Shown: piece after piece, positions 1-64,000 of the stretch
How the letters are laid out: each line of letters opens with the position of its first letter
Position numbering within the stretch: position 1 is the first letter of the stretch
Source: Bryobacteraceae bacterium
GTDB lineage: Bacteria > Acidobacteriota > Terriglobia > Bryobacterales > Bryobacteraceae
Reading direction: 5' to 3'
Assembly (NCBI GenBank): GCA_019748195.1
Contig: JAIEPW010000063.1
Span: 1-64,000 of the forward strand
Length of the DNA: 64,000 nt
The notes under the pieces: generated by a model
Told to the model about the DNA's origin: nothing
Database searches by the model: none
What the model saw: only the letters and a program-made list of their open reading frames with translations
Made by a program: the position numbers and the translations under genes

Positions 1-30
1 CCGCGGCCGCAAGAAATAGCCGCCCAGCCC

Positions 31-53
31 GGGGAGGCGCCCCGCGCCTCCCC
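31..53. terminator. perfect GC-rich hairpin at the left edge
   Basis: GGGGAGGCG (31-39) and CGCCTCCCC (45-53) form a perfect 9-bp stem with a 5-nt loop. A TAG lies just upstream at 17-19 and could end a gene that enters from outside the window. No T-run follows, so this is a possible terminator or attenuator only. Confidence 0.35.
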
Positions 54-165
54 ATGCCGGCTTCTAAGGCGCGGCCCCGCCGACGAGGCGACGCGCTTCT
101 GAAGCACATGCACCGTGGCCATCATTAATTCGAAGCCTCGCATGAGTGGGGCGCCAGGAGGAAGC

Positions 166-456
166 ATGATGCGTAATCTTTTCCGCATGGTGCCTGCGGC
201 ATTGCTGGGCGCGGGCTTGACCGTATCGGCGCAAGGGCCCACCCCGCCGCAATCCCAGACACCCACCCAAGCCAGTCGGGATGCAAGCCGGACCGACAGC
301 ACGCAAGCGAATCGAGACTCCACCAGTCGCGCCATTCCCGTCAGCTCGGCATACTGGCTGGCTATGATTTTGGACGGTGGCCTCCTGGTGGGCTCCGCAC
401 TGGTGATTCGCCGGATTCGAAATAGGGCTCGAAACCCGGGTTCCGGCGGCTCCTGA
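166..456 (+). CDS. small membrane-anchored hypothetical protein
   Basis: A 96-residue protein that I do not recognise. The start at 166 is chosen over an in-frame ATG at 115 because AGGAGGAAGC lies immediately before it and because the product then begins with a signal-like segment (MMRNLFRMVPAALLGAGLTV). A Pro/Gln/Thr/Ser/Arg-rich spacer follows at about residues 24-60. A second hydrophobic stretch (about 65-82) is followed by the basic run RRIRNRAR, which suggests one C-terminal helix with a cytoplasmic basic tail. It lies 38 bases upstream of the Cys-rich gene at 495 on the same strand, so the two may be co-transcribed. Function unknown. Confidence 0.6.
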   Translation: MMRNLFRMVPAALLGAGLTVSAQGPTPPQSQTPTQASRDASRTDSTQANRDSTSRAIPVSSAYWLAMILDGGLLVGSALVIRRIRNRARNPGSGGS

Positions 457-494
457 ATGGCTGGCCGGTTGCACTGATGAAAACGGAGGAAGAC

Positions 495-671
495 ATGAAC
501 GAAGTTCAACCGAAGTGCACCCACGCGCCCTGCCGGTGCGCGCCGGCACAAAATAGCAGTTTCTGTAGCGACCGATGCATGGAAGCCGCGGGCGCAACGG
601 CTCCGCAAGCCCATAGCGACTGTACCTGCGGGCACCCGGAATGCATGCACACGTCCCAACCCGTTTCTTGA
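495..671 (+). CDS. Cys/His-rich metallothionein-like small protein
   Basis: A 58-residue protein with nine cysteines and several histidines grouped as CTHAPCRC, FCSDRC and CTCGHPECMH. These CxC and CxxC patterns with a central FCS/YCS motif resemble bacterial metallothioneins of the SmtA/BmtA class, which sequester Zn, Cd or Cu in the cytoplasm; that role is inferred. The start at 495 is preferred over the ATG at 477 because GGAGGAAGAC directly precedes it. There is no signal peptide. The gene is followed by a good hairpin terminator. It could instead be a small zinc-ribbon-like protein, but no regular fold is obvious. Confidence 0.65.
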   Translation: MNEVQPKCTHAPCRCAPAQNSSFCSDRCMEAAGATAPQAHSDCTCGHPECMHTSQPVS

Positions 672-686
672 TTTGACCTTGACGAA

Positions 687-715
687 GCGGCCTCGTTTAG
701 CGGGGCCGCGGTTTT
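687..715 (+). terminator. intrinsic terminator after the metallothionein-like gene
   Basis: Bases 687-695 and 701-709 form a 9-bp GC-rich stem with one G-T pair and a 5-nt loop, followed by GGTTTT. It sits in the 50-base gap between this gene and the convergent response regulator. Confidence 0.65.
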
Positions 716-721
716 CCCTAG

Positions 722-1354
722 CTAAGGCAGAAGCTGATTTCGGAGCACGTACGCGGTGACTTCCGCGTTGGTGCGAAAGTTCATCTTGTCGAGCATCCGG
801 GCGCGGAACGTGCTCACCGTCTTGACGCTGAGTTTCAGTTCGGCGGCAATCTCGGAAATGGTTTTGCCGGAGGCGATCATCAGCATCACCTGATGTTCAC
901 GGTCGGAGAGCTTTTCGTGCGCCGGGCGGCCATCGTCGGTGGAAACTTCGCGAGCAAGTACTTCCGCCACGGAGTAGCTGATGTATTTGCGGCCCTCATA
1001 AACCTGCCGGATCGCCTTCACGAGTTCCGAAGGCGCGTTTTCCTTATTCAGGTAACCGGCTGCTCCGGCGCGGATGGCCCGCACCGCGTAGTGCTGTTCC
1101 GGGTAGACGGTGAGAACCAGAATCGGAAGTCTGGGGCGCAGCTTGAGGATTTCGCGGATCGCGTCCAGCCCGCTGCCGCCCGGCATAGCTATGTCCACGA
1201 TCACCACATCACCGGGTGTTCGTTCCAGCACGGCCAGTAATTCCGTCAGGTTGCTGGCCTCGGCCGCGAATTCCAGGTCCGGTTCCTCGGACAAAATCTG
1301 CTTCAGCCCGCGGCGGACGATGGGATGGTCATCGGCAATAATTACGCGAATCAT
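722..1354 (-). CDS. NarL/FixJ-family response regulator
   Basis: A 210-residue DNA-binding response regulator. The receiver domain (about 1-120) has the acidic pair in IIADDH, the likely phospho-acceptor Asp54 in VIVDIAMPG and the conserved Lys in YLNKENAP. The C-terminal LuxR-type helix-turn-helix (about 145-205) has LSDREHQVMLMIASG and ISEIAAELKLSVKTVSTFR. The start at 1354 overlaps the stop of the upstream kinase gene by ATGA, so the pair is translationally coupled. The open frame continues upstream to 1564, but that part only mirrors the kinase gene. The target genes are not evident from context. Confidence 0.93.
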   Translation of the reverse strand: MIRVIIADDHPIVRRGLKQILSEEPDLEFAAEASNLTELLAVLERTPGDVVIVDIAMPGGSGLDAIREILKLRPRLPILVLTVYPEQHYAVRAIRAGAAGYLNKENAPSELVKAIRQVYEGRKYISYSVAEVLAREVSTDDGRPAHEKLSDREHQVMLMIASGKTISEIAAELKLSVKTVSTFRARMLDKMNFRTNAEVTAYVLRNQLLP

Positions 1355-2382
1355 GAATCCCGCCTTTGTATCCGCGCTCGCACGGTGGTTCCGGCGCCCG
1401 GCTCGGAGAAAATCTCCAGGGTTCCGCCCCAGGCGGTCATTCGCTCCCGCATGCCGAGCAAACCGAGCTTTCCCGCGGCGAGCAGGTCGGCCGCGGACAT
1501 GCCCCGGCCGTCGTCCCGGACCTCCAACTCGGCCTCGGAGCCCGTGTTGCGGAGCGACACCCACGCGTGGGCCGCGCCGGAGTGGCGTACCACGTTCGTG
1601 AGGCTTTCCTGGAAAACCCGGAACAAGGCCATGCGCTGCTCCGGCTTCACCTGGGGATCGTCCAGGCAGAGGAAGGAGACCCTGACGTTTGTCTGCAATT
1701 CAAAGATCCGGGCCAGCTCTTCGAAGGCACGCGGCAACTCGAGTTCGTCGAGCAGTGCGGGGCGCAGGTTGGCCGCGATCCGGCGCGTGGTCTCTAGAAT
1801 CGAGTCTACGCTGTCCAGGGCCCCACGCAGGCGATCGCTTTCCGGTCCCCCGGGCGCCATGCTGGATTCCAGATTGGCCAGTTCGAACTTGAGAACCGTG
1901 AGCCGCTGGCCGAGTTCGTCATGAAGGTCGCGGGCGATGCGGGCCCGCTCCTGCTCGATGGCCTTCTGCTGGCCCGCGGCGAGAATTCGGAGCTGCTGAA
2001 CAACCCTTTGCTCATCACCCGCCTCTGACCGCAGAATCACCTGCAGAGTTCCATAGGGGTCCAACTGGGCCGCCGAGACTTCCATTCGCACCTGTTCCTC
2101 ATCCCGCCGGATAATGGTCGCCTCCACCCACGGTGACTGCGAACCCCCCGTCAGCGTTTCCTCAAAAAGCCGAAGCAGTTGCGGCCGATGTGCTGCAAGA
2201 ACGTGGCGCAGCGGATTTATCAGATGGAGGTCCTCGGGCGATTCCGCCCGCACCAGGTCCACGAACGCCCGGTTGGCGGCCAATAACTGCGAGTCCGCCC
2301 ATACGAACGCCGGTCCGGGGTAAAGGTCTAGCAAGCCTGCGTAGATCGTTTGCATCTCGTGATGTCGGCGCGTTTCCCGCAT
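1351..2382 (-). CDS. PAS-domain sensor histidine kinase (HisKA_3 / NarX-DegS type)
   Basis: A 343-residue cytoplasmic-looking kinase with no clear membrane span. Residues about 10-120 look like a PAS fold. The dimerisation/phospho-acceptor region is HisKA_3 with His154 in RIARDLHDELGQ. The ATPase domain shows the N-box FQESLTNVVRHSGA, DDGRGM and the G-box GLLGMRERM. It is the cognate kinase of the adjacent regulator, to which it should transfer phosphate. The signal is unknown; a soluble PAS input fits an internal redox, gas or small-ligand cue. An alternative start is the Met at codon 10 (MQTIY). Confidence 0.92.
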   Translation of the reverse strand: MRETRRHHEMQTIYAGLLDLYPGPAFVWADSQLLAANRAFVDLVRAESPEDLHLINPLRHVLAAHRPQLLRLFEETLTGGSQSPWVEATIIRRDEEQVRMEVSAAQLDPYGTLQVILRSEAGDEQRVVQQLRILAAGQQKAIEQERARIARDLHDELGQRLTVLKFELANLESSMAPGGPESDRLRGALDSVDSILETTRRIAANLRPALLDELELPRAFEELARIFELQTNVRVSFLCLDDPQVKPEQRMALFRVFQESLTNVVRHSGAAHAWVSLRNTGSEAELEVRDDGRGMSAADLLAAGKLGLLGMRERMTAWGGTLEIFSEPGAGTTVRARIQRRDS

Positions 2383-2404
2383 TGCGTCGGCGTCCCAGAG
2401 CAGA

Positions 2405-2434
2405 CAGATCCAGTATGGGCTATGGACTGATCTG
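2405..2434. promoter_or_regulatory. imperfect inverted repeat upstream of the kinase-regulator pair
   Basis: CAGATCCAGT (2405-2414) is mirrored by ACTGATCTG (2426-2434) with one unpaired base. It lies 22 bases upstream of the kinase start, where an autoregulatory site for the NarL-type partner would be expected. The function is inferred. Confidence 0.35.
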
Positions 2435-2534
2435 ATTGCTGAGACTTACATTGTCGGAAACGCAATAGGGAAAGGGCAATCCCTTGACTCGGGGACCTTT
2501 TGCCCACGGCAGGTAAGAAAACCCACAACCGCCA

Positions 2535-2564
2535 TTGCTGGAGGTCTTTTGGGACGGCTAAGAT
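2535..2564 (+). promoter_or_regulatory. sigma-70-like promoter of tRNA-Thr
   Basis: TTGCTG (2535-2540), an 18-base spacer and TAAGAT (2559-2564). The predicted transcription start is about three bases before the mature tRNA 5' end at 2574. Confidence 0.5.
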
Positions 2565-2573
2565 GAAGGGAGC

Positions 2574-2649
2574 GCTGGCGTAGCTCAGTTGGTAGAGCGC
2601 CTGCCTTGTAAGCAGGGGGTCGTCGGTTCAAGTCCGTCCGCCAGCTCCA
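2574..2649 (+). tRNA. tRNA-Thr (TGT anticodon)
   Basis: A complete 76-nt cloverleaf. The acceptor GCTGGCG pairs with CGCCAGC, the D stem is GCTC/GAGC, and the anticodon stem CCTGC/GCAGG encloses the loop CTTGTAA (anticodon TGT). The T loop is TTCAAGT and the CCA end is encoded at 2647-2649. The T stem GTCGG/CCGTC has one T-T mismatch. It decodes ACA and, by wobble, other ACN threonine codons. Confidence 0.95.
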
Positions 2650-2682
2650 CTTCCAACCGGCATGTCCGACCTTTCAGAGGAT

Positions 2683-3627
2683 CTAAGGGACGAGCTGCTC
2701 GGTATCCGTCAGCGACACGTAATCCGGGCGATCAGCCGCCGAGTGGTGACGGTAGCTGCGCAGGATCTCCCCGTGGAACATCAGGAAAACGCCGGGCATC
2801 TGGAAACCATCTCCGCGCAGGCGTCCCGCGCCGTGACCCTCAAGAACTCCCGCATGGAAGCCGCGAATCCAGACTTTTGGGCCGAAAAGCTGCCCGGCAT
2901 TACCGCGCGTAAGGCCGAATGCCCGATACAAGTTGCAGTTCGGATCGCTAACCCGGGGAACGTCGTCGAGCTGATAGCGGGCTAGGAACGGCGCGATTTC
3001 CGCCTCCGGACTCATGTGCACCAGCGCGATACGAGTGCCGTTGGCTTCAATTTCCCGCCGCCGCGCGCTGAGATCGGCGACCGCCTCCCGGCAAAACGTG
3101 CATCCGATGTGCCGCAGAAACACGAGCAGAGTTGGCGAGATCTCGGTAAGCTCATGCAAAGAGAGGCCGTGTTGGGTCTGCGAGCGTAGCGCCATGCGCT
3201 GCACCTCAGGCGACGAAGAGATGCGCCTCTCCAATTGATAGCGGTACGCGGCGTTCAGGATCATTCCGAACGGCGCCAGCCAGATCAGGTCATTGGTGAT
3301 GTTGATCCAGCCGAAGGTCCAGGGTAATGTGCCGGCAGCCGCTGCCTTCCAAAATCCGATGGGACCGAAGAGCTTGCCCAGGAAGCCTACCAGAACGATC
3401 GGCCAGTGGACCAGCGGATTCGAGGCGGCGATCCAGTACCCCACCCCGTACACCCCGACGATCATGCCGATACACTGCCATAGCTCCGGGTAGTTCGGGG
3501 GGGCAAGGCCAGCCCATTCGAACATCATCGCGGGGAAGAAAACTGCCCAAAGCCCGAATCCGATGTTGTACACCGCTGCAAGCCTGAGGGCGGTCTTCAT
3601 CCAGGGGCTCGCTTTTCCGGTATTCAT
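2683..3627 (-). CDS. four-helix membrane protein fused to a peroxiredoxin-like (PRXL2-type) domain
   Basis: A 314-residue, two-part protein. Residues about 10-130 contain four hydrophobic segments (starting near 13, 50, 73 and 110). The C-terminal half is a thioredoxin-fold domain of the AhpC/TSA or PRXL2 (SelL-like) type. Its strand TLLVFLRHIG leads into C176-T-F-C179, the expected redox pair. A conserved-looking YRAFGLTRG segment and a final sheet near residues 275-290 follow. It probably reduces peroxides or disulfides at the inner face of the membrane. Membrane-fused versions exist in databases under vague names; the substrate is unknown. It is transcribed toward the tRNA. Confidence 0.7.
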   Translation of the reverse strand: MNTGKASPWMKTALRLAAVYNIGFGLWAVFFPAMMFEWAGLAPPNYPELWQCIGMIVGVYGVGYWIAASNPLVHWPIVLVGFLGKLFGPIGFWKAAAAGTLPWTFGWINITNDLIWLAPFGMILNAAYRYQLERRISSSPEVQRMALRSQTQHGLSLHELTEISPTLLVFLRHIGCTFCREAVADLSARRREIEANGTRIALVHMSPEAEIAPFLARYQLDDVPRVSDPNCNLYRAFGLTRGNAGQLFGPKVWIRGFHAGVLEGHGAGRLRGDGFQMPGVFLMFHGEILRSYRHHSAADRPDYVSLTDTEQLVP

Positions 3628-3728
3628 CTTCCGACTCTATGATGTGCCGGACATCGCCCCGCTGCAAAAAGATGGGCTAAAAAGTACGCTAGCTAACGGT
3701 CGCGCATGAACAAACCTTTACTTTGCCA

Positions 3729-4367
3729 TCAGCGAACGGCCTTCCAGATTACGAACAGGCCGTCTGGCGGGACGTCCTCCCAGTACGAGATCAGGTTACT
3801 GGCTACGTCCCGGCAGTGGCGGCGCAACAACCGCTCCATCTGCTCGCGGCCAAACCACTGCTCCCAGTCCGGGGTTTCGAACCGGCCCCAGTGCTCGCGG
3901 TTTTTGTCGATAATGGCGATGTGGCCGCCTGGTTTTACGATCCGGCACACCTCGGACACCGCCAGTTCGACATCGACAGCGTGTTCCAGCGATTCGGTGG
4001 CGTAGGCGCCATCGAAAGCAGCCGTCCGGAACGGGAGCGCAGTCAGGGTGGCGCAACAGCGTGCTCCGGGCGCCGAGGTGACCATGGCCTCGGCAATATC
4101 GACCGAAACCAGACGGACCGCCGGAAAACGCTCCTGGTAGACGCGGGCGAATCGTCCCTTTCCGCACCCCAGATCGGCGATCACCCTGCCGTCCAGCGGT
4201 CCCAGGTGGTCCGCGATCTGCTTGACATGCTCGATTCGGGGATCGATCTCGGCCGGATAATGCCGTTCGTCGGCTGCGGCCACCTCGAAGAAGCGCTTCA
4301 CTTCGGCGGCTCCCGCTGCCCGAGGAGGTCGCATCCGACGACTGAACCATCGCCGCAGGACGCTCAT
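3729..4367 (-). CDS. class I SAM-dependent methyltransferase
   Basis: 212 residues. The SAM-binding motif I is VIADLGCGKGRFA, motif II is VRLVSVDIAEAM and a post-motif acidic segment is GAYATESLEHAVD, a Methyltransf_11-type Rossmann fold. The substrate cannot be read from the sequence; the N-terminal AAEVKRFFEVAAADERHYP is typical of ubiquinone/C-methyltransferase-like or glycan and lipid methyltransferases. The start ATG overlaps the stop of the upstream phosphofructokinase gene (ATGA), so the two are co-translated. No metabolic link with glycolysis is obvious. Confidence 0.8.
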   Translation of the reverse strand: MSVLRRWFSRRMRPPRAAGAAEVKRFFEVAAADERHYPAEIDPRIEHVKQIADHLGPLDGRVIADLGCGKGRFARVYQERFPAVRLVSVDIAEAMVTSAPGARCCATLTALPFRTAAFDGAYATESLEHAVDVELAVSEVCRIVKPGGHIAIIDKNREHWGRFETPDWEQWFGREQMERLLRRHCRDVASNLISYWEDVPPDGLFVIWKAVR

Positions 4368-5545
4368 GCCCGCGTCAGGAATATCGGCAGGCCGAGCTTG
4401 TTCTTGTAATCCGGACGATAGCGTTCGCGATTATAAAGATTCGCCACATCCACCTTGCGCGGCCCTAGCTTTGGATCGGGGATCGGCGACATCGCGTAAC
4501 GGCCTTCGACGATGGCGGTCATCAGCCCGCTTTCACCTTTCAGGACGGCTTCGAGCGCCATGGTGCCGAAGGTGGCGGCGACCATCTTATCCACGAAGTC
4601 AGGACTGCCGCTGCGCAGGTCATAAGTCAGGTCGCTGACCACCGTCTCTTCGCGGGCGTGCATTTCGATTTCCCGCGCCAGCAACTCGGCGACGTTCATC
4701 TTCTTGCGATGGCCGTAGGCGTCGGGCTCCCCGTACTCAATGGTTGTGTACCCCTCCCATTCCGCGCCCTCGCTGAGCACCACGATGGAGTAATTGCTGG
4801 GGTTGTTCTTCTTGTCGGCCACCAGAATGTTGATCAGCTTCGGAAGGTTGACCTTGTACTCGGGGATGACGCAGCGGGTGTTGGTAACGTAGGCGGCGTA
4901 GAGGGCCGTGAATCCCGAGTTGCGGCCGAAAAGGCGAAAGATCCCGATCCGCTCGTGAGATCCCACCGTAGTGCGCTGGCGCTGGATGGCATCGAGGGCT
5001 CGCGTGATGGCGGTGGAAAACCCGATGCAGTATTCGGTGTTCCGGACATCGTTATCCATGGTCTTGGGAATCGCGATGATTCTCACGCCCTGGCGATGCA
5101 GGTGGTCGGCATAGCTCAGCGTATCGTCGCCGCCGATGGCGATCAGCGAATCGAGGCGCAAGGATTCGATATTCTTTAACACATGCGGCGTGACGTCCCA
5201 TGCGGCGGGCGTGCCGTCCGGGTTCGACTTCACCACGGGCATCTCGCGATTCTCGAGAAACGCCGGCAACCGCTTCATTTTCACAGGGTTGGTGCGGGAG
5301 CTGTGGAGAAAAGTGCCGCCCGTGCGGTCGATGGTTCTGGTGTTTTCCTTGTTCAGAGGCAGCACAAACTGGATGGCGGTCTCGGGCACGTCCTGGTTCA
5401 GCAGCGTCAGTCCGTCCCATCCCCGGCGGAGGCCGATCACCTCGGCATTGTGCTCCGCCGCACCGTAAACAACGCCTTTAATCACAGAGTTGAGGCCCGG
5501 GACGTCACCCCCGCCTGTTAAGATTCCGATCCGCCGAACGGGCAT
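4364..5545 (-). CDS. 6-phosphofructokinase, pyrophosphate-type active site
   Basis: 393 residues from MPVRRIGILTGGGDVPGLN, the phosphofructokinase nucleotide-loop start. The phosphoryl-donor motif is GGDDT (about 138-142) and the catalytic motif is PKTMDND (about 160-166). In this family Asp in GGDD and Lys in PKT mark pyrophosphate-dependent enzymes, while ATP enzymes usually have GGDG and PGT, so PPi is the predicted donor for fructose-6-phosphate to fructose-1,6-bisphosphate. TACAAT lies 7 bases before the ATG at 5545 and would give a leaderless message; the in-frame ATG at 5554 falls inside that hexamer. The frame continues to 5977 only as antisense of the next genes. The gene overlaps the methyltransferase by 4 bases. 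Confidence 0.88.
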   Translation of the reverse strand: MPVRRIGILTGGGDVPGLNSVIKGVVYGAAEHNAEVIGLRRGWDGLTLLNQDVPETAIQFVLPLNKENTRTIDRTGGTFLHSSRTNPVKMKRLPAFLENREMPVVKSNPDGTPAAWDVTPHVLKNIESLRLDSLIAIGGDDTLSYADHLHRQGVRIIAIPKTMDNDVRNTEYCIGFSTAITRALDAIQRQRTTVGSHERIGIFRLFGRNSGFTALYAAYVTNTRCVIPEYKVNLPKLINILVADKKNNPSNYSIVVLSEGAEWEGYTTIEYGEPDAYGHRKKMNVAELLAREIEMHAREETVVSDLTYDLRSGSPDFVDKMVAATFGTMALEAVLKGESGLMTAIVEGRYAMSPIPDPKLGPRKVDVANLYNRERYRPDYKNKLGLPIFLTRA

Positions 5546-5626
5546 GAAGTCCATTGTATCGTTGGGTGCCGGAACCGAACTACAGAGTGCGGTTGTCTTT
5601 CGGGTTGGAAGCGGTTCGGCTATCCT

Positions 5627-6061
5627 ATGAGGGTGCCGGCAGATGTCGCTTCGCCACCGGGAACGAAAGTGCCCACCGTCGTTGTCACCGATGCGAAGAG
5701 GCGTCTCTCGCTGTATCTGGTTTTCGCCTGCACGGTTCTGGGAGCGGGAGCGCAAGTGCTGATGAAAATCGGCGCTTCCAGCATCGACCATCCGACGCTC
5801 GGCGCCAAACTCCTCAGTATGATCGCCAATCCGCCGCTTCTGGCAGGATATTGCCTCTACGGCTTGAGCACGATTTTGCTGGTTCTGGCGCTGCGACATG
5901 GGCAGCTCTCGATCCTCTATCCGGTGATCGCGCTGACTTATGTATGGGTTTCGATTCTGTCGGTCGTGATCTTCCACGAGCGGATGACGCCGCTGAAGAT
6001 CGCCGGCGTGGCGATCATCGTGATCGGCGTGGCGGTGCTGGGGCGGAGTTCCAAGTCATGA
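5627..6061 (+). CDS. half-size SMR/EamA-like transporter subunit A
   Basis: 144 residues with four predicted helices (beginning near 29, 65, 85 and 120) after a polar N-terminus. LALRHGQLSILYPVIALTYV and the ending GVAIIVIGVAVLG follow the drug/metabolite transporter half-repeat pattern seen in small multidrug resistance proteins and the ArnE/ArnF flippase pair. The stop overlaps the start of a second half-size protein, so the two probably assemble as a heterodimer in the cytoplasmic membrane. The substrate is unknown; lipid-linked sugar flipping and cation export are both possible. The start is uncertain, since no clear ribosome site precedes 5627 and GTG codons slightly downstream are alternatives. 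Confidence 0.75.
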   Translation: MRVPADVASPPGTKVPTVVVTDAKRRLSLYLVFACTVLGAGAQVLMKIGASSIDHPTLGAKLLSMIANPPLLAGYCLYGLSTILLVLALRHGQLSILYPVIALTYVWVSILSVVIFHERMTPLKIAGVAIIVIGVAVLGRSSKS

Positions 6062-6414
6062 GCACCCCGCTGTCTTCCATGGCGTTGGTGTTTGTCGCGT
6101 CCTTCATCGGATCGTTCGGCGGCGTATTTCTGAAGGCCGGCGCACATCGGTTGGATAAGACCAATCCCCTGGGGGTGCTGCGGAATTGGCGCCTGGCTGC
6201 CGGAGTGTTCGCCTTTCTGGTCTCCAGCGTGTTTTTCGTAATGGGCCTGAGGGAGGGCGAGCTTTCCATCCTGTACCCGATGGTGTCGCTAGGCTATCTT
6301 TGGACACTGGTCTGGTCCCGCATTTTCTTCGGCGAGCCGCTGACCCGCGGGAAGTTCGCCGGGCTTGGACTGATTCTCTTCGGTATCGTGCTGCTGGGCT
6401 TGGGAAATCGCTGA
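6058..6414 (+). CDS. half-size SMR/EamA-like transporter subunit B
   Basis: 118 residues with four predicted helices. It starts at an ATG that overlaps the previous stop (ATGA). GELSILYPMVSLGYLWTLVW closely parallels the matching segment of subunit A, and the end GLGLILFGIVLLGLGN is the fourth helix. Two adjacent non-identical four-helix proteins with coupled translation are characteristic of paired SMR systems and ArnEF, which assemble as antiparallel heterodimers. The substrate cannot be assigned. Confidence 0.75.
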   Translation: MSTPLSSMALVFVASFIGSFGGVFLKAGAHRLDKTNPLGVLRNWRLAAGVFAFLVSSVFFVMGLREGELSILYPMVSLGYLWTLVWSRIFFGEPLTRGKFAGLGLILFGIVLLGLGNR

Positions 6415-6441
6415 GAGTCCCTCAGGCGCTAGCCTGAAGGA

Positions 6442-7209
6442 ATGCCGGACAGCGCTGCGACTCCTCCCTTTCTCAAGATAGACGGCCACCTGGGCACCAT
6501 CCTCCTGAATCGCCCGGACCATCACAATCGGCTGGAGCCCCAGGACCTGCGGATGCTCCAAGCCTTATTTGACGAGGTCGACGCCAACGAGGAAGTGCGG
6601 GCTCTGGTGATCGCTTCGACGGGGCGCACCTTTTGCTCGGGGTTTCACCTGGGCGCGTTGAATCAAGCAGAATCCGCGCCCCAGGCATTTGAGCAAATGA
6701 CGGACCGGCTCGAGGCCGTCCGGGTCCCGACGGTCTGCGCCTTGCAGGGCGGGCTGTACGGCGGAGCCGTGGACCTGGCTCTCGCCTGCGATTTCCGCGT
6801 TGGCGTTCCGGATACCGAGTTATTCGTCCCGGTCAGCCGCCTGGGGATTCACTTCTATGGCGGCGGCATGCGGCGGATGGTGCAGCGGCTGGGCCTGGCG
6901 GCGGCGAAGCGGATTCTACTGAGTGGCGCGACCCTGCGCGCCCCGGAATTGCAGCGCATCAACTATCTCGACCTCATTTTTGACTCCGCGGAGTTTGAAG
7001 AGCAGGTCCGTTCCGTCGCGACCACTCTGTGTGAAAGCGCACCGATAGCAGTGCAGGGGATGAAGCGGTCGCTCAACGCCATCTGTCGCGGCGACGCCGA
7101 CTGGGCGGAGATCGCCGGCTCGGTACAGCGCTCCCTTCGATCCTCGGACTTTCAGGAGGGCATTTCCGCGTGGACCGAACGGCGGAAGCCTGTTTTCAGG
7201 GGCAAGTGA
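6442..7209 (+). CDS. enoyl-CoA hydratase/isomerase-family protein with altered active site
   Basis: 255 residues with the crotonase fold. ILLNRPDHHNRL is the N-terminal core, and the oxyanion-hole regions are CSGFHLGAL (about 65-73) and GGLYGGAVDLALACD (about 103-117). Both usual catalytic glutamates are missing: the Glu of GGGCEL is Asp111 and the second, normally in QPE, is Ser132 in VPVSRLG. Simple hydration of enoyl-CoA is therefore doubtful. Isomerase, decarboxylase, thioesterase or dehalogenase chemistry on an acyl-CoA is more likely. It follows the SMR pair by 27 bases and may be read through from it. Confidence 0.82.
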   Translation: MPDSAATPPFLKIDGHLGTILLNRPDHHNRLEPQDLRMLQALFDEVDANEEVRALVIASTGRTFCSGFHLGALNQAESAPQAFEQMTDRLEAVRVPTVCALQGGLYGGAVDLALACDFRVGVPDTELFVPVSRLGIHFYGGGMRRMVQRLGLAAAKRILLSGATLRAPELQRINYLDLIFDSAEFEEQVRSVATTLCESAPIAVQGMKRSLNAICRGDADWAEIAGSVQRSLRSSDFQEGISAWTERRKPVFRGK

Positions 7210-7219
7210 TACTTTTGTT

Positions 7220-7248
7220 TTGATTGTTCGACGGCTCTCTGGCATACT
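7220..7248 (+). promoter_or_regulatory. sigma-70-like promoter of the RRM gene
   Basis: TTGATT (7220-7225), a 17-base spacer and CATACT (7243-7248). The predicted start near 7255 leaves a leader of about 105 bases before the ATG at 7362, unusually long for this window and reminiscent of cold-shock-type leaders. Confidence 0.4.
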
Positions 7249-7361
7249 AGGCTCGTAAGTCTGGAGTGTGTTCAAGAGAATCCTCGGTTTTCCGCACGTT
7301 AACCCTCATGTATTCCGCGGACCCTCGCCTCTTCAGTTACAGTTAGGAGCAAGCAAACGAA

Positions 7362-7676
7362 ATGAAGCTTTTTGTGGGAAATCTGCCGTACGCGGCCAAT
7401 GAGAACGATCTGCAGGACTTTTTCTCGGCGGCCGGAGTGAATGTGGACAGCGTCACTGTTATGCGTGATCGCTTCAGCGGCGAAGCTCGTGGTTTCGGCT
7501 TCGTCGAGATCAACAACGAGGCGGACGGCCAGCGGGCGATTGAAATGTGCAACGGCCGCGATCTGATGGGACGGGCCGTCGTTGTGAACCAGGCGAGGCC
7601 GATGGTCGCCCGCGAGGGGGGAAATCGGGGGGGCGGCGGCGGACGATCGCGAGACCACAATCGCGAACGGTGGTAA
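7362..7676 (+). CDS. RNA-binding protein with one RRM domain
   Basis: 104 residues. A single RNA recognition motif spans about 1-80, with RNP2 KLFVGNLPY (2-10) and RNP1 ARGFGFVEI (about 40-48). A Gly/Arg-rich tail (GGNRGGGGGRSRD) follows. This is the architecture of bacterial glycine-rich RNA-binding proteins, thought to bind single-stranded RNA and often cold-induced. The gene has its own promoter, a long leader and a strong terminator, so it is monocistronic. AGGAG lies 13 bases before the ATG, which is rather far. Confidence 0.93.
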   Translation: MKLFVGNLPYAANENDLQDFFSAAGVNVDSVTVMRDRFSGEARGFGFVEINNEADGQRAIEMCNGRDLMGRAVVVNQARPMVAREGGNRGGGGGRSRDHNRERW

Positions 7677-7697
7677 CTAACTGATAAGACAAAGACG

Positions 7698-7744
7698 AAC
7701 CCCCGGGATACGCAATTTGCGGCGAATCCCGGGGGTTTCGTTTT
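7698..7744 (+). terminator. strong intrinsic terminator after the RRM gene
   Basis: Bases 7698-7709 pair perfectly with 7726-7737 (AACCCCCGGGAT/ATCCCGGGGGTT). The 16-base loop is followed by TTTCGTTTT. Confidence 0.85.
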
Positions 7745-7806
7745 CCTACAGGTCCTTGCGCTCGACACCCGGTGTGTGATCTATTCACCTGCCAGAGGTC
7801 TCGCTT

Positions 7807-9873
7807 ATGAAAGGTCAAACCTTAGCCGGGCTAGCCGCGCTTTCTCTGGCTGTGTGTTCTCTCTCCGCCCAAACCGCGGAGTCCATCCCGTTCCGGGCAG
7901 TCCTATCCACTCAGAACGAAATCCCGCCAGTCACCGATATCGTCGGTTCGGGGACGGTGACCGCCTGGCTGCGCGTCGTGCGCGATGCCTCCGGGCGGAT
8001 CACTTCCGGCACGGTCGATTTCGACGTTCGCTATCAGTTCGGAACGGCGCAAAGCCTGACCGCGATGCACATTCATCGCGGAGCGGCGAACGCCAACGGA
8101 CCCGTCGTGATCGACGCCCGGCTGCAACGAACCGATGTCAGCACGGCGGCGGGCCAGTTGCCAATATACGCCGCGCAGATCGCCGCGGAGAACGCCGCTC
8201 AGTTGGAAGCGCTGCAGGGCATCCTGGCCGATCCGGAAGCCTACTACTTCAACCTTCACAGCACGGACAAGCCCGGCGGCGTAATGCGCGGGCAACTACA
8301 ACGCGCCAGCATGATGGTGATGATGAGCGAGATGAGCGCGGCCAACGAGGTGCCGCCCATCGCGGGACTGAACGCGATCGGGACCGGCACGGTGATGATC
8401 CTCACCACGCGATCCCGCCAGGGTGCTCTGACCTCCGGTCTGGTCCTCTTCAACGTGGCGTATAGCGGTTTCCCGTCGGACACGGTATTGACGGCGATGC
8501 ATGTGCACCGCGGGCTTCCCGGCGTGAACGGAGGGGTGGTGTTGGATAGCGCCATGACTCGGACGGAGGTGGGAGGCAACGGCTCCGGCATACTCCATTT
8601 TGAGTCGGAAATGAACATGACCCGCGCGGCTGTCGTCTCCGCGCTGGAGGATATCCAATACAATCCCGGCGGATTCTATCTGAATGTTCACAGTGTCGCG
8701 AACCCCGGCGGCGCCATTCGCGGCCCTATGCGCTACACGGATCGCATGCGGTTCCCCTTCAACGCGTCTCCTTCCGAGGAGGTGCCGCCGGTAACGGGCC
8801 TGGAAGCTTCGGCCGCGGGATCGTTCACGGTGCATACCATTCGCCGCGCGGATGGCAGTGTCAGCGCGGGCGCGGCGATTTTCGACGCCAACCCCCGCTT
8901 CCCGGCGGGAACACGATTCACCGGCATGCATATCCACGATAACGTCGCCGGGCAGAACGGACCGGTCACCATCGACTCCCGCTTAACGGCATTCCCGATA
9001 TTGGTGCCGGAGACCGGCGCCGGCAACATCTGGCGGCTGGTGACCGTGAACTCGGAAGCCGGTCTGCGCGCGTTGAACTCGCTCACCATCAATCCGGAAC
9101 GCCATTACTTCAACCTGCACACCTCGGCAAACCCCGGGGGCGCGGTTCGGGCGCAACTCGCGCCGGCGAGCACCGCGCTGCCCTCGGTCTCCGCGGCCTT
9201 CGCGGCGGTGAGCGATCCGGGTCGCACGACGGCCGCTCCCTTGGGCCTGATGACGATCTTCGGATCCAACTTGACGAAGGTGGAAACCACCTGGGAAGGA
9301 ACAATCGGGCTGAACGCCGTACCCACCTCGCTGAATGGCACGCAGGTGACCGTGGGAGGAACGGCCGCGCCGCTGCTCTACGTGGGCAGGGGGCAGATCA
9401 ACTTCCAGATACCCGAGGGGGTAGCCGCCGGGCGCCAGCCGCTGATCGTGACTACGGCGGCCGGGGCTTCGCCCACCGCCAACATTGAGGTAGCGGCGGC
9501 GGCGCCCGCCTTGTTCTTCGATGAAACCGGCGTGATCGCTCTGAAGAACCGCGACTTTTCACTGGTTCGTCCAAACAACCCGGCGGCAGCGGGCGACGTC
9601 CTGCTGCTGTACTCCACCGGCGTCGGAACCACCGTTCCCGCGCTGCCAGCGGGCCGGATCGCCGGCGGACCTCCATACAACGCCGTAGAAAATGTGGTCG
9701 TGAATGTCGGCGGAACCGACATCCGAGCCCTGTACACAGTCCTGACGCCCGGCTACCTCGGTCTGTATCAGACGGCGGTGCTTCTACCCTCCGGGTTGCC
9801 CGCCGGGACCGCGATGGTCACCCTGCGGGTGGGAACGGCGGTTTCGAACGCCGCGGCGCTGCAACTCCGCTAG
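7807..9873 (+). CDS. secreted protein with three CHRD domains and a Solibacter-type C-terminal domain
   Basis: 688 residues with a signal peptide (MKGQTLAGLAALSLAVCSLS, cut near AQT). Three repeated modules of about 140 residues follow (roughly 27-165, 168-310 and 315-455), each with a start such as NEIPPV/NEVPPI/EEVPPV, a central AMHIHRG/AMHVHRG/GMHIHDN and an end YYFNLHS/FYLNVHS/YFNLHT plus NPGG. This is the CHRD pattern. The C-terminal part from about 470, including YQTAVLLPSGLPAGTAMVTL, matches the TIGR03437 Solibacter C-terminal domain. The protein is probably exported and surface-associated; the activity is unknown. A good AGAGG site precedes the ATG. Confidence 0.85.
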   Translation: MKGQTLAGLAALSLAVCSLSAQTAESIPFRAVLSTQNEIPPVTDIVGSGTVTAWLRVVRDASGRITSGTVDFDVRYQFGTAQSLTAMHIHRGAANANGPVVIDARLQRTDVSTAAGQLPIYAAQIAAENAAQLEALQGILADPEAYYFNLHSTDKPGGVMRGQLQRASMMVMMSEMSAANEVPPIAGLNAIGTGTVMILTTRSRQGALTSGLVLFNVAYSGFPSDTVLTAMHVHRGLPGVNGGVVLDSAMTRTEVGGNGSGILHFESEMNMTRAAVVSALEDIQYNPGGFYLNVHSVANPGGAIRGPMRYTDRMRFPFNASPSEEVPPVTGLEASAAGSFTVHTIRRADGSVSAGAAIFDANPRFPAGTRFTGMHIHDNVAGQNGPVTIDSRLTAFPILVPETGAGNIWRLVTVNSEAGLRALNSLTINPERHYFNLHTSANPGGAVRAQLAPASTALPSVSAAFAAVSDPGRTTAAPLGLMTIFGSNLTKVETTWEGTIGLNAVPTSLNGTQVTVGGTAAPLLYVGRGQINFQIPEGVAAGRQPLIVTTAAGASPTANIEVAAAAPALFFDETGVIALKNRDFSLVRPNNPAAAGDVLLLYSTGVGTTVPALPAGRIAGGPPYNAVENVVVNVGGTDIRALYTVLTPGYLGLYQTAVLLPSGLPAGTAMVTLRVGTAVSNAAALQLR

Positions 9874-9898
9874 AATGCCGTGTTAGCCTGAGGGTCGA

Positions 9899-12244
9899 AT
9901 GCGATCGGCCCTCCGGCAAACCTGGCGCAGCTTGAGGCGGGCTCCCGCTTTCACGACGGGCGCGGTGCTGACGTTAAGCGTCGGCATCGCGGGCGCATCG
10001 CTGGTTTTCGCCGGCGTGGAATCTCTGCTTTGGCGGACGCTCGGCTACGCGGCGGAAGACCGCCTGGTGAGCCTTTCGGGCACGGCCCAGGACGGCAATC
10101 GGTGGGGACTCGCCTGGCCGGACCTGCGCGAGTGGAGCCGGGAATCCACCACGCTGGACGGCATCGCGGGCTATCGCGACCGTACGTACGGCATTTCGGC
10201 CTCCGGCGAAGTATTCGTGATTCGCGCCGGAATGGTAACGCCCGGATTCTTCCAAATTCTCGGAGTGCCGCCGGCGATCGGACGTTGGCCGTCCCCGGGC
10301 GAACCGGACGCCGCGGTGCTGTCGCATGAAGCCTGGGTGAAGTACTACGCGTCGGACCCGGCCATCGCCCAACGCCCGATCCTGTTGAACGAATCCCCTT
10401 ACCGGGTGATCGCGGTAATGCCGCGAACTTTCTCGTTCGCCATGCAGGGGGGAACACCGGAAGTGTACATCCCGCTGGGGCGGGAGTTCGACAATCGCGA
10501 CGCAGCGTCCCTATGGGGGATCGCGCGACTGAAACCAGGTGCGACGGCCGCTTCGGCCATGCAGGAAGTGCAGGCGTTAGGCGCGCGTGCGGCCAAATCG
10601 CGGCCGCCGGGCGGTCCGGCTGGCGCAACCGCGGTCCCGTTGTTGGATGCCGTCACTAGCGGGTACCGCAAGCCTCTCGCGCTGCTGGGCGGCGCCGCCG
10701 AGTTATTGTTGATGATCGCCCTGGCGAATGTCTGCCACCTGTTGATCTCGCGGTCCCTGGCGCGGCGCAAGGAGATGGCCATCCGCGAGGCTTTGGGGGC
10801 GAAGCGCCGCGACCTGGCGCGCATCTTTTTGTTCGAAGGACAGGTGCTGGCGGCCTTGGGAACACTGGGCGGACTGGCTTTGAGCCTGCTTGCGTTCCCT
10901 GCCCTGACATCCGCATTGTCGATGTTAGGAGCGAAGCCGCCCGCGGTCTCGCCGAGATTCTGGACGTTTGCCCTGACCGGCGTGCTCGGAGTCGCGAGCG
11001 GGCTGGCGTTGTCGGGAATCCCGATTCTGTTTCACAACAGGGAGCTCGCGGGGCGATTTCCGGCGCGGCGTCGATGGAGCACGGCTCTGGTTCTCGCGCA
11101 ACTCACCCTCTCCGTACCGCTCTTGCTGGCCGCGGGCGTCCTGTGGAAGAGCTATAGGAATCTGGAATCGCAACCCGCGGGTTTCGATCCGGGTTCCACC
11201 CTGGTCTTTGGGATCGGAATTCCGGAAACGCGGTACAACACCGATGCAAGGATGGCGGCCTTCCATCGGGATCTGACTACTCAATTGGCATCCGTGCCCG
11301 GCGTTTCAAAAGCGGGGTTTGCCGCGCGGCTCCCGGCGGCGGGACGTGCTCTCGGAGCCCGCTTTCGAATCGCCTCGCAACCGGCGGACAGCCCGCAGGC
11401 AACGGCTGGGGTGAATGCGGTTGGCGCGGATTTCCTAAACGCGATCCGGGTACCCCTCGTTTCCGGGCGCTGGTTCACGCCGGCCGATGATGGGGCCGCG
11501 CCTCGCGTCGCGATTGTCAATCAGGCGTTCGAGCGACGCTACCTTTCCGGGATCGCATCGGTGCTGGAGCTGAACTGGACCAGCGAGAGCAATCCCAAGG
11601 GAACGCGCTGGCGTGTGATCGGCGTGTGCGGCGACATCCGCTCGCGTTCGCTGGACACCGAGCCGCAGCCGGAAATCTACCTTCCGGTTCTGCAGTTCCC
11701 TGTGGAGGGCGGGAGCTACGTTGTCCGGGCGGAGCCGGGCGCGGGCGGAGTGGAGGAAGCGCTGCGGACGGCGGTGCGGCGGGTGGATCCTAAGCTCGAG
11801 CGGATCACGGTGCGAAGCTTCCGGGAGGCGATCGGAACCGTACTGGAACCCCGCCGCGAGGCGCGCTCCGTAGCCGGACTGTTCGGCTGGATCTCCCTGG
11901 CGCTGGCCGCGGTCGGCCTATACGCCGCGCTGGCATACCAGGCCTCACAGCGGATGCGTGAGATGGCGATCCGGAGAGCCGTCGGAGCCGGCGCCTCGGG
12001 GACAGCCGGGCTGATTTTGCGCCAAGCGGTGGGACTTGCCGGGATGGCGTTCGCTTGCGGCTGGATGGTATTTCTGTGGCTGGCGCCATCGCTTCAGCCC
12101 CATTTGTACCAGGTGCAAGCGGCCGATTTCGCGACTGGCGCATGGGTGCTCGCTACTTTGTTGCTGGCGGCCGCGATAGCGGCGGCGGGACCGGGCTGGA
12201 AAGCGGCTCGCGCCAATCCCGCGGGCTTGTTGCGCGCCGAATAA
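9899..12244 (+). CDS. ADOP-family (MacB/FtsX-like) duplicated permease
   Basis: 781 residues built as two repeats of a MacB periplasmic core followed by an FtsX domain. The first helix is near residues 20-40, a three-helix FtsX segment lies at about 255-370 (EMAIREALGAKRRDLARI), a second core at about 395-620 and the last FtsX block at about 650-775 (EMAIRRAVGAGAS). This is the acidobacterial duplicated orphan permease class. These proteins resemble MacB membrane parts but have no ATPase, and none is encoded nearby. Partner and substrate are unknown. GAGGG precedes the ATG; a TAGAAT overlapping the preceding stop codon (9871) may be its -10 element. Confidence 0.9.
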   Translation: MRSALRQTWRSLRRAPAFTTGAVLTLSVGIAGASLVFAGVESLLWRTLGYAAEDRLVSLSGTAQDGNRWGLAWPDLREWSRESTTLDGIAGYRDRTYGISASGEVFVIRAGMVTPGFFQILGVPPAIGRWPSPGEPDAAVLSHEAWVKYYASDPAIAQRPILLNESPYRVIAVMPRTFSFAMQGGTPEVYIPLGREFDNRDAASLWGIARLKPGATAASAMQEVQALGARAAKSRPPGGPAGATAVPLLDAVTSGYRKPLALLGGAAELLLMIALANVCHLLISRSLARRKEMAIREALGAKRRDLARIFLFEGQVLAALGTLGGLALSLLAFPALTSALSMLGAKPPAVSPRFWTFALTGVLGVASGLALSGIPILFHNRELAGRFPARRRWSTALVLAQLTLSVPLLLAAGVLWKSYRNLESQPAGFDPGSTLVFGIGIPETRYNTDARMAAFHRDLTTQLASVPGVSKAGFAARLPAAGRALGARFRIASQPADSPQATAGVNAVGADFLNAIRVPLVSGRWFTPADDGAAPRVAIVNQAFERRYLSGIASVLELNWTSESNPKGTRWRVIGVCGDIRSRSLDTEPQPEIYLPVLQFPVEGGSYVVRAEPGAGGVEEALRTAVRRVDPKLERITVRSFREAIGTVLEPRREARSVAGLFGWISLALAAVGLYAALAYQASQRMREMAIRRAVGAGASGTAGLILRQAVGLAGMAFACGWMVFLWLAPSLQPHLYQVQAADFATGAWVLATLLLAAAIAAAGPGWKAARANPAGLLRAE

Positions 12245-12256
12245 TTGGGCTAGAAT
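12227..12256 (+). promoter_or_regulatory. promoter giving an almost leaderless message for the gene at 12266
   Basis: TTGTTG (12227-12232), an 18-base spacer and TAGAAT (12251-12256). The ATG begins 9 bases after the -10 element, so the transcript would start at or within a few bases of the initiation codon. Confidence 0.45.
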
Positions 12257-12265
12257 CGAACATCG

Positions 12266-12475
12266 ATGGCAAAGTATACGTTCGCAAAGTCGGTGGAAGC
12301 CACCAAGTTGAACAAAAGGACGATGGTGCCCCTCGGTCCCGGCAAGACCGAAATTCCGTTCGGGGCGATCGTCGAGGCCATCGGCGAGGAACGGGACGAG
12401 ATGCGCTTCTCGTATCTGGAGGAGCCGTATAGTTGCCCGGCCGACACGTTCCGCAACGCGGCTCGTCCGGCATAG
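12266..12475 (+). CDS. small conserved hypothetical protein
   Basis: 69 residues, mostly beta-like (MVPLGPGKTEIPFGAIVEAI, then EMRFSYLEEPYSC). No signal peptide or membrane helix is present. The Lys-rich start followed by a short strand-rich body suggests an SH3-like or other small barrel. I do not recognise the family beyond its look of a compact conserved domain. It ends 6 bases from the convergent fabD. The promoter reading and clean codon use support a real gene. Confidence 0.6.
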   Translation: MAKYTFAKSVEATKLNKRTMVPLGPGKTEIPFGAIVEAIGEERDEMRFSYLEEPYSCPADTFRNAARPA

Positions 12476-12481
12476 GCCCGT

Positions 12482-13411
12482 TTAGCCGGCCGATGGCGGA
12501 TCCGAAGGATCGGAGGCTTCGCCGAATTTTGTCCCGGTGATTTCCGGGGCGATAGAGCGCATCAGCCCGCTGAGGACACCCCCCGCGCCCACCTCCACGA
12601 ATCGCGTCACGCCCAGGGCCGACAGCAGCCGTACCGAGTCGGTCCACCGGACCGGATTCGGCACCTGCTCATACAAGCCCTCCCGGATCTCATTACCGGA
12701 GCGGACTTCACGCGCCTGCCAGTTGTTGATCAGCGGCATTCGAGGATCACGGAATTCCGCCGCATCCAGGTCCAACTTCAAGCGTTGCTGGGCGGGCTCC
12801 ATCAGCGCGCAGTGGAAGGGGGCGCTGACCGGAAGCAGAATCGCGCGTTTGGCGCCGGCGGCCTTGGCGAGCTCGCAGGCGCGGTTCACGGCTCCGGCGT
12901 GACCGGCAATCACCACCTGATCCGGAGAGTTCAGGTTGGCGGCGCTGACCACCTCGCCCAGAGCGGCGTCCGCGAGGACCCGCGGAAGCGCGGACTCAGG
13001 CAGCTTCAGCAGCGCCGCCATCGCGCCCACACCCTGCGGAACAGCTTCCTGCATGTAGCGGCCGCGGTTGCGCACGATGCGGAGGGCATCGGCGAAATCG
13101 AGCGATCCCGCGGCTACGGCCGCGGAGTACTCGCCCAGCGAATGGCCGGCGACGAAATCCGGCGTCCAGCCTTTGCCGCTCAGCACCCGGAAGGCGGCGA
13201 TGGAGACCGCCAGCAGCGCGGGCTGCGTGTTCTCGGTTTTCTTCAACTCCTCCTCCGGACCCTCGAAGCACAACCGGGAAAGCGGGAAATCGAGAGCGGC
13301 CTCGGCTTCGGCGAAGGCTGCCGCGGCCTCGGGGTAGGCCTCCGCCAGCGATTTGCCCATGCCGGCGTATTGGGACCCCTGGCCGGGGAACAGAAAGGCT
13401 AGTTTGGACAT
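12482..13411 (-). CDS. fabD: malonyl-CoA:ACP transacylase
   Basis: 309 residues, the usual FabD length. The N-terminal FLFPGQGSQYAGMG and the nucleophile elbow GHSLGEYSA (Ser91) are diagnostic. His200 in SAPFHCALM completes the Ser-His dyad, and the QVVIAGH segment is conserved. The enzyme loads malonyl groups onto acyl carrier protein in the cytoplasm for fatty acid synthesis. No other fab gene is adjacent, so it is separated here from the common fabH-fabD-fabG-acpP cluster. The short C-terminal Ser/Pro tail is unremarkable. It is divergent from the comM-like gene with a 62-base gap. Confidence 0.95.
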   Translation of the reverse strand: MSKLAFLFPGQGSQYAGMGKSLAEAYPEAAAAFAEAEAALDFPLSRLCFEGPEEELKKTENTQPALLAVSIAAFRVLSGKGWTPDFVAGHSLGEYSAAVAAGSLDFADALRIVRNRGRYMQEAVPQGVGAMAALLKLPESALPRVLADAALGEVVSAANLNSPDQVVIAGHAGAVNRACELAKAAGAKRAILLPVSAPFHCALMEPAQQRLKLDLDAAEFRDPRMPLINNWQAREVRSGNEIREGLYEQVPNPVRWTDSVRLLSALGVTRFVEVGAGGVLSGLMRSIAPEITGTKFGEASDPSDPPSAG

Positions 13412-13473
13412 GAATTTCCAGTCTAAGCGAAACTCTGAGAATTCCTGAGGCAGCGTGGCACTAGATTACAGCC

Positions 13474-14994
13474 ATGTCACTCTTCCGGACCCGGTCCGCC
13501 GCCGTCTACGGCATCAATGCGCATTTGATTGATGTCGAGGTGGATCTGTACCCGACCGACATGCAGCGGGTGATCACCACCGTGGGAATGCCCGATACGG
13601 CGGTGCGGGAAAGCCGGGAGCGGATTAAGTCCGCGCTGGTAAACTCCGGCTTCGGGTTTCCGGCGAAGAGCGTCACCATCAACCTGGCGCCGGCCAACGT
13701 GCGCAAGGAAGGCGCGGGCTTTGACCTGCCCATGGCCTTGGGAATTCTGGGCGCGATGGGGGCGGTGAACCGCATCGAGAATCATGTGTTCGTAGGCGAG
13801 CTTTCGCTCGACGGGGCAATCCGGCCCGTACGGGGCGCGCTTTCGATCGCCGCGAGGGCGCGTAAGGAAGGCATCCGAAACCTGGTGGTCCCGTTGGAGA
13901 ACGCGGCGGAAGCGGCGGTGGCGGACGGGGTCAGCGTTTTCGGGTTGCGGCATCTGGCCGAGGCGGTGCAGTTCCTGCGAAACCCCGAGAAGTTCACGCC
14001 CTACTCGCCCGCGAAGGCCGCCGCGCCGGAAACAGGCGTCGCGATGCCGGATTTCAGCGAGGTGCGCGGGCAGACGGGCTCCAAGCGAGCGTTGGAAGTT
14101 GCCGCGGCGGGGTTTCACAACGTGCTGATGATCGGACCGCCCGGATCGGGCAAGACCATGCTGGCGCGCCGGGTGGCCGGGATCCTCCCTCCCTTGGGGT
14201 TCACCGAAGCGCTGGAAACCACGCAGGTGCACAGCATCGCGGGGCTGCTGCCGCCAGGCTCCGGATTGTTGAGCGAGCGTCCGTTCCGGGCACCGCATCA
14301 CACCATATCCGACGCCGGTTTGATCGGCGGCGGCTCCGGCACGCCTCGGCCGGGCGAGGTGTCGCTGGCGCATCACGGTGTGTTGTTCCTGGACGAACTG
14401 CCCGAGTTCCCTCGCAACGTTCTGGAGCTTTTGCGGCAGCCGCTGGAAGAGGGCTCGGTGATCCTGGCGAGGTCGCAGATGACGCTGGAATTTCCGGCCA
14501 ATTTCATGCTGGTGGCGGCGATGAACCCGTGCCCCTGCGGATTCTTCGGCGATGCCACGCGGGAGTGCCGCTGCACCGGCGGGATCATTCAGCGCTACCT
14601 CGGCAAGATCAGCGGTCCACTGCTCGACCGCATCGACTTGCACGTGGAGGTCCCGGCGGTTCCCTACAAGGAGCTTCGCGGCAAGGACGAAGGGGCGGCT
14701 TCGGCCCAGATTCGCGCTCGAGTGCTGGCGGCTCGGGAGATTCAGCAGCAGCGCGGGTTTTTCAATGCCCACATTCCGCCCACGGAGATGAGGAAGCTGT
14801 GCGCGTTGGACGACGCCGGGGAGCGCACGCTGGAGCTCGCCGTGCGCCGCATGGGATTCTCGGCCCGGGCGCACGACCGCATTCTGAAAGTGGCGCGCAC
14901 CATCGCCGACCTGGACCACGCGGCCGCGGTTTCAGCGAAGCACCTGGCCGAAGCGGTGCAGTATCGCAGCCTGGACCGGAACTACTGGAGTTAG
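13474..14994 (+). CDS. comM: YifB/ComM-family Mg-chelatase-like AAA+ ATPase
   Basis: 506 residues, the full family length. The N-terminal region (about 20-170) is the Lon-protease-like domain of this family. The AAA+ domain has Walker A GPPGSGKTM (about 224-232), Walker B VLFLDELPEF and a zinc-like cluster CPCGFFGDATRECRC. The C-terminal Mg-chelatase domain follows. ComM is a helicase that promotes branch migration during natural transformation in several bacteria, so a role in handling incoming DNA is likely. The symbol is by homology only. TAGATT lies 6 bases before the ATG, another near-leaderless arrangement. Confidence 0.92.
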   Translation: MSLFRTRSAAVYGINAHLIDVEVDLYPTDMQRVITTVGMPDTAVRESRERIKSALVNSGFGFPAKSVTINLAPANVRKEGAGFDLPMALGILGAMGAVNRIENHVFVGELSLDGAIRPVRGALSIAARARKEGIRNLVVPLENAAEAAVADGVSVFGLRHLAEAVQFLRNPEKFTPYSPAKAAAPETGVAMPDFSEVRGQTGSKRALEVAAAGFHNVLMIGPPGSGKTMLARRVAGILPPLGFTEALETTQVHSIAGLLPPGSGLLSERPFRAPHHTISDAGLIGGGSGTPRPGEVSLAHHGVLFLDELPEFPRNVLELLRQPLEEGSVILARSQMTLEFPANFMLVAAMNPCPCGFFGDATRECRCTGGIIQRYLGKISGPLLDRIDLHVEVPAVPYKELRGKDEGAASAQIRARVLAAREIQQQRGFFNAHIPPTEMRKLCALDDAGERTLELAVRRMGFSARAHDRILKVARTIADLDHAAAVSAKHLAEAVQYRSLDRNYWS

Positions 14995-15012
14995 GTATAA
15001 CTGTGGTTATAC
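14995..15012. promoter_or_regulatory. perfect palindrome, probable toxin-antitoxin operator
   Basis: GTATAAC-TGTG-GTTATAC, a perfect 7-bp inverted repeat, begins on the last base of the comM stop codon and ends 8 bases before the antitoxin ATG. TATAAC and TATACT within it are both possible -10 elements, so a bound antitoxin dimer would block transcription. Confidence 0.65.
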
Positions 15013-15020
15013 TGAAGGGG

Positions 15021-15257
15021 ATGAAGACCGCGATCTCGCTTCCCGCCGAGCTCTTCGCCCGCGGCGAAGCCGAGGCGGAACGGCTGCGGATCTCGCGCAG
15101 CGAGCTCTATCAACGCGCGATCGCCGCCTTCCTCGATCGCTCCCGCCAGGAGGCGATCACCCGGCAGCTCGACGAAGTTTACACGGAGGCCGAGTCCTCT
15201 CCCGACGAGCCGTTGCGGGCGATCCGCCTGCGAACCGCTAAACGGAGCCGCTGGTGA
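15021..15257 (+). CDS. ribbon-helix-helix antitoxin of a MazEF-type pair
   Basis: 78 residues. The N-terminal strand TAISLPAEL followed by two helices (GEAEAERLRISRSELYQRAI) is a CopG/MetJ-type ribbon-helix-helix that binds DNA as a dimer. The acidic C-terminal tail (LDEVYTEAESSPDEPL) should wrap and inhibit the toxin. Its stop overlaps the toxin start by GTGA, the usual coupling that keeps the antitoxin in excess. GAAGGGG just before the ATG is the ribosome site. Autoregulation through the upstream palindrome is inferred. Confidence 0.85.
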   Translation: MKTAISLPAELFARGEAEAERLRISRSELYQRAIAAFLDRSRQEAITRQLDEVYTEAESSPDEPLRAIRLRTAKRSRW

Positions 15258-15607
15258 AGCCTGCCGGCGTCCGCCGCGGCGAGATCTGGTGGGCGGATCT
15301 GCCCGATCCGCGCGGTTCCGAACCCGGATTCCGGCGCCCGGTGCTGATCATCCAGGCGGATTCCTTCAACCGGAGCAGAATCGGAACGGTGGTCGCGGCG
15401 GCGCTGACCAGCAACCTCCGCCTGGCTGCCGCGCCCGGCAACGTGCTCCTGCGCGGCGGCGCGTCGGGACTCAAACGGGATTCCGTGGTCAACGTCTCCC
15501 AAATCGTGGTGCTCGACAAGGTCGAGCTTGCCAGCCGCGTGGGGGTCCTCCGCCCGGCGGTGCAGAAGGAAGTGGACGCGGGGCTCCGGCTGATCCTCGA
15601 TCTGTGA
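15254..15607 (+). CDS. MazF/PemK-type endoribonuclease toxin
   Basis: 117 residues with a GTG start. GEIWWADLPDPRGSEPGFRR followed by PVLIIQADSFN is the canonical MazF beginning, and VVNVSQIVVLDK is the conserved late strand before the C-terminal helix. MazF toxins cleave mRNA or tRNA at short sequence-specific sites and stop growth; the recognition site cannot be predicted here. The Arg-Pro pair after the flexible loop, expected for catalysis, is present. It is coupled to the antitoxin by a 4-base overlap. Confidence 0.92.
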   Translation: MKPAGVRRGEIWWADLPDPRGSEPGFRRPVLIIQADSFNRSRIGTVVAAALTSNLRLAAAPGNVLLRGGASGLKRDSVVNVSQIVVLDKVELASRVGVLRPAVQKEVDAGLRLILDL

Positions 15608-15694
15608 ATCCAACAATCCCCAGCAGAAATGTTTCATCCGAAATTCACGTAACTCCCATTTCAGGGAAACATCTCCCCTGCAACCTACAGAGCA

Positions 15695-16660
15695 GTGAGG
15701 ATTTCCAGACGCTCCCTGCTGCAACTGCTGGCCGCCGCCGGACTCCGGGCCGACCCGTCCCCCCACACCCTCGACCAGCTCCGGGAAACCTGCGCCACCG
15801 GTAGACGGCAGGCTCGCGGATATCGCGCGGATGCCGTGATCACCGTCCTGGGGGTCAGCCTGTTCTCGCGCGCCGGGGTTGGCGCGGGGTTTGTAACGCT
15901 GCAGGAGATGGCGAGCCCGGAGCGGCGTACGACACTGCTTCAGTTCGGCGCGGGCTCCATTCCGGCTCGCGCCCGCGGGTTGAACCGCCTGGGATTCCTG
16001 GAAGAGGCGATGGTCGAAACGCCCGAATCCTTCCAGGCGGCATATTTCGGATTCATGACATCCTCCCCCGAGGAAAGCTTCGCCGACGCCCGCAAGGCGG
16101 TGGACGCCCCGGATGCCGCCGGCGATCCACAGTACGCCGTGGCGGAAGGCTCGCTGAGCCGGACCCGGATGTGGAGTTCCGTCGCCCGGCTCTCCGCGCC
16201 GGCATCGTACGGTTGGGGCGATTGCGCGCCGCTGATCCGGAAAGTGCGGGGCGCCTTCCGCGCCGCCCGGACGGACCGGCGGGAGCTACCCCTGCCGGAG
16301 CCCAACACCTTCCTGCGCTCCCTGCTAGCCGCGATCCGCGGCCCGCGTCGTGAGGTTGTCTGCTCGTATGTCTACAACGCGGCTCAGTACCGGCTGCAAA
16401 CCCGGAAGACCGCGGATCCGGGCGCGGGCAGGAAGCTCGCCGCCCGCGGTCTGGCTCAGGACGCGGAGCGCGTCTCCGCCCTTCGAGGCGAAGTGCGCAA
16501 GGAAGGCACATCGCGCTCGACCCACTTCCAGCTTTGGGTGGAGGACAAACCGGAAGGAGCGTCGCTGCCTCTCCGGATCGAACTGCAGGCCCGCTCGTAC
16601 CTGAAACTCAGCTTCGAGCAAGACCCCACGATCCCGCCAATTGAATTGGAGCATTCATGA
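15695..16660 (+). CDS. putative exported protein of unknown function
   Basis: 321 residues from a GTG start. The N-terminus MRISRRSLLQLLAAAGLRAD resembles a Tat-like or Sec signal (paired arginines before a hydrophobic run). The mature part has no motif I recognise. GVGAGFVTLQEM and a beta-rich C-terminus (STHFQLWVEDK, LPLRIELQARSYLKLSF) suggest a soluble mostly-beta domain. The stop overlaps the start of the PHP-domain gene by ATGA, so it belongs to the same operon and may act with that enzyme or the glycosyltransferases behind it. Confidence 0.6.
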   Translation: MRISRRSLLQLLAAAGLRADPSPHTLDQLRETCATGRRQARGYRADAVITVLGVSLFSRAGVGAGFVTLQEMASPERRTTLLQFGAGSIPARARGLNRLGFLEEAMVETPESFQAAYFGFMTSSPEESFADARKAVDAPDAAGDPQYAVAEGSLSRTRMWSSVARLSAPASYGWGDCAPLIRKVRGAFRAARTDRRELPLPEPNTFLRSLLAAIRGPRREVVCSYVYNAAQYRLQTRKTADPGAGRKLAARGLAQDAERVSALRGEVRKEGTSRSTHFQLWVEDKPEGASLPLRIELQARSYLKLSFEQDPTIPPIELEHS

Positions 16661-17790
16661 CCCGATCGCAACTGCACTTCGCTTGGAAGGACAAATCTCT
16701 CGGCCGCCGGTTCCGCACCGCGGTCTCGCTCCATTCCCACACCAGCTACTCGGAAGAAAGCCTGGAGATGATCCCGCGTTACACCGCCAGGGTCCCGGTC
16801 CTTGGACCGGCGGTGCGCAAGCAACAGCGATTGCACCTGGAGCGGAAGGGGGAGGCGATCGACTTCAACCGCGCCTTCTGGACACCCCCGCTTACGCCCC
16901 GCGACGCCTATCGGTTGGAACAGGATCAGATCGAGTCCGCATTCGAGGCGCAGGCGCTGGTGTCGCTCTCCGACCACGACAACATCCGCGCGGGACAGGC
17001 ATTGCACCTGACCGGCTGCGCGTCCGCTCCGATCTCGGTGGAATGGAGCATTCCGTTCGGTCCTACATACTTTCACGTGGGCGTTCACAACCTGCCGCCG
17101 CAGCGAGCCACGGGGATCCTGGAATCCCTCGAAGAATACACGGACCGTCCCCGCGCCGGCCTGCTGGGGGATCTCTTTGCGATGCTGAATCGCCTTCCGG
17201 AGACCCTGCTGGTTCTGAATCATCCTTTCTGGGACGAGGCCGGCATCGGCCCGCACGAGCACGCTCATGTGCTCGGGCGGCTGTTGGAACGGCACGGCGA
17301 GCACATCCACGCACTGGAGTTGAATGGTCTCCGTTCCTGGGCCGAAAACCGGAAGGTGATTTGGCTGGCCCGCCAAACGGGACATCCGGTGATCTCCGGC
17401 GGAGACCGGCATGGACTGGAGCCGAATTCGGTCGTGAACGTCACCAACGCCGCCGTCTTCCCCGAATTCGTAGAGGAGGTCCGGCGGGACCGCGTCAGCG
17501 ACGTCGTCTTCATGCCGCAATACCGGGAGCCCATCCGCCTTCGCGTCCTGCAGACCATGTGGGACATCGTGCGCCCTTACCCCGAGTTCTCCGAGGGCCG
17601 GCGCCTTTGGTCCGATCGCGTTTTCTACCGGACCCCCGAGGGCTCCGTCCAGCCCCTTTCGGTACTCTGGAAGGGAGGCCAGCCGGCGATCGTGAAACAA
17701 TTTGTCGCTCTCATGCATCTGGTGGATTTACGGCAGGTGCGGAGCGCGCTGCGCATGGCTCTGGCGGACGGAGAGGAGTTCTTCTCGTGA
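16657..17790 (+). CDS. PHP-domain phosphoesterase-like protein
   Basis: 377 residues. The metal-binding pattern of PHP domains is present: HSHTSYSEE (His26, His28), LVSLSDHDNIRAG (about 105-117), NHPFWDE (about 188) and GGDRHG (about 248). Such domains hydrolyse phosphoesters using two or three metal ions. No DNA polymerase or histidinol-phosphatase features are seen, so the substrate is open. It is coupled by 4-base overlaps to the unknown exported protein before it and the glycosyltransferase after it, which points to a phosphosugar or glycolipid intermediate. No signal peptide is evident. Confidence 0.75.
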   Translation: MTRSQLHFAWKDKSLGRRFRTAVSLHSHTSYSEESLEMIPRYTARVPVLGPAVRKQQRLHLERKGEAIDFNRAFWTPPLTPRDAYRLEQDQIESAFEAQALVSLSDHDNIRAGQALHLTGCASAPISVEWSIPFGPTYFHVGVHNLPPQRATGILESLEEYTDRPRAGLLGDLFAMLNRLPETLLVLNHPFWDEAGIGPHEHAHVLGRLLERHGEHIHALELNGLRSWAENRKVIWLARQTGHPVISGGDRHGLEPNSVVNVTNAAVFPEFVEEVRRDRVSDVVFMPQYREPIRLRVLQTMWDIVRPYPEFSEGRRLWSDRVFYRTPEGSVQPLSVLWKGGQPAIVKQFVALMHLVDLRQVRSALRMALADGEEFFS

Positions 17791-19010
17791 CCCACACACC
17801 GGCGGGGAGCGGTAAGCCCCGCGTGGCGTTCTTTACGGACTCCTTCCATGAAGTAAATGGCGTCGCGCTGACCAGCCGGCAATTCGAGGCGTTCGCGCGA
17901 CGCAAGGAGATCCCGTTTCTCAGCGTACACGCGGGACAGGAGACTCGCCGGGAGCGCGCGGGTATGGTAGAGACGCTGGAATTGCAGCGTGGCCGTCTGA
18001 AGTTTCCGGTGGAGCGGGACATGTGGTTCGACCTGAACTTCCGCCGGCATGCCGGACTGGCCGCCCGCGCCGTGCGCGAATTCGGCGCCGACCTGATCCA
18101 CATCACGGGGCCCAGCGACTGCGGGATCCTCGGCGCCTGGACCGCATGGAAGCTGCGCCTGCCCCTGGTCGCGTCCTGGCACACCAACCTGCACGAGTTC
18201 GGCGCGCTCCGATTGAAGAAGCTGCTGCGCTCCTTGCCGGGCGGAGTTGCGGACAGGGCGGCGACAGCCGCCGAAAAAGCGATCCTGTGGGCCTGCGGCC
18301 GCTATTACCGCCTGGGCCGCGTGATTCTGGCCCCGAACCGCGAGTTGCTGGAGTTGTTGCGCCGGCGGACCGGACGGCCGGCGTTCCTGATGCGCCGCGG
18401 CGTCGACACCGAGAGCTTCAGCCCGGGCTTCCGCGACCGTGCCGATACCGCCTTCGTGATGGGCTTCGTCGGCCGCGTTACCCCGGAAAAAAGCGTGCGG
18501 TTTCTGAAGACGCTGGAGGACCGGCTGCTGGCGAACGGGCGGTCCAACTTCCGCTTCCTGGTTGTCGGCGATGGCAGCGAGCTCGGCTGGCTGAAGGACA
18601 ACTTGCGGCACGGGGAGTTCCCCGGAGTGCTGAAAGGCGAGGCTCTGTCGCGCGCCTACGCCAACATGGATCTGTTTGTCTTTCCTTCCCACACCGACAC
18701 CTTCGGCAACGTGGTGCAGGAGGCGATGGCGAGCGGCGTGCCCAGCGTGGTTACCGCCAGCGGAGGGCCCAAGTTTCTGGTGAAGTCCGCCGAGACCGGT
18801 TTTGTCGCGGCTGATGAGGATGCCTTTTTTCGCTGCGTGGATGGCGTGATCGCGGATCGCGACTTGCACCAGCGCATGTGCCTCCAATCGCGGGAACACG
18901 CTCTTTCCTTGTCCTGGGACGGTGTGTTCGAGGAAGTCTACCGGGCTTACCAGCATTGTCTGGCGGATTCTTCGGTGGCGGCCAATCCTCGCCTCCAAAC
19001 CGCGCTCTAA
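17787..19010 (+). CDS. GT4-family glycosyltransferase
   Basis: 407 residues from a GTG that overlaps the previous stop (GTGA). The N-terminal Rossmann half opens with RVAFFTDSFHEVNGVALT, and the second half has the donor-binding segment VGFVGRVTPEKSVRFL. The catalytic FPSHTDTFGNVVQEAMASG region carries the retaining GT4 glutamate pattern. The arrangement resembles PimB- and SqdX-type enzymes that glycosylate lipids, with a nucleotide sugar as likely donor. It acts at the inner face of the membrane; acceptor unknown. The true start might be the in-frame ATG later, but the coupling favours GTG. Confidence 0.88.
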   Translation: MTHTPAGSGKPRVAFFTDSFHEVNGVALTSRQFEAFARRKEIPFLSVHAGQETRRERAGMVETLELQRGRLKFPVERDMWFDLNFRRHAGLAARAVREFGADLIHITGPSDCGILGAWTAWKLRLPLVASWHTNLHEFGALRLKKLLRSLPGGVADRAATAAEKAILWACGRYYRLGRVILAPNRELLELLRRRTGRPAFLMRRGVDTESFSPGFRDRADTAFVMGFVGRVTPEKSVRFLKTLEDRLLANGRSNFRFLVVGDGSELGWLKDNLRHGEFPGVLKGEALSRAYANMDLFVFPSHTDTFGNVVQEAMASGVPSVVTASGGPKFLVKSAETGFVAADEDAFFRCVDGVIADRDLHQRMCLQSREHALSLSWDGVFEEVYRAYQHCLADSSVAANPRLQTAL

Positions 19011-19044
19011 CTCGAACCGCGCGGGTGAGCGACAATAGGGAACC

Positions 19045-19704
19045 ATGGACATCGGCATGGGCCCGGCCCTCGCCGGACTGCGCCGGCGCGGCTATGTACC
19101 CGAGGTCGTGTTTGACGTGGGGGCCAGCGACGGCCGCTGGACTCAGCTCGCGATGACGTATTGGCCGGGCGCCACGTACTTCTGCTTCGAACCGCTCCAG
19201 GAGCGGGCACGCGAGCTCGCCGTCCTTTCCAGCCGCAATCAGGGCCGCGTCGTGGTGTATGGCTGCGGCCTGGGCGACCGCGACCAGGAGCTCGAGATCT
19301 GCGTGAAACCTCAACTGGACGAAAGCAGCTTCGCCTTCTCCGGCGACGACGTCCGCACCGTGCCGGTACGCCGCCTGGATTCGATGCTCGCGCAGCACCG
19401 CATCCCTCTTCCCCAGTTCCTCAAGGTGGATGTCCAGGGCTTCGAGAAACGTGTATTGGACGGCGCGTCGTCCTCCCTCGGCTCGGCCGACCTGATTCTG
19501 CTGGAGTGCACGTTCATTCCCTTCTGCCCGGAAATGCGCACTCTGGACGCGATCGTGGGCGATATGTCGCGGCGCGGATTCATCCCCTATGAAATCGTGG
19601 ATATCTTGCGCCGGCCCCTGGATGGAGCCATGGGGCAGTGCGACATGCTGTTCATCCGGAAGGGTCACCACCTCATTTCAGATCATCGGTGGGCCGCCGG
19701 ATGA
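19045..19704 (+). CDS. FkbM-family methyltransferase
   Basis: 219 residues. VVFDVGASDGRWTQLA is SAM motif I, FCFEPLQERARELAVL the second motif, and FLKVDVQGFEKRVLDGA the FkbM hallmark that ends the Rossmann core. FkbM proteins O-methylate sugars or polyketides; here the surrounding glycosyltransferases suggest a glycan hydroxyl. The gene starts 34 bases after the GT4 gene and its stop overlaps the next methyltransferase (ATGA). AGGG precedes the ATG. Confidence 0.88.
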   Translation: MDIGMGPALAGLRRRGYVPEVVFDVGASDGRWTQLAMTYWPGATYFCFEPLQERARELAVLSSRNQGRVVVYGCGLGDRDQELEICVKPQLDESSFAFSGDDVRTVPVRRLDSMLAQHRIPLPQFLKVDVQGFEKRVLDGASSSLGSADLILLECTFIPFCPEMRTLDAIVGDMSRRGFIPYEIVDILRRPLDGAMGQCDMLFIRKGHHLISDHRWAAG

Positions 19705-21380
19705 GCCAGTGCTGGGCGTTTGTGCCTCATGTGGGCTGGCTGCGCCACGATCCCGGCGATGAGGTGATCCAACTGCTTCGGCGCGGCCACTTCGAGGCCG
19801 TGGAGCAAGCCTTTCTGTGGCTGTACCTGCGGCCGGGCGACCTTATGGTCGACTGCGGCGCGCACGTCGGGCTGCACACCATCGGCGCGCAGCGTGCCTG
19901 CGGAGGAAGCGCGGACGTGATCGCGTTGGAGCCGAACGAATCCTCGAGAATGCACCTGCTCGCGAACCTCGAGCGAAACTCCTGCCGGGCGCGAGTGATC
20001 GATTCGGCCGCGTGGAAGGACAGCGGTGGAGTCGAATTCGACGTGGAAGCCGGACCGCGATCCGCTTTTTCGCGCGTAAGCAGCGCGGCCCGGCGCATCC
20101 CGAGTGTGACCCTGGCTCAAATACTGCAGGCGGAGGCTCAGCCCGCCGCGCTGATCAAGTTGGATATCGAAGGGGCCGAGCCGGAGGCGCTTGCCGGAGC
20201 GGCAGCCGCGATTCGCGACGGCCGCGCGCCAGTCTGGATCATCGAGTTCACCGAGGACAACCTGCAACGGCGCGGTTCCGGCACGCGGGAGATGGCCGGC
20301 CAGTTGGGCGAACTGGGCCTGCGCTTGTTCGAATTGGACCCCGAGAGCCTGCGGCTGACCGATGCGCCGGGACAATGGCCGCTGTGGAATCGCAACCTCA
20401 TCGCCTGTGCGGATCCGCGCGCGGTCAACCACCGCTTATCGACGGCGTCGGGCTCGAACATTGAGGTGGCCCGCGACCTGCTCGCCCGCGCGGCGGCGTG
20501 CCAGCCGCTGCGCGAGTTGGAAGAACTCGGCCGCTACAAGGCGATCGCCGCGACCGTCGAGCAGACCGCGCAATGGGCGGAGCGCTCCGATCGTGAGCTC
20601 GGCCAGGAACGCGCGCTCGCGCGGGAGATGCGTCAGTGGGCGGAGCGAACCGAGGGCTTGCTGAACAGGGAACGCGAGGAGTCGGCGGCCCTTCGCGATC
20701 ACATTCAGAAGCTGCGAGCCGAACTCGAGGCCGCAAGTCAGGCCGTTGTTGAGCATCAGGTGCTGGCGGACGAACACCGCGGGTGGGCCGAGCAGACAGA
20801 GTCGTTCCTGACCGCGGAGCGAAAGCTTTCCGCGGAGTTGCGAGAGTGGGCGGAAAAGTCAGAGGCGCTGCTGCGGATCGAAATCGAGGCCAAGAGCGGA
20901 ATTCAGCTAGCGCTCCAGCGGGAACAGGATCTCTCGCGGAAGAACCGCGACTGGGCCGAGAACACGGAGCGGCTTCTGGCCTTGGAGCGTGAGATGGCCG
21001 CCGCGCTTCGAGCGCGAGTAGAAAAGGCCGAAGCCGATCTCTCCTCCTTAGGAGCAAGGATCGAAGACCTGCGCTCGGCAAGAGAGCAACTGGACCGGCG
21101 GCTAACCTCCGAACGGGACCGCTCGGCCGCGGCGGCAAAGGAGTGGGAGCGCGTCCGGAGGCATCAGGAAGAACTGCTGGCCGCCGGGCAGGACACTTCC
21201 GCCGCGCTTCGCGATCGCGCGAAGGCGGCCGAGTCGCTGCTGGCCGCGGCCCACGCTTCCATCGAAGAATTACGGTTGGAGTTGGAGGAGGAGCGTAACT
21301 CGGTACAGCGGATGCGCGACATCCTGAAGAATCGCGCGATGCTGCTGAAGCATTTTATCCGGAGCAAACCCGTTGACTGA
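19701..21380 (+). CDS. FkbM methyltransferase with a long coiled-coil tail
   Basis: 559 residues. Residues about 20-235 are a second FkbM domain (LMVDCGAHVGLHTIG, VIALEPNESSRM, LIKLDIEGAEPEALAG). From about 255 to 550 the chain is charged, helical and Ala/Glu/Arg-rich, a long coiled coil. It contains five W-A-E-x-(S/T/N) repeats at 292, 313, 362, 383 and 418, all separated by multiples of seven residues. A tail of this kind may measure chain length or tether glycosyltransferases, as coiled coils do in some O-antigen methyltransferases; that is inference. The start is coupled to the previous gene, and the end overlaps the GT2 gene by 8 bases. Confidence 0.85.
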   Translation: MSQCWAFVPHVGWLRHDPGDEVIQLLRRGHFEAVEQAFLWLYLRPGDLMVDCGAHVGLHTIGAQRACGGSADVIALEPNESSRMHLLANLERNSCRARVIDSAAWKDSGGVEFDVEAGPRSAFSRVSSAARRIPSVTLAQILQAEAQPAALIKLDIEGAEPEALAGAAAAIRDGRAPVWIIEFTEDNLQRRGSGTREMAGQLGELGLRLFELDPESLRLTDAPGQWPLWNRNLIACADPRAVNHRLSTASGSNIEVARDLLARAAACQPLRELEELGRYKAIAATVEQTAQWAERSDRELGQERALAREMRQWAERTEGLLNREREESAALRDHIQKLRAELEAASQAVVEHQVLADEHRGWAEQTESFLTAERKLSAELREWAEKSEALLRIEIEAKSGIQLALQREQDLSRKNRDWAENTERLLALEREMAAALRARVEKAEADLSSLGARIEDLRSAREQLDRRLTSERDRSAAAAKEWERVRRHQEELLAAGQDTSAALRDRAKAAESLLAAAHASIEELRLELEEERNSVQRMRDILKNRAMLLKHFIRSKPVD

Positions 21381-22269
21381 GCCGCGTATTTCTCTCATCA
21401 CCCCGTCATTGAACGCGGCGAAGACCATCGGGCGGACCTTGCGATCCGTCGAGGCACAGGAGTACCCGGCGCTGGAACTCATCTGTGTCGATGGGGGCAG
21501 TTCGGACGGGACCATCCAAATCATCCGCCGCTTCGACCGGCTGGTGACCCGGCTGATTCAGGAGAAGGACAAGAACACGGCGGACGCTCTGAACAAAGGG
21601 TTCCGCGCCGCGGGCGGCGAAATTTTCGGCTACCTGAACGCCGATGACGAACTGGCGCCCGGCGCGCTGCGCCGCGTCGCGCGCGAGTTCGCCGAAAACC
21701 CCGGAGTGGACGTGATCACCGGGGGCTGCCGCCGTGTGTTCGCCGACAACTCCGAACGGATCACGCAAGTCCCGGAGTCCTTTGTCGCGAATTTGCCGAT
21801 GCGCAACGATATCGAGCAGCCCAGCACTTTCTGGCGATCGGCCGTTCACCACCGCGCCGGCGAACTGGACGACAGCTTTGCGCTCGCATTTGATTGGGAG
21901 TGGTGGAACCGCCTGCGCCAGGCCGGCGCCCGCTTCCACCGCATCCAGGATGTCCTGTCCGTGTATTACTTTTCCGGTGACAACCTGACCTCGCGGGCGG
22001 GAACGCGAGTGATCGAGGAGATGTACCGGGTTACCAAGCGCTACGGACCGCACAATGGACGCCTGGCGGACGTGTACCGCCTGATCTACCGGGTTTTTGA
22101 TCTCCGCGGGTTCTATGACCGCCCGTTCGCCGAGCTTCCCTACCCCCAGCAACTGGTCTTCGGCGCATCCTTGCGCCTCCTGTACCTTCTCTACGGGCGG
22201 CACGCGATCAACAATTACAATTGGAACTGGGCCTCGAAACAGGTCCGTGGGCTGGTCTGGTACAAGTAA
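21373..22269 (+). CDS. GT2-family glycosyltransferase
   Basis: 298 residues from a TTG at 21373, inside the end of the preceding gene. The GT-A fold starts with ISLITPSLNAAKTIGRTLRS and ICVDGGSSDGT, and the metal-binding DxD-like motif is FGYLNADDELAPGAL. The catalytic-base region is FALAFDWEWWNRLRQAG. It should transfer a sugar from a nucleotide donor in the cytoplasm, closing the glycan operon. No membrane helix is present. The acceptor is unknown. Confidence 0.88.
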   Translation: MTEPRISLITPSLNAAKTIGRTLRSVEAQEYPALELICVDGGSSDGTIQIIRRFDRLVTRLIQEKDKNTADALNKGFRAAGGEIFGYLNADDELAPGALRRVAREFAENPGVDVITGGCRRVFADNSERITQVPESFVANLPMRNDIEQPSTFWRSAVHHRAGELDDSFALAFDWEWWNRLRQAGARFHRIQDVLSVYYFSGDNLTSRAGTRVIEEMYRVTKRYGPHNGRLADVYRLIYRVFDLRGFYDRPFAELPYPQQLVFGASLRLLYLLYGRHAINNYNWNWASKQVRGLVWYK

Positions 22270-22305
22270 TGCGACCCGCCGCGGTTCGGTAGAATCAAGG
22301 GAAAC

Positions 22306-23718
22306 ATGCTCCACATTCCGATCCTTCGCCAGGGCCAGCCCTATAAGAGCGTCGACCTGATCCGCACCGCGAATTTCCGCACCAAGGAGCCCTTCGTCGA
22401 GATCAGCCAGGCGAACGCCGGCCTGATCCGCCGTGACCTTCTGAACCAGGACGAGATGCGGGATTCGCTGATGGGTTTCTCCACGCGCGACCTCCTGGCG
22501 ATCGCGAAACAGGCGGGCCAGCACTTCATGAATGACGCACTGCCGCTGGGCGAGTCCACCCAGACCCCGCAGCAGTACGTGGAGGCCCTTAGCGCCACCA
22601 CGGGCATGCCCTACGTGATGGTTCGCGCGAACATGCGCAAGATTTTCGGCGTGCTGGACCAGATGGAAGCCGTACTGAATGGTCTGACGCGGCTGCCCAG
22701 CCTGGATGTGCTGGATCGCGGCTGGGGCGACGTGGCCGGAACCGCGGTCAGCTTTTTCCGCCGCGCGTCGGCGTTGGGCGTGGTACTGCCGAACAACTCG
22801 CCGGGCGTGCACTCGTTGTGGGCGCCCGCGTTCGCCATGAAGACCGCCCTGATGCTGAAGCCGGGCTCGGCGGAGCCTTGGACGCCGTATCGCATGATTC
22901 AGGCGCTCTTGAAGGCCGGTGCTCCCGCGAAGGCTTTCGGCTATTACCCCGCCGATCATGGCGGCGGCGCGGAGATCCTGCGCGGATGCGGGCGTGGCAT
23001 GGTGTTCGGCGACGTCGCGGCCACCAAGCGCTGGGAAAGCGATCCCCGCGTGGAAGTCCACGGTCCCGGCTATTCGAAGGTGATCTTCGGTGAAGATGAG
23101 GCGGACAACTGGGAGAAGTACATTGATGTGATTGCCGCCTCGATCGCCTCTAATTCGGGCCGCTCCTGCGTCAACGCGTCTGGAGTTTGGACGCCGCGCA
23201 ACGGTGCCAGGATCGCCCAGGCGCTGGCCGCCAAACTCGCATCCATTGAACCGCGGCCCGCCGACGCCGAGGATGCGCAGATCTCGCCCTTCGCCGACCC
23301 CAAGGTGGCCGAGCGCATCTCCGCGATCATCGATCAGGACCTGCCCGGCGCGGTGGACGTAACCGCTTCCATGCGCCCCGGGCCGCGGTACACGACGTTT
23401 GAAGGCTGCGGTTATCTGCTGCCGACGATCGTGACGTGCTCCGTCGACCATCCGCTGGCCAATCGCGAGTTTCTATTCCCGTTCGCCAGCGTGGTCGAAC
23501 TGCCTCAGGATCAGATCCTGGAGGCGATCGGCCCATCCCTGGTGGTCACGGTGATTAGCAACGATCCGAAATTCCGCCAGCAGTGCCTGACCAGCGAGAA
23601 CGTGGGCCGTCTGAACTTCGGTCCGATTCCGACGATGCAGATTTCCTGGGATCAGCCGCACGAAGGCAACCTGTTCGACCATTTGTTCGCGCGCCGCGCG
23701 TTCCAAGCCGCGTCCTGA
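22306..23718 (+). CDS. aldehyde dehydrogenase superfamily protein, possibly CoA-acylating
   Basis: 470 residues. The catalytic cysteine lies in SNSGRSCVNASG (Cys288). LMLKPGSAEP supplies the nucleotide-binding lysine region, and VVLPNNSPGVHSLW is the usual PWN-like segment. The glutamate of LELGGK, the general base of hydrolytic aldehyde dehydrogenases, is replaced in VEVHGPGYSK. Loss of that residue is common in CoA-acylating and LuxC-like acyl reductases, so reduction of, or acylation to, a thioester is possible. TAGAAT at 22290 and an AGGGA site precede the ATG. The stop shares one base with the next start (TGATG). Confidence 0.78.
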   Translation: MLHIPILRQGQPYKSVDLIRTANFRTKEPFVEISQANAGLIRRDLLNQDEMRDSLMGFSTRDLLAIAKQAGQHFMNDALPLGESTQTPQQYVEALSATTGMPYVMVRANMRKIFGVLDQMEAVLNGLTRLPSLDVLDRGWGDVAGTAVSFFRRASALGVVLPNNSPGVHSLWAPAFAMKTALMLKPGSAEPWTPYRMIQALLKAGAPAKAFGYYPADHGGGAEILRGCGRGMVFGDVAATKRWESDPRVEVHGPGYSKVIFGEDEADNWEKYIDVIAASIASNSGRSCVNASGVWTPRNGARIAQALAAKLASIEPRPADAEDAQISPFADPKVAERISAIIDQDLPGAVDVTASMRPGPRYTTFEGCGYLLPTIVTCSVDHPLANREFLFPFASVVELPQDQILEAIGPSLVVTVISNDPKFRQQCLTSENVGRLNFGPIPTMQISWDQPHEGNLFDHLFARRAFQAAS

Positions 23719-24077
23719 TGCGCCCCAAGTGGCTGCTGCTGGCTGGTGCGCTGGCGACGCCGGCCGTTCTCATCGTTCCGTTGCTTCTGGGACGCTTGTC
23801 TTGGGATGCCATCCTGTGGCGCGCGTTCGATGTGGTGCTGGAAACGGCGCCCACGGGAGTCTGGGGACTGTTCGCCGCGGCCTTTCCCTTGGGGCCTGGC
23901 TTCTACGTACTGATCTCCGCCGCTGCCCTCTACCGCGTATTGGAATGCTTCGACAAGAGCGCGGACGCCTGGTGGATCGCCGCCCACCTGACCGGGGCCG
24001 CGCTTTATCTGCTCGCGATACTCGTTCAGGCGCGCCGGCGCAAGGCCTCCGCCTCCACCTCGGCGCCGGCCGCCTAG
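23718..24077 (+). CDS. small integral membrane protein of unknown function
   Basis: 119 residues with a likely signal-anchor (WLLLAGALATPAVLIVPLLL), a second hydrophobic region at about 46-75 and a third at about 88-103 (AAHLTGAALYLLAILV), then a basic tail (QARRRK). Family not recognised. It is translationally coupled to the aldehyde dehydrogenase-like gene through TGATG, so a joint role is likely. Its TAG stop lies in a CTAG palindrome that also supplies the stop of the opposing receptor gene. Confidence 0.65.
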   Translation: MRPKWLLLAGALATPAVLIVPLLLGRLSWDAILWRAFDVVLETAPTGVWGLFAAAFPLGPGFYVLISAAALYRVLECFDKSADAWWIAAHLTGAALYLLAILVQARRRKASASTSAPAA

Positions 24078-27000
24078 AAGGTCATCCGCGCCTGTAGCAC
24101 CACGATGCGATTCCCGTCCGCGGAAGTGATGCGGCCGAAGTCCAGCGAATTGATGTTGGCGTTCGGGTCGCCCCACTGCGGCGTGTTGGTGAAGTTAATG
24201 GCGTCGGCACGAATCTGCAGTCCGATGCGCTCCGTGATCCGCACCCGCTTAATCAAGTTCACGTCCAGCCGGAACGATCCGGGTGATTCGAAGAAGCGTC
24301 CCGCCAGCGTGCCCAATTCGCCGGGTTGCGGATTCACCATCAGCAGGCGGCCGTTTTCATCGGCGATCGCGCGCAGGGTGCTTCGCTGTTGCACGCCTTG
24401 GGCCGTGGTCATGCGGGCCACATGAGGGTCCACCACCTGCTGCCAGCCTGAAAAATAGACGGGGCCCTGCGGCGTCATGGTGACGCGTCCCGCGCCGTTC
24501 GAAATGGGCGCCACGGCCATCGGATACGTTCCCGCCGTGGTGAATCCGTTGAACGCGTTCACCGAGGAGATGCTCAGCGGCTCGCCCGAAAACACGTTGA
24601 ATATGCTGCCCACCTGCCATCCGCCGATGATGTGGTTCAGCCAGCCCGGCGCGCCCTTGGCGAAGGTGCGATCCCGGCCGAACGGCAGCTCGTAAATGCC
24701 GTTGTTGCGCCAGACGTGAGTTCGATGAAACTCCATGCGGCGTTTGTCCACCTCGCGGTTACGCAGCGTGCGGAATTGCGCGAACAGGGCCGCGTCGTTG
24801 CCTTCGGAATCGCCCAGCGTCTTGCTCCAGGTATAGTTGCCTTGGAAAAAGAATCCCTTGCTGAAGCGGCGCATGAACTCCAGTTGCAAGGCGTGGTACG
24901 TCGAGTTCGAGAAGTTCCCGCTCAGGATCGCCGTGGCGAACTGCGGGTTGGGGAGAACAAAATTCTCGGGCAGGCCCGCTCGCCGCAGCAGCCCTCCGTT
25001 CACCCCGGTGAACTGGTTGGTGCTGGAAATAAAATTCGCCAGTCCGCCCACGTTGTTGTTGGAGAGGAACGCCTGCATGGCCGCGTTGGAGCGCACCAGG
25101 TCCGATCCGCGCACCGTGGTCCCGTTCACGCCCCCGAGTCCCATGAAGATCCGGTCGAACAGCGGCGCGTTGCCGCCCGCCTGCGTGATCTGATACGCCT
25201 CCAGAATCCCGTTCTCGAAGATATTCGCTTCGTTGATGCTCACGTCGCGAATCAGCTTTGTGCCCTTCGAGCCCACGTAACGGGCTTCAAAGCTGGTGTC
25301 CTTGCCCAGGCTGCGCGTGATGGAGAAGTTGAAGTTCTGGATATACGGCGTCCGCAGGCGATCGTCGTAGCTGCGCACCGTCTGAGTGCGCTGCGTCAGC
25401 GGAACGGTCCCCATGGGTTCCCCGATCTGCGGCACGGGGAGCCGCAGGTTTTGCAGGTTCAGCAGCGAACCGGAGAGCAAAATGCCCACCTCCGACAAGC
25501 CCGGATTCAGCCCGGCGATGTCATGCGTCAGGTAGATCGGATTCCGCTCGTACCCGATGCCATATCCGGCGCGGATCACGGTCTTGTTGCGCCCGAACCA
25601 CGGCAGCGTCCAGGCGAAACCGACGTTCGGCGACCAGTTGTTCCAATCCTGCTCGAAGAACTTCACGCCCGGATTGGGTGTTCCCGGCCCTACCAGTTGC
25701 GGCCGCGTCAGCGATCCGTTTAATCGCCCCGGCTGGAACATGTCACCGAACCCGGTGCCGGAGATCCCGAATAACCCGCCGGTTCCCCCCACCAGAGCCA
25801 CACCCCGCTGCCCGCGCTCGTACGGCACGCGGTAATGCTCGTAGCGGACCCCCAGATTCAGCGTCAGCGACGGCGACACGCGCCACTCGTCCTTGAAGAA
25901 GAAGCTGTACTCATGCTGCCGCCAGTTGCGATATCGCGACAGGCCCGAGATGTAGCGCAGATCCTGGCCGCCGGGCGAGTTGTAGGTCTGAAAAGCGTTG
26001 GAGATGCTCCCGGACAGATCCAGCAACAGGTTCTGCGCCAGGTTCGTATTTAAGCCGATCCCCGGAACGTTGGCGATATTCTGCACCGGCGCCGCGCCCG
26101 CGCCCACGCTGGCGCGAGGTTGCACCGCGAAGGCATCGTAACCCGCGCTGGACACGAAGCGGATCTCGGCGCCCCCGCGGAAGGAGTGCTTGCCCTTTAG
26201 CCAGGAGATCGTATCCGAATACTGATACACCGGCGTCATGCGGCTGGACGGATCGGAGGCGTAGTTGGTGGGCAACACCGGCTCGGTGAAGGTCAGCATG
26301 TCCAGTATGAACGGAACTCCGTTCGCGGTGGGAAGCAGCGATGTCCCCCCTGCTTCCTCGGCGAAGGGGGCAATCGAAGTGTTTCGCGGCCGGAAGACGC
26401 CGGCTCGCGCTTCGTTCACCAGGTTCGGCCGCAGCACCGAGATCAGCGACAGGTTGTACTGTTTCGTGTTCGTGGGTCCCAGCCCTCCGGGCGAATCGGG
26501 CAGCGGCTGGGGTCCGACAACATTGAAGCTGTCGTAGCCCTGATTCGAGAACGTCCAGGTGAGGCGGTGATTCGGGTTGAACTGATGATCGATGCGGAAC
26601 TCGAAAAGCTGATATTCGATCCGCACCGGACGGCTCCAGGTATAACCCGCGGTGTTCAATCCGTCACCGAACCGGAAGTTATTCGGTGACGGAACGGAGC
26701 CGAGGATCCGCGCAATGGCTCCCGTGGGATCAGCCGCCAGGCGGTTCGGATCTCGGCCGAACACGTTCACGGTCTGCAGATCGCCGGTTATGCCCGTGGG
26801 GCGCAGGGGATTTCCCTGCAGGTCCACCGTCGGCACGCGGGCGATCGCGTTCGCGTTCTGAACGCCGGGAAAGAAGCGGAACTGGCCGCGACGCGCCGGG
26901 TCGGTGAGCACGATCGCCGTGGTGGCGTTCTTCTGCCGTTGCCGATCCCCGTCGAAAAGCACATGGAAGAACGTCCGATTGCGCTTGATCGGACCACCCA

Positions 27001-27847
27001 GCCGGCCCCCAAACTGGTTGCGGATCAGAATGTTCCTCGGCGAAATCTGCTCGTTGCTGATCGGATCGACGCCGCGCTGGTTGTTAAACCAGGTGTTGGC
27101 GTTCAGTACCGTGTTGCGATGCTCGTAGAAAAGGCTGCCGGAGAAGCGGTTCGTTCCCGAACGGGTAACGATCTGCACCTGTCCCGAGCCGCGGCCTAGT
27201 TCGGCGTCCGCCGGGGAGGTGATGATCCGGAACTCCTCCGCGCGGTCCACCGTCACGCGATTCACGATCGCCGCGTTCGTGAGCCCATTCAGAAGATTGT
27301 CTTGAGCGTTCAGGCCGTCGATAGTGAAGTTCAGGGATCCGCTGCGATTGCCGCTGAAATTCTGCCCGACAACGCCGGCCTGGGTGGCGATCAGATCGTA
27401 GGCGCTTCGTCCGGCAAGTGGCAGTTCCAACACCTGGCGTCCGCTGACGACGTTGCCTACCGAACTGGTGGAGTATCCCAATTGCGATGTCGAGGACTGC
27501 ACTTCCACGGTCTCCGCGGTTGCGCCCAGGTCCAGCGCCATGTTCAAGGTCTGTCTCGCGCCCACCTCGAGTGAGATGTCGTTCCACACGCCTCGCCGGA
27601 ATCCCTGCATCTCCGCGCTGAAGCGATACAAGCCCGGCAGCAGCGCCGGAAACACGTAAACCCCGCTGGCATTCGTGGTTGTGCGATTCACGACGCCCGT
27701 GGCCAGGTTCTCGGCGGTGACCGATACGGCGGGCACCACTGCGCCCGCGGGATCGGTAACGGTTCCCGAGATCGTGGCGTCCGTGCTCTGCCCTCGCGCG
27801 AGGCCGCAAGCGAGCAGAGCCAGTATCAGCGGAATGTTTCGCACCAT
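24074..27847 (-). CDS. Oar-like TonB-dependent receptor with carboxypeptidase-regulatory-like domain
   Basis: 1257 residues from MVRNIPLILALLACGLARGQ, a signal peptide; the further-upstream Met at 27889 adds no signal features. Residues about 22-105 form a carboxypeptidase regulatory-like beta sandwich (SGTVTDPAGAVVPAVSV). A plug-like domain follows (YSTSSVGNVVSGRQVLELPL, about 130-230), then a long beta-barrel ending in the aromatic VVLQARMTF expected for outer-membrane insertion. Oar-type receptors import or export large substrates in Acidobacteriota and Bacteroidota; the ligand is unknown and no TonB or SusD partner is adjacent. It overlaps the convergent small gene by 4 bases. Confidence 0.9.
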   Translation of the reverse strand: MVRNIPLILALLACGLARGQSTDATISGTVTDPAGAVVPAVSVTAENLATGVVNRTTTNASGVYVFPALLPGLYRFSAEMQGFRRGVWNDISLEVGARQTLNMALDLGATAETVEVQSSTSQLGYSTSSVGNVVSGRQVLELPLAGRSAYDLIATQAGVVGQNFSGNRSGSLNFTIDGLNAQDNLLNGLTNAAIVNRVTVDRAEEFRIITSPADAELGRGSGQVQIVTRSGTNRFSGSLFYEHRNTVLNANTWFNNQRGVDPISNEQISPRNILIRNQFGGRLGGPIKRNRTFFHVLFDGDRQRQKNATTAIVLTDPARRGQFRFFPGVQNANAIARVPTVDLQGNPLRPTGITGDLQTVNVFGRDPNRLAADPTGAIARILGSVPSPNNFRFGDGLNTAGYTWSRPVRIEYQLFEFRIDHQFNPNHRLTWTFSNQGYDSFNVVGPQPLPDSPGGLGPTNTKQYNLSLISVLRPNLVNEARAGVFRPRNTSIAPFAEEAGGTSLLPTANGVPFILDMLTFTEPVLPTNYASDPSSRMTPVYQYSDTISWLKGKHSFRGGAEIRFVSSAGYDAFAVQPRASVGAGAAPVQNIANVPGIGLNTNLAQNLLLDLSGSISNAFQTYNSPGGQDLRYISGLSRYRNWRQHEYSFFFKDEWRVSPSLTLNLGVRYEHYRVPYERGQRGVALVGGTGGLFGISGTGFGDMFQPGRLNGSLTRPQLVGPGTPNPGVKFFEQDWNNWSPNVGFAWTLPWFGRNKTVIRAGYGIGYERNPIYLTHDIAGLNPGLSEVGILLSGSLLNLQNLRLPVPQIGEPMGTVPLTQRTQTVRSYDDRLRTPYIQNFNFSITRSLGKDTSFEARYVGSKGTKLIRDVSINEANIFENGILEAYQITQAGGNAPLFDRIFMGLGGVNGTTVRGSDLVRSNAAMQAFLSNNNVGGLANFISSTNQFTGVNGGLLRRAGLPENFVLPNPQFATAILSGNFSNSTYHALQLEFMRRFSKGFFFQGNYTWSKTLGDSEGNDAALFAQFRTLRNREVDKRRMEFHRTHVWRNNGIYELPFGRDRTFAKGAPGWLNHIIGGWQVGSIFNVFSGEPLSISSVNAFNGFTTAGTYPMAVAPISNGAGRVTMTPQGPVYFSGWQQVVDPHVARMTTAQGVQQRSTLRAIADENGRLLMVNPQPGELGTLAGRFFESPGSFRLDVNLIKRVRITERIGLQIRADAINFTNTPQWGDPNANINSLDFGRITSADGNRIVVLQARMTF

Positions 27848-27927
27848 GGGGTGGCAGTCTATCAGGCCTGACGCGGGAGTCAAGCGCAACGCGCTTTTTC
27901 TACAACTTGTTACGATGAAGTTACCCC

Positions 27928-29094
27928 ATGCTCCGTTTCGAAACCGCGGGAGAATCGCACGGCGAGTGCCTGGTTGCGACGCTGACCGGCTTGCCGGCCG
28001 GCGTTCCCATCCACCTCGATCGCGTCAACCGCGAGTTGTGGCGGCGGCAGCAGGGTTACGGCCGCGGCGGACGCCAGAAGATCGAGAAAGACTGCGCCCG
28101 GATCGTGTCGGGAGTGCGTCACGGACGTACCATCGGATCCCCCATCGCCGTCCTGCTGGAAAACCGCGATTGGAAGAATTGGACCGAGGCCCTCCCGGTC
28201 GACGAGGGTGACGACCGGAAGAGGAAGCCGCTGAAGCGTCCACGCCCCGGCCACGCGGACCTCGCGGGCGCCATTAAGTTCAGCTTCGAGGAGGCTCGCT
28301 ATATCCTGGAGCGCGCCAGCGCGCGGGAAACCGCGGCTCGCGTCGCCGCCGGCGCCCTCTGCAAGGAGTTCCTGCGCGAGTTCGGAATCGAGATCCTCAG
28401 CCACGTCGTGGGCGTGGGCGGTTGCAGGTTGGAACGCCGCGCTTCCTGGGACCAGATCGAGGCTCTCAGCCGCCGCGGTGAGGTGCTGCTGGGTTGCGTG
28501 GATGCGGATACCGAAGCGCGCATGAAGGCGGAGGTGGACATCGCCTACCGCACCGGCGACACCATCGGCGGGATCTTCGAAGTGGTCGCCCATAATCTCC
28601 CGGTCGGCCTGGGCTCCCACGCAACCTGGGACTCCCGCCTGGACGGCCGCCTCGCGCAGGCGATCGTTTCCATTCAGGCGGTGAAAGGCGTTGAAATCGG
28701 CTCCGCCGAAGAGTCCGCCACCAGTTTCGGATCCAAGGTTCAGGATACGATCCACTACTCCAAGGAGCACCGCCAGTTCACTCGCGGCGCGAACAAGGCC
28801 GGAGGGCTCGAGGGCGGCATCTCCAACGGCCAGGATATCCTGGTGCGCGGCTATCTGAAGCCCATCTCCACGCTGCGCAAGCCCCTGGAAAGCGTGGATC
28901 TGGAAACCCGCGATCCCGCGTCCGCCGCCTACGAGCGCTCCGATGTCTGCGTCGTGCCGGCTGCCGGCGTTGTGGGCGAGGCGATGGTCGCGTTTGTGAT
29001 CGCGCAGGCGGTAATCGAGAAGTTCGGCGGCGATTCCCTCCGCGAGTCGCTCCGCAATTTTCAGGGCTATCAGCAGCAGGTGAAGGATTTCTGA
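27928..29094 (+). CDS. aroC: chorismate synthase
   Basis: 388 residues. The start MLRFETAGESHGECLVATLTG and the motif RTIGSPIAVLLENRDW mark AroC, which uses reduced FMN to convert EPSP to chorismate, the end of the shikimate pathway. Other conserved stretches are RPRPGHADLAGAIKF, ERASARETAARVAAGA and GGISNGQDI. Full length. It heads a compact operon with def, fmt and argJ; the stop shares one base with the def start (TGATG). The 80-base gap before it is shared with the divergent TonB receptor and holds a possible TTACGAT -10-like element. Confidence 0.97.
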   Translation: MLRFETAGESHGECLVATLTGLPAGVPIHLDRVNRELWRRQQGYGRGGRQKIEKDCARIVSGVRHGRTIGSPIAVLLENRDWKNWTEALPVDEGDDRKRKPLKRPRPGHADLAGAIKFSFEEARYILERASARETAARVAAGALCKEFLREFGIEILSHVVGVGGCRLERRASWDQIEALSRRGEVLLGCVDADTEARMKAEVDIAYRTGDTIGGIFEVVAHNLPVGLGSHATWDSRLDGRLAQAIVSIQAVKGVEIGSAEESATSFGSKVQDTIHYSKEHRQFTRGANKAGGLEGGISNGQDILVRGYLKPISTLRKPLESVDLETRDPASAAYERSDVCVVPAAGVVGEAMVAFVIAQAVIEKFGGDSLRESLRNFQGYQQQVKDF

Positions 29095-29609
29095 TGATCT
29101 ACAACATCGTCAAGTACGGCGATCCGGTGCTCGAAACACGAACCGAGCCGGTCACCGAATACGGCACGCCGGAACTGAGGAAACTGGTGGAGGACATGTT
29201 TGAGACGATGTACGCCGCGCGCGGCGTCGGGCTTGCCGCCCCGCAGGTCGGCTTGTCCAAGCGCCTCACGGTCATCGATCTCAGTTGCGGCGAGGACGCC
29301 TCCCAGCGCATCGTGCTCTTGAATCCGGAGATCGTGTCGCGGGAGGGCGTGCAGACCGGCGAGGAGGGCTGCCTCTCCATCCCGGGCTTTCGCGAGCAGG
29401 TGACCCGGGCGCAAAAGGTCAAGGTCCGCGCCCATGATGTCGACGGCAACCCCGTGGAACTCGAAGGCGAGGATCTGCTTGCCCGTGCGTTCCAGCACGA
29501 GACCGATCATCTGGACGGCGTCCTGTTCATCAATCACATCTCGCCGCTCAAGCGCGACCTCATCCGCCGCAAGATCCGCAAAATGCAAAAGTCGGGCGAA
29601 TGGAAATAG
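29094..29609 (+). CDS. def: peptide deformylase
   Basis: 171 residues. The three deformylase motifs are present: GVGLAAPQVG, EEGCLSIPG and QHETDHLDGVLF (metal ligands Cys and the two His of HExxH). It removes the formyl group from nascent proteins at the ribosome exit. Coupled to aroC by TGATG and followed by fmt, the enzyme that adds the formyl group, the standard pairing. Confidence 0.97.
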   Translation: MIYNIVKYGDPVLETRTEPVTEYGTPELRKLVEDMFETMYAARGVGLAAPQVGLSKRLTVIDLSCGEDASQRIVLLNPEIVSREGVQTGEEGCLSIPGFREQVTRAQKVKVRAHDVDGNPVELEGEDLLARAFQHETDHLDGVLFINHISPLKRDLIRRKIRKMQKSGEWK

Positions 29610-29614
29610 GCGCC

Positions 29615-30544
29615 ATGCGCGTCGTCTTCCTGGGGACGCCCCACTTCGCGGTCCCTTCCCTGGAAGCTCTGGCCTCCGCCGGATATTCGATCGTCGCCGT
29701 CTACACCCAGCCCGACCGGCCGAAGGGCCGGGGCCGTGATTTCGCGCACAGCCCGGTGAAACAAGCCGCCCTCGCGCTCAACCTCGACGTCCGCCAGCCG
29801 GAACGCATCCGCCGTCCCGAGATTGTCGAGGAACTCCGCGGCCTCTCTCCGGACGTCATGGTGGTCGTCGGATATGGACAGATCATCCCGCAATCCATCA
29901 TTGACATCCCCCCGCTGGGCATCCTCAACGTTCACGCCTCCCTGCTGCCGGAGTACCGCGGCGCCGCGCCGATCCAATGGGCCATCGCCGACGGCAGGCG
30001 CGCCACCGGCGTCACCATCATGAAAATCGACGCCGGTCTCGACACCGGCGACATCCTGCTCAAGAGCGAGACGCCTATCGGCGACAGCGAAACCGCGCCC
30101 GAGCTCTCCGCGCGCCTGTCGCGCGACGGCGCGCGGCTTCTGCTGCGCGCGCTCCAAGGCCTGCGCGACGGCGGCATCCAGCCGGAGAAGCAGAACCACG
30201 CCGCCGCCACCATGGCGCGAATCCTCACTCGCGAGGACGGCAAGATCGATTGGACCTGGACAGCCCCAACCATCCACAACCGGATGCGCGGCTTCACGCC
30301 CTGGCCCGGCTGCTACACCACGTTCCGGGGCCAGCGGCTGCACATCTGGAAGGCCAGGCCGATCGAGCATCCCGACGGCAGACCCGGCGAGATCGCAACC
30401 CGGAACCGCGATGTGGTGGTGGTTTGTGGTGCTGGAACAGGTCTGGTCCTGGAGGAAGTACAACTCGAAGGAAAGAAGCGCATGCCCGCGTCCGCCTTTC
30501 GAAACGGCTATCCTTTCAAGGAACACGAAACTCTGGGGGAGTAG
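29615..30544 (+). CDS. fmt: methionyl-tRNA formyltransferase
   Basis: 309 residues from MRVVFLGTPHFAVPSLEAL. The formyl-THF-binding core has PPLGILNVHASLLPEYRGAA and the catalytic Asn/His/Asp region (NVHASLLP, MKIDAGLDTGDIL). The C-terminal domain (about 205-305) is the tRNA-binding extension. The ATG at 29615 is preferred because it clears the def stop by 5 bases with TAGG before it; an in-frame ATG at 29600 lies inside def. Confidence 0.96.
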   Translation: MRVVFLGTPHFAVPSLEALASAGYSIVAVYTQPDRPKGRGRDFAHSPVKQAALALNLDVRQPERIRRPEIVEELRGLSPDVMVVVGYGQIIPQSIIDIPPLGILNVHASLLPEYRGAAPIQWAIADGRRATGVTIMKIDAGLDTGDILLKSETPIGDSETAPELSARLSRDGARLLLRALQGLRDGGIQPEKQNHAAATMARILTREDGKIDWTWTAPTIHNRMRGFTPWPGCYTTFRGQRLHIWKARPIEHPDGRPGEIATRNRDVVVVCGAGTGLVLEEVQLEGKKRMPASAFRNGYPFKEHETLGE

Positions 30545-30553
30545 CAGACAACG

Positions 30554-31732
30554 ATGGAACTGCCTTCGGGCTTCCGGTACGCCGCTACCTACGCGGGCAT
30601 CCGGAAAGCCGAAAAGAATGATCTCGCGCTGATCTTCTCGACACAACCGGCCTCCGCCGCCGCGATGTTCACGACCAATCGCGTTTGCGCCGCGCCGGTC
30701 ATCGTCGCGCGCGATCACCTGCGCAAGACACGCGGCGTCGCCCGAGCCATCCTGGTCAACGCCGGCAACGCCAACTGCGCTACCAGAACCGGCGTCAAGG
30801 TCGCCGGCGATTCCTGCCGCGCCGTCGCCACCGCGCTAAAGCTGCGCCCGGACCAGGTGCTGCCCGCCTCCACCGGTGTTATCGGGGTCGAGTTGGACGG
30901 CGGCCGCATTACACGCTCCGCGCCGGATCTCGCGGCCAGGCTGGATGGCGCATCCTTCGATTCCGTTGCACAAGCGATCATGACCACCGACACGCGCCCC
31001 AAGATCGCCTCCGAGAGCGTTCGCCTCCGCCGCGGCATGGTTCGAATCGCCGGCATGACCAAAGGCGCCGGCATGATCCACCCCCGCATGGCCACCACCC
31101 TCGCGTTTGTAATGATGGACGCGCGGATCCCGCCGCGCCCGCTCCGGCTCATGCTGGAAGCCGCGGTCGAGCGCAGCTTCCACCGCATTTCCGTCGATGG
31201 CGACACCTCCACCAACGACATGGTTTGCGTGCTCGCCAACGGCGCGGCCGGTTTCTCCATCAGCGAGAACGAGCGCAAGGTCGTGGGCGAAGTCCTCGCC
31301 TGGGTGCTGGAGGACCTCGCCGAGCAGATCGTGCTGGACGGGGAGGGCGCGCGCAAGCTCGTATCCATCCGCGTAACCGGTGCGAAATCGGACGCTGACG
31401 CGGCGCAGATCGCCCGCTCCATCGCCAACTCGCCCCTGGTGAAGACGGCCATCGCCGGCTCCGACCCGAACTGGGGCCGCATCCTGTCGGCGGCGGGGAA
31501 CTCCGGCGTCGACTTCGATCCGCGCCTGGTCGATATCCATCTGCAGGGTGTGAGAGTGTGCCGCGGCGGGCTCGCCGATGAGTTTGACGAACTGGCGATG
31601 AAGCGGCTGCTGGACGCGCGCGAGTGCCAAATTCGCTTCGCCCTTCGCGGCGCGAAAAAAGGCTCGGCGCTTTTCCAGACCTGCGACCTGACCGAGGAGT
31701 ATATCCGGATCAATGCGAGCTATCGAACTTAG
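30554..31732 (+). CDS. argJ: bifunctional ornithine acetyltransferase / N-acetylglutamate synthase
   Basis: 392 residues. MTKGAGMIHPRMATTLAF includes the self-cleavage Ala-Thr bond; the usual ATM is ATT here but the nucleophile Thr is retained. VNAGNANC, VSVDGDTSTND (as RISVDGDTSTNDM) and DPNWGRILSAAG are conserved. ArgJ transfers acetyl groups from N-acetylornithine to glutamate in arginine synthesis. No other arg gene is nearby. The end overlaps the next gene by 20 bases. Confidence 0.96.
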   Translation: MELPSGFRYAATYAGIRKAEKNDLALIFSTQPASAAAMFTTNRVCAAPVIVARDHLRKTRGVARAILVNAGNANCATRTGVKVAGDSCRAVATALKLRPDQVLPASTGVIGVELDGGRITRSAPDLAARLDGASFDSVAQAIMTTDTRPKIASESVRLRRGMVRIAGMTKGAGMIHPRMATTLAFVMMDARIPPRPLRLMLEAAVERSFHRISVDGDTSTNDMVCVLANGAAGFSISENERKVVGEVLAWVLEDLAEQIVLDGEGARKLVSIRVTGAKSDADAAQIARSIANSPLVKTAIAGSDPNWGRILSAAGNSGVDFDPRLVDIHLQGVRVCRGGLADEFDELAMKRLLDARECQIRFALRGAKKGSALFQTCDLTEEYIRINASYRT

Positions 31733-32141
31733 CGCGATCCTCGCCTTGTTCCTGGCGGCGCGGGCTGCCACCGCCGCTGACCCCGCGGCGGACGCCCTCG
31801 CCGTGCTGTCGCGAATGGCCGAATCGCTGGCCGAGCCCAATCCCCGCCGCTTCCAGCGGCAGTTGTCGCCGGATGCCGCCGGAATGCCCGCTCTGGCCGA
31901 GTCGGCCCAAGCGCTCGCTCAGCAGTACGAGGTCATCTCCTCCGTCGAGATTCTCCGCAACACCGGGGACACATCCCGCCGGGAGATTCAGGCCGACTGG
32001 ACGCTCCGCTTCCGCCTGCGCGATTTCGAGTCCGCGTTCCAGCAGCGGCGCCGGGTTCTGAAACTCGTGCTGATCCGGACACCCAGGGGCTGGAAGCTGC
32101 AATCCGTGGACCACCCGCCCTTTTTCGCGCCTCCCCTGTGA
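31713..32141 (+). CDS. small exported hypothetical protein
   Basis: 142 residues with a signal peptide (MRAIELSAILALFLAARAAT, cut near ADP). The mature part has helical, then strand-rich character (EIQADWTLRFRLRD, VLKLVLIRTPRGWKLQSVD). This resembles the NTF2/SnoaL or DUF4440 fold, with the closing strand GWKLQSVD typical of such domains. Its start lies within the argJ end, so it is probably co-transcribed with the housekeeping operon. Function unknown. Confidence 0.65.
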   Translation: MRAIELSAILALFLAARAATAADPAADALAVLSRMAESLAEPNPRRFQRQLSPDAAGMPALAESAQALAQQYEVISSVEILRNTGDTSRREIQADWTLRFRLRDFESAFQQRRRVLKLVLIRTPRGWKLQSVDHPPFFAPPL

Positions 32142-32214
32142 TTCCCGGCAAACCGAAGCGTCCCCTGTTCGTTCCACTCGGTAACGTCACGCGACGAAGG
32201 GAGTATACGCACGC

Positions 32215-34722
32215 ATGAACGCGCTGTTGCAGGACCTCCGGTTCGCCGTACGGGGGTTGCGAAAAGCCCCGCTGTTCGCCGGAATCGCCGTGCTATCTCT
32301 CGCGCTCGGTATCGGCGCGAATACCGCGATCTTCAGCCTGCTGGACCAGTTGATGCTTCGGCTGCTGCCCGTACGGAATCCCCATCAGCTCGCCCTGCTC
32401 ACCTGGCGCGGCGCCCACATCGGCAACAACACCGGCTCGAACTCCATCTCTTATCCCATGTATCTCGACCTCAAGGCGAGAAACGAAGTCTTCAGTGACC
32501 TTGCCGGGCGCTATGGAATGGCTTTCTCCATCGGACACCAGGGGCAAACGGAGCGCGTCGACGGCGAACTGGTTACCGGAAACTACTTCTCACTGCTCGG
32601 CGTCGAAGCGGAGCTGGGCCGCCTGATCACGCCGGAGGACGATCGAACACCTGACGGGCACCCGGTGGTGGTGCTCGGCTACGACTATTGGAAACAGCGA
32701 TTCGCGGGGGACCGCTCGGTGGTCGGCAAGCCGCTGGCGGTAAACGGCCGCACCTACACCATTATCGGTGTCAGCCGCCAGGGCTTCTACGGGATCGAGG
32801 TCGGCGCCGGCCGCGCCCTCCGCATCCCGATCATGCAGAAAGGCGAGCTTTCCTCCGGTTGGATGACCGGTTACAGCTTGGACAACCGTCGCGGCAAGTG
32901 GGTGAATGCCATCGGGCGGGTCAAACCGGGAATCACGATCGAGCGCGCCAAGGCCGGCCTTCAGCCTCTCTTCAAGTCCCTGCTGGTGGAAGACTTGAAA
33001 ACACCGGAGCTTGCCAAGGCCACGACGGCCGCGCGGCAGCGATTCCTCAATGCATGGCTGGATGTGACTCCCGCCGCGAAAGGCAGATCCGAGTTGCGGC
33101 GCAGCTTTGAGAAGCCGCTGTGGATCCTGATGGCCATGGTCGGCGTGGTGCTGCTCATCGCCTGCGCGAACATCGCCAACCTGCTGCTGGCGCGCGCCGC
33201 CGGGCGGCAAAAGGAAATCGCCGTCCGCTTCGCCATCGGATCGTCCCGGCCGCGGATTGTCCGGCAGCTTCTCACGGAAAGCCTGCTGCTGGCCTTTGCC
33301 GGCGGATTGGCCGGCCTGCTGGTCGCAATGTGGTCTTCGCGGCTGCTGGTAGGCCTGCTCCCGGCTGGAGATTCGCCGGTGGATCTTTCCACCAGCCCCG
33401 ACTTCCGCGTCCTGGGATTCGCCCTCGCGATCTCAATCGCCACCGGGATTGTCTTCGGACTCTTTCCCGCCATCCGCGCCTCGCGCGTCGACCTCGCGCC
33501 GATCCTCAAGGAACAGGCGGGCTCGCTCTCCTCCGGCGGCCACTCGCGAATTCGGAGGAGCCTCGTCGTCGCCCAGGTGTTCCTGTCTCTTCTCCTCCTG
33601 GTCGGCGCGGGATTGTTCCTCCGGTCGCTCAACAACCTTCGCACGTTGGACCCCGGCTTTCAGGTGAGCAAGGTGATCGCCTTCACGGTGGATCCCAGCC
33701 AAAACGGTTACCAGAACGAACGGTCCCGCGCGTTCTTCCGCCTGCTTCAGGAGAAGATTGAGGCGATTCCCGGCGTCGAGAGCGCCGGCTTTGGCGTTAT
33801 CCGGCTACTCTCCGCTGACCAATGGGACCGTGGAATTGTCGTGGAAGGCTATGAGGCCAGGCAGGGCGAGAACATGAGCCCCTTCTTCAACGCCGTGACG
33901 CCCGGCTATTTCAAAACGCTTGGAATTCCGGTAATCGCCGGCCGGGAGTTCACTGAGGCGGACGCGATGGGCCGCCCGAAAGTGGCCATCGTGAATGAGG
34001 CGTTCGCCGGCAAGTTTTTCGGTGATCGCGGCGCGCTGGGCCGCCGCGTGGGATTCGGTAGCGGGCCGGAAACCGTGCTCGACATCGAGATCGCCGGTGT
34101 CACCCGCGACGCCAAGTATCAGCACATGCGGGAAGAAAAGCAGCCCCAGATTTTCATCGCCGCCCGCCAGAACGACTTCATCACTGAAATGAGCGGGTAC
34201 GTCCGGACGCGGCAGGATGCCGAGGGAGTCTTTGCCGCCATCCGGCGCACCGTGGCCGAGGCCGACCCCAACGTACCCGTTTATGAGATGCGGACCCTCC
34301 GCGAGCAGCTCGATCAGAACCTGTCGACGGAGCGCATGATCGCATTTCTGGCCGCCGCCTTCGGTCTGCTGGCCACGGCGCTGGCGGCCATCGGCTTGTA
34401 CGGCGTCCTAGCGTATTCGGTCGCGCGCCGCACGCGCGAGATCGGGATTCGCATGGCGCTCGGCGCGTCCGGGCAGAACGTGGTCTGGCTGGTCCTGCGC
34501 GAGCTCCTGCTGTTAGTCGGCCTTGGCTTGACGCTCGCCGTCCCCGCGTCCCTGGCGCTCACGAAACTCGTGCGCAGCCAGCTTTTCGGGATCTCCCCGA
34601 ATGACCCGGTGAGCATTGGATTGGCTGTCCTTGCTCTGGCCCTGGCCGGCGCGATCGCAGGATGGGTGCCGGCCCGGCGCGCCGCTCAAACCGACCCCAT
34701 GGTTGCTCTCCGCTACGAATAA
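32215..34722 (+). CDS. ADOP-family (MacB/FtsX-like) duplicated permease
   Basis: 835 residues, two MacB core plus FtsX units. N-terminal helix about 18-42, first FtsX block about 300-425 (EIAVRFAIGSSRPRIVRQLL), second helix about 445-465, second core to about 690 and last FtsX block about 700-830 (EIGIRMALGASGQNVVWLVL). The final ARRAAQTDPMVALRYE is a standard ADOP end. No ATPase neighbour. It is preceded by GAAGGGAG about 13 bases before the ATG and a possible -10 TATACG very close to the start. The stop abuts that of the convergent DUF2071 gene directly. Confidence 0.92.
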   Translation: MNALLQDLRFAVRGLRKAPLFAGIAVLSLALGIGANTAIFSLLDQLMLRLLPVRNPHQLALLTWRGAHIGNNTGSNSISYPMYLDLKARNEVFSDLAGRYGMAFSIGHQGQTERVDGELVTGNYFSLLGVEAELGRLITPEDDRTPDGHPVVVLGYDYWKQRFAGDRSVVGKPLAVNGRTYTIIGVSRQGFYGIEVGAGRALRIPIMQKGELSSGWMTGYSLDNRRGKWVNAIGRVKPGITIERAKAGLQPLFKSLLVEDLKTPELAKATTAARQRFLNAWLDVTPAAKGRSELRRSFEKPLWILMAMVGVVLLIACANIANLLLARAAGRQKEIAVRFAIGSSRPRIVRQLLTESLLLAFAGGLAGLLVAMWSSRLLVGLLPAGDSPVDLSTSPDFRVLGFALAISIATGIVFGLFPAIRASRVDLAPILKEQAGSLSSGGHSRIRRSLVVAQVFLSLLLLVGAGLFLRSLNNLRTLDPGFQVSKVIAFTVDPSQNGYQNERSRAFFRLLQEKIEAIPGVESAGFGVIRLLSADQWDRGIVVEGYEARQGENMSPFFNAVTPGYFKTLGIPVIAGREFTEADAMGRPKVAIVNEAFAGKFFGDRGALGRRVGFGSGPETVLDIEIAGVTRDAKYQHMREEKQPQIFIAARQNDFITEMSGYVRTRQDAEGVFAAIRRTVAEADPNVPVYEMRTLREQLDQNLSTERMIAFLAAAFGLLATALAAIGLYGVLAYSVARRTREIGIRMALGASGQNVVWLVLRELLLLVGLGLTLAVPASLALTKLVRSQLFGISPNDPVSIGLAVLALALAGAIAGWVPARRAAQTDPMVALRYE

Positions 34723-35415
34723 TCAAACAATCCGGACCCCTCGGTATACGTGGACGGGCGATCCTTCCGCGATGAAGGCGGAATCGGGCGGCCGCCGGTT
34801 CAGATAACCGAACTCCACGCCGTAAAGGCTCGCCGCGTCCAGCGTCAGCTCTGATGTCAGGGCGGGCCATACGCTCCACTTCGGATGCTCCACCCGGTAT
34901 TCGATGGTGCCCCCGTCGCGCTGCCGCGTGTAGCCCCAGTAGTGCTCCACGATGAATTCTTCCCGCGAGCCCGCTTCGAGCGGAGCCGGCTTCCCCCGGC
35001 GAGTGCCGGCCAGCCCCTGCCAGAGCCCCTCTTTACGGAACTCGTATTGCACCCGATCCGGCGCGGCGATATGCCGCATCGGATGCCGCGCGTACGGCTC
35101 GTTGTACAACGCGCGCGCCGTCGATGCGATCGCGATTTTGGGAACAATCTCTTTCACGAACACCACGCCCCGGCGATCCCCCCGGCGAACATAGAACCGC
35201 AGATTCAACTCTTCAAAATTGCGGTGGAGCGGAATCGGCACTCCCAGCACCCGGGTGCGCAGAAACAGGAATCCCACCACGCTCACGAAGGTTCGGCCAC
35301 CCTGGAAATCGAGTTCGGTCCCGCGCGGCACGCGCGATGCGAGAATCGCCGGATCCGCCTCCCAGTTCAGCATCACCAGCTCGCGCCACTCCGCCGTCAG
35401 GAACCGCGCCGCCAT
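34723..35415 (-). CDS. DUF2071 / YqjF-family protein
   Basis: 230 residues. The start RFLTAEWRELVMLNWEADP and LASRVPRGTELDFQGGRTF, then FVSVVGFLFLRTRVLGVPIP and NFEELNLRFYVRR, follow the DUF2071 family (an acetoacetate-decarboxylase-like fold). The function of the family is not established. It lies immediately downstream of, and is probably co-transcribed with, the SnoaL-like gene (3-base gap). There is no signal peptide. Confidence 0.82.
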   Translation of the reverse strand: MAARFLTAEWRELVMLNWEADPAILASRVPRGTELDFQGGRTFVSVVGFLFLRTRVLGVPIPLHRNFEELNLRFYVRRGDRRGVVFVKEIVPKIAIASTARALYNEPYARHPMRHIAAPDRVQYEFRKEGLWQGLAGTRRGKPAPLEAGSREEFIVEHYWGYTRQRDGGTIEYRVEHPKWSVWPALTSELTLDAASLYGVEFGYLNRRPPDSAFIAEGSPVHVYRGVRIV

Positions 35416-35418
35416 CGC

Positions 35419-35844
35419 TTAAGCTTGCTCCAGCCGTCCCACTTGATAAATCCGCGCCACTTCGCCGTTCCGGAAAGTGAACCACTGCACCCCGCGAGCC
35501 TCGTAGGCCTGTCCGTTTCGGAACTTGCCGGATTCCGCCAGCTCCACCACGATGTCGTCTCCATGCTGGATCATGCGGCGCATTTCGGGTCGCTGCTCAT
35601 CCACGAGTTCCATGTTGCGGCGCACCGCGTTCCGAACATCCTCGCGGCCGCTCCAGCGCCCGTCGAAAGGACCGAACCCGGCGATCTCCATCTCCACGTC
35701 CGGCGCCAGCCGCGTGGCCAGCGAATCGAAGTTGTGCTCGATTGTGTCGGCATACAGGCCGTGGAGCCGCGCGCCCGGACCTTCAACGGCTTCGGGAGCG
35801 GGCTGGACCTGACTAAGAAAATTCGCGGTCAGACTCTTGTCCAT
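35419..35844 (-). CDS. SnoaL-like / NTF2-fold protein
   Basis: 141 residues. The N-terminal helix LHGLYADTIEHNFDSLATRL, LAPDVEMEIAGFGPFDGRWS and the closing strands VQWFTFRNGEVARIYQVGRL match SnoaL-like polyketide-cyclase folds. Members are small-molecule isomerases, hydrolases or non-catalytic binding modules; no catalytic assignment is possible. First gene of a short two-gene unit with the DUF2071 protein. Confidence 0.82.
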   Translation of the reverse strand: MDKSLTANFLSQVQPAPEAVEGPGARLHGLYADTIEHNFDSLATRLAPDVEMEIAGFGPFDGRWSGREDVRNAVRRNMELVDEQRPEMRRMIQHGDDIVVELAESGKFRNGQAYEARGVQWFTFRNGEVARIYQVGRLEQA

Positions 35845-35901
35845 GCGCCGAGCTTACACGATGCGCGGCCGCGGCGGGTGGGCTAACATGACAGCATCGC
35901 C

Positions 35902-37242
35902 ATGAATCATCGATTTCTAACGCTGTTCGCGGCCGCGGCCGCGCTCGCCCAGACCGGCGCCACTCCCGCCGGCGACATCCTCCCCAAGGCCGATGAACTG
36001 GTCAACGCCTACGTGAAGCAGAACCGGTTCTCCGGTTCCGTCCTGGTCGCCAGGGGCGGCAAGATCCTGGTGAACAAAGGCTACGGCTTTGCCAACGTCG
36101 AACTGGAGGTCCCCAACACACCGCAAACCAAGTTCCGCCTGGGGTCTATCACCAAGCAGTTCACCGCCGCGGCCGTTCTCCTGCTCGAGGAGCAGGGCAA
36201 GCTCAGCGTCAACGATCCGGTGTCCAAGTATTACCCCGAAGCGCCGGAGGCCTGGAAGGACATCACCATTCATCACCTGCTGACCCATACTTCCGGGCTC
36301 CACAACTACACCGCTGTCCCCGAGTACCGGACCCGCATGCGCGAGAAGCTGACTCCCCTGACGCTCATCGCCCGCTTCAAGGACCTCCCGCTCGATTTCG
36401 CGCCCGGCTCCAAGTTCAGCTACTCCAATTCCGGCTACGCGCTGCTTGGCTACATCATCGAGAAAGCGTCCGGCGACAAGTATGAGGATTACCTGAAGAA
36501 GCACATCTTCGGGCCCACCGACATGCAGAGCTCCGGCTATGACTGGGATACGACCATCCTGAAAAATCGCGCGTCCGGTTATGAACGCAGCCCCGACGGA
36601 AAGATCCGCAACGCCGAATTTCTGGATATGTCCCAGCCCTACTCGGCCGGGTCCCTGTACTCGACCACCGAGGATCTGTATCGCTGGGATCGCGCCCTCT
36701 ACACGGACAAAGCTCTGTCGGCGAAGTCCAAGGAGAAGATGTATACGCCCGCTCTCGATAACTATGCCTACGGCTGGTTTGTCGACAAGCAGTTCAACCG
36801 GCGGCGGATCTCCCACGGCGGCGGCATTAACGGGTTCACCACCCAATTGGCGCGCTACCCGGACGAAGATGCCTGCATCGTGGTTCTGAATAACTACGGC
36901 GGCCCGGCGACCGGAGCGATCGCCCGCGATCTGGCCGCCATCCTCTTCTCCGAGAAATACTCGCTTCCCGTGGAGCGAAAGGAAATTACGCTCGATCCCG
37001 CTTCACTCGACCGCTACACCGGCACCTTTCAGCTTGGGCCCATGAAGTTCACGGTTCTGCGGAAAGGCGATCAACTGTTCGCCAAACCAGCCAATCAAAC
37101 CGAGGCGCCGATCTTCGCCGAGGCAGAAGGCAAGTTCTTCCTGCGAGCCGTGGACGCGCAACTCCAGTACAGCGCGGACGCGAGCGAACTGACGCTGATC
37201 CAGGCGGATGTCGTTCTGAAGGGCAAGCGGATCCAGCCCTAG
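35902..37242 (+). CDS. serine hydrolase of the beta-lactamase / penicillin-binding-protein family
   Basis: 446 residues with a signal peptide (MNHRFLTLFAAAAALAQTGA). The catalytic SxxK is SITKQF (about residue 88) and the YxN motif is YSNSGYALLG (about 174). The third motif is HGGGINGF (about 307), HxG in place of KTG as in esterase-type class C relatives. A C-terminal DUF3471-like beta domain starts near 360 (LDRYTGTFQLGPM). Likely a periplasmic esterase or peptidase rather than a true beta-lactamase. TAACAT lies near the start as a possible -10 element. Confidence 0.88.
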   Translation: MNHRFLTLFAAAAALAQTGATPAGDILPKADELVNAYVKQNRFSGSVLVARGGKILVNKGYGFANVELEVPNTPQTKFRLGSITKQFTAAAVLLLEEQGKLSVNDPVSKYYPEAPEAWKDITIHHLLTHTSGLHNYTAVPEYRTRMREKLTPLTLIARFKDLPLDFAPGSKFSYSNSGYALLGYIIEKASGDKYEDYLKKHIFGPTDMQSSGYDWDTTILKNRASGYERSPDGKIRNAEFLDMSQPYSAGSLYSTTEDLYRWDRALYTDKALSAKSKEKMYTPALDNYAYGWFVDKQFNRRRISHGGGINGFTTQLARYPDEDACIVVLNNYGGPATGAIARDLAAILFSEKYSLPVERKEITLDPASLDRYTGTFQLGPMKFTVLRKGDQLFAKPANQTEAPIFAEAEGKFFLRAVDAQLQYSADASELTLIQADVVLKGKRIQP

Positions 37243-37244
37243 CG

Positions 37245-38573
37245 TTACTCCACGATCGCCGGGCGGGCGGCGGGCCTCCGCAGCTTCTCGATCTCTTCCC
37301 GAGACAGCTTGGACATGTCCAGCTTGTCGATGGAGTATTCCATCCACGGGATGAACATCTCATTCCAGCTTTGTTGGCCCCAGATCACTTCCTCGTTCGG
37401 CGCGGGATTCCGAGGGTTGTTCTTCGAGTTGTCGTAATGCGCCAGAACACTGATGGTGCTGCCGGCGGGAACCTTCAGCGGGTTGTCGAACTCGTAGTTC
37501 AGTTGCCACTCGTAGTTGTACTTGGGAACGTTCAGCACCACTTCGTCGCGTCCGTCGGGATAGCTCACCGTGTATCGCATGTCCTTGCCGCGGAAGTGCA
37601 TGTGTGGCGACATCGAGTACACCGTGATGTCGTCCTTCACCGCCATCTTTCCCACGATCTCCCAGTTATCCACGTTGGCCGGGATGTTGGGCAGTTTTCC
37701 GCGCGGGATCTTCTGGCCTTCCCGCCACAGCTCCTGCGCCGCTGAGGTGGTCAGCACTTCGTGGTGGATCGGATCTTTCGCGAACCACAGCCCCAGGACA
37801 GACTTGTCGGTCTGCTCCTTGCCGTTCGTCGTGTAGTGCATGTTGAACTCGAAGTAAGTGCCCGGGACGATCCGCTTGGCGGTGCCGTGATGATGCGATT
37901 CCGCGCCCTTGCCCGGCGCCTGGCCGATCAGCTTCCAGCCGATCCTGCCCAGCTTCTTGCCCGTGATCAGGTCCTCCGGCTTCACCGTATCCGGCAGGGA
38001 TACGATGTTCACGATGGAGTGATGCACTACGGAGCGGTTGCCCGGCCGCAGTTCCACCGCTTCCACCCACTTCTCTTCCGTGAAGGGGACCTTCACGTAG
38101 TAGTTCTGCATGTCCAATATCCCGTCGGCCGGAACCTTGGCGTGCAGCGGCATCTCGATCACCACGTCCGGCGGCCGCTTGAAGGACCATCCGTCCGCGA
38201 ACTGCGGCGGCGGAGGCAGGTCCTTCGGATCGCCCTTCGGTGATCCCGCCGCCACCCACGACACGATCTTCGCCACCTGTTCCTTTGTCAGGCGGCGATC
38301 GTTCCGGAATTTGCCGTGGTTCGGATCGGCAAACCACGGCGGCATCTTGCCCTGCGCCACTACATCCTTGATGGCCCGGCTCCACGGACGTACCTGCTCG
38401 TACGTGATCAGCTTCATCGGGCCGATGTCGCCTTCACGATGACAGACCGCGCACCGGTCGTACAGGATCGGGGCAATGTCCCGCGTGAAGGTCGGAGTCC
38501 CCTTTGCGTCGGCGGCGTTTGCGCCCGCGGCGCCGAATAGCACAACACTGGCTACACAAGCTCGAATGTTCAT
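37245..38573 (-). CDS. haem c protein with a PHM-like dicopper monooxygenase domain
   Basis: 442 residues from MNIRACVASVVLFGAAGANA, a signal peptide. A c-type haem motif CAVCH (41-45) lies in a planctomycete-type cytochrome domain (about 28-115). The rest resembles the ascorbate-dependent copper monooxygenases: His184-His185 (SVVHHSIVN), His246 (FNMHYTTNG), His324-x-His326 (PHMHFRG) and Met406 (SWNEMFIP) stand where the CuH and CuM ligands are expected. The covalently linked haem could deliver electrons in place of ascorbate. The substrate is unknown. The upstream Met at 38606 would spoil the signal peptide. Confidence 0.82.
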   Translation of the reverse strand: MNIRACVASVVLFGAAGANAADAKGTPTFTRDIAPILYDRCAVCHREGDIGPMKLITYEQVRPWSRAIKDVVAQGKMPPWFADPNHGKFRNDRRLTKEQVAKIVSWVAAGSPKGDPKDLPPPPQFADGWSFKRPPDVVIEMPLHAKVPADGILDMQNYYVKVPFTEEKWVEAVELRPGNRSVVHHSIVNIVSLPDTVKPEDLITGKKLGRIGWKLIGQAPGKGAESHHHGTAKRIVPGTYFEFNMHYTTNGKEQTDKSVLGLWFAKDPIHHEVLTTSAAQELWREGQKIPRGKLPNIPANVDNWEIVGKMAVKDDITVYSMSPHMHFRGKDMRYTVSYPDGRDEVVLNVPKYNYEWQLNYEFDNPLKVPAGSTISVLAHYDNSKNNPRNPAPNEEVIWGQQSWNEMFIPWMEYSIDKLDMSKLSREEIEKLRRPAARPAIVE

Positions 38574-38716
38574 CGCGGCGTCCGGCTCCTCCTGGCTTCT
38601 GGCCACTTACAGTATCACAGAACCGCTGGGGTATCGATCGTAAGTGACTGTAAAGAATACGCCAGACACCCCGCCCGCGCGCTCCGGCGCCACGGTTCGA
38701 TATGATCCTCAAAACC

Positions 38717-40153
38717 ATGGATTACCAGTCGTTTGACTTAGTCGTGCTCGGCTCCGGTCCGGCCGGCGAAAAAGGAGCTGCCGCCGCCTCCCTCTTCACC
38801 GACCGCATCGCGCTGGTGGAGAAAGACCCTCACCTCGGGGGCGCGTCCGCGAACACCGGAACCCTGCCGAGCAAGACCCTCCGCGAAACCGCGCTCGCGC
38901 TCTCCGGCTTCAAAATGCGCGAGCTCTACGGGGTGGATCTTTCCATTCGCCGCGCCTGCACCATCCGCGAGTTCATGTTTCACGAGGCCAACGTGAAGTC
39001 TCACGAGCGCCGCCGAGTCGCCGACACGCTGGATCGCAATAAGGTCCAACTGATCCGCGGCGCCGGGCGGTTCCTGGATCCCCACACCGTCGAAGTCACG
39101 CGGCCGGATGCCCCACCCCTCCGCCTGCGTGCCGCGAAAATCCTGATCGCCACCGGCTCCGCGCCGTTCCGCCCGCCCGGCTTTCCCTTCGAACACCACC
39201 GCGTCCACGATTCGGACGAGATCCTTTCCCTCGATTGCCTGCCCGAAACGCTCGCCGTGGTGGGCGCGGGAGTCATCGGCAGCGAGTACGCGTGCACCTT
39301 CGCCGCGCTGGGCGTCAAGGTCAACCTGCTCGACGGCCGCGATACGCTGCTGCCGTTCCTGGATCGCGAGCTGTCCCGCGCGCTCGAGGAATCCATGCGG
39401 GACCACCTCAAGATCTGGTTCCACTGGAATCAGCGCGTCGTGCAATGCACGGCCGATTCGCACGATTGCGTGCGCCTGAAATGCGAATCCGGCCTGGAGA
39501 TGTTGGTGGACGGAGTGCTGGTCGCCGCCGGGCGGACCAGCAACACGGCGGCCCTGAACCTGGACGCCGCCGGAATCACGCCCGGACCGCGCGGGTTGCT
39601 CACCGTGGACCGGTTCTTCCGCACCAGCGTGCCGCACATCTATGCCGCGGGCGACGTGATCGGCTTCCCCGCCCTCGCGGCGACCAGCGCCGAACAGGCT
39701 CGCGTCGCCATGCTCCACGCCTATGACCAGTCCATCGGCTTCGAAATGGCGCCCCTGCTCCCCAACGGCATCTATACCATTCCCGAAGTGAGCAGCGTCG
39801 GCGAGACCGAGGAAAAGCTGCGCGAACAGGGCGTCGAATTCGTCGCCGGCTACGCCCGTTATGTCGATCAGCCCCGCGGCCAGATCAAAGGCGACCGCAG
39901 CGGCTTCCTCAAACTGCTTTTCCGGCCCAGTGACTGGCGGCTGCTCGGAGTTCACGTGATCGGCGAAGACGCCACCGAACTGCTCCACATCGGCCTGATG
40001 GCCATGCTGTCCCAGGCCGGGGCCGAAATCTTCACCAAAGCCTGCTTCAACTACCCCACTTTGGGCGATTTGTACAAGTACGCTACTTATGACGCCATTC
40101 GCGTGGCGCGGGAAGCCGGTGTTCCACCCCCGGCTTTGGGGGCCAGCGCCTGA
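38717..40153 (+). CDS. sthA: SthA-like soluble pyridine nucleotide transhydrogenase / FAD-dependent oxidoreductase
   Basis: 478 residues. FAD-binding is shown by LVVLGSGPAGEKGAAAA. The region that carries the CxxxxC redox disulfide in lipoamide dehydrogenase is GASANTGTLPSKTLRE here and lacks the cysteines, as in SthA. A second Rossmann motif is VVGAGVIGSEYACTFAALG, then YAAGDVIGFPALA and the C-terminal dimerisation domain. SthA moves reducing equivalents between NADPH and NAD+. A Met at 38702 would add five residues. Close relatives have other names, so the exact reaction is inferred. Confidence 0.85.
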   Translation: MDYQSFDLVVLGSGPAGEKGAAAASLFTDRIALVEKDPHLGGASANTGTLPSKTLRETALALSGFKMRELYGVDLSIRRACTIREFMFHEANVKSHERRRVADTLDRNKVQLIRGAGRFLDPHTVEVTRPDAPPLRLRAAKILIATGSAPFRPPGFPFEHHRVHDSDEILSLDCLPETLAVVGAGVIGSEYACTFAALGVKVNLLDGRDTLLPFLDRELSRALEESMRDHLKIWFHWNQRVVQCTADSHDCVRLKCESGLEMLVDGVLVAAGRTSNTAALNLDAAGITPGPRGLLTVDRFFRTSVPHIYAAGDVIGFPALAATSAEQARVAMLHAYDQSIGFEMAPLLPNGIYTIPEVSSVGETEEKLREQGVEFVAGYARYVDQPRGQIKGDRSGFLKLLFRPSDWRLLGVHVIGEDATELLHIGLMAMLSQAGAEIFTKACFNYPTLGDLYKYATYDAIRVAREAGVPPPALGASA

Positions 40154-40165
40154 CCGGACGCGGAC

Positions 40166-40190
40166 AGACCGTCCCGCCAACGGACGGTCT
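40166..40190 (+). terminator. hairpin after the sthA-like gene
   Basis: AGACCGTC (40166-40173) pairs perfectly with GACGGTCT (40183-40190) around a 9-base loop, 13 bases after the stop codon. Only TAAGG follows, so it is a weak or Rho-assisted terminator at best. Confidence 0.45.
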
Positions 40191-40202
40191 TAAGGCGCAT
40201 TT

Positions 40203-40254
40203 GGGGCAGTTTAGAGGCAGTTTTTGGCACTTTTGTGGCACTTAAGGTGCACTT
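40203..40254 (+). promoter_or_regulatory. helically phased repeats with sigma-54-like -24/-12 spacing
   Basis: Five copies of a (G/T)GCA(G/C)TT unit occur with GCA at 40206, 40217, 40227, 40238 and 40249, spaced 11, 10, 11 and 11. TGGCAC at 40225 with TGGCA at 40236 gives GG-N10-GC, and TGGCAC at 40236 with GTGCA at 40247 gives it again, the spacing of sigma-54 promoters (TGGCAC-N5-TTGCA). The block ends 9 bases before the ADOP start. Confidence 0.45.
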
Positions 40255-40262
40255 AAGCGACC

Positions 40263-42680
40263 ATGCGCCACCTGCTCTCCGAGCTTCCCGCGTCTTTCCG
40301 TTCCCTCCGCCGGCGGCCTGGATTCGCCGTCCTGGCGGTGGTTACGCTCGCCTCCGGAATCGCCGTGGCGACATCGGTGTTTACAGCGCTGGAAGCCGTC
40401 TTACTGCGGGCGCTGCCCTACGCCCAACCGCAAGGGCTGGTGATCCCGGGCGAAAGCAGCGACATTCCCGCCGCCAACAACATCGGCTATGTGACCTTCC
40501 TGGACTGGCAGTCGCGCGTGCGCTCCTTCGAATCGATAGCCGTGTGGCGTACCCGGCCGCTGGCGATCTCCGGTTCCGGGCCGGCGCAGCAGTTGTCGGC
40601 GCTGCAGGCCTCGGCCGATTTCTTCCGCGTTTTCGACGTCCGGCCGCAGTTGGGACGCCTGTGGACCTCCGCGGAAGACCGTCAGGGCAAGCACCGCGTG
40701 GCAGTGCTGAGCGATGCGTTCTGGAGGTCGCGCTTCGGCGCGGACCCCGCGATTATCGGCAAGCCGGTGGTGCTGAATGAGGCTTCCTTCGAAGTGATCG
40801 GCGTCCTGCCGCCGGGCTTCCGCGCCCTGTTCGCGGAAGCCGCGCTCGGTCCGATCGACGTATATTCGCCGCTTGCGTACGACGCCGCCTTTCGCGATGC
40901 CTGCCGGAACTGCCGCCACCTACGCGCCATCGCCCGGCTGCGCGATCCCGCTCAATTCGATCGCGCCGCCGAGGAGTTGTCGGCTTTACACGCGGAATTG
41001 AAACGCTCCCATCCCGAGGATTACCCGCTCAACCGCCACACGGTCCTGATCCCCCTGAAGGAGCAACTGACTCGCGGGATCGACAAGCCGCTGCTGCTGC
41101 TGAGCGGCGCGGCGGGCCTGGTGCTGCTGATCGCCTGCTTCAATGTCGCCAACCTGCTGCTGATGCGCACCAGCCATCGCTGGCGGGAGATGCAGATTCG
41201 AGCGGCGCTGGGCGCAACCCCCGGACGCCTGTTTTCGCAGGGGCTGGCGGAGAGCACCAGCCTTGCCTTTGCCGGTGGAGTGGCGGGCGTCGGCTTGTCG
41301 GCATGGTTGACTCCCGCCCTGATCCGCCTGGCCCCCGCGGGAATCGCAGGTATCGAGAACGCGGGATTCAACTGGCGGGTGCTATTGTTTGCTTTCGCCG
41401 CCGCGGCGATTTCCGGCCTGCTGGCCGGGATTACGCCGGCCCTGGCGGCGGTTCGCGAGTCCTTCGAACAGCGGTCCAGCCGGGGTTCGGAGTCGAAGGA
41501 ACAGCGCGGAGCGCGGGACCTGCTGGTGATCGCCGAACTCGGACTCGCCTTCGGGCTTCTGCTGGTATGCGGGCTGCTTCTGAAGAGCTTCGTGCGATTG
41601 AACGGGGTGCAGCCGGGCTTCCAAACCCAGGGTGTCCTGACCGCGGAGCTGAATACGGTCAGCCCGCGCTACCCGAAAGCCGAAGACGATGTCCGCTTCT
41701 TCGAGCAGATCACGCAGGAGATCGGGCAGCGTCGCGGGATTCGCGGCGCGGCCGCCACCAGCGTGCTGCCGCTCAGCGGCAATTTCGACATGACCAGTTT
41801 CGCGCTGCAAGGGCAGACCTACGCGCGCAGCGCCGACCAACCCGTGACGGACCGGTTCGTGGTAACCCCCGGATATCTTGAACTGATGAACATTCCGATC
41901 CTCCGCGGGCGCGGTTTCACGCAGGCGGATCGCGCGACGGCGCCTCCGGTGGTGATCATCAACGCCGCCGCCGCCGCGAAATTCTTCGGCGCCCGCGATC
42001 CGGTGGGTGAGCGGGTCCGCGTGGGACCCGACGAGAACCCGTGGGCGGAAATCGTGGGGATCGCCGGCGACATCCACCAATACGGCCTTGACCTGCAGCC
42101 GGTGCCGCAGTTCTACCTTCCGCTGGCGCAGCAGGCTCGCGGATACATGACGCTGGTGGTGAAGAGCGATCTTGCGCCGGACCAGACGCTGCGCGTCATC
42201 AAGGAGACCATCGCCGGCGTGGATTCCACGCGTGCGCTGTCCAAGGTAGCGACGCTCGAGGAATGGGTAGCGAAATCGATGGCCGAGAGGCGGTTCCTGC
42301 TGTCGCTCATCGCGGGCGCCGCGGGGGTCGCCGTGATCCTTGCGCTGGTGGGCATCTACAGCTCGCTGAACTTCCACGTGGCGCGCCGTACGCGGGAAAT
42401 CGGCATTCGTGTCGCGCTGGGCGCCGCGCGATCCAGCGTCGTGCGGCTGGTGGGCGGACGCTTAGCGGCGACCGGAGTGATCGCGATCGTCTTCGGCCTG
42501 GGGCTTCTCTCCGCCGCGGCGCCTCTGGTGCAAGCCTCGCTGTTCCGCGTCTCCGCGTGGGAACCCGACGTTCTGGCGGCCGCGGCGATTCTGTTGCTGG
42601 CCGCGGCCGGGCTCGCCGGGCTCGCGCCCATACGCCGGGCCTTGCGCGTGGATCCGGCGATCTCGCTGCGGGAGGAGTAA
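40263..42680 (+). CDS. ADOP-family (MacB/FtsX-like) duplicated permease
   Basis: 805 residues with two MacB core/FtsX units. First helix about 18-40, first FtsX block about 275-400 (EMQIRAALGATPGRLFSQGL), second helix about 420-440, last FtsX block about 680-800 (EIGIRVALGAARSSVVRLVG). Ends RRALRVDPAISLREE, a normal ADOP end. No ATPase nearby. The start ATG at 40263 comes 9 bases after a series of phased repeats. The stop is one base from that of the convergent MFS gene. Confidence 0.92.
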   Translation: MRHLLSELPASFRSLRRRPGFAVLAVVTLASGIAVATSVFTALEAVLLRALPYAQPQGLVIPGESSDIPAANNIGYVTFLDWQSRVRSFESIAVWRTRPLAISGSGPAQQLSALQASADFFRVFDVRPQLGRLWTSAEDRQGKHRVAVLSDAFWRSRFGADPAIIGKPVVLNEASFEVIGVLPPGFRALFAEAALGPIDVYSPLAYDAAFRDACRNCRHLRAIARLRDPAQFDRAAEELSALHAELKRSHPEDYPLNRHTVLIPLKEQLTRGIDKPLLLLSGAAGLVLLIACFNVANLLLMRTSHRWREMQIRAALGATPGRLFSQGLAESTSLAFAGGVAGVGLSAWLTPALIRLAPAGIAGIENAGFNWRVLLFAFAAAAISGLLAGITPALAAVRESFEQRSSRGSESKEQRGARDLLVIAELGLAFGLLLVCGLLLKSFVRLNGVQPGFQTQGVLTAELNTVSPRYPKAEDDVRFFEQITQEIGQRRGIRGAAATSVLPLSGNFDMTSFALQGQTYARSADQPVTDRFVVTPGYLELMNIPILRGRGFTQADRATAPPVVIINAAAAAKFFGARDPVGERVRVGPDENPWAEIVGIAGDIHQYGLDLQPVPQFYLPLAQQARGYMTLVVKSDLAPDQTLRVIKETIAGVDSTRALSKVATLEEWVAKSMAERRFLLSLIAGAAGVAVILALVGIYSSLNFHVARRTREIGIRVALGAARSSVVRLVGGRLAATGVIAIVFGLGLLSAAAPLVQASLFRVSAWEPDVLAAAAILLLAAAGLAGLAPIRRALRVDPAISLREE

Positions 42681-42681
42681 A

Positions 42682-43950
42682 TCAGACTTTCGCCAGGTCC
42701 TTCGAATAGCGCCTTGCCGCAAGATAGAACGGCACGATCGCAGCGAGCCCGATTACGGTGGAAATCAGCAGGCCGGCATGAAGGCTCCACCGGTCGCCGA
42801 TCCGCCCGGTGATCCAGGGCCCCAAGCCGACGCCGATGAAGTTGATGCACAGCAGCAGAAAGGCGATCGCGGTGGAGCGGATGCGGGCGGGCGCGAGTTC
42901 CTGAACGCTCGCGAACACCGGCCCGTACCAACTGGTCGCGGACCAGCTCGAGAAAAACCAGCAGAAGAAATGAAAGGGCGTGCCCGGCGTCAGGAAGTAG
43001 AACCCCAGGATCGCCGGGTAGAGCAGCAGCGACTTCACCACCAGGAACCACAACCGGCCTCCGCTCCAGCGACGGTGACACCAGTCGGCGATAAAGCCCC
43101 CTCCTGAGGCGCCCAGCAACCCGGCGATGGCGTACACTGTGCCGTTCCAGTAAGCCGCGGTGGAGAACGGGACCATCCGCTCCGTCGTCATCCAGGTGAG
43201 GACCAGGCTGGAGGAAGCGGCCGCGTAGTTTGCCAGCGTCGCTCCCGCGATCAGCCACCACAACGCCGGTGACTTCCCGAGAATCGTAAACAACGTCTTC
43301 GCGATCTCACGCGTCGACAACGCACTGGACGCCTGCTTCGCCCGCGACGGACGATCCCGGCGGTCGGGTATCAGCAGCACCAGCGGCACCACCAGCACCC
43401 CGATCGCGCCGAGCACGTAAAAACAGCCCTGCCATCCGATCTTCGGCGCGAGCCAGCCGGAAATGATGAGGCCCAGGCCGGATCCGAGCGGCACGCCCGC
43501 GTAATACACACCCGACGCCCAGGCTCGCCGCTTCGCAGGGAAGGCGTCTCCCAGCAGCGACAACGAAGCGGGCGTGAGCGTCGCCTCGCCCACTCCCACC
43601 AGCATCCGCGCCAGCGCCAGCCCGAGAAATCCCGTCGCGGCGCCGGAGGCAGCGGTCAAGGCGCTCCACAAGAACAGTCCGGCCGCGATCAGCCTGGGGC
43701 GGTTCCAGCGATCCGCGGCCACGCCCAACACCATGCCCATCGCCGTGTAAAACGTAACGAACAGGTAGCCGTACAGCAGTCCGATCTGCTCCCGCGTCAG
43801 CTTCAGCGACTCCATCAGCTTCGGCGCAAGACTGGGGATTAACTGGCGATCGACGAAGTTGAGGATGTTCAGGAAAAGCAGGAACACCAGCAGCGCCGCT
43901 GCTCCGGCAGCGGAGTACTTGGGCGACGGCACGGGTGCTGCGGAGCTCAC
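42682..43950 (-). CDS. MFS transporter (spinster-like)
   Basis: 422 residues with twelve predicted helices. NFVDRQLIPSLAPKL after helix 1, YLFVTFYTAMGMVLGVAADR and the loop ADRWNRPRLIAAG fit the MFS signature between helices 2 and 3, and RMLVGVGEATLTPASLSLLG is the family marker of spinster-like carriers (GEA). It should be a proton-linked exporter or importer of a small organic acid or lipid. Substrate unknown. It lies 62 bases downstream of the DUF3604 gene on the same strand and could be read through from it. Confidence 0.87.
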   Translation of the reverse strand: MSSAAPVPSPKYSAAGAAALLVFLLFLNILNFVDRQLIPSLAPKLMESLKLTREQIGLLYGYLFVTFYTAMGMVLGVAADRWNRPRLIAAGLFLWSALTAASGAATGFLGLALARMLVGVGEATLTPASLSLLGDAFPAKRRAWASGVYYAGVPLGSGLGLIISGWLAPKIGWQGCFYVLGAIGVLVVPLVLLIPDRRDRPSRAKQASSALSTREIAKTLFTILGKSPALWWLIAGATLANYAAASSSLVLTWMTTERMVPFSTAAYWNGTVYAIAGLLGASGGGFIADWCHRRWSGGRLWFLVVKSLLLYPAILGFYFLTPGTPFHFFCWFFSSWSATSWYGPVFASVQELAPARIRSTAIAFLLLCINFIGVGLGPWITGRIGDRWSLHAGLLISTVIGLAAIVPFYLAARRYSKDLAKV

Positions 43951-44012
43951 GTTCGGTACCGCAGCTTAACAGAACACGGCGCAGCCGGAGGCCCGCGCCA
44001 CTATACAGTTTG

Positions 44013-46634
44013 CTAGCGCGTCCGCTCGCCGCCAATCCATATCGGGGACGACCAGGCGCGCGCGCCGTTGACCTGAATCACACGGAGGTAATAGTAATCG
44101 CCCGGTCGCGGCGAACTACGATCCACGTACTCAAAGCTGCCGTCCAGGGGAGCTTCGGGATTCACCAGTTGCACGGTGATCTTGTCGGCATGCCGGTCCA
44201 CGGGCAAGTCGCGTGTCAGCAGCCCTTCCGTCATTTCGTGGAAGGGGAAGATCGCCGTGGAGCCAGGGATTGTGGCGTTGGGGCGGATCTGCGGCGGCGA
44301 GACGCCGTGCTCCTGCGCCGTTTCCAGCCGGATCAGGAGACGTGTAGAAGGCGTCACCTGATCCAGATCCAGAATCAGCTTGTCCGCGGCGCCGCGGGTG
44401 CTGTGCGCGAACTGAATGCGGTTCGGATTCGCGGGATCCAGGCGGGCGAACTCCACCGCGCGGTTGTCGAACATCGGCTGAAATCCCTGGAGCTTCGCTC
44501 CTTCCACTTCCAGCACGCCCTTCCACTCCCGATAGCCGCGAGGATTGTCGCGGATGAACGGCTCCGAGCTGGAATAGAACGCGACATCCACACGCGAGCG
44601 CGGCTGAAGGGTGGTTCGAGCAAATCGCTGCCCGTACACGACGTCGCCGTTCTTCACGATCTCCACCTGATCCAGCGGTCCCGTGCCGGAGACGCGCGCC
44701 GCGATGCGGCGGTCCGCCGAATACGGGATCCGCCGGCCCGCCGGCTGGTCGTTCACGCGGAAGTCCATCAGGATGCGCTGCGCGTGGCTGGTGGCATACG
44801 TGGCGCGCTCCCGCAAGCCGTCGAAGATTCCGTCCGCCGTCTTGGCGGGCGCGCGCACCGCCACCAGAGCGTTCATCTGTTGCAGGCTGCCCGCGGGCAT
44901 CGTGCCGCTATAACCGGGGCGGGTGCGATGGTCGTCGGAGGCGCCCAGAAAGCCGATCTCAGCTCCGTGCTTCAGGTAATAGTTGCCGAACCATTCGAAC
45001 GTTCCGTGCATGGACGCGATCTCCACCAGAGGCTGCAGGTCCGGATCGGAGTAGCGCCAGTCCCCCGCCTGGTGCGCGTGCGGGATTACCAGCGCGTTCT
45101 TCGCAGTCTCCTTCTCGCGCAGCCCCTGGTAGAGCCGCGATAGCGTGTATGCGGTCTGGCTGGGGACCCGCGCCCGGCCGGGCGTCCGGAAGAAAACATT
45201 GTGGTGCCCGCCCATCATCCGCTGCGAGGTCCACTCGTACGCCAGGAACGCGATGAATCGCCCAGGCTCGGAAAAGCGGCGCACGGCCTGATCGATGGTG
45301 CGCCACTCGCTATCGTCCATCCAGATGTCGTGCTCGCTCAAGCCCGCGAAGTCCAGCCAGGCGTCCTCCCTGGCCCAGCGGTAGAACGCATCCACGGTTC
45401 CCATGCCTTCGCTGAACCCGCTGTGCGCGTGCGTCTCTCCCCAGTAGATGCGGCGCGAGGGATTCGTTTCCACCCAAACCGGGTTGCTGAAGGCCTCCAG
45501 TTTTCCATCCGCGGAGCGGACCTGGAAGCGATAAGTGCCGGGCTGGTCGATCCGGACATCGCTCACGACCACAAGACCGTCGCGGCTGGGTGGTATGGCG
45601 CGCACCACGGTCCCGTTGAGCAGGAGTTCGTACGCGGGTTGCTCTCCGGTGGCCCGGTTCCAGCGATCGTCCTCGCGCCGCACCGCGACCGCCAACGCCT
45701 CGCCGGGCGCAACCACGGACGGCGCGGTGGCGCGAACCGAAGCCGCCTGATTGCCGGTCACGGTCAGTCCAGGCCAGACCGGCGTCAAGAAACGGCCGTT
45801 TGGCGTCAGGCTGACATAGATCGGATACAGAAGCCGGTCATTGCTGAAACTGGGCATCCGGATGCCCCGCGACCCAGTACGCCGGTCGCCATAGGTGAGT
45901 GTGATCGTTTCGCCGGGGCGCAACGCTTCACCCTCCAGCCGGAAGGCCGGGTTAGCGGCCTGACCGCGGAATCCGCCGTGCATGCCGCCCCAGGGAACGG
46001 TGATCGGCGTCAGCTTGGCGCCGGGGTTTGAGGCTCGCGCCGAAACGTAGTTGTCCGCCTCCGGGTTGGTGTTCTGCGGAGGCCCGCCGTCGTTCATCAG
46101 GGTCCGCGTGGCCATCACCATGCCGCCGGGAAGCATGGGCTGGTCGCCGATGGTGATGGCCTGCTCGAAACTCTGGAAGCTGGATGCCGCGTACGGTCCC
46201 GCGGCGCTCACCTGGATCACGGGAATGCTTTTGGGTTTCTCGTCCTTCTGGCGGAACTCGGCGATCAATCCGTCCACGTTCTCGATCAGCAGCTTCACGT
46301 TCACGGCCGCGGGCGGGGCGGTCTGATCCCGGGCGGCGTCCTGAAGCGCGAACAGTCCCGCCAGTTCCTGCGTCGCATTCACGGGTACGGGACCTCCGGT
46401 GAGGGAGTAGGCGTTCAGCCAGTCCCACAGCACCAGGCCGCGCCGCACCACGTTTTCCGCGGTCGTCGGGCCCGCCGCGACCTCCCGCTTGAGTTCCTCC
46501 ACCTGCCGCCGCAAGGCTGGATTCAGATAATCCGCGCGAGCGCTGTCCTGCGCCGTCAGCATCCACACCGCGCCGAGTGACGCCGTAATCACGGTCGCCA
46601 GGACCACCGTGGACACAATCGATTTCTTGGGCAT
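44013..46634 (-). CDS. DUF3604 protein with N-terminal membrane anchor
   Basis: 873 residues from MPKKSIVSTVVLATVITASL, a signal or membrane anchor. After a helical and beta-sandwich region (about 25-390) the DUF3604 domain begins at RIYWGETHAHSGFSEG (about 395). It has metal-site-like segments SEHDIWMDD, LVIPHAHQAGDWRYSD and GASDDHRTRPG that recall PHP-type amidohydrolases. The C-terminal ending WSSPIWIGG is shared with the two other copies in this window. Probably periplasmic; the activity of DUF3604 is not established. A Met at 46670 lies upstream but is less signal-like. Confidence 0.85.
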   Translation of the reverse strand: MPKKSIVSTVVLATVITASLGAVWMLTAQDSARADYLNPALRRQVEELKREVAAGPTTAENVVRRGLVLWDWLNAYSLTGGPVPVNATQELAGLFALQDAARDQTAPPAAVNVKLLIENVDGLIAEFRQKDEKPKSIPVIQVSAAGPYAASSFQSFEQAITIGDQPMLPGGMVMATRTLMNDGGPPQNTNPEADNYVSARASNPGAKLTPITVPWGGMHGGFRGQAANPAFRLEGEALRPGETITLTYGDRRTGSRGIRMPSFSNDRLLYPIYVSLTPNGRFLTPVWPGLTVTGNQAASVRATAPSVVAPGEALAVAVRREDDRWNRATGEQPAYELLLNGTVVRAIPPSRDGLVVVSDVRIDQPGTYRFQVRSADGKLEAFSNPVWVETNPSRRIYWGETHAHSGFSEGMGTVDAFYRWAREDAWLDFAGLSEHDIWMDDSEWRTIDQAVRRFSEPGRFIAFLAYEWTSQRMMGGHHNVFFRTPGRARVPSQTAYTLSRLYQGLREKETAKNALVIPHAHQAGDWRYSDPDLQPLVEIASMHGTFEWFGNYYLKHGAEIGFLGASDDHRTRPGYSGTMPAGSLQQMNALVAVRAPAKTADGIFDGLRERATYATSHAQRILMDFRVNDQPAGRRIPYSADRRIAARVSGTGPLDQVEIVKNGDVVYGQRFARTTLQPRSRVDVAFYSSSEPFIRDNPRGYREWKGVLEVEGAKLQGFQPMFDNRAVEFARLDPANPNRIQFAHSTRGAADKLILDLDQVTPSTRLLIRLETAQEHGVSPPQIRPNATIPGSTAIFPFHEMTEGLLTRDLPVDRHADKITVQLVNPEAPLDGSFEYVDRSSPRPGDYYYLRVIQVNGARAWSSPIWIGGERTR

Positions 46635-46727
46635 AAGCCGGCTCCGGTTGTGCTGTCGATTGTAGTCCATCGCCGGTCGCGCGGCGGCTCGAATCTGCTA
46701 TACAATCCGATCTCGGACTTTTCCCTC

Positions 46728-46964
46728 ATGCTTACTCGTGTCAACGTCGATGTTTCCCGCATCAAAAGCAACCGCGAGACCGGCAGCCGCGACCCCGTGA
46801 TCCGCGTGGTGCGCGACGGCCAGGAGATGTACGCGCACCGCCTGGAAATCCTCGGCCCCAGCGCGGTGGTGTACGATCCCACCCGGCCGGGAACCACCTG
46901 CTGGATCGAAACGGAGGCGGAGATCGTATTGGAGGAGCGGCAGGCGGCGGCAACGCGTGTTTAG
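46728..46964 (+). CDS. small conserved hypothetical protein
   Basis: 78 residues with regular strands (VNVDVSRIKSNRET, PVIRVVRDGQEMYAHRLEIL, AVVYDPTRPGTTCWIETEAE). No signal or membrane helix. Family not recognised. TATACAAT (46699-46706) is a good -10 element 21 bases before the ATG. The open frame extends upstream to 46650, but the part before 46728 falls in the promoter. It stands alone between two divergent DUF3604 genes. Confidence 0.6.
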   Translation: MLTRVNVDVSRIKSNRETGSRDPVIRVVRDGQEMYAHRLEILGPSAVVYDPTRPGTTCWIETEAEIVLEERQAAATRV

Positions 46965-47054
46965 CGGCGCTTTACAATTCGCCCGGCTCCGTTGACCGCC
47001 CGTTTGGCGCTGTGATACGAATAACGCGGCTTGCGGTTTTCGCCGGGAGGAATT

Positions 47055-49628
47055 GTGACCAGGTCCAACGCAACGGCGCAACGTGTTCTGATGATCGGCC
47101 TGATGGGCGGCGCGGCCCTCTTCTGGTATCTGCTCCAGATGAACGCGCAGCCGCCGAGCCTGCAACAGCGGGTTGGGAAGCTGCGGGCGGAAGTGGACTC
47201 CGTTCCCACCACGGAAGCGAACTACGGCGAGCGGCGCGCGACGCTGGAGGAATGGGGCGACGACCTCGCCATGCGCCGCCGCCTGCTGGTGACTTCCGAC
47301 ATCCGCTCCGCCTTTTTCCGCTTCCCCACGGTGACGCCGCAATCCGCCGCGCTGGTAACGCGGTGGACGAAGTTCCTGGCGTTCTGCGAAGAGAATGCGG
47401 AGAAGACCGGTTCCCTGGCGCGAACCGACAACAACACGCTGGTGGCCGGCGCGTATTCCACGTTGACTTTCGAGTACACGGTGGGCGATATCGAGTTGCA
47501 GAAGAACGGCGGATTGCGGATCGGCCAGAAATTCATCTCCAACCGCCCCCGCCTGCAGGCGAACAACCCGGCGGGAGATTCCTACGTGACCTTCAAGGTC
47601 ACCAGGGGTTCCGCGAAGGTGGAACCGGGACTCACCCTGTGGCAAAGCGTGTTCAGCAGTATCTTCGCTCCGGTTCCGATGCCGCTGATGAAGATCACCG
47701 AGGGCACGCTCCGCAAGGGCGACAAAGTTCTGATCACGGTGGGCGATACGTCGGGGCTGGCTCGCGGCTACCGCCCCATGCCTCGCGATGCCGACGAGTT
47801 CCAGTTCTACGTCGAAATCGACCCGGACGGCTCCGGCATCTTCCAGCAGGGCGCCATCACGGCGACCCCCATCTTCGGCGACAACGCCGTCGCTGTAAAC
47901 GCAGTGGCTCCCTCCATCGTTGCCGTCAACGAGCCATTCGCCGTCCGCGTGCGCCTGGAGGACCAGTACGGCAATCCCGCCCGCTTCGACGGCGGCGAGT
48001 TCCAGGTGCTGCTGAATGGCAAACCGGCAGGCTCCGCCACGGTCGCCAAGGGACAGTACACAGGCAGGCTGGACGGTGTCCGGCTGCCCGCCGAGGGCGC
48101 GTATCGCTTTCAGGTGAGAAGCTCCGATGGCAGCTTCCGCGCAGTCAGCAACCCGGTGCTGGCGGAGCGCAACCCGAAGCAGCGGGTTTACTGGGGAGAG
48201 CTGCACGGCCACTCCGGCTGGGAGGAGGGAACCGGCTCCGTGCCCCGCTACTACGATTTCGCGCGCGATGTCGCGTTTCTCGACTTTGCGTCGCTCACGG
48301 GCCATGACCTGTTTCTCGCCAAGCCCGGCTGGGAGCAGATCCGCACGGAAACCGCCAAGGCGAACCGCCCCGGCGCCTTTGTCGCGTTCATGGGCTATGA
48401 ATGGACGCAGACCTACGACAAGGGCGGGCATCACAACGTCTTCTTCAAGACCGATAAGGGCAGGTACGTGGAGTTTCGCGAAGCGCCGCGCCCGGATCTG
48501 CTCTACGCGAGATTGCGCCAGGTGGACGATCCGGGCAACGTCCTGATCATCCCCCATGCGCACGAGGCCGGCGACTGGAACTACAGCGATCCGGAAATGC
48601 AGCGCCTCTCGGAAATCTACTCCGGGCACGGCAGCTTCGAATACTTCGGGAACCGTTTTCTGAAGCGGGGGTTTCGCATGGGATTCATCGCCGCCAGCGA
48701 TGATCACAGCGGACATCCCGGCTACGCTCCGGCGCTCGTGTCCACCCGAGGCGGACTGGCCGCGGTTTATTCTTCGACACTCGATCGCGACGGCATCTGG
48801 GCGGGCATGAAGAATCGCGCGACCTACGCGAGCAGCGGCAAGCGGCCGGTGCTGCAGTTCTCCGCCGCGGGCAAGATCCCCGGCGAATCCGTGGACGCCG
48901 GCGTCGCGCCCACGTTTCACGCGCGCGTGCTGGCCACCGCGGCGATCGATCACATCGACGTGATTCACAACGGCGTCCCGGAATACAGCAAGGATTTTCT
49001 CGCGCCCAAGCCGGGCGCGCCTTCCGGCGTGCAGATCATGCTGTTTTCGCCGACGGAGACGCCCGGCGATCAGGTGCGGCCGCCGCTCGGCGAGGTGAGC
49101 TGGGGCGGATGGATCGAGGTGGTCAACGGCCGGATCGGTTCCATCGAACCCCTGGGCCTGGACGCGATCACCGATCAGTTCCACCTGGTGGATGATCGCC
49201 ACGTGTGGTTCTGGTCGCAAACGCGCGGCGATTTCGACGGCGTGATGCTGAAGCTGTCGTCCTCACCCGCCGACACCCGGATCCACATCCGCGTCTCCAC
49301 GCTCGACGCCGACGCGGGCGGCACAGGCACGGGCCGCGGCATCAACTGGACCAGCGGCATCCCCAGCCGGGAGAAGAAGCACGAAGTCTCGTTTACGCTG
49401 GGCGATCTGGCGAAACAGCGGGGCAAGTTTGATTTGTCGCCGCGCGCCATTGTGTTCGCGCAGAAGGCGGCTCTGGAATCGCCGTTGGACGCGGCCTTCA
49501 GCTACAGGCCCTCGAAGGCCCCCGCGCAGGACGACTACTTCTACCTGCGATTGGTCCAGGTGGACGGCGAGGCGGCGTGGAGCAGCCCGATCTGGATCGG
49601 CCAGGAAAAGTCAGCCGCGAAGAAGTAA
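47055..49628 (+). CDS. DUF3604 protein with N-terminal membrane anchor
   Basis: 857 residues from a GTG at 47055, chosen because GGGAGGAATT precedes it; the frame is open from 47031. A hydrophobic anchor (RVLMIGLMGGAALFWYLLQ) is followed by a coiled segment and beta domains, then DUF3604 from RVYWGELHGHSGWEEG (about 377) with LTGHDLFL, LIIPHAHEAGDWNYSD and AASDDHSGHPGY. The end is WSSPIWIGQEK. Residues 377-610 align well with the gene at 44013, so the two are paralogues placed head to head. A metal-dependent hydrolase is plausible but unproven. Confidence 0.87.
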   Translation: MTRSNATAQRVLMIGLMGGAALFWYLLQMNAQPPSLQQRVGKLRAEVDSVPTTEANYGERRATLEEWGDDLAMRRRLLVTSDIRSAFFRFPTVTPQSAALVTRWTKFLAFCEENAEKTGSLARTDNNTLVAGAYSTLTFEYTVGDIELQKNGGLRIGQKFISNRPRLQANNPAGDSYVTFKVTRGSAKVEPGLTLWQSVFSSIFAPVPMPLMKITEGTLRKGDKVLITVGDTSGLARGYRPMPRDADEFQFYVEIDPDGSGIFQQGAITATPIFGDNAVAVNAVAPSIVAVNEPFAVRVRLEDQYGNPARFDGGEFQVLLNGKPAGSATVAKGQYTGRLDGVRLPAEGAYRFQVRSSDGSFRAVSNPVLAERNPKQRVYWGELHGHSGWEEGTGSVPRYYDFARDVAFLDFASLTGHDLFLAKPGWEQIRTETAKANRPGAFVAFMGYEWTQTYDKGGHHNVFFKTDKGRYVEFREAPRPDLLYARLRQVDDPGNVLIIPHAHEAGDWNYSDPEMQRLSEIYSGHGSFEYFGNRFLKRGFRMGFIAASDDHSGHPGYAPALVSTRGGLAAVYSSTLDRDGIWAGMKNRATYASSGKRPVLQFSAAGKIPGESVDAGVAPTFHARVLATAAIDHIDVIHNGVPEYSKDFLAPKPGAPSGVQIMLFSPTETPGDQVRPPLGEVSWGGWIEVVNGRIGSIEPLGLDAITDQFHLVDDRHVWFWSQTRGDFDGVMLKLSSSPADTRIHIRVSTLDADAGGTGTGRGINWTSGIPSREKKHEVSFTLGDLAKQRGKFDLSPRAIVFAQKAALESPLDAAFSYRPSKAPAQDDYFYLRLVQVDGEAAWSSPIWIGQEKSAAKK

Positions 49629-49631
49629 CCG

Positions 49632-50114
49632 CTATTGAACGGGCGTTCCGTATGGAACCAGCGTCTTGATCCGCTCCGCGCTTTCCACCGCGGCGATCTT
49701 CCAGCCGGCTCGCGTTTTTTCGAGGAACATGGTTTGCGCCTCGGTGCGGTCCTCGAAGACGAATTCCACTCGCGCCTTCACCCTCTGTTCCGGGAGCGGC
49801 TCGGGGTCCAGCACGGCGATGCCCTTGATCCCCGCGCCGGATTCGCGGATGCCGCGGGCGAAGTCCGGGGATTCGGATTTCACCTTGCGCAGCGCCTGTT
49901 CCATGGGGCCGGTATATTGCGCCAGGTAGGCGTCCACGTTGCCCTCGCGGGCGGCGTCGAGCATGGCGAAGATCGCGTCCTGAGGGCTGGCTTCGCGGCG
50001 CTCCGTCCATTTCGATATCGCGGCGTTGAAGCCGCCCTGCTTCGCCACTACGATGCCCACGGTCACGGCGAGCACGGTAAGGGTGATGATCCGAGCCAGT
50101 CTCTGCTTGTTCAT
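49632..50114 (-). CDS. small membrane-anchored NTF2-like protein, last gene of the SPFH operon
   Basis: 160 residues. An N-terminal helix (IITLTVLAVTVGIVVA) with a short basic start, then a cone-like fold: DAIFAMLDAAREGNVDAYLA, strand VKARVEFVFEDRT and a closing TRAGWKIAAVESAERIK. This is the pattern of DUF4878/NTF2-type lumenal domains, so the protein is probably periplasmic and membrane-tethered. Its start abuts the hflK stop with no gap, so it is part of the same operon and may be an accessory subunit of the HflKC-like complex. The stop lies 3 bases from that of the convergent DUF3604 gene. Confidence 0.65.
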   Translation of the reverse strand: MNKQRLARIITLTVLAVTVGIVVAKQGGFNAAISKWTERREASPQDAIFAMLDAAREGNVDAYLAQYTGPMEQALRKVKSESPDFARGIRESGAGIKGIAVLDPEPLPEQRVKARVEFVFEDRTEAQTMFLEKTRAGWKIAAVESAERIKTLVPYGTPVQ

Positions 50115-51092
50115 TTACTTCCTGTTGGGCTCGCCCTTGCGAATGATGGTCAGGTCCAGGTTGCCGTTCTTGTCGACGATCAGCTTTTTCATCCTGGGCA
50201 GAATCTGTTCCATGGTTTCGACGTAGAGGCGATGCCCGTTCACCTGGGAGGCCTTGGCGTATTCCGCCGCGACCTGGGTGAAGCGGATGGCGTCGCCTTG
50301 CGCCTCGTTGATCTTGCGTTCCTTGTAAGCCTGCGCCTGCTCCAGCATCTGCTGCGCCTGCCCGCGAGCCTTGGGCACGACGTCGTTGGCATACCCCTGG
50401 GCTTCATTGACGATGCGGGAAGAGTCGGCGCGTGCGCTGGCGACGTCGCGGAACGCGTCCGCTGCCTCGGGCGGGGGCGCGGCGCTTTCCATGTTCACCG
50501 TGGAGAGAATCACCCCCGCGCGATACTCGTTCAGCAGTTTCTGCGCCGCGGCCAGAACCTCGGCTTGAATGCCCTGCTTCTCGGTGGTGAGCACGGAATC
50601 CACGTTACGCATCGCGATCCGCTGGGACAATGCGGTCTCGACGGCGGAGCTCACGCTTCTTGACACGTCTTCGGTCCGGAAGAGATAATCCGCCGGCGCC
50701 CCGACGGAGAATTGCACCACCACGCGGATGCTGATGATGTTCTGGTCGCCGGTGAGAAACTGCGACTGCAAGGGCTGCGATCGCCCCGTGACGGCGTCGC
50801 CCGGCTCGCCGCCGATCAGCAATCGCTGCTGCTGTTGCACCTTGAGCTTCCGAACCTGATCGATGGGCCAGGGCAGCGCGAAGTGAATGCCGGGCGGGAC
50901 GCGAGGCTCCACCACGGCGCCGAAGCGCGTCACGACGGCCTGCTGATCGGTCCACACGAAGTACACGCCGGACAACAGCCAGACTCCGAGAATCGCGATC
51001 GCGATGCGGGCTCGCGGCGCGGGCATCCGCTCCGGCGGCGCCGGGGCCGGATCGCCGAGGATCCGGAGTTCATCGGTGGGCTTCGCGCTCAC
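50115..51092 (-). CDS. hflK: HflK-like SPFH protein
   Basis: 325 residues, shorter than the E. coli protein (419). Starts at GTG. A cytoplasmic Pro-rich N-terminus precedes one helix (about 29-45, IAIAILGVWLLSGVYFVW), then the SPFH domain: AVVTRFGAVVEPRVPPGIHF, LPWPIDQVRKL, LTGDQNIISIRVVVQFSV, and the helical tail RGQAQQMLEQAQAYKER. HflK with HflC forms a membrane cage that limits FtsH proteolysis. No ftsH lies in the window. The gene is second to last in an operon that begins with an ATPase-HflK fusion, so two different HflK-like chains are made together. Confidence 0.9.
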   Translation of the reverse strand: MSAKPTDELRILGDPAPAPPERMPAPRARIAIAILGVWLLSGVYFVWTDQQAVVTRFGAVVEPRVPPGIHFALPWPIDQVRKLKVQQQQRLLIGGEPGDAVTGRSQPLQSQFLTGDQNIISIRVVVQFSVGAPADYLFRTEDVSRSVSSAVETALSQRIAMRNVDSVLTTEKQGIQAEVLAAAQKLLNEYRAGVILSTVNMESAAPPPEAADAFRDVASARADSSRIVNEAQGYANDVVPKARGQAQQMLEQAQAYKERKINEAQGDAIRFTQVAAEYAKASQVNGHRLYVETMEQILPRMKKLIVDKNGNLDLTIIRKGEPNRK

Positions 51093-51093
51093 G

Positions 51094-51984
51094 CTACCGG
51101 GCGCCTCCTTCGCCGCGCATCATCACCTTCAGCAACTCGGAATCCGAACTGAGAATCGCGGTGGTCTTGTCGTCGAAGATCTTCTTGTAGGATTCCAGCG
51201 TTCGCAGCAGGTTGTAGAATCGCGGGTTGCGCGAGTACGCCTGGCTATACACGCGGGTTGCTTCGGCATCGCCTTCGCCCTTCACTTTTTCCGCTTGCCG
51301 GTAGGCCACCGACAGCATCTCCTCCTTCTGCCGGTCCGCATCGGCGCGGATGCTCAACGCCTGCTCCTCGCCCTCGGCGCGATACTGGCGCGCGATGCGT
51401 TCGCGCTCCGCGCGCATGCGTGCGTAGACGCTCTGCTTATTCTGCTCCGGAAGATTCAACCGCTTGATGCGCACGTCCACCACGGCGATCCCGTATTGCC
51501 GCAGCGCGGCCTTCCCGGTCACCTCCGTCAGACGGTCCAGCATCAGCCCGGTCTTCGTCGCCTGCAGGTTCGTGGACACGATGCTCTCCATGTCGTGATT
51601 GCCCAGGGCCGCCGACAAGCCGGACCACACGATGTCATGCAGCCGCATCTCGGCGGACGCCGGATCGCTCACCGTTTCGACGAAGCGCTTCGGATCTTCG
51701 ATCTTCCATGCCACGTAGCTCTCGATCACCAGGTTTTTCTTGTCGCGGGTCAGAAACTCCGACGGCCGCGGATTGTAGATCCGCAAACGGCGGTCGAACC
51801 TCGCCGCCGACTGAAACGGCCACTTCCAGTGCAATCCCGCCTCGGTGATGACGTACAGCGGCCGCCCGAATTGCGTCACCAGCACGGACTCCGTCTCGCG
51901 GACCGTTAAGAAGGTCAGCCACAACGCCGCCAAGCCGGCGGCTACGCCGAGCGGGATCTTGTATCTCAACATCGTGTCAATCAT
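51094..51984 (-). CDS. hflC: HflC-like SPFH protein
   Basis: 296 residues. Signal-anchor near 9-25 (PLGVAAGLAALWLTFLTV), then SVLVTQFGRPLYVITEAGLH and WKWPFQSAARFDRRL, SPFH strands, and NPRPSEFLTRDKKNLVIESY, characteristic of HflC. The tail AEKVKGEGDAEATRVYSQAY is the helical region that assembles the cage, and FYNLLRTLESYKKIF is the HflC C-terminal signature. The start at 51984 overlaps the stop of the ATPase-HflK fusion by 8 bases, and the stop lies one base before the hflK start. An alternative Met five codons later (MLRYK) is possible. Confidence 0.92.
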   Translation of the reverse strand: MIDTMLRYKIPLGVAAGLAALWLTFLTVRETESVLVTQFGRPLYVITEAGLHWKWPFQSAARFDRRLRIYNPRPSEFLTRDKKNLVIESYVAWKIEDPKRFVETVSDPASAEMRLHDIVWSGLSAALGNHDMESIVSTNLQATKTGLMLDRLTEVTGKAALRQYGIAVVDVRIKRLNLPEQNKQSVYARMRAERERIARQYRAEGEEQALSIRADADRQKEEMLSVAYRQAEKVKGEGDAEATRVYSQAYSRNPRFYNLLRTLESYKKIFDDKTTAILSSDSELLKVMMRGEGGAR

Positions 51985-54958
51985 TGGGTTCCCTCGCCGG
52001 AAGCGGCGTCACCGCCGCGCCGGGCGGCGCGATCTCAATCCCGTCCTCCAGCAGCAGCAGGTGGCGGCGTCCCTTGCCCGCATCCATGATCATCTTCTTC
52101 TTGCCGGGCAGCACTTCTTCCATCGTTTCCAGATACAGCCGCGTCCCCGTGATCTCCGGGCTCGCGCGATATCCTTCCTCGCGGAGCAGAAAACGAGCCG
52201 CGTCCCCGCCGGATCGATTCTTCCTCGCCACGGAATAGCCTTCCGCCCCGGCGATGGCTGCCTTGGCATTCCCGCGCGACACCGCCACCTGCTCGTTGCG
52301 GTACGCTTCCGCCTCGTTGATCAGCCGGCTCTTCTCCTCGTACGCTCCCGACACTTCCCGGAACGCATCCACCACCTCCAGGGAGGGATGAACATCCAGC
52401 AGGTGCACACGCAGCACTTCCACGCCGGAGCGATACTGGTCCAGGCGGGCCTGCAGCTCCCCCTTCACCCGCGCCTCCACCGCCTGCCGCCCGGTGGTGA
52501 GAATCTCATCGAGCGAGGTGGAACTCGCCACCGCGCTCACGGCGCTCTCGGCGGCCGACCGGACCGTAGCCTCGCCGTCCAGTTGCCGCATCAGGTATTC
52601 CGCGGGCTTGCGCAAGCGATAGTGGACCACCGCGCTCACCTCCATCATGTTCTGATCGCCCGCCAGCATCAGCGACTCTTCCGGCTTTTTTTGAAATCGC
52701 CCCGAACGGTGCTGCACGTTCCACTCATAGGCGGCCGGTTCGCTTTCCCGCTTGCCGTCCGGGTTGGACCGGAAGCCGACCTCGACGGCGCGCACCCTCC
52801 CCGCTTCGATCCGCGTCAGTGTGTCGATGGGCCAAGGTAGCTTGTAGTGCAAACCGGGACCCTCGTCCGGCTCCAGTCGCCGCCCGAATCGCTCCACCAC
52901 TCCCGCTTCATTGGGGCCGATGCCGTGAAATCCCGAGAGCAGGATCAGCGCGAATCCGGCGAACAACGCGGGACGCAGATACTGGCGCCTGCGGGCCACC
53001 ATCCGGGCAAACGCCTCGCGCGGATGGAAACCGTCGGCCAGGCGTAGCACCTTCGCCAGGGGACCGGACACCGAGGGACCCACGTACCGCCCGTACCATC
53101 TCCCCATCGCGCTCTCGCCCGACCGCTCCACCCGGAGCAGCCGGAGCGAGTTGATCATCACAAAAAACGACGACAGTTGATGCGTCACCGCCGCGCCCAC
53201 CGGCGACAGGATTCCAGTCGCCGCCAGCCCCACCGCCGCGACGTTCACGACGCCCGCGAACAGCAGGATATTCTGCCACGCCGTGGTCACAGCCTGACGG
53301 CTCACTTCGATCAGCTTGGGCAGCTTTTCCAGCGAGCTCCCGAGGTACACCACGTCAGCCGCTTCCGCCGTGACATCGCTCGCCCCCGCGACCGCGATCC
53401 CGACATGGGCGGACGCCAGCGCCGGCGCGTCATTGACGCCGTCGCCCACCATCCCCACAAACCGTCCCTGCGAGCTGAATTGCCGAACGCGATCCAGCTT
53501 CTGCTCCGGCAGAAGCTCGGCTTCCACATTCAAGATTCCGGCCTCGCGCGCGATCACCTCGGCGGCGCGCCGGCGGTCTCCGGTCAGCATCACCTGGTGG
53601 GTGACGCCGAGCTCATTCAACTGCTCCACCGCCTCGCGGATTCCGCCGCGCAGCCGGTCCCGCAGCAGAATCGAGCCCGCGAGCTTTCCGCCCACGGACA
53701 CCAGGACCGCGGTGGCGCCCGCGCGATCGGCCTGCTCCAGCAGCGGTTCGACACCGGAGATCCCGTTCTCCGCCAGATACGCGGCGTTCCCCGCGCGGAT
53801 GGTTTGGCCGTCCACCACGCATTCCGCGCCGCGGCCGGGCAGAATCCGGCTTTCCCCGGCAAACGGCACTTTCAACTTGCGGCGCGCGGCTTCCTCCACG
53901 ATCACCTTTGCCAGCACGTGATCCGACCCGCTTTCGGCGGCCGCCGCCATCCGCAGCAGCGCGTCTTCGGCGACCTCCAACGGAACGACGCGCAGGATGT
54001 CGAAGCGTCCGGAGGTCACCGTCCCGGTCTTGTCGAAGATCATGGTGTCGATCTTGGCCGCCTGCTGCAGCACCGTTCCGCCGCGGACCAGGATGCCGCG
54101 TCGCGCCAGGCCGCCGATCGCGGCAACCATCGCCGTGGGCGTGGCCAGGATCAGCGCGCAGGGACACGCCACCAGCAGCACCGCTACGGTTCGCAGCCAG
54201 TCCTGCGTGAAGTAATACGTGGCCCCCGCCGCCGCCAGCAGCGCCGGAAGGAAGTAGCGTGCATATCGATCCGCCAGCCGCTCCACCGGCGCCCGCTGCT
54301 CCCTGGCCTCCTCCACCAGGGCAACCACTCGCGAGATGGTTGTTTCCGAGCCCGCGCGCTTCACGCGGACGCGCAGCAGGCCGTTGCCGTTCAGCGTCCC
54401 GGAGAACACATCCTCCCCCGCGAACTTCTCGCGCGGCAGAGCTTCGCCGGTAATCGTGCTCTCATCCACTTCCGACGATCCCGACTCCACCAGACCGTCG
54501 GCGGGAATCCGTTCCGCGGCCCGCACCAGGATCAGATCGCCCTCCACCAGCGACGCGACATCCACTTCGCGCTCTTCGCCGTCGCGGATCAGGCGCGCGC
54601 GGCGCGGCATCATCTCGACAAACCGCTGGATCGCGGCGTTGGTGCGCCCCGCCGCGTACGCCTCCAGGCCCTCCCCGATCAGCATGATGAACATCGCCTC
54701 CGCGGCCGCCAGATACTCGCCCACCGTCAGCGCGGCGATTACAGCGATGCAGATCGCCAGATCCGCGGAGATCTGCTTGTTCAGCAGCGCCGAAATGGAG
54801 TTGTAGAAGATCCGGTAGCCGGCGAGCACCGTGATCGCCGCGGCGATATCCAGGCCGAACACCGTGCGGATGTATCCGGTCAGGTACAGCAGCAGCAGCA
54901 GGCCGACGAAGGCCGCGAAGCCGAAATACCGAATGCGTTCGGAGCGTTCAGAATCCAT
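51977..54958 (-). CDS. P1B-type metal-transporting ATPase fused to an HflK-like SPFH domain
   Basis: 993 residues in one uninterrupted frame. Residues 1-610 are a P-type ATPase: helices near 11-30, 34-55, 61-80, 82-101, 235-250, 255-281, 559-583 and 588-608; actuator TGEA (170-173); the metal-site CPC (265-267) in the sixth helix; phosphorylation motif DKTGT (309-313); nucleotide loop with DHVLA (346-350) where family members usually have HPLA; hinge GDGVNDAP (505-512). There is no N-terminal CxxC metal-binding domain. The eighth helix carries HQLSS (593-597) rather than a clear Cu or Zn signature. A linker (610-660), a ninth helix (661-679) and an HflK-like SPFH domain (680-960, with VVERFGRRLEPDEGPGLHY and MLAGDQNMMEVSAVVHY) follow. 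The odd helix count puts SPFH outside the cytoplasm. First gene of the hflC-hflK operon. Confidence 0.88.
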   Translation of the reverse strand: MDSERSERIRYFGFAAFVGLLLLLYLTGYIRTVFGLDIAAAITVLAGYRIFYNSISALLNKQISADLAICIAVIAALTVGEYLAAAEAMFIMLIGEGLEAYAAGRTNAAIQRFVEMMPRRARLIRDGEEREVDVASLVEGDLILVRAAERIPADGLVESGSSEVDESTITGEALPREKFAGEDVFSGTLNGNGLLRVRVKRAGSETTISRVVALVEEAREQRAPVERLADRYARYFLPALLAAAGATYYFTQDWLRTVAVLLVACPCALILATPTAMVAAIGGLARRGILVRGGTVLQQAAKIDTMIFDKTGTVTSGRFDILRVVPLEVAEDALLRMAAAAESGSDHVLAKVIVEEAARRKLKVPFAGESRILPGRGAECVVDGQTIRAGNAAYLAENGISGVEPLLEQADRAGATAVLVSVGGKLAGSILLRDRLRGGIREAVEQLNELGVTHQVMLTGDRRRAAEVIAREAGILNVEAELLPEQKLDRVRQFSSQGRFVGMVGDGVNDAPALASAHVGIAVAGASDVTAEAADVVYLGSSLEKLPKLIEVSRQAVTTAWQNILLFAGVVNVAAVGLAATGILSPVGAAVTHQLSSFFVMINSLRLLRVERSGESAMGRWYGRYVGPSVSGPLAKVLRLADGFHPREAFARMVARRRQYLRPALFAGFALILLSGFHGIGPNEAGVVERFGRRLEPDEGPGLHYKLPWPIDTLTRIEAGRVRAVEVGFRSNPDGKRESEPAAYEWNVQHRSGRFQKKPEESLMLAGDQNMMEVSAVVHYRLRKPAEYLMRQLDGEATVRSAAESAVSAVASSTSLDEILTTGRQAVEARVKGELQARLDQYRSGVEVLRVHLLDVHPSLEVVDAFREVSGAYEEKSRLINEAEAYRNEQVAVSRGNAKAAIAGAEGYSVARKNRSGGDAARFLLREEGYRASPEITGTRLYLETMEEVLPGKKKMIMDAGKGRRHLLLLEDGIEIAPPGAAVTPLPAREPND

Positions 54959-55048
54959 ACGCGCAATGCGGACCCTACCTGCGGATGGGTGATTCTATCA
55001 AAGTTCCGCCGCCGGCCTCGCGCTTTGTACAACAGCGCTGGTCAGCGG

Positions 55049-55077
55049 TTTACACCACGCGGGCGCTCCTATAGAAT
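55049..55077 (+). promoter_or_regulatory. candidate promoter of the propeller-DUF3604 gene
   Basis: TTTACA (55049-55054), a 15-base spacer and TATAGAAT (55070-55077). The predicted start is near 55085, about 20 bases before the TTG start, leaving room for GAGGAGGAG. Confidence 0.4.
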
Positions 55078-55105
55078 GCGGCAGATATTCGAGGAGGAGA
55101 TCACA

Positions 55106-58102
55106 TTGAGACGGTTCCCGCTGCGCCTTTCCCTGCTGACATTATTGGTGGCGCCGGCCTACTCCGAGATCACCGTCCGCCTCCTGCTCGGGGTCACGGA
55201 CACGACCCCCACCAATTGGGACGGATCCCTGGAGGTTCGCGGCGGCCGGATCGCGCGACTGGAGGGCTGGCGATTTGAAGGCACGGACGCCATCACCGGA
55301 AACTCTTGGAAGATTTCCACCCGGCCCATCCGCCAGTTTGGCGGGGAAGGCTTGTTCGGTAATCGTAACGTCGTGCCCGTGGGCGCCAACGGTCTGGTGG
55401 TGGTTCTCGACGGCGCGAGTGACAATACCCGCCTGGAAGTCAAAACCTCACAAGGCGACTTCATCGTCAGCCTTGCCGAGATCCCCTTCGGCCGTCCCAA
55501 TTATTACCTTAACCGGCGCGCCTGGGCGGATCGCGCTTCCTCGGCGGCGCAGTTGACCCGCGACGCCGAGGAACAGGATTATCCCGCCGCCGCTCTCCGC
55601 AAGGACGGCAGCATAGACGTCGCCTATCTCGAGTTCCAGCACAGCAAGGATCACAACCTGCTGCGGGCCAATCTGAACGAAGCGCCCAAGCAGTACAAAC
55701 AGTACGCGGCGCCCACCGGCGGCGATCGCATCCTGCTGGCGCGCTACGCCGCGGGCAAACTGGGCGCGCCGCTGGCGATCACGCCCGCGGGCGGCGATGT
55801 CTATCGCCCGGCGGTGGCCGTAGACGGCGCGGGGCGGACGTGGGTCTTCTGGTCCCAGAACGAAAAGGGCAACTTCGATCTCTTCGCCCGCCCCGTCACC
55901 GAAGGGAACCCCGGACCGGTCATCCGCATCACGCGCGACGCCGGATCCGATATCGATCCCGCGGCCGCCACGGATTCCGAAGGCAACGTGTGGGTCGCCT
56001 GGCAGGGCTGGCGCAACGGCAAGGCCTCGATCTTCGCCGCCAGGCAGCAGGGAAACGCCTTCTCCGCCGCGATGACCGTGGCGGCGTCCAAGGGAAACGA
56101 ATGGAACCCCGCCATCGCCGCCGACTCCCGCGGCAGCGTCACCGTCGCATGGGACAGCTATCGCGCCGGCAACTACGACATCTATATGCGCGCCGCGACG
56201 GGCGGAAGGTGGGGCCCGGAAACCCCGCTGGCGGCTACCGCGCGATATGAAGCCCATCCCGCGATCGCCTATGAGCCCGGCGGCCGGCTGTGGGTGGCGT
56301 ACGAAGAAGGGGGTGAGCGCTGGGGCAAGAATTTCGGAGCCCAGGATACCTCCGGCGTCGCCCTCTACCAGGGCCGCGCCATCCGGTTGCGGGGCGTCGA
56401 ACCGGGCGGCAGAATGGTTTCCGCCCAGGTCGATCCCGGCACGGCCATGCCCGGCGTCTTCGGCAGCCCGCTTTATTCCGGATCGCCCGAAGCAATCCGC
56501 GTGGATCAAACCGCGCGCCAGAACGACACCGACGCGTGGCTGAAGCCCGATCCGCGGAACGCAAAAACGCGAATCCCCAATCGCGATTCGCGCCAGGCCA
56601 CCGCCCCCCGCAATTCCCTGCCCCGCCTCACCATCGATCCCTCCGGACGAATATGGCTGGTGTTCCGCAGCATCCATCCGTTCTGGTGGAACCCGCTGGG
56701 CACTGTGTGGACCGAGTACGTCGTCAGCGGCGACGGCGCCTCCTGGACCGGTCCGGTGTTCCTCCCTCACAGCGACAACCTGCTCGACAACCGCCCCGCG
56801 GTAATCGCCGCCAAGGCCGGCGAATTGACGGTGATCGGCTCGGCCGACGGCCGCCGCCAGTACAACCTCATCGAGAAGAACGCGACGTCCACGGGCCTGG
56901 ATGGCGCGGTGATCACTGACCCCTATAGCAACGACCTTTGGGCCAACGTCATCACGCTGCCCGCCGGTTCCGGACAACCCGTCGTGGTTCCCGCTCCGGC
57001 TTCGGCGGCCGCGCCGGCTGACCCGCTGGACGCCGTCGAGCTCGGCGCGGTGTCCAGGATGCGAAACCACCGCTCCGGAAAGCTAAAGCTGCTGCGCGGC
57101 GAGTTCCACCGCCACAGCGACGTGTCCATGGACGGCGCTCGCGACGGATCGCTGCTGGACCAGTGGCGCTACATGATGGACACCAGCTACATGGATTGGA
57201 CCGGGTGCTGCGACCACGACAACGGCGGCGGACGCGAGTACTCCTGGTGGATCTCCCAGAAGCTGACCGATATCTTCTACACCCCCGGCAAGTTCGTTCC
57301 GATGTTCAGCTACGAGCGCAGCGTCAGCTACCCCGAGGGCCATCGCAACGTACTCTTCGTGCAGCGCGGCGTCCGGCCGCTGCCGCGCCTGCCGATCAGC
57401 CGTCCCAACGAAAGAAAGAACGCGCCGGACACGCAGATGCTGTACGCCTACTTGCGCGAATTCGACGGAGTCGCGGCGTCCCACACCAGCGGAACGCTGA
57501 TGGGCACCGATTGGCGCGACAACGATCCTGTTCGCGAGCCCATGGTGGAAATCTACCAGGGCGATCGCCAGAACTATGAGATGCCCGGCGCGCCGCGCGC
57601 CAACGAAGAGAAGGATTCCATCGGAGGCTGGCGTCCGCTGGGCTTCATCAACCTCGCGTTGGAGATGGGCTACAAGCTGGGCTTCCAGGCAAGCTCGGAC
57701 CACGTCTCCACCCACATGAGCTACTGCAACATTTATGCCGCCGATTCCACCCGTGAAGCGCTGTTGGATGCCGTGAAGAAACGTCACCTCTACGCCGCCA
57801 CCGAGAACATCCTCGCCGATGTCCGCAGCGGACCCTACATGATGGGCGACGCCTTTTCCACGGCAACGCCGCCCGCCATCGACGTGAAGCTGTCCGGCAC
57901 CGCGCCGTTCGCCAAAGTCCACGTCATCAAGGACAGCAAGTACGTGTACACCATTTCGCCGGGCAAGGCGGACGTTCGATTCTCCTGGCGCGATAACGCT
58001 CCCGTGCCGGGCAAGACCAGCTACTACTACATTCGCGGCGAACAACAGGACGGCGAACTCGTCTGGGCTTCGCCGATGTGGATCACCTACACCGGCAAGT
58101 GA
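55106..58102 (+). CDS. exported beta-propeller-like protein ending in a DUF3604 domain
   Basis: 998 residues. The TTG at 55106 is preferred over an ATG at 55076 because GAGGAGGAG precedes it and the product then starts with a clean signal peptide (MRRFPLRLSLLTLLVAPAYS). The middle (about 220-560) has repeated blades of the form A-x-D-S-x-G-x-V-W-V-A-W followed by DIF/DIY-x-R (such as AATDSEGNVWVAW and AIAADSRGSVTVAW), a propeller similar to sialidase or Kelch folds. From about 662 a DUF3604 domain follows (LRGEFHRHSDVS, CCDHDNGGG, ASHTSGTLMG, QASSDHVSTHMS), ending WASPMWITYTG. Probably a periplasmic or surface enzyme; substrate unknown. Confidence 0.82.
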   Translation: MRRFPLRLSLLTLLVAPAYSEITVRLLLGVTDTTPTNWDGSLEVRGGRIARLEGWRFEGTDAITGNSWKISTRPIRQFGGEGLFGNRNVVPVGANGLVVVLDGASDNTRLEVKTSQGDFIVSLAEIPFGRPNYYLNRRAWADRASSAAQLTRDAEEQDYPAAALRKDGSIDVAYLEFQHSKDHNLLRANLNEAPKQYKQYAAPTGGDRILLARYAAGKLGAPLAITPAGGDVYRPAVAVDGAGRTWVFWSQNEKGNFDLFARPVTEGNPGPVIRITRDAGSDIDPAAATDSEGNVWVAWQGWRNGKASIFAARQQGNAFSAAMTVAASKGNEWNPAIAADSRGSVTVAWDSYRAGNYDIYMRAATGGRWGPETPLAATARYEAHPAIAYEPGGRLWVAYEEGGERWGKNFGAQDTSGVALYQGRAIRLRGVEPGGRMVSAQVDPGTAMPGVFGSPLYSGSPEAIRVDQTARQNDTDAWLKPDPRNAKTRIPNRDSRQATAPRNSLPRLTIDPSGRIWLVFRSIHPFWWNPLGTVWTEYVVSGDGASWTGPVFLPHSDNLLDNRPAVIAAKAGELTVIGSADGRRQYNLIEKNATSTGLDGAVITDPYSNDLWANVITLPAGSGQPVVVPAPASAAAPADPLDAVELGAVSRMRNHRSGKLKLLRGEFHRHSDVSMDGARDGSLLDQWRYMMDTSYMDWTGCCDHDNGGGREYSWWISQKLTDIFYTPGKFVPMFSYERSVSYPEGHRNVLFVQRGVRPLPRLPISRPNERKNAPDTQMLYAYLREFDGVAASHTSGTLMGTDWRDNDPVREPMVEIYQGDRQNYEMPGAPRANEEKDSIGGWRPLGFINLALEMGYKLGFQASSDHVSTHMSYCNIYAADSTREALLDAVKKRHLYAATENILADVRSGPYMMGDAFSTATPPAIDVKLSGTAPFAKVHVIKDSKYVYTISPGKADVRFSWRDNAPVPGKTSYYYIRGEQQDGELVWASPMWITYTGK

Positions 58103-58134
58103 TCCCCGTTTCGCGACGTTGCAAACCTCCGGAG

Positions 58135-58151
58135 AGTGAGCCAGACTCACT
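58135..58151 (+). promoter_or_regulatory. small hairpin between the ribosome site and the start codon
   Basis: AGTGAG (58135-58140) and CTCACT (58146-58151) form a 6-bp stem with a 5-base loop. The stem begins inside GGAGAG and ends 3 bases before the ATG at 58155. Folding would bring the ribosome site next to the start codon, or partly hide it. Confidence 0.3.
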
Positions 58152-58154
58152 TTC

Positions 58155-59426
58155 ATGGCTTACCGGTTCTTAGCAGCCTGCCTCGCCGCGACCGCGATGT
58201 GGGCGCAACTGCCCCCCGCGACGCCCGAGTCGCAGGGGATGTCCACCTCCCGCCTCAAGCGCCTGGACGCGCTGATGGAGCAGTACGTGAAGCAGGGCAA
58301 ACTCGCGGGCGCCGTGACCCTGGTGGCGCGAAACGGAAAATTGGTCCACCGGAAAGCCCACGGGCTGCGCGACGTGGAAAAGAACGCGCCCATGCAGGCC
58401 GATTCGATGTTCCGCATCGCCTCGCAGACCAAGGCGATCACCAGTGTAGCCGCCATGATGCTTGTGGAAGAAGGCGCGCTGCGCCTGAACGATCCGGCCG
58501 GCCGCTTCATCCCCGCTTTCCAGAAAACCCAGGTGATTTCCGAATCGGGCCCGGCTCCCGCGCGCCGCCCGATCACCATCCGCGACCTGCTGACGCACAC
58601 TGCCGGCGTCTCCTACGGGGTGAACTCCCTGGAGAAAACGTATCGGGACGCGAATCTGCACATGTGGTACTTCGCGGATAAAGACGAGCCGCTCAGCGCC
58701 GCGATCGACAGGCTCGCCGGGTTGCCCTTCGATGCCCAGCCCGGCGAGAAATGGGTCTATGGCTTCAGCTCCGATATTCTCGGGCGCGTCGTGGAAGTCG
58801 CTTCCGGCATGGCCCTGGATCAGTTCTTCCAGAAGCGGATCTTCGAGCCGCTGCGGATGAACGACACGTACTTCTTCGTTCCGGAGGGCAAGGCGGACCG
58901 CCTGGCCACGGTTTACGGGCTCGCCGACGGCCGCATCCGGCGCGCGCCGGAGAAAGGCCGCGCGGGACAAGGCGAATACGTCGAAGGTCCGCGGAAGTGC
59001 TTCTCCGGCGGCGCGGGCCTGGTCTCCACGGCGGGCGATTACGCGCGTTTCCTGCAAATGCTGGCCAACGGGGGAGAACTCGAGGGCGCACGCCTGCTGA
59101 GCCCCGCCTCTGTCCGGGCGATGACCGTCAACCAGACCGGCAATCTCTACGGAGATGCCGGCATGAGCTTCGGGCTTGGTTTCTCCATCGTGGAGGACAT
59201 CGGCGCCACCGGGCGGCTCGCCTCGCGCGGGGAATTCGGGTGGGGCGGCGCCTATCACACCTCCTACTGGGTGGCGCCGGAGGAAGGCTTGGTCGCGTTG
59301 TTCTTCACGCAGTTGCTCCCCGCCACCGGCAGTGACGTTCACGACAAGTTCCGGGCGCTGGTGTACCAGTCCGTGGTGGGTACGCCGGGTGCACGGCCCG
59401 CGGCGCGCGCGGCGGGAGGCAGGTGA
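58155..59426 (+). CDS. serine hydrolase, beta-lactamase family (EstB-like)
   Basis: 423 residues with a signal peptide ([18 protein letters not shown]). SxxK is SQTKAIT (about residue 93), YxN is represented by YGFSSDILG (about 198) and the third motif region is [10 protein letters not shown] (about 360). Such proteins are usually periplasmic esterases rather than beta-lactamases; [20 protein letters not shown] is a typical start of this group. A second protein of this family is at 35902. The gene follows the DUF3604 gene by 52 bases and may be co-transcribed. Confidence 0.88.
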
Positions 59427-59430
59427 CGCC

Positions 59431-59817
59431 ATGGCGATCTCCATTGTCCGCTTGGGTTCGCCGCGCGGCCCTGGCGAAGGCCTGCGCATCGGGACCGTGC
59501 GGCGTCCGCCCCGCGGCGTACCCAAGGCGGAGTTCGCGGCCCGTGATTTCTACGATGTCTGGTTGCCCCAGCTTTCGCCCAGTCCCGACCTGGTTCAGCA
59601 GGCGATGTCGGCACGCGATGATCGCGAGTGGCAGGCCTTCCGCCGCAAGTTCCGCCAGGAGTTGAATCAGCCCGAGTCCAGCCGTTTACTCGATTTACTG
59701 GCGGCGATGTCGAAACAAACGAACTTCGCGGTCGGGTGCTATTGCCAGGAAGAAGCCCGCTGCCACCGGTCCGTGATTCGGGAACTGCTCAGCCAACGCG
59801 GCGCGATCCTTGTTTGA
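59431..59817 (+). CDS. DUF488-family protein
   Basis: 128 residues. FYDVWLPQLSPS and the C-terminal CYCQEEARCHRSVIRELL are the DUF488 (YeaO-like) signature. The conserved cysteines and histidine suggest metal binding or redox chemistry but the family has no firm function. It starts 4 bases after the serine hydrolase stop, so it is probably co-transcribed. No signal peptide. Confidence 0.88.
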   Translation: MAISIVRLGSPRGPGEGLRIGTVRRPPRGVPKAEFAARDFYDVWLPQLSPSPDLVQQAMSARDDREWQAFRRKFRQELNQPESSRLLDLLAAMSKQTNFAVGCYCQEEARCHRSVIRELLSQRGAILV

Positions 59818-59837
59818 CCGCGCCGCCGCCATCGGCG

Positions 59838-62800
59838 TCAGAAGCGATACTTCACCGCGAACTGAATGATCCGCGCTTCCGTTGAAGTGTTCACAATCTG
59901 CCCGAATCCCGTGCCCGCGGTCACGCCCGGCACACCGAAATTCGGGTGATTGAAGGCATTGAAGAACTCCGCCCGCAGTTGGAAGGAATTCGACTCGCTC
60001 ACCCGGAACGTCTTGGCGAGGTTGAAGTCGAAATTCACCAGCCCGGGACCGCGAAGAATTCCGATCCCGGCGTTGCCGAAGGCCTGGTTGGGAACGAAGC
60101 CAACCGTCCCCGGCGTGGCCGACAGCGGGACGAAAGCGTTGGTATCGAACCAGCGGTCCACCGTACGCTGGTCTTCGGGCAAACTCCCGTCCGCGATCCG
60201 GTTCGGGCGGCTGCGGCGCTCCCCGCCCAGGTTCAGAATCTGGGCCTGGTTGATGGTCAACGCCAGTCCGGTCTGCCAGGTGAAGATTGGCGAGAACTCC
60301 CAGCCGCCGAACGCCGCGTCCATGAACCCGGAAGCGTCGAAACGCTTGCCCCGGCCGTAGGGAAGTTGATACACGGCGCTGGTAACCCACCGGTGCGTCA
60401 CGTCAAACTCCGCCGGTCCGTACATGTCGCGGCGGCTGAACGGATTCTGCGGCTCCCGGAAAACGCCGACATCGACGCCGTTGCCCGCTCCCGAAGTGGA
60501 GAGATGATCCACGGAGTCGGTCAGCGCCTTGCCCCAGGTGTAGGAACTCAGGAAAGTCAGGCCCGCCGAGAAGCGCTTCTCCAGCCGCACCTGCAGCGAA
60601 TGATAGTTGGACCTGCCCAGGTTCTCCTGGAACTGAATATCCCCCAGGAAGTTCTGCGGCGCGTAAACGCGAGCGCCCGTCACCGGCGCGCCCGCCGCGT
60701 TGAAGGTAAACGTGAAGGGGTTCAGGTTCCGGAACGCGGCAAGCTTCGATCCCTTGTTGCCGACGTAGGCGATGTCGAACACCACGTCCCGCATCAGCTC
60801 TTGCTGAATGCCGAAGTTCCACTGCTGCACGTACGCCGACCGCTGCCCCTGATCCTGCGCGCGCCTGCCGACGGTGGCCAGGTTCACGCGCGAGAGGTCG
60901 ACAAAGCCGTCAGGGATGCCGCGATCCAGCTTGATGTTCGCCTGGGTGTCGAGCAGGCGGCCCGCGCCGCCGATGTTCGAATCCGCCAGGATGATGAACG
61001 GCGGATTGAAGCCCAGCAGCCCTTCGCGGCCCTGCCGGTTGGAATGGTTGAAGAACATCCCGTAGCCCGCCCGGATCACGGTGCGCGTCGTCGCCTGGAA
61101 CGCGAAACCCACGCGCGGCGCGAAATTATTGTTGTCGGGATAGATCAGCGAACGCTCGTAGAGATTCCCGTTCTTGTTCGCGAGCTGGAACGACTGCGTC
61201 TGAAAATTCCAGTTGGCTGCCTGCCCGTCCCGCTCGATCGGCGGAGTCGAGTATTCGTAGCGGATGCCCAGGTTCACGGTCAGCCGGCGATTCACTTTCC
61301 AGTCGTCCTGGAAGTAAGTGAACACCATGCGTTGGAACATGTTGAACACCGTCTTCGAATCCTGCTGGTAGCGGGTGGGGAAGCCCATCAGCAGGTCCGC
61401 GATCGCCCCCTGCCACTGCCCGTTCTGATTGCTGAACCGTCCGCTGAAGTCGAAGTTCCCCAGCAGGGAGCCGACATCCAGAATGCCCGTCTGCACATGC
61501 AGGAACTCGCCGCCGAACTTGAACACGTGAGCCCCGCGATTCATCGTGATGGCGTCGCGGAAGTCGTAGCTGCGCGGAGTCTGGAATTGCGGAACGGATG
61601 TGGTGCGGCCCAGGCGGCGTTGGATGCCTCCGGGAAAGTTGAACACCGGTATGCCGCCGCAGATCGACTCATCCGTCGGCGCGCCTCGCAATCCGATCAG
61701 CGCCTCCGGACAGCCCGAACCGAAGTTCGGCGGATTCTGGAAAAAGTCACCCTTGGCGAACCCGAACCGGAAGTCGTTCACCACGCGCGGCGAGAGGATG
61801 TAATTCGCGCCGATCGCCAGACCCTGGCTGCGCAGATCGGCCGCGCCGAACGTGTCGTTGAAGGAGCCTTCCGCCAGTCCCGGACGCGGCGCCGGCCGGA
61901 ACAGCAGCGAGTCGTAGAAGGAGTAGCGCCCGAACCAGTTGAACTTGTCCGTCAGGTTGTTGTCCACCCGGATGTCGAACTGGTTGGAGTCCTGCCGGTC
62001 CACCGGCACGTTCACGAAGTTGTTGTCGATCTGCCCCGGCGCGCCGGTATTCGGCAGGGGCGCAACGGCCATCACCCGCCGTCCCACCGCGTCGATCCGG
62101 TTCGCCGGAATCTGCCAGCAGAATCCCTGCCCGTTGTTGCAATCCGGCGTCGCCGGCACGCGGAAATCGGTGCCCGTGTCGTTCGGGTTGAACGGGTTGA
62201 AGATCGGGATCGTGAAGCGGCCTTGGGTCCAGGAAGGCTGCGGGACGCTGGTGAAACGCACCGTGCCCGCCCGATCCCGCAACCCCTCATAATCGCCGAA
62301 GGCGAACAGCTTGTTCTTTACGATCGGTCCGCCCAGGGTTCCCCCGAACTGGTTGCGCAGCCGGAACGGCTTCTCCGCCCCCGACTTGTTCGAGAAAAAA
62401 TTCGCCGCGTCCAGCGCGCGGTTCCGATGGAAGTAGTACGCCGAGCCGTGATAGTCGTTGGTTCCCGACTTGATCACCGCGTTCACCAGCGCTCCCGCGC
62501 TGCGCCCGTACTCGGCCGAGTACGCATTGGTCTGGATCTTGAATTCCTGCAGCGCGTCGATCGACGGCTGGATCACCTGGATGTTGTTGCCGCGAAAGCT
62601 GTTTGAGTACGACGTGTTATCCACGCCGTCCAGCAGAAAGGCATTGTGGAAGGCCCGGTTCCCGTTGACGTTGAACGCCCCCCGGAACCCGATGGAATTC
62701 AACCTCGGCGTCGGCAGCAGCACGCCCGGCGACAACGTCGCAAGCTGGTTGTAGTCGCGTCCGTTCAGCGGCAGTTCCACGATCTTCCGCTGGTCCATCA

Positions 62801-63194
62801 CCGCACCCCGGCTGGCGGATTCGCCCTCCAGCAGCGGCGCTTCCGTGCTCACGGTCACCGATTCCGCCGTGTCGCCCACGGTCAGTGAGATGTCGAACCG
62901 TGCCTGTTGCGCTACCTGCAGCGTCAACGCCTGGTTGAGGTACCTCTTGAACCCCGGCGCCGTCGCCGAAATCGAATAAACGCCCGGCCGGATCGTGGGG
63001 ATGAAATACCGGCCCTCGTTGTCCGAGGTGGCCGTGAGCGCCTGCCCGGTTCCGGCACTAGTCAATGTGAGCTTCGCATCGCGGATCACGGCGCCGCTCG
63101 AGTCCGTTACGGTGCCGGACAACGAGGCGAGCTCCGATTGAGCCTGCAAACTCCAGCCAAGCACGACGGTGATCAAGAACAACCTCTGCAGCAT
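59838..63194 (-). CDS. Oar-like TonB-dependent receptor with carboxypeptidase-regulatory-like domain
   Basis: 1118 residues from MLQRLFLITVVLGWSLQAQ; AGGAGG lies 4 bases before this ATG, so it is preferred over a Met six codons upstream. Residues about 22-105 form the regulatory-like beta sandwich (SLSGTVTDSSGAVIRDAKLT), then a plug domain (RGAVMDQRKIVELPLNGRDY), and a barrel ending IIQFAVKYRF. The ligand is unknown. Same architecture as the receptor at 24074. Convergent with the DUF488 gene, 20 bases apart. Confidence 0.92.
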   Translation of the reverse strand: MLQRLFLITVVLGWSLQAQSELASLSGTVTDSSGAVIRDAKLTLTSAGTGQALTATSDNEGRYFIPTIRPGVYSISATAPGFKRYLNQALTLQVAQQARFDISLTVGDTAESVTVSTEAPLLEGESASRGAVMDQRKIVELPLNGRDYNQLATLSPGVLLPTPRLNSIGFRGAFNVNGNRAFHNAFLLDGVDNTSYSNSFRGNNIQVIQPSIDALQEFKIQTNAYSAEYGRSAGALVNAVIKSGTNDYHGSAYYFHRNRALDAANFFSNKSGAEKPFRLRNQFGGTLGGPIVKNKLFAFGDYEGLRDRAGTVRFTSVPQPSWTQGRFTIPIFNPFNPNDTGTDFRVPATPDCNNGQGFCWQIPANRIDAVGRRVMAVAPLPNTGAPGQIDNNFVNVPVDRQDSNQFDIRVDNNLTDKFNWFGRYSFYDSLLFRPAPRPGLAEGSFNDTFGAADLRSQGLAIGANYILSPRVVNDFRFGFAKGDFFQNPPNFGSGCPEALIGLRGAPTDESICGGIPVFNFPGGIQRRLGRTTSVPQFQTPRSYDFRDAITMNRGAHVFKFGGEFLHVQTGILDVGSLLGNFDFSGRFSNQNGQWQGAIADLLMGFPTRYQQDSKTVFNMFQRMVFTYFQDDWKVNRRLTVNLGIRYEYSTPPIERDGQAANWNFQTQSFQLANKNGNLYERSLIYPDNNNFAPRVGFAFQATTRTVIRAGYGMFFNHSNRQGREGLLGFNPPFIILADSNIGGAGRLLDTQANIKLDRGIPDGFVDLSRVNLATVGRRAQDQGQRSAYVQQWNFGIQQELMRDVVFDIAYVGNKGSKLAAFRNLNPFTFTFNAAGAPVTGARVYAPQNFLGDIQFQENLGRSNYHSLQVRLEKRFSAGLTFLSSYTWGKALTDSVDHLSTSGAGNGVDVGVFREPQNPFSRRDMYGPAEFDVTHRWVTSAVYQLPYGRGKRFDASGFMDAAFGGWEFSPIFTWQTGLALTINQAQILNLGGERRSRPNRIADGSLPEDQRTVDRWFDTNAFVPLSATPGTVGFVPNQAFGNAGIGILRGPGLVNFDFNLAKTFRVSESNSFQLRAEFFNAFNHPNFGVPGVTAGTGFGQIVNTSTEARIIQFAVKYRF

Positions 63195-63276
63195 GGAACC
63201 TCCTGGAGGCAAATCTGTATTAGGATCTTACAGATGTTACCGAAGGATTGTGACAGAGACATTTCGAGGGTGGCAA

Positions 63277-63696
63277 GTGAAATCTAGCGGCATGGCTATC
63301 TTTTTGGCGGGAGCACTCATGGCGGGATCCGTAGCCGACGAAATCATGGCCGCCGAGCAGGCTTGGGCGCGGGCGGCCATCGCCGCCGACGCCGCCGCCC
63401 TGGACCGGCTTCTCGCCGCCGACCTCCGCTACTCCCATACCGACGGCAAGTTTGACACCAAGGCCGACTTCCTCCGGCTGCTTCGGGAAGGGTCCATGAA
63501 GTACGAGCAAGCCGAGGTGGAGGAGATCCGCGTGCGCCCGTTCGGCTCCGCCGCCGTTTCCGAGATGGTGATGAAACTGAAGGTGATCCGCGGCGGGCGC
63601 GCCGCCGAGTTCCGGGCTCGCGTGCTGCGGGTGTGGGCTAAGGTCGACGGCCGCTGGCAGCTCGCCGCGCACCAGTCCGCGCGGCTCGCGCCTTAG
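63277..63696 (+). CDS. exported DUF4440 / SnoaL-like protein
   Basis: 139 residues from GTG (63277) with GAGGG 7 bases upstream; the alternative ATG at 63292 lacks a ribosome site. The signal KSSGMAIFLAGALMAGSVA is followed by EIMAAEQAWARAAIAADAAA, DLRYSHTDGKFDTKADFLRL and the closing strands VLRVWAKVDGRWQLAAHQSA. This is a DUF4440 cone fold, often a lumenal binding or steroid-isomerase-like domain with no clear activity. Its TAG stop overlaps that of the opposing pilin-like gene (TTAG). Confidence 0.75.
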   Translation: MKSSGMAIFLAGALMAGSVADEIMAAEQAWARAAIAADAAALDRLLAADLRYSHTDGKFDTKADFLRLLREGSMKYEQAEVEEIRVRPFGSAAVSEMVMKLKVIRGGRAAEFRARVLRVWAKVDGRWQLAAHQSARLAP

Positions 63697-64000
63697 CGGA
63701 GTTCGGGACTGGAAACTGTCGCCGGCTCCGCGCTCCAGTTCTGCCGCTTCACCAGCGTCTGATCCGAATAGAACGTCCGGCGTCCGGAACTGTTGAATTG
63801 CACCGGGATTGCGGTCACCGCATACCCCTGTGGGGTGCCCGTTACCGTGAACCGGTACCCGGAGTTCTCCCCTTCCGCCAGGTTCTTCGGAATCAGGTCC
63901 GCCGCGTTTGGCCCCGGTGCGCCGCTGGCCGGAGGTCCCAGTTCCGCCAGCGAAGTCGCGTACTTGCCGAACTGAGAATAGTACTGCGTTTCCGCATTGT
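63693..64000 (-). CDS. C-terminal part of a type IV pilin-like protein (cut by the window)
   Basis: An open minus-strand frame of about 100 codons ends at a TAA (63693-63695) and runs off the right edge. It reads ETQYYSQFGKYATSLAELGP, then DLIPKNLAEGENSGYRFTVT, and ends RRTFYSDQTLVKRQNW and EPATVSSPELR. This series (QYYSQFGKYA, DLIP, SGYRFT, RRTFYSDQ) is the typical C-terminal half of acidobacterial pilin-like or pseudopilin-like secreted subunits. The N-terminal methylation motif would lie outside the window. Confidence 0.7.
   Translation of the reverse strand, partial: NAETQYYSQFGKYATSLAELGPPASGAPGPNAADLIPKNLAEGENSGYRFTVTGTPQGYAVTAIPVQFNSSGRRTFYSDQTLVKRQNWSAEPATVSSPELR

Follow-up and report, generated by a model that had tools for sequence, protein, structure and literature searches.

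A metal pump joined to an HflK-type domain

The window (the whole 64,000-nucleotide stretch of DNA that was analysed) carries a minus-strand operon ordered fusion, HflC, HflK and a small anchored NTF2-like protein. Its first gene encodes a P1B-type ATPase and an HflK-type SPFH domain in a single polypeptide. The features are as follows.

51977..54958, minus strand: P1B ATPase–HflK fusion gene, 993 aa (profile matches to both halves, full-length homologues)
53132..54958, minus strand: P1B ATPase part, residues 1–609, with TM1–8 and the A, P and N domains (TIGR01525, 548 bits)
54158..54166, minus strand: CPC metal motif in TM6, residues 265–267
54020..54034, minus strand: DKTGT phosphorylation motif, residues 309–313
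53423..53446, minus strand: GDGVNDAP motif, residues 505–512 (homologue alignment)
53168..53182, minus strand: HQxxS motif in TM8, residues 593–597 (homologue alignment)
52991..53131, minus strand: cytoplasmic linker, residues 610–656 (homologue comparison)
52916..52990, minus strand: ninth transmembrane helix, residues 657–681 (AlphaFold2, charge count)
52052..52921, minus strand: HflK-type SPFH domain and C-terminal helical (hat) region, residues 680–969 (TIGR01933, Band_7)
52388..52390, minus strand: codon of His857, a residue common to all exporter-fused HflKs compared
51094..51984, minus strand: HflC, 296 aa (TIGR01932, 217 bits, cut-off 134)
50115..51092, minus strand: HflK without extension, 325 aa, GTG start (TIGR01933, 231 bits, cut-off 159)
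49632..50114, minus strand: conserved fourth gene, 160 aa, N-terminal anchor helix and NTF2-like domain
55106..58102, plus strand: divergent DUF3604 protein with a signal-like N terminus, a possible client

The fusion frame runs from an ATG start through 993 uninterrupted codons, and each half exceeds its curated family cut-off within it. The NCBIfam heavy-metal P-type ATPase model TIGR01525 matches residues 66–607 (cut-off 346 bits) and the NCBIfam HflK model TIGR01933 matches residues 680–969 (199.5 bits, cut-off 159.4); Pfam returns E1-E2_ATPase, Hydrolase and Band_7 (70 bits). A sequence-only reading had placed P-type ATPase motifs, a ninth helix and an HflK-like SPFH domain in one frame of this length, and these scores bear it out. 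It had also allowed for a stop or frameshift between the two halves, of which the sequence has neither. The linker evolves fast, the comparable span being 41–65 residues in homologues. In a count of ATG codons only, 5 of 40 homologues have a methionine inside the 640–662 block, evidence against a restart at a conserved ATG. Compared with the nearest homologue, each half shows purifying selection (dN/dS ~0.14 and 0.13).

Homologues of the fusion occur in 41 of 150 genomes of the order (in 37 at full length and unbroken, in three split over contigs, in one interrupted by an assembly gap), in 19 further genomes of the phylum and in 3 of 294 Planctomycetota—about 60 genomes from at least five families. 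What looked like a deletion in one genome (G437) is a 100-N assembly gap. Since homologues recur in the order, the phylum and Planctomycetota, an assembly artefact or frameshift is ruled out, as is the possibility, raised from the window alone, that no other genome has the arrangement; the fusion is real and lies in a single frame. At 1e-190, no full-length match was found in 141 genomes from the phylum of a Nannocystis genome or in 200 from that of a Muproteobacteria genome, both weak negatives. A plasmid origin was considered and rejected, none of the best 5000 plasmid records covering 80% of the fusion.

Motifs and class of the ATPase half

By motifs and family score, the ATPase half is a complete CPx-type P1B ATPase. 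TGE (residues 170–172), CPC and GDGxNDxP are invariant in 40 of 40 homologues, as is the phosphorylated-motif residue Asp309 (DKTGT in 39, DKTGS in one). In the N-domain HP dipeptide, His347 is invariant and the proline is replaced in 38 of 40, the window protein included. His593 and Gln594 of TM8 are present in all 40 and Ser597 in 39, and of the 98 other P1B entries in our comparison whose motif could be read, none has HQ; one divergent planctomycete fusion has HE.

The TM8 specificity position is thus a histidine, where Cu+ pumps have methionine and ZntA-like pumps aspartate. The P1B-1 (Cu+) signature MxxSS is absent from TM8, HQxxS standing in its place, and a copper pump is not favoured. 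Also absent are the TM8 aspartate (DxG) of P1B-2 (Zn/Cd/Pb), the fusion lying outside the Asp clade of the tree, and the SPC (TM6) and HEG(S/G)T (TM8) of P1B-4, replaced by CPC and HQxxS. The P1B-6-like (CtpC) signature is present in its CPC but not in TM8, which has HQ where the CtpC type has HN; ATPase halves of fusions form one clade (support 0.985), separate from that of CtpC.

The best solved-structure matches to the AlphaFold2 model are Cd, Zn and Cu P1B ATPases (Z 37–32, ~600 residues), a whole-model comparison that covered the ATPase half only, the SPFH assignment resting on sequence. ZntA (P1B-2) and CopA (P1B-1) share the fold and catalytic motifs (~33–34% identity over the aligned core), but the window protein has no N-terminal HMA domain, has histidine rather than Asp or Met in TM8, and carries an additional C-terminal SPFH domain.

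The SPFH half and its predicted topology

The SPFH half aligns to residues 146–355 of E. coli HflK (chain 7vhp_E, E 8e-31). The AlphaFold2 model of the fusion (mean pLDDT 74) has a helix at 657–674 followed by SPFH elements; its pTM is only 0.52, and the relative placement of the two halves is therefore not fixed by the model. Five K/R residues precede the ninth helix and two follow it, the pattern expected for cytoplasm-in, periplasm-out. Helix count and flanking charges thus agree with the earlier suggestion that the SPFH domain sits on the periplasmic side, as in HflK, and we predict it so. HflK has one N-terminal anchor and a short tail in the cytoplasm; in the fusion, ~656 residues and eight helices precede the anchor. 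There is no conserved cysteine in the periplasmic part of the fusion. The column for E. coli HflK Arg191, an FtsH contact (PMC12048511), was uninformative, its numbering mismatching the translation, and was not used.

A conserved operon with varying neighbours

The HflC start overlaps the fusion stop by 8 bases. The order fusion–HflC–HflK holds in 21 of 21 neighbourhoods, 20 of which have the NTF2-like fourth gene; gaps within the module are mostly short or overlapping, and flanking genes vary. The NTF2-like protein is modelled well (AlphaFold2 pLDDT 89), with weak NTF2-like fold matches. None of the four operon products is a DUF1490 or DUF6110 partner of the PacL-type platform, no metal sensor gene was seen adjoining the operon, and a promoter and terminator scan of its ends gave nothing of note. 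The module has a DUF3604 relative nearby in the window, in four genomes of family f48, in two others (G525 and G407) and in a planctomycete (G718), where the gene is 36 bp upstream on the same strand; in most other neighbourhoods none was detected. Sequence searches gave no solved structural relative of the DUF3604 protein, and a 252-aa multi-helix neighbour in f48 has no Pfam or NCBIfam match.

E. coli HflK/HflC–FtsH shares the HflK-type SPFH domain with hat region, the hflC directly downstream and the predicted cytoplasm-to-periplasm topology. The window protein differs in having a whole P1B ATPase as its N terminus, and the operon in having a second, plain HflK, with FtsH encoded elsewhere (865 bits, on another contig, C80). 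In the window's family, HflK matches form a linked pair with one member in a long frame in 22 of 22 genomes with an above-cut-off HflK, and no HflK was found apart from the module. Families f48 and f21 have a canonical HflK alongside it.

Parallel fusions and a shared histidine

Two further exporter types are joined to HflK and followed by HflC and HflK: an SO_0444-type Cu/Zn permease (ArsP_1; the three scanned proteins score 357, 386 and 391 bits against a cut-off of 300) and a CDF transporter (scores of 89.5 and 85.1 bits against 82.35). At another locus (L170), a P1B ATPase is a separate gene within such an HflC/HflK operon. Some permease modules adjoin ZIP genes (four tested by Pfam) or an ArsR/SmtB gene. 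Permease and CDF families are unrelated to each other and to the P1B ATPase, SPFH being the only common partner. Deep branches of the SPFH tree have poor support and do not fix how often such fusions arose independently. Together, the exporter–HflK fusions suggest that metal exporters attached to cages form a class not yet described; in the library searched, papers on SPFH evolution, HflK/C and metal efflux yielded no description of one.

His857, an exporter-specific residue in which the fusion differs from E. coli HflK, is present in 29 of 29 exporter-fused HflKs and 1 of 38 others (0 of 22 module HflKs, 1 of 16 canonical HflKs). His750 and His779 are present in many exporter-fused SPFH domains, His750 being absent from permease fusions. 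His857 may also have been inherited from a common ancestor and serve the structure.

A proposed ring carrying metal exporters, and its alternatives

Computation established the fusion, the conserved operon, the predicted topology, the parallel fusions of three families and the histidine signature. The reading we favour, tentatively and a little short of an even chance, is a dedicated HflK/HflC-type SPFH ring bearing metal exporters and receiving divalent metal on its periplasmic side. The fusion would act as the pump, its eight helices and cytoplasmic A, P and N domains exporting to the periplasm a divalent metal, for which Zn2+ is the likeliest candidate; that the substrate is divalent seems fairly likely. 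With HflC and HflK genes in its operon, the fusion is most naturally read as bringing the pump into a mixed HflK/HflC assembly, and comparative evidence makes an oligomer of the three probable. The ninth helix would lead into an SPFH domain occupying an HflK position among HflC subunits, and plain HflK would take the remaining ones, possibly for lack of room for a pump at each. The ring would therefore tether several pumps, and would cover or surround their periplasmic exits, with the NTF2-like protein as an anchored periplasmic accessory. His857, in many cases with His750 and His779, would bind or buffer emerging metal, a role for these histidines that we put forward with some doubt. Release into a functional enclosure is slightly easier to credit, though still short of likely: because HflK/C of E. 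coli can form an open, nautilus-like assembly (PMC12048511), a sealed metal chamber cannot be assumed. More speculative than the reading for this operon is a general class in which P1B ATPase, SO_0444-type permease and CDF share one HflK–HflC–HflK ring, discharge into a periplasmic enclosure and have their metal bound by the conserved histidine.

FtsH is so far the known resident of HflK/HflC-type cages, and this operon names a ring resident covalently: a metal exporter, drawn from three unrelated families. If the favoured reading is true, SPFH cages would be transport platforms or chambers, beyond protease regulation; the general class would amount to a membrane-attached metal compartment in bacteria. 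The fusions are testable objects, with a fixed partner, a predicted substrate class, one candidate histidine and genomes with and without canonical HflK.

The strongest competitor, itself unlikely, is that the SPFH ring only clusters or stabilizes exporters as a membrane platform, enclosure and metal binding being immaterial. SPFH proteins commonly organize membranes, the three exporter families have nothing else in common, and in mycobacteria the P1B ATPase CtpC, which needs PacL1 as a scaffold, gathers in membrane foci (PMC9374683). CtpC/PacL1 of Mycobacterium tuberculosis resembles the window system in its CPC in TM6, histidine in TM8 and organization with a partner membrane protein; the window protein, however, has HQxxS rather than HN, and in place of a DUF1490 protein it has an SPFH domain of its own chain as partner. 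Flotillin microdomains likewise use SPFH oligomers to organize membrane proteins, whereas the window SPFH is of HflK/C type, has a predicted periplasmic location and is linked covalently to its client. A pure scaffold leaves the distribution of His857 unexplained, and CtpC foci formed without need for flotillin (PMC9374683).

Considerably less probable is proteolysis control, the module being a variant of the FtsH system whose pump couples metal state to FtsH or is FtsH-protected. In E. coli, FtsH has HflK/HflC as its partners (PMC12048511), FtsH is encoded in this genome and the module supplies the only HflK in the window's family. Yet the FtsH gene is on another contig, and the exporter varies while always being a metal exporter; because canonical HflK coexists with the module in f48 and f21, the module is not simply an FtsH partner.

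Equally improbable, in our judgement, is that the complex passes exported metal to periplasmic or secreted metalloproteins, with the DUF3604 proteins of nearby genes as an example. Extracytoplasmic metallation has been linked to CtpC and other P1B pumps, and DUF3604 relatives accompany the module in several distant genomes; most other neighbourhoods, however, have no detected relative, and the metal need of DUF3604 is deduced from PHP-like motifs only. Any link to FtsH or to a client protein is one that we infer. Gene fusions can persist neutrally, but a chance or passive fusion, or an artefact, with no functional coupling is barely credible and, as far as sequence can, already refuted by its recurrence, the selection on both halves, the constant operon order and the parallel fusion of two unrelated exporters.

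An intact pump–HflK fusion conserved across phyla

The pump and SPFH domain that the sequence-only reading placed in one frame do occupy a real, uninterrupted gene (51977–54958 (-), 993 codons). Residues 66–607 match the heavy-metal P-type ATPase model TIGR01525 (548 bits, cut-off 346) and residues 680–969 the HflK model TIGR01933 (199.5 bits, cut-off 159.4), with E1-E2_ATPase, Hydrolase and Band_7 as the Pfam domains. Among solved structures, Cd, Zn and Cu P1B ATPases come closest to the front half and E. coli HflK to the back half. Both folds are present in an AlphaFold2 model (mean pLDDT 74, pTM 0.52), at a confidence too low to fix the relative placement of the halves. Between the cytoplasmic end of the pump and the SPFH domain lies a ninth helix (~657–681). 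Because more positive charge precedes this helix than follows it, a periplasmic location is predicted for the SPFH domain, matching HflK and the original proposal. The P1B HP motif keeps an invariant His, and 38 of 40 fusions have another residue in place of Pro (residue 348, 53915–53917).

Nor is the fusion confined to one genome, homologues occurring in the order, the phylum and Planctomycetota. It is found in 41 of 150 genomes sampled from the order (37 of them intact in a single frame, three divided between contigs, one broken by 100 N), the intact copies sharing 56–76% identity. Nineteen more genomes of the phylum (presumably Acidobacteriota), from three other families, carry it at 43–46% identity. 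It also occurs in 3/294 genomes of Planctomycetota, to which a Gemmataceae genome belongs. Purifying selection acts on both halves, with dN/dS of ~0.14 and ~0.13 relative to the nearest homologue, and the linker between them is fast-evolving.

A conserved operon distinct from ordinary HflK/C

HflC then HflK follow 3′ of the fusion, on the same strand, in all 21 neighbourhoods (the window and 20 others), and a small protein of ~160 residues comes next in 20 of these. Genes of the operon mostly overlap or lie close together, and flanking genes vary. In the window, the fusion and HflC genes share 8 bases, 1 base separates HflC from HflK, and HflK abuts the fourth gene. The product of this last gene combines an N-terminal anchor helix with an NTF2-like domain (AlphaFold2 pLDDT 89; fold matches weak) and has no conserved Cys or His. 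The planctomycete G718 has the same set of four genes. The Gemmataceae genome has an extra gene between fusion and HflC (L172 6508–8157 (-)), encoding a soluble-looking protein of 549 residues with only a sub-threshold DUF2325 match.

Surveying 61 genomes of the window's family, one per genus, yielded HflK above the cut-off in 22, each with a linked pair of one plain and one long-frame HflK. The latter is the fusion, its frame in G852 being just 685 codons. Genomes of two other families (f48 and f21) hold a stronger canonical HflK (~275–284 bits) elsewhere, besides the module pair (~177–199 bits); the module is therefore a paralogue system separate from ordinary HflK/C.

Other exporters joined to HflK

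ArsP_1 permeases of the SO_0444 Cu/Zn efflux type take the pump's place in HflK fusions from 11 of 199 planctomycete genomes and from G012, which belongs to the window's phylum; the three proteins scanned scored 357 to 391 bits (cut-off 300). HflC and HflK come next in the neighbourhoods read, the exception being a poorly called contig (L204). In G113, G122 and G180, also from the window's phylum, the partner joined to HflK is a CDF transporter (Pfam Cation_efflux; TIGR01297 89.5 and 85.1 bits in two tested, cut-off 82.35), and HflC and HflK likewise lie downstream. The planctomycete G547 has two permease-like genes ahead of an HflK with a membrane extension; after it come HflC, a second HflK and a P1B ATPase encoded on its own. 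ZIP zinc transporter genes adjoin permease modules (four by Pfam, two more by eye), an ArsR/SmtB regulator gene adjoins one, and f48 fusions start with a His-rich stretch. These neighbours and the parallel fusions tie the HflK–HflC–HflK triad to export of, most simply, a divalent metal such as zinc.

In a planctomycete metal operon, an HflK (L170 6324–7150 (+)) bears at its N-terminus a multi-helix domain of 275 residues that matches no Pfam family and is perhaps a fourth type of fusion partner. Directly 5′ of the fusion in f48 genomes lies a 252-residue multi-helix protein with a His-rich loop (L141 6403–7158 (+), L143 7391–8146 (+)), resembling a nickel/cobalt-type transporter by eye and matching no Pfam or NCBIfam model.

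Among the open-access journal papers searched, none was found to describe a fusion of exporter and HflK, and database records may carry the architecture unremarked. Each component is already known; it is their repeated occurrence together as a system that seems to have no earlier description.

Signature residues

The most discriminating SPFH-domain column is His857 (window numbering), present in 29/29 exporter-fused HflKs (16 P1B, 10 permease, 2 CDF, 1 unknown) versus 0/22 module HflKs and 1/16 canonical HflKs. His779 occurs in 72% of exporter-fused HflKs and 3% of others; Trp746 and His750 mark every P1B, CDF and unknown-partner fusion, and are absent from permease fusions. Module and canonical HflC differ at many columns. 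Deep support in SPFH trees is weak, and the signature may reflect either common descent of the triad with exporters exchanged or repeated fusion.

The P1B halves form one clade (support 0.985) outside the sampled Cu, Zn/Cd, P1B-4 and CtpC-like groups. Their TM8 motif, HQxxS (HE for HQ in one divergent planctomycete fusion), sets them apart from the other P1B proteins in the comparison, with His at the position where Cu pumps carry Met and ZntA-like pumps Asp. Nearest by motif are CtpC-type pumps, with CPC and HN (PMC9374683).

A proposed assembly and its rivals

Computation establishes the fusion, its conserved operon, the parallel exporters and the histidine signature, and predicts the topology; from these we infer the assembly, the identity of the metal, the enclosure and the role of the histidines. 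The fusion most likely sits in HflK positions of a mixed ring with HflC, interspersed with plain HflK, and would therefore hold several pumps beneath the SPFH dome. Metal would be expelled on the dome's side of the membrane, where the exporter-specific histidines could bind it. Such an enclosure need not be sealed, since the E. coli HflK/C shell can be open and nautilus-like (PMC12048511). Alternatively, the ring may be purely a scaffold for the pump, for which PacL1 provides a precedent with CtpC (PMC9374683). The module might instead hand metal to proteins outside the cytoplasm; possible recipients are the DUF3604 proteins, whose genes lie close to it in several distant genomes. A third alternative makes it a metal-aware FtsH regulator; the FtsH gene of the window's genome is on a different contig.

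Three DUF3604 genes surround the window's operon, with two further genes beyond.

Genes flanking the operon
44013–46670 (-), DUF3604 gene
47031–49628 (+), DUF3604 gene
55106–58102 (+), DUF3604 gene
58155–59426, beta-lactamase-family gene, adjoining the receptor gene
59838–63212 (-), outer-membrane beta-barrel receptor with a carboxypeptidase regulatory-like domain

The three DUF3604 proteins, which might be metal-dependent clients, have signal-like starts and, by eye, PHP-like H/D motifs. The one at 55106–58102 has relatives close to the module in four f48 genomes, in G525 and G407, and in the planctomycete G718.
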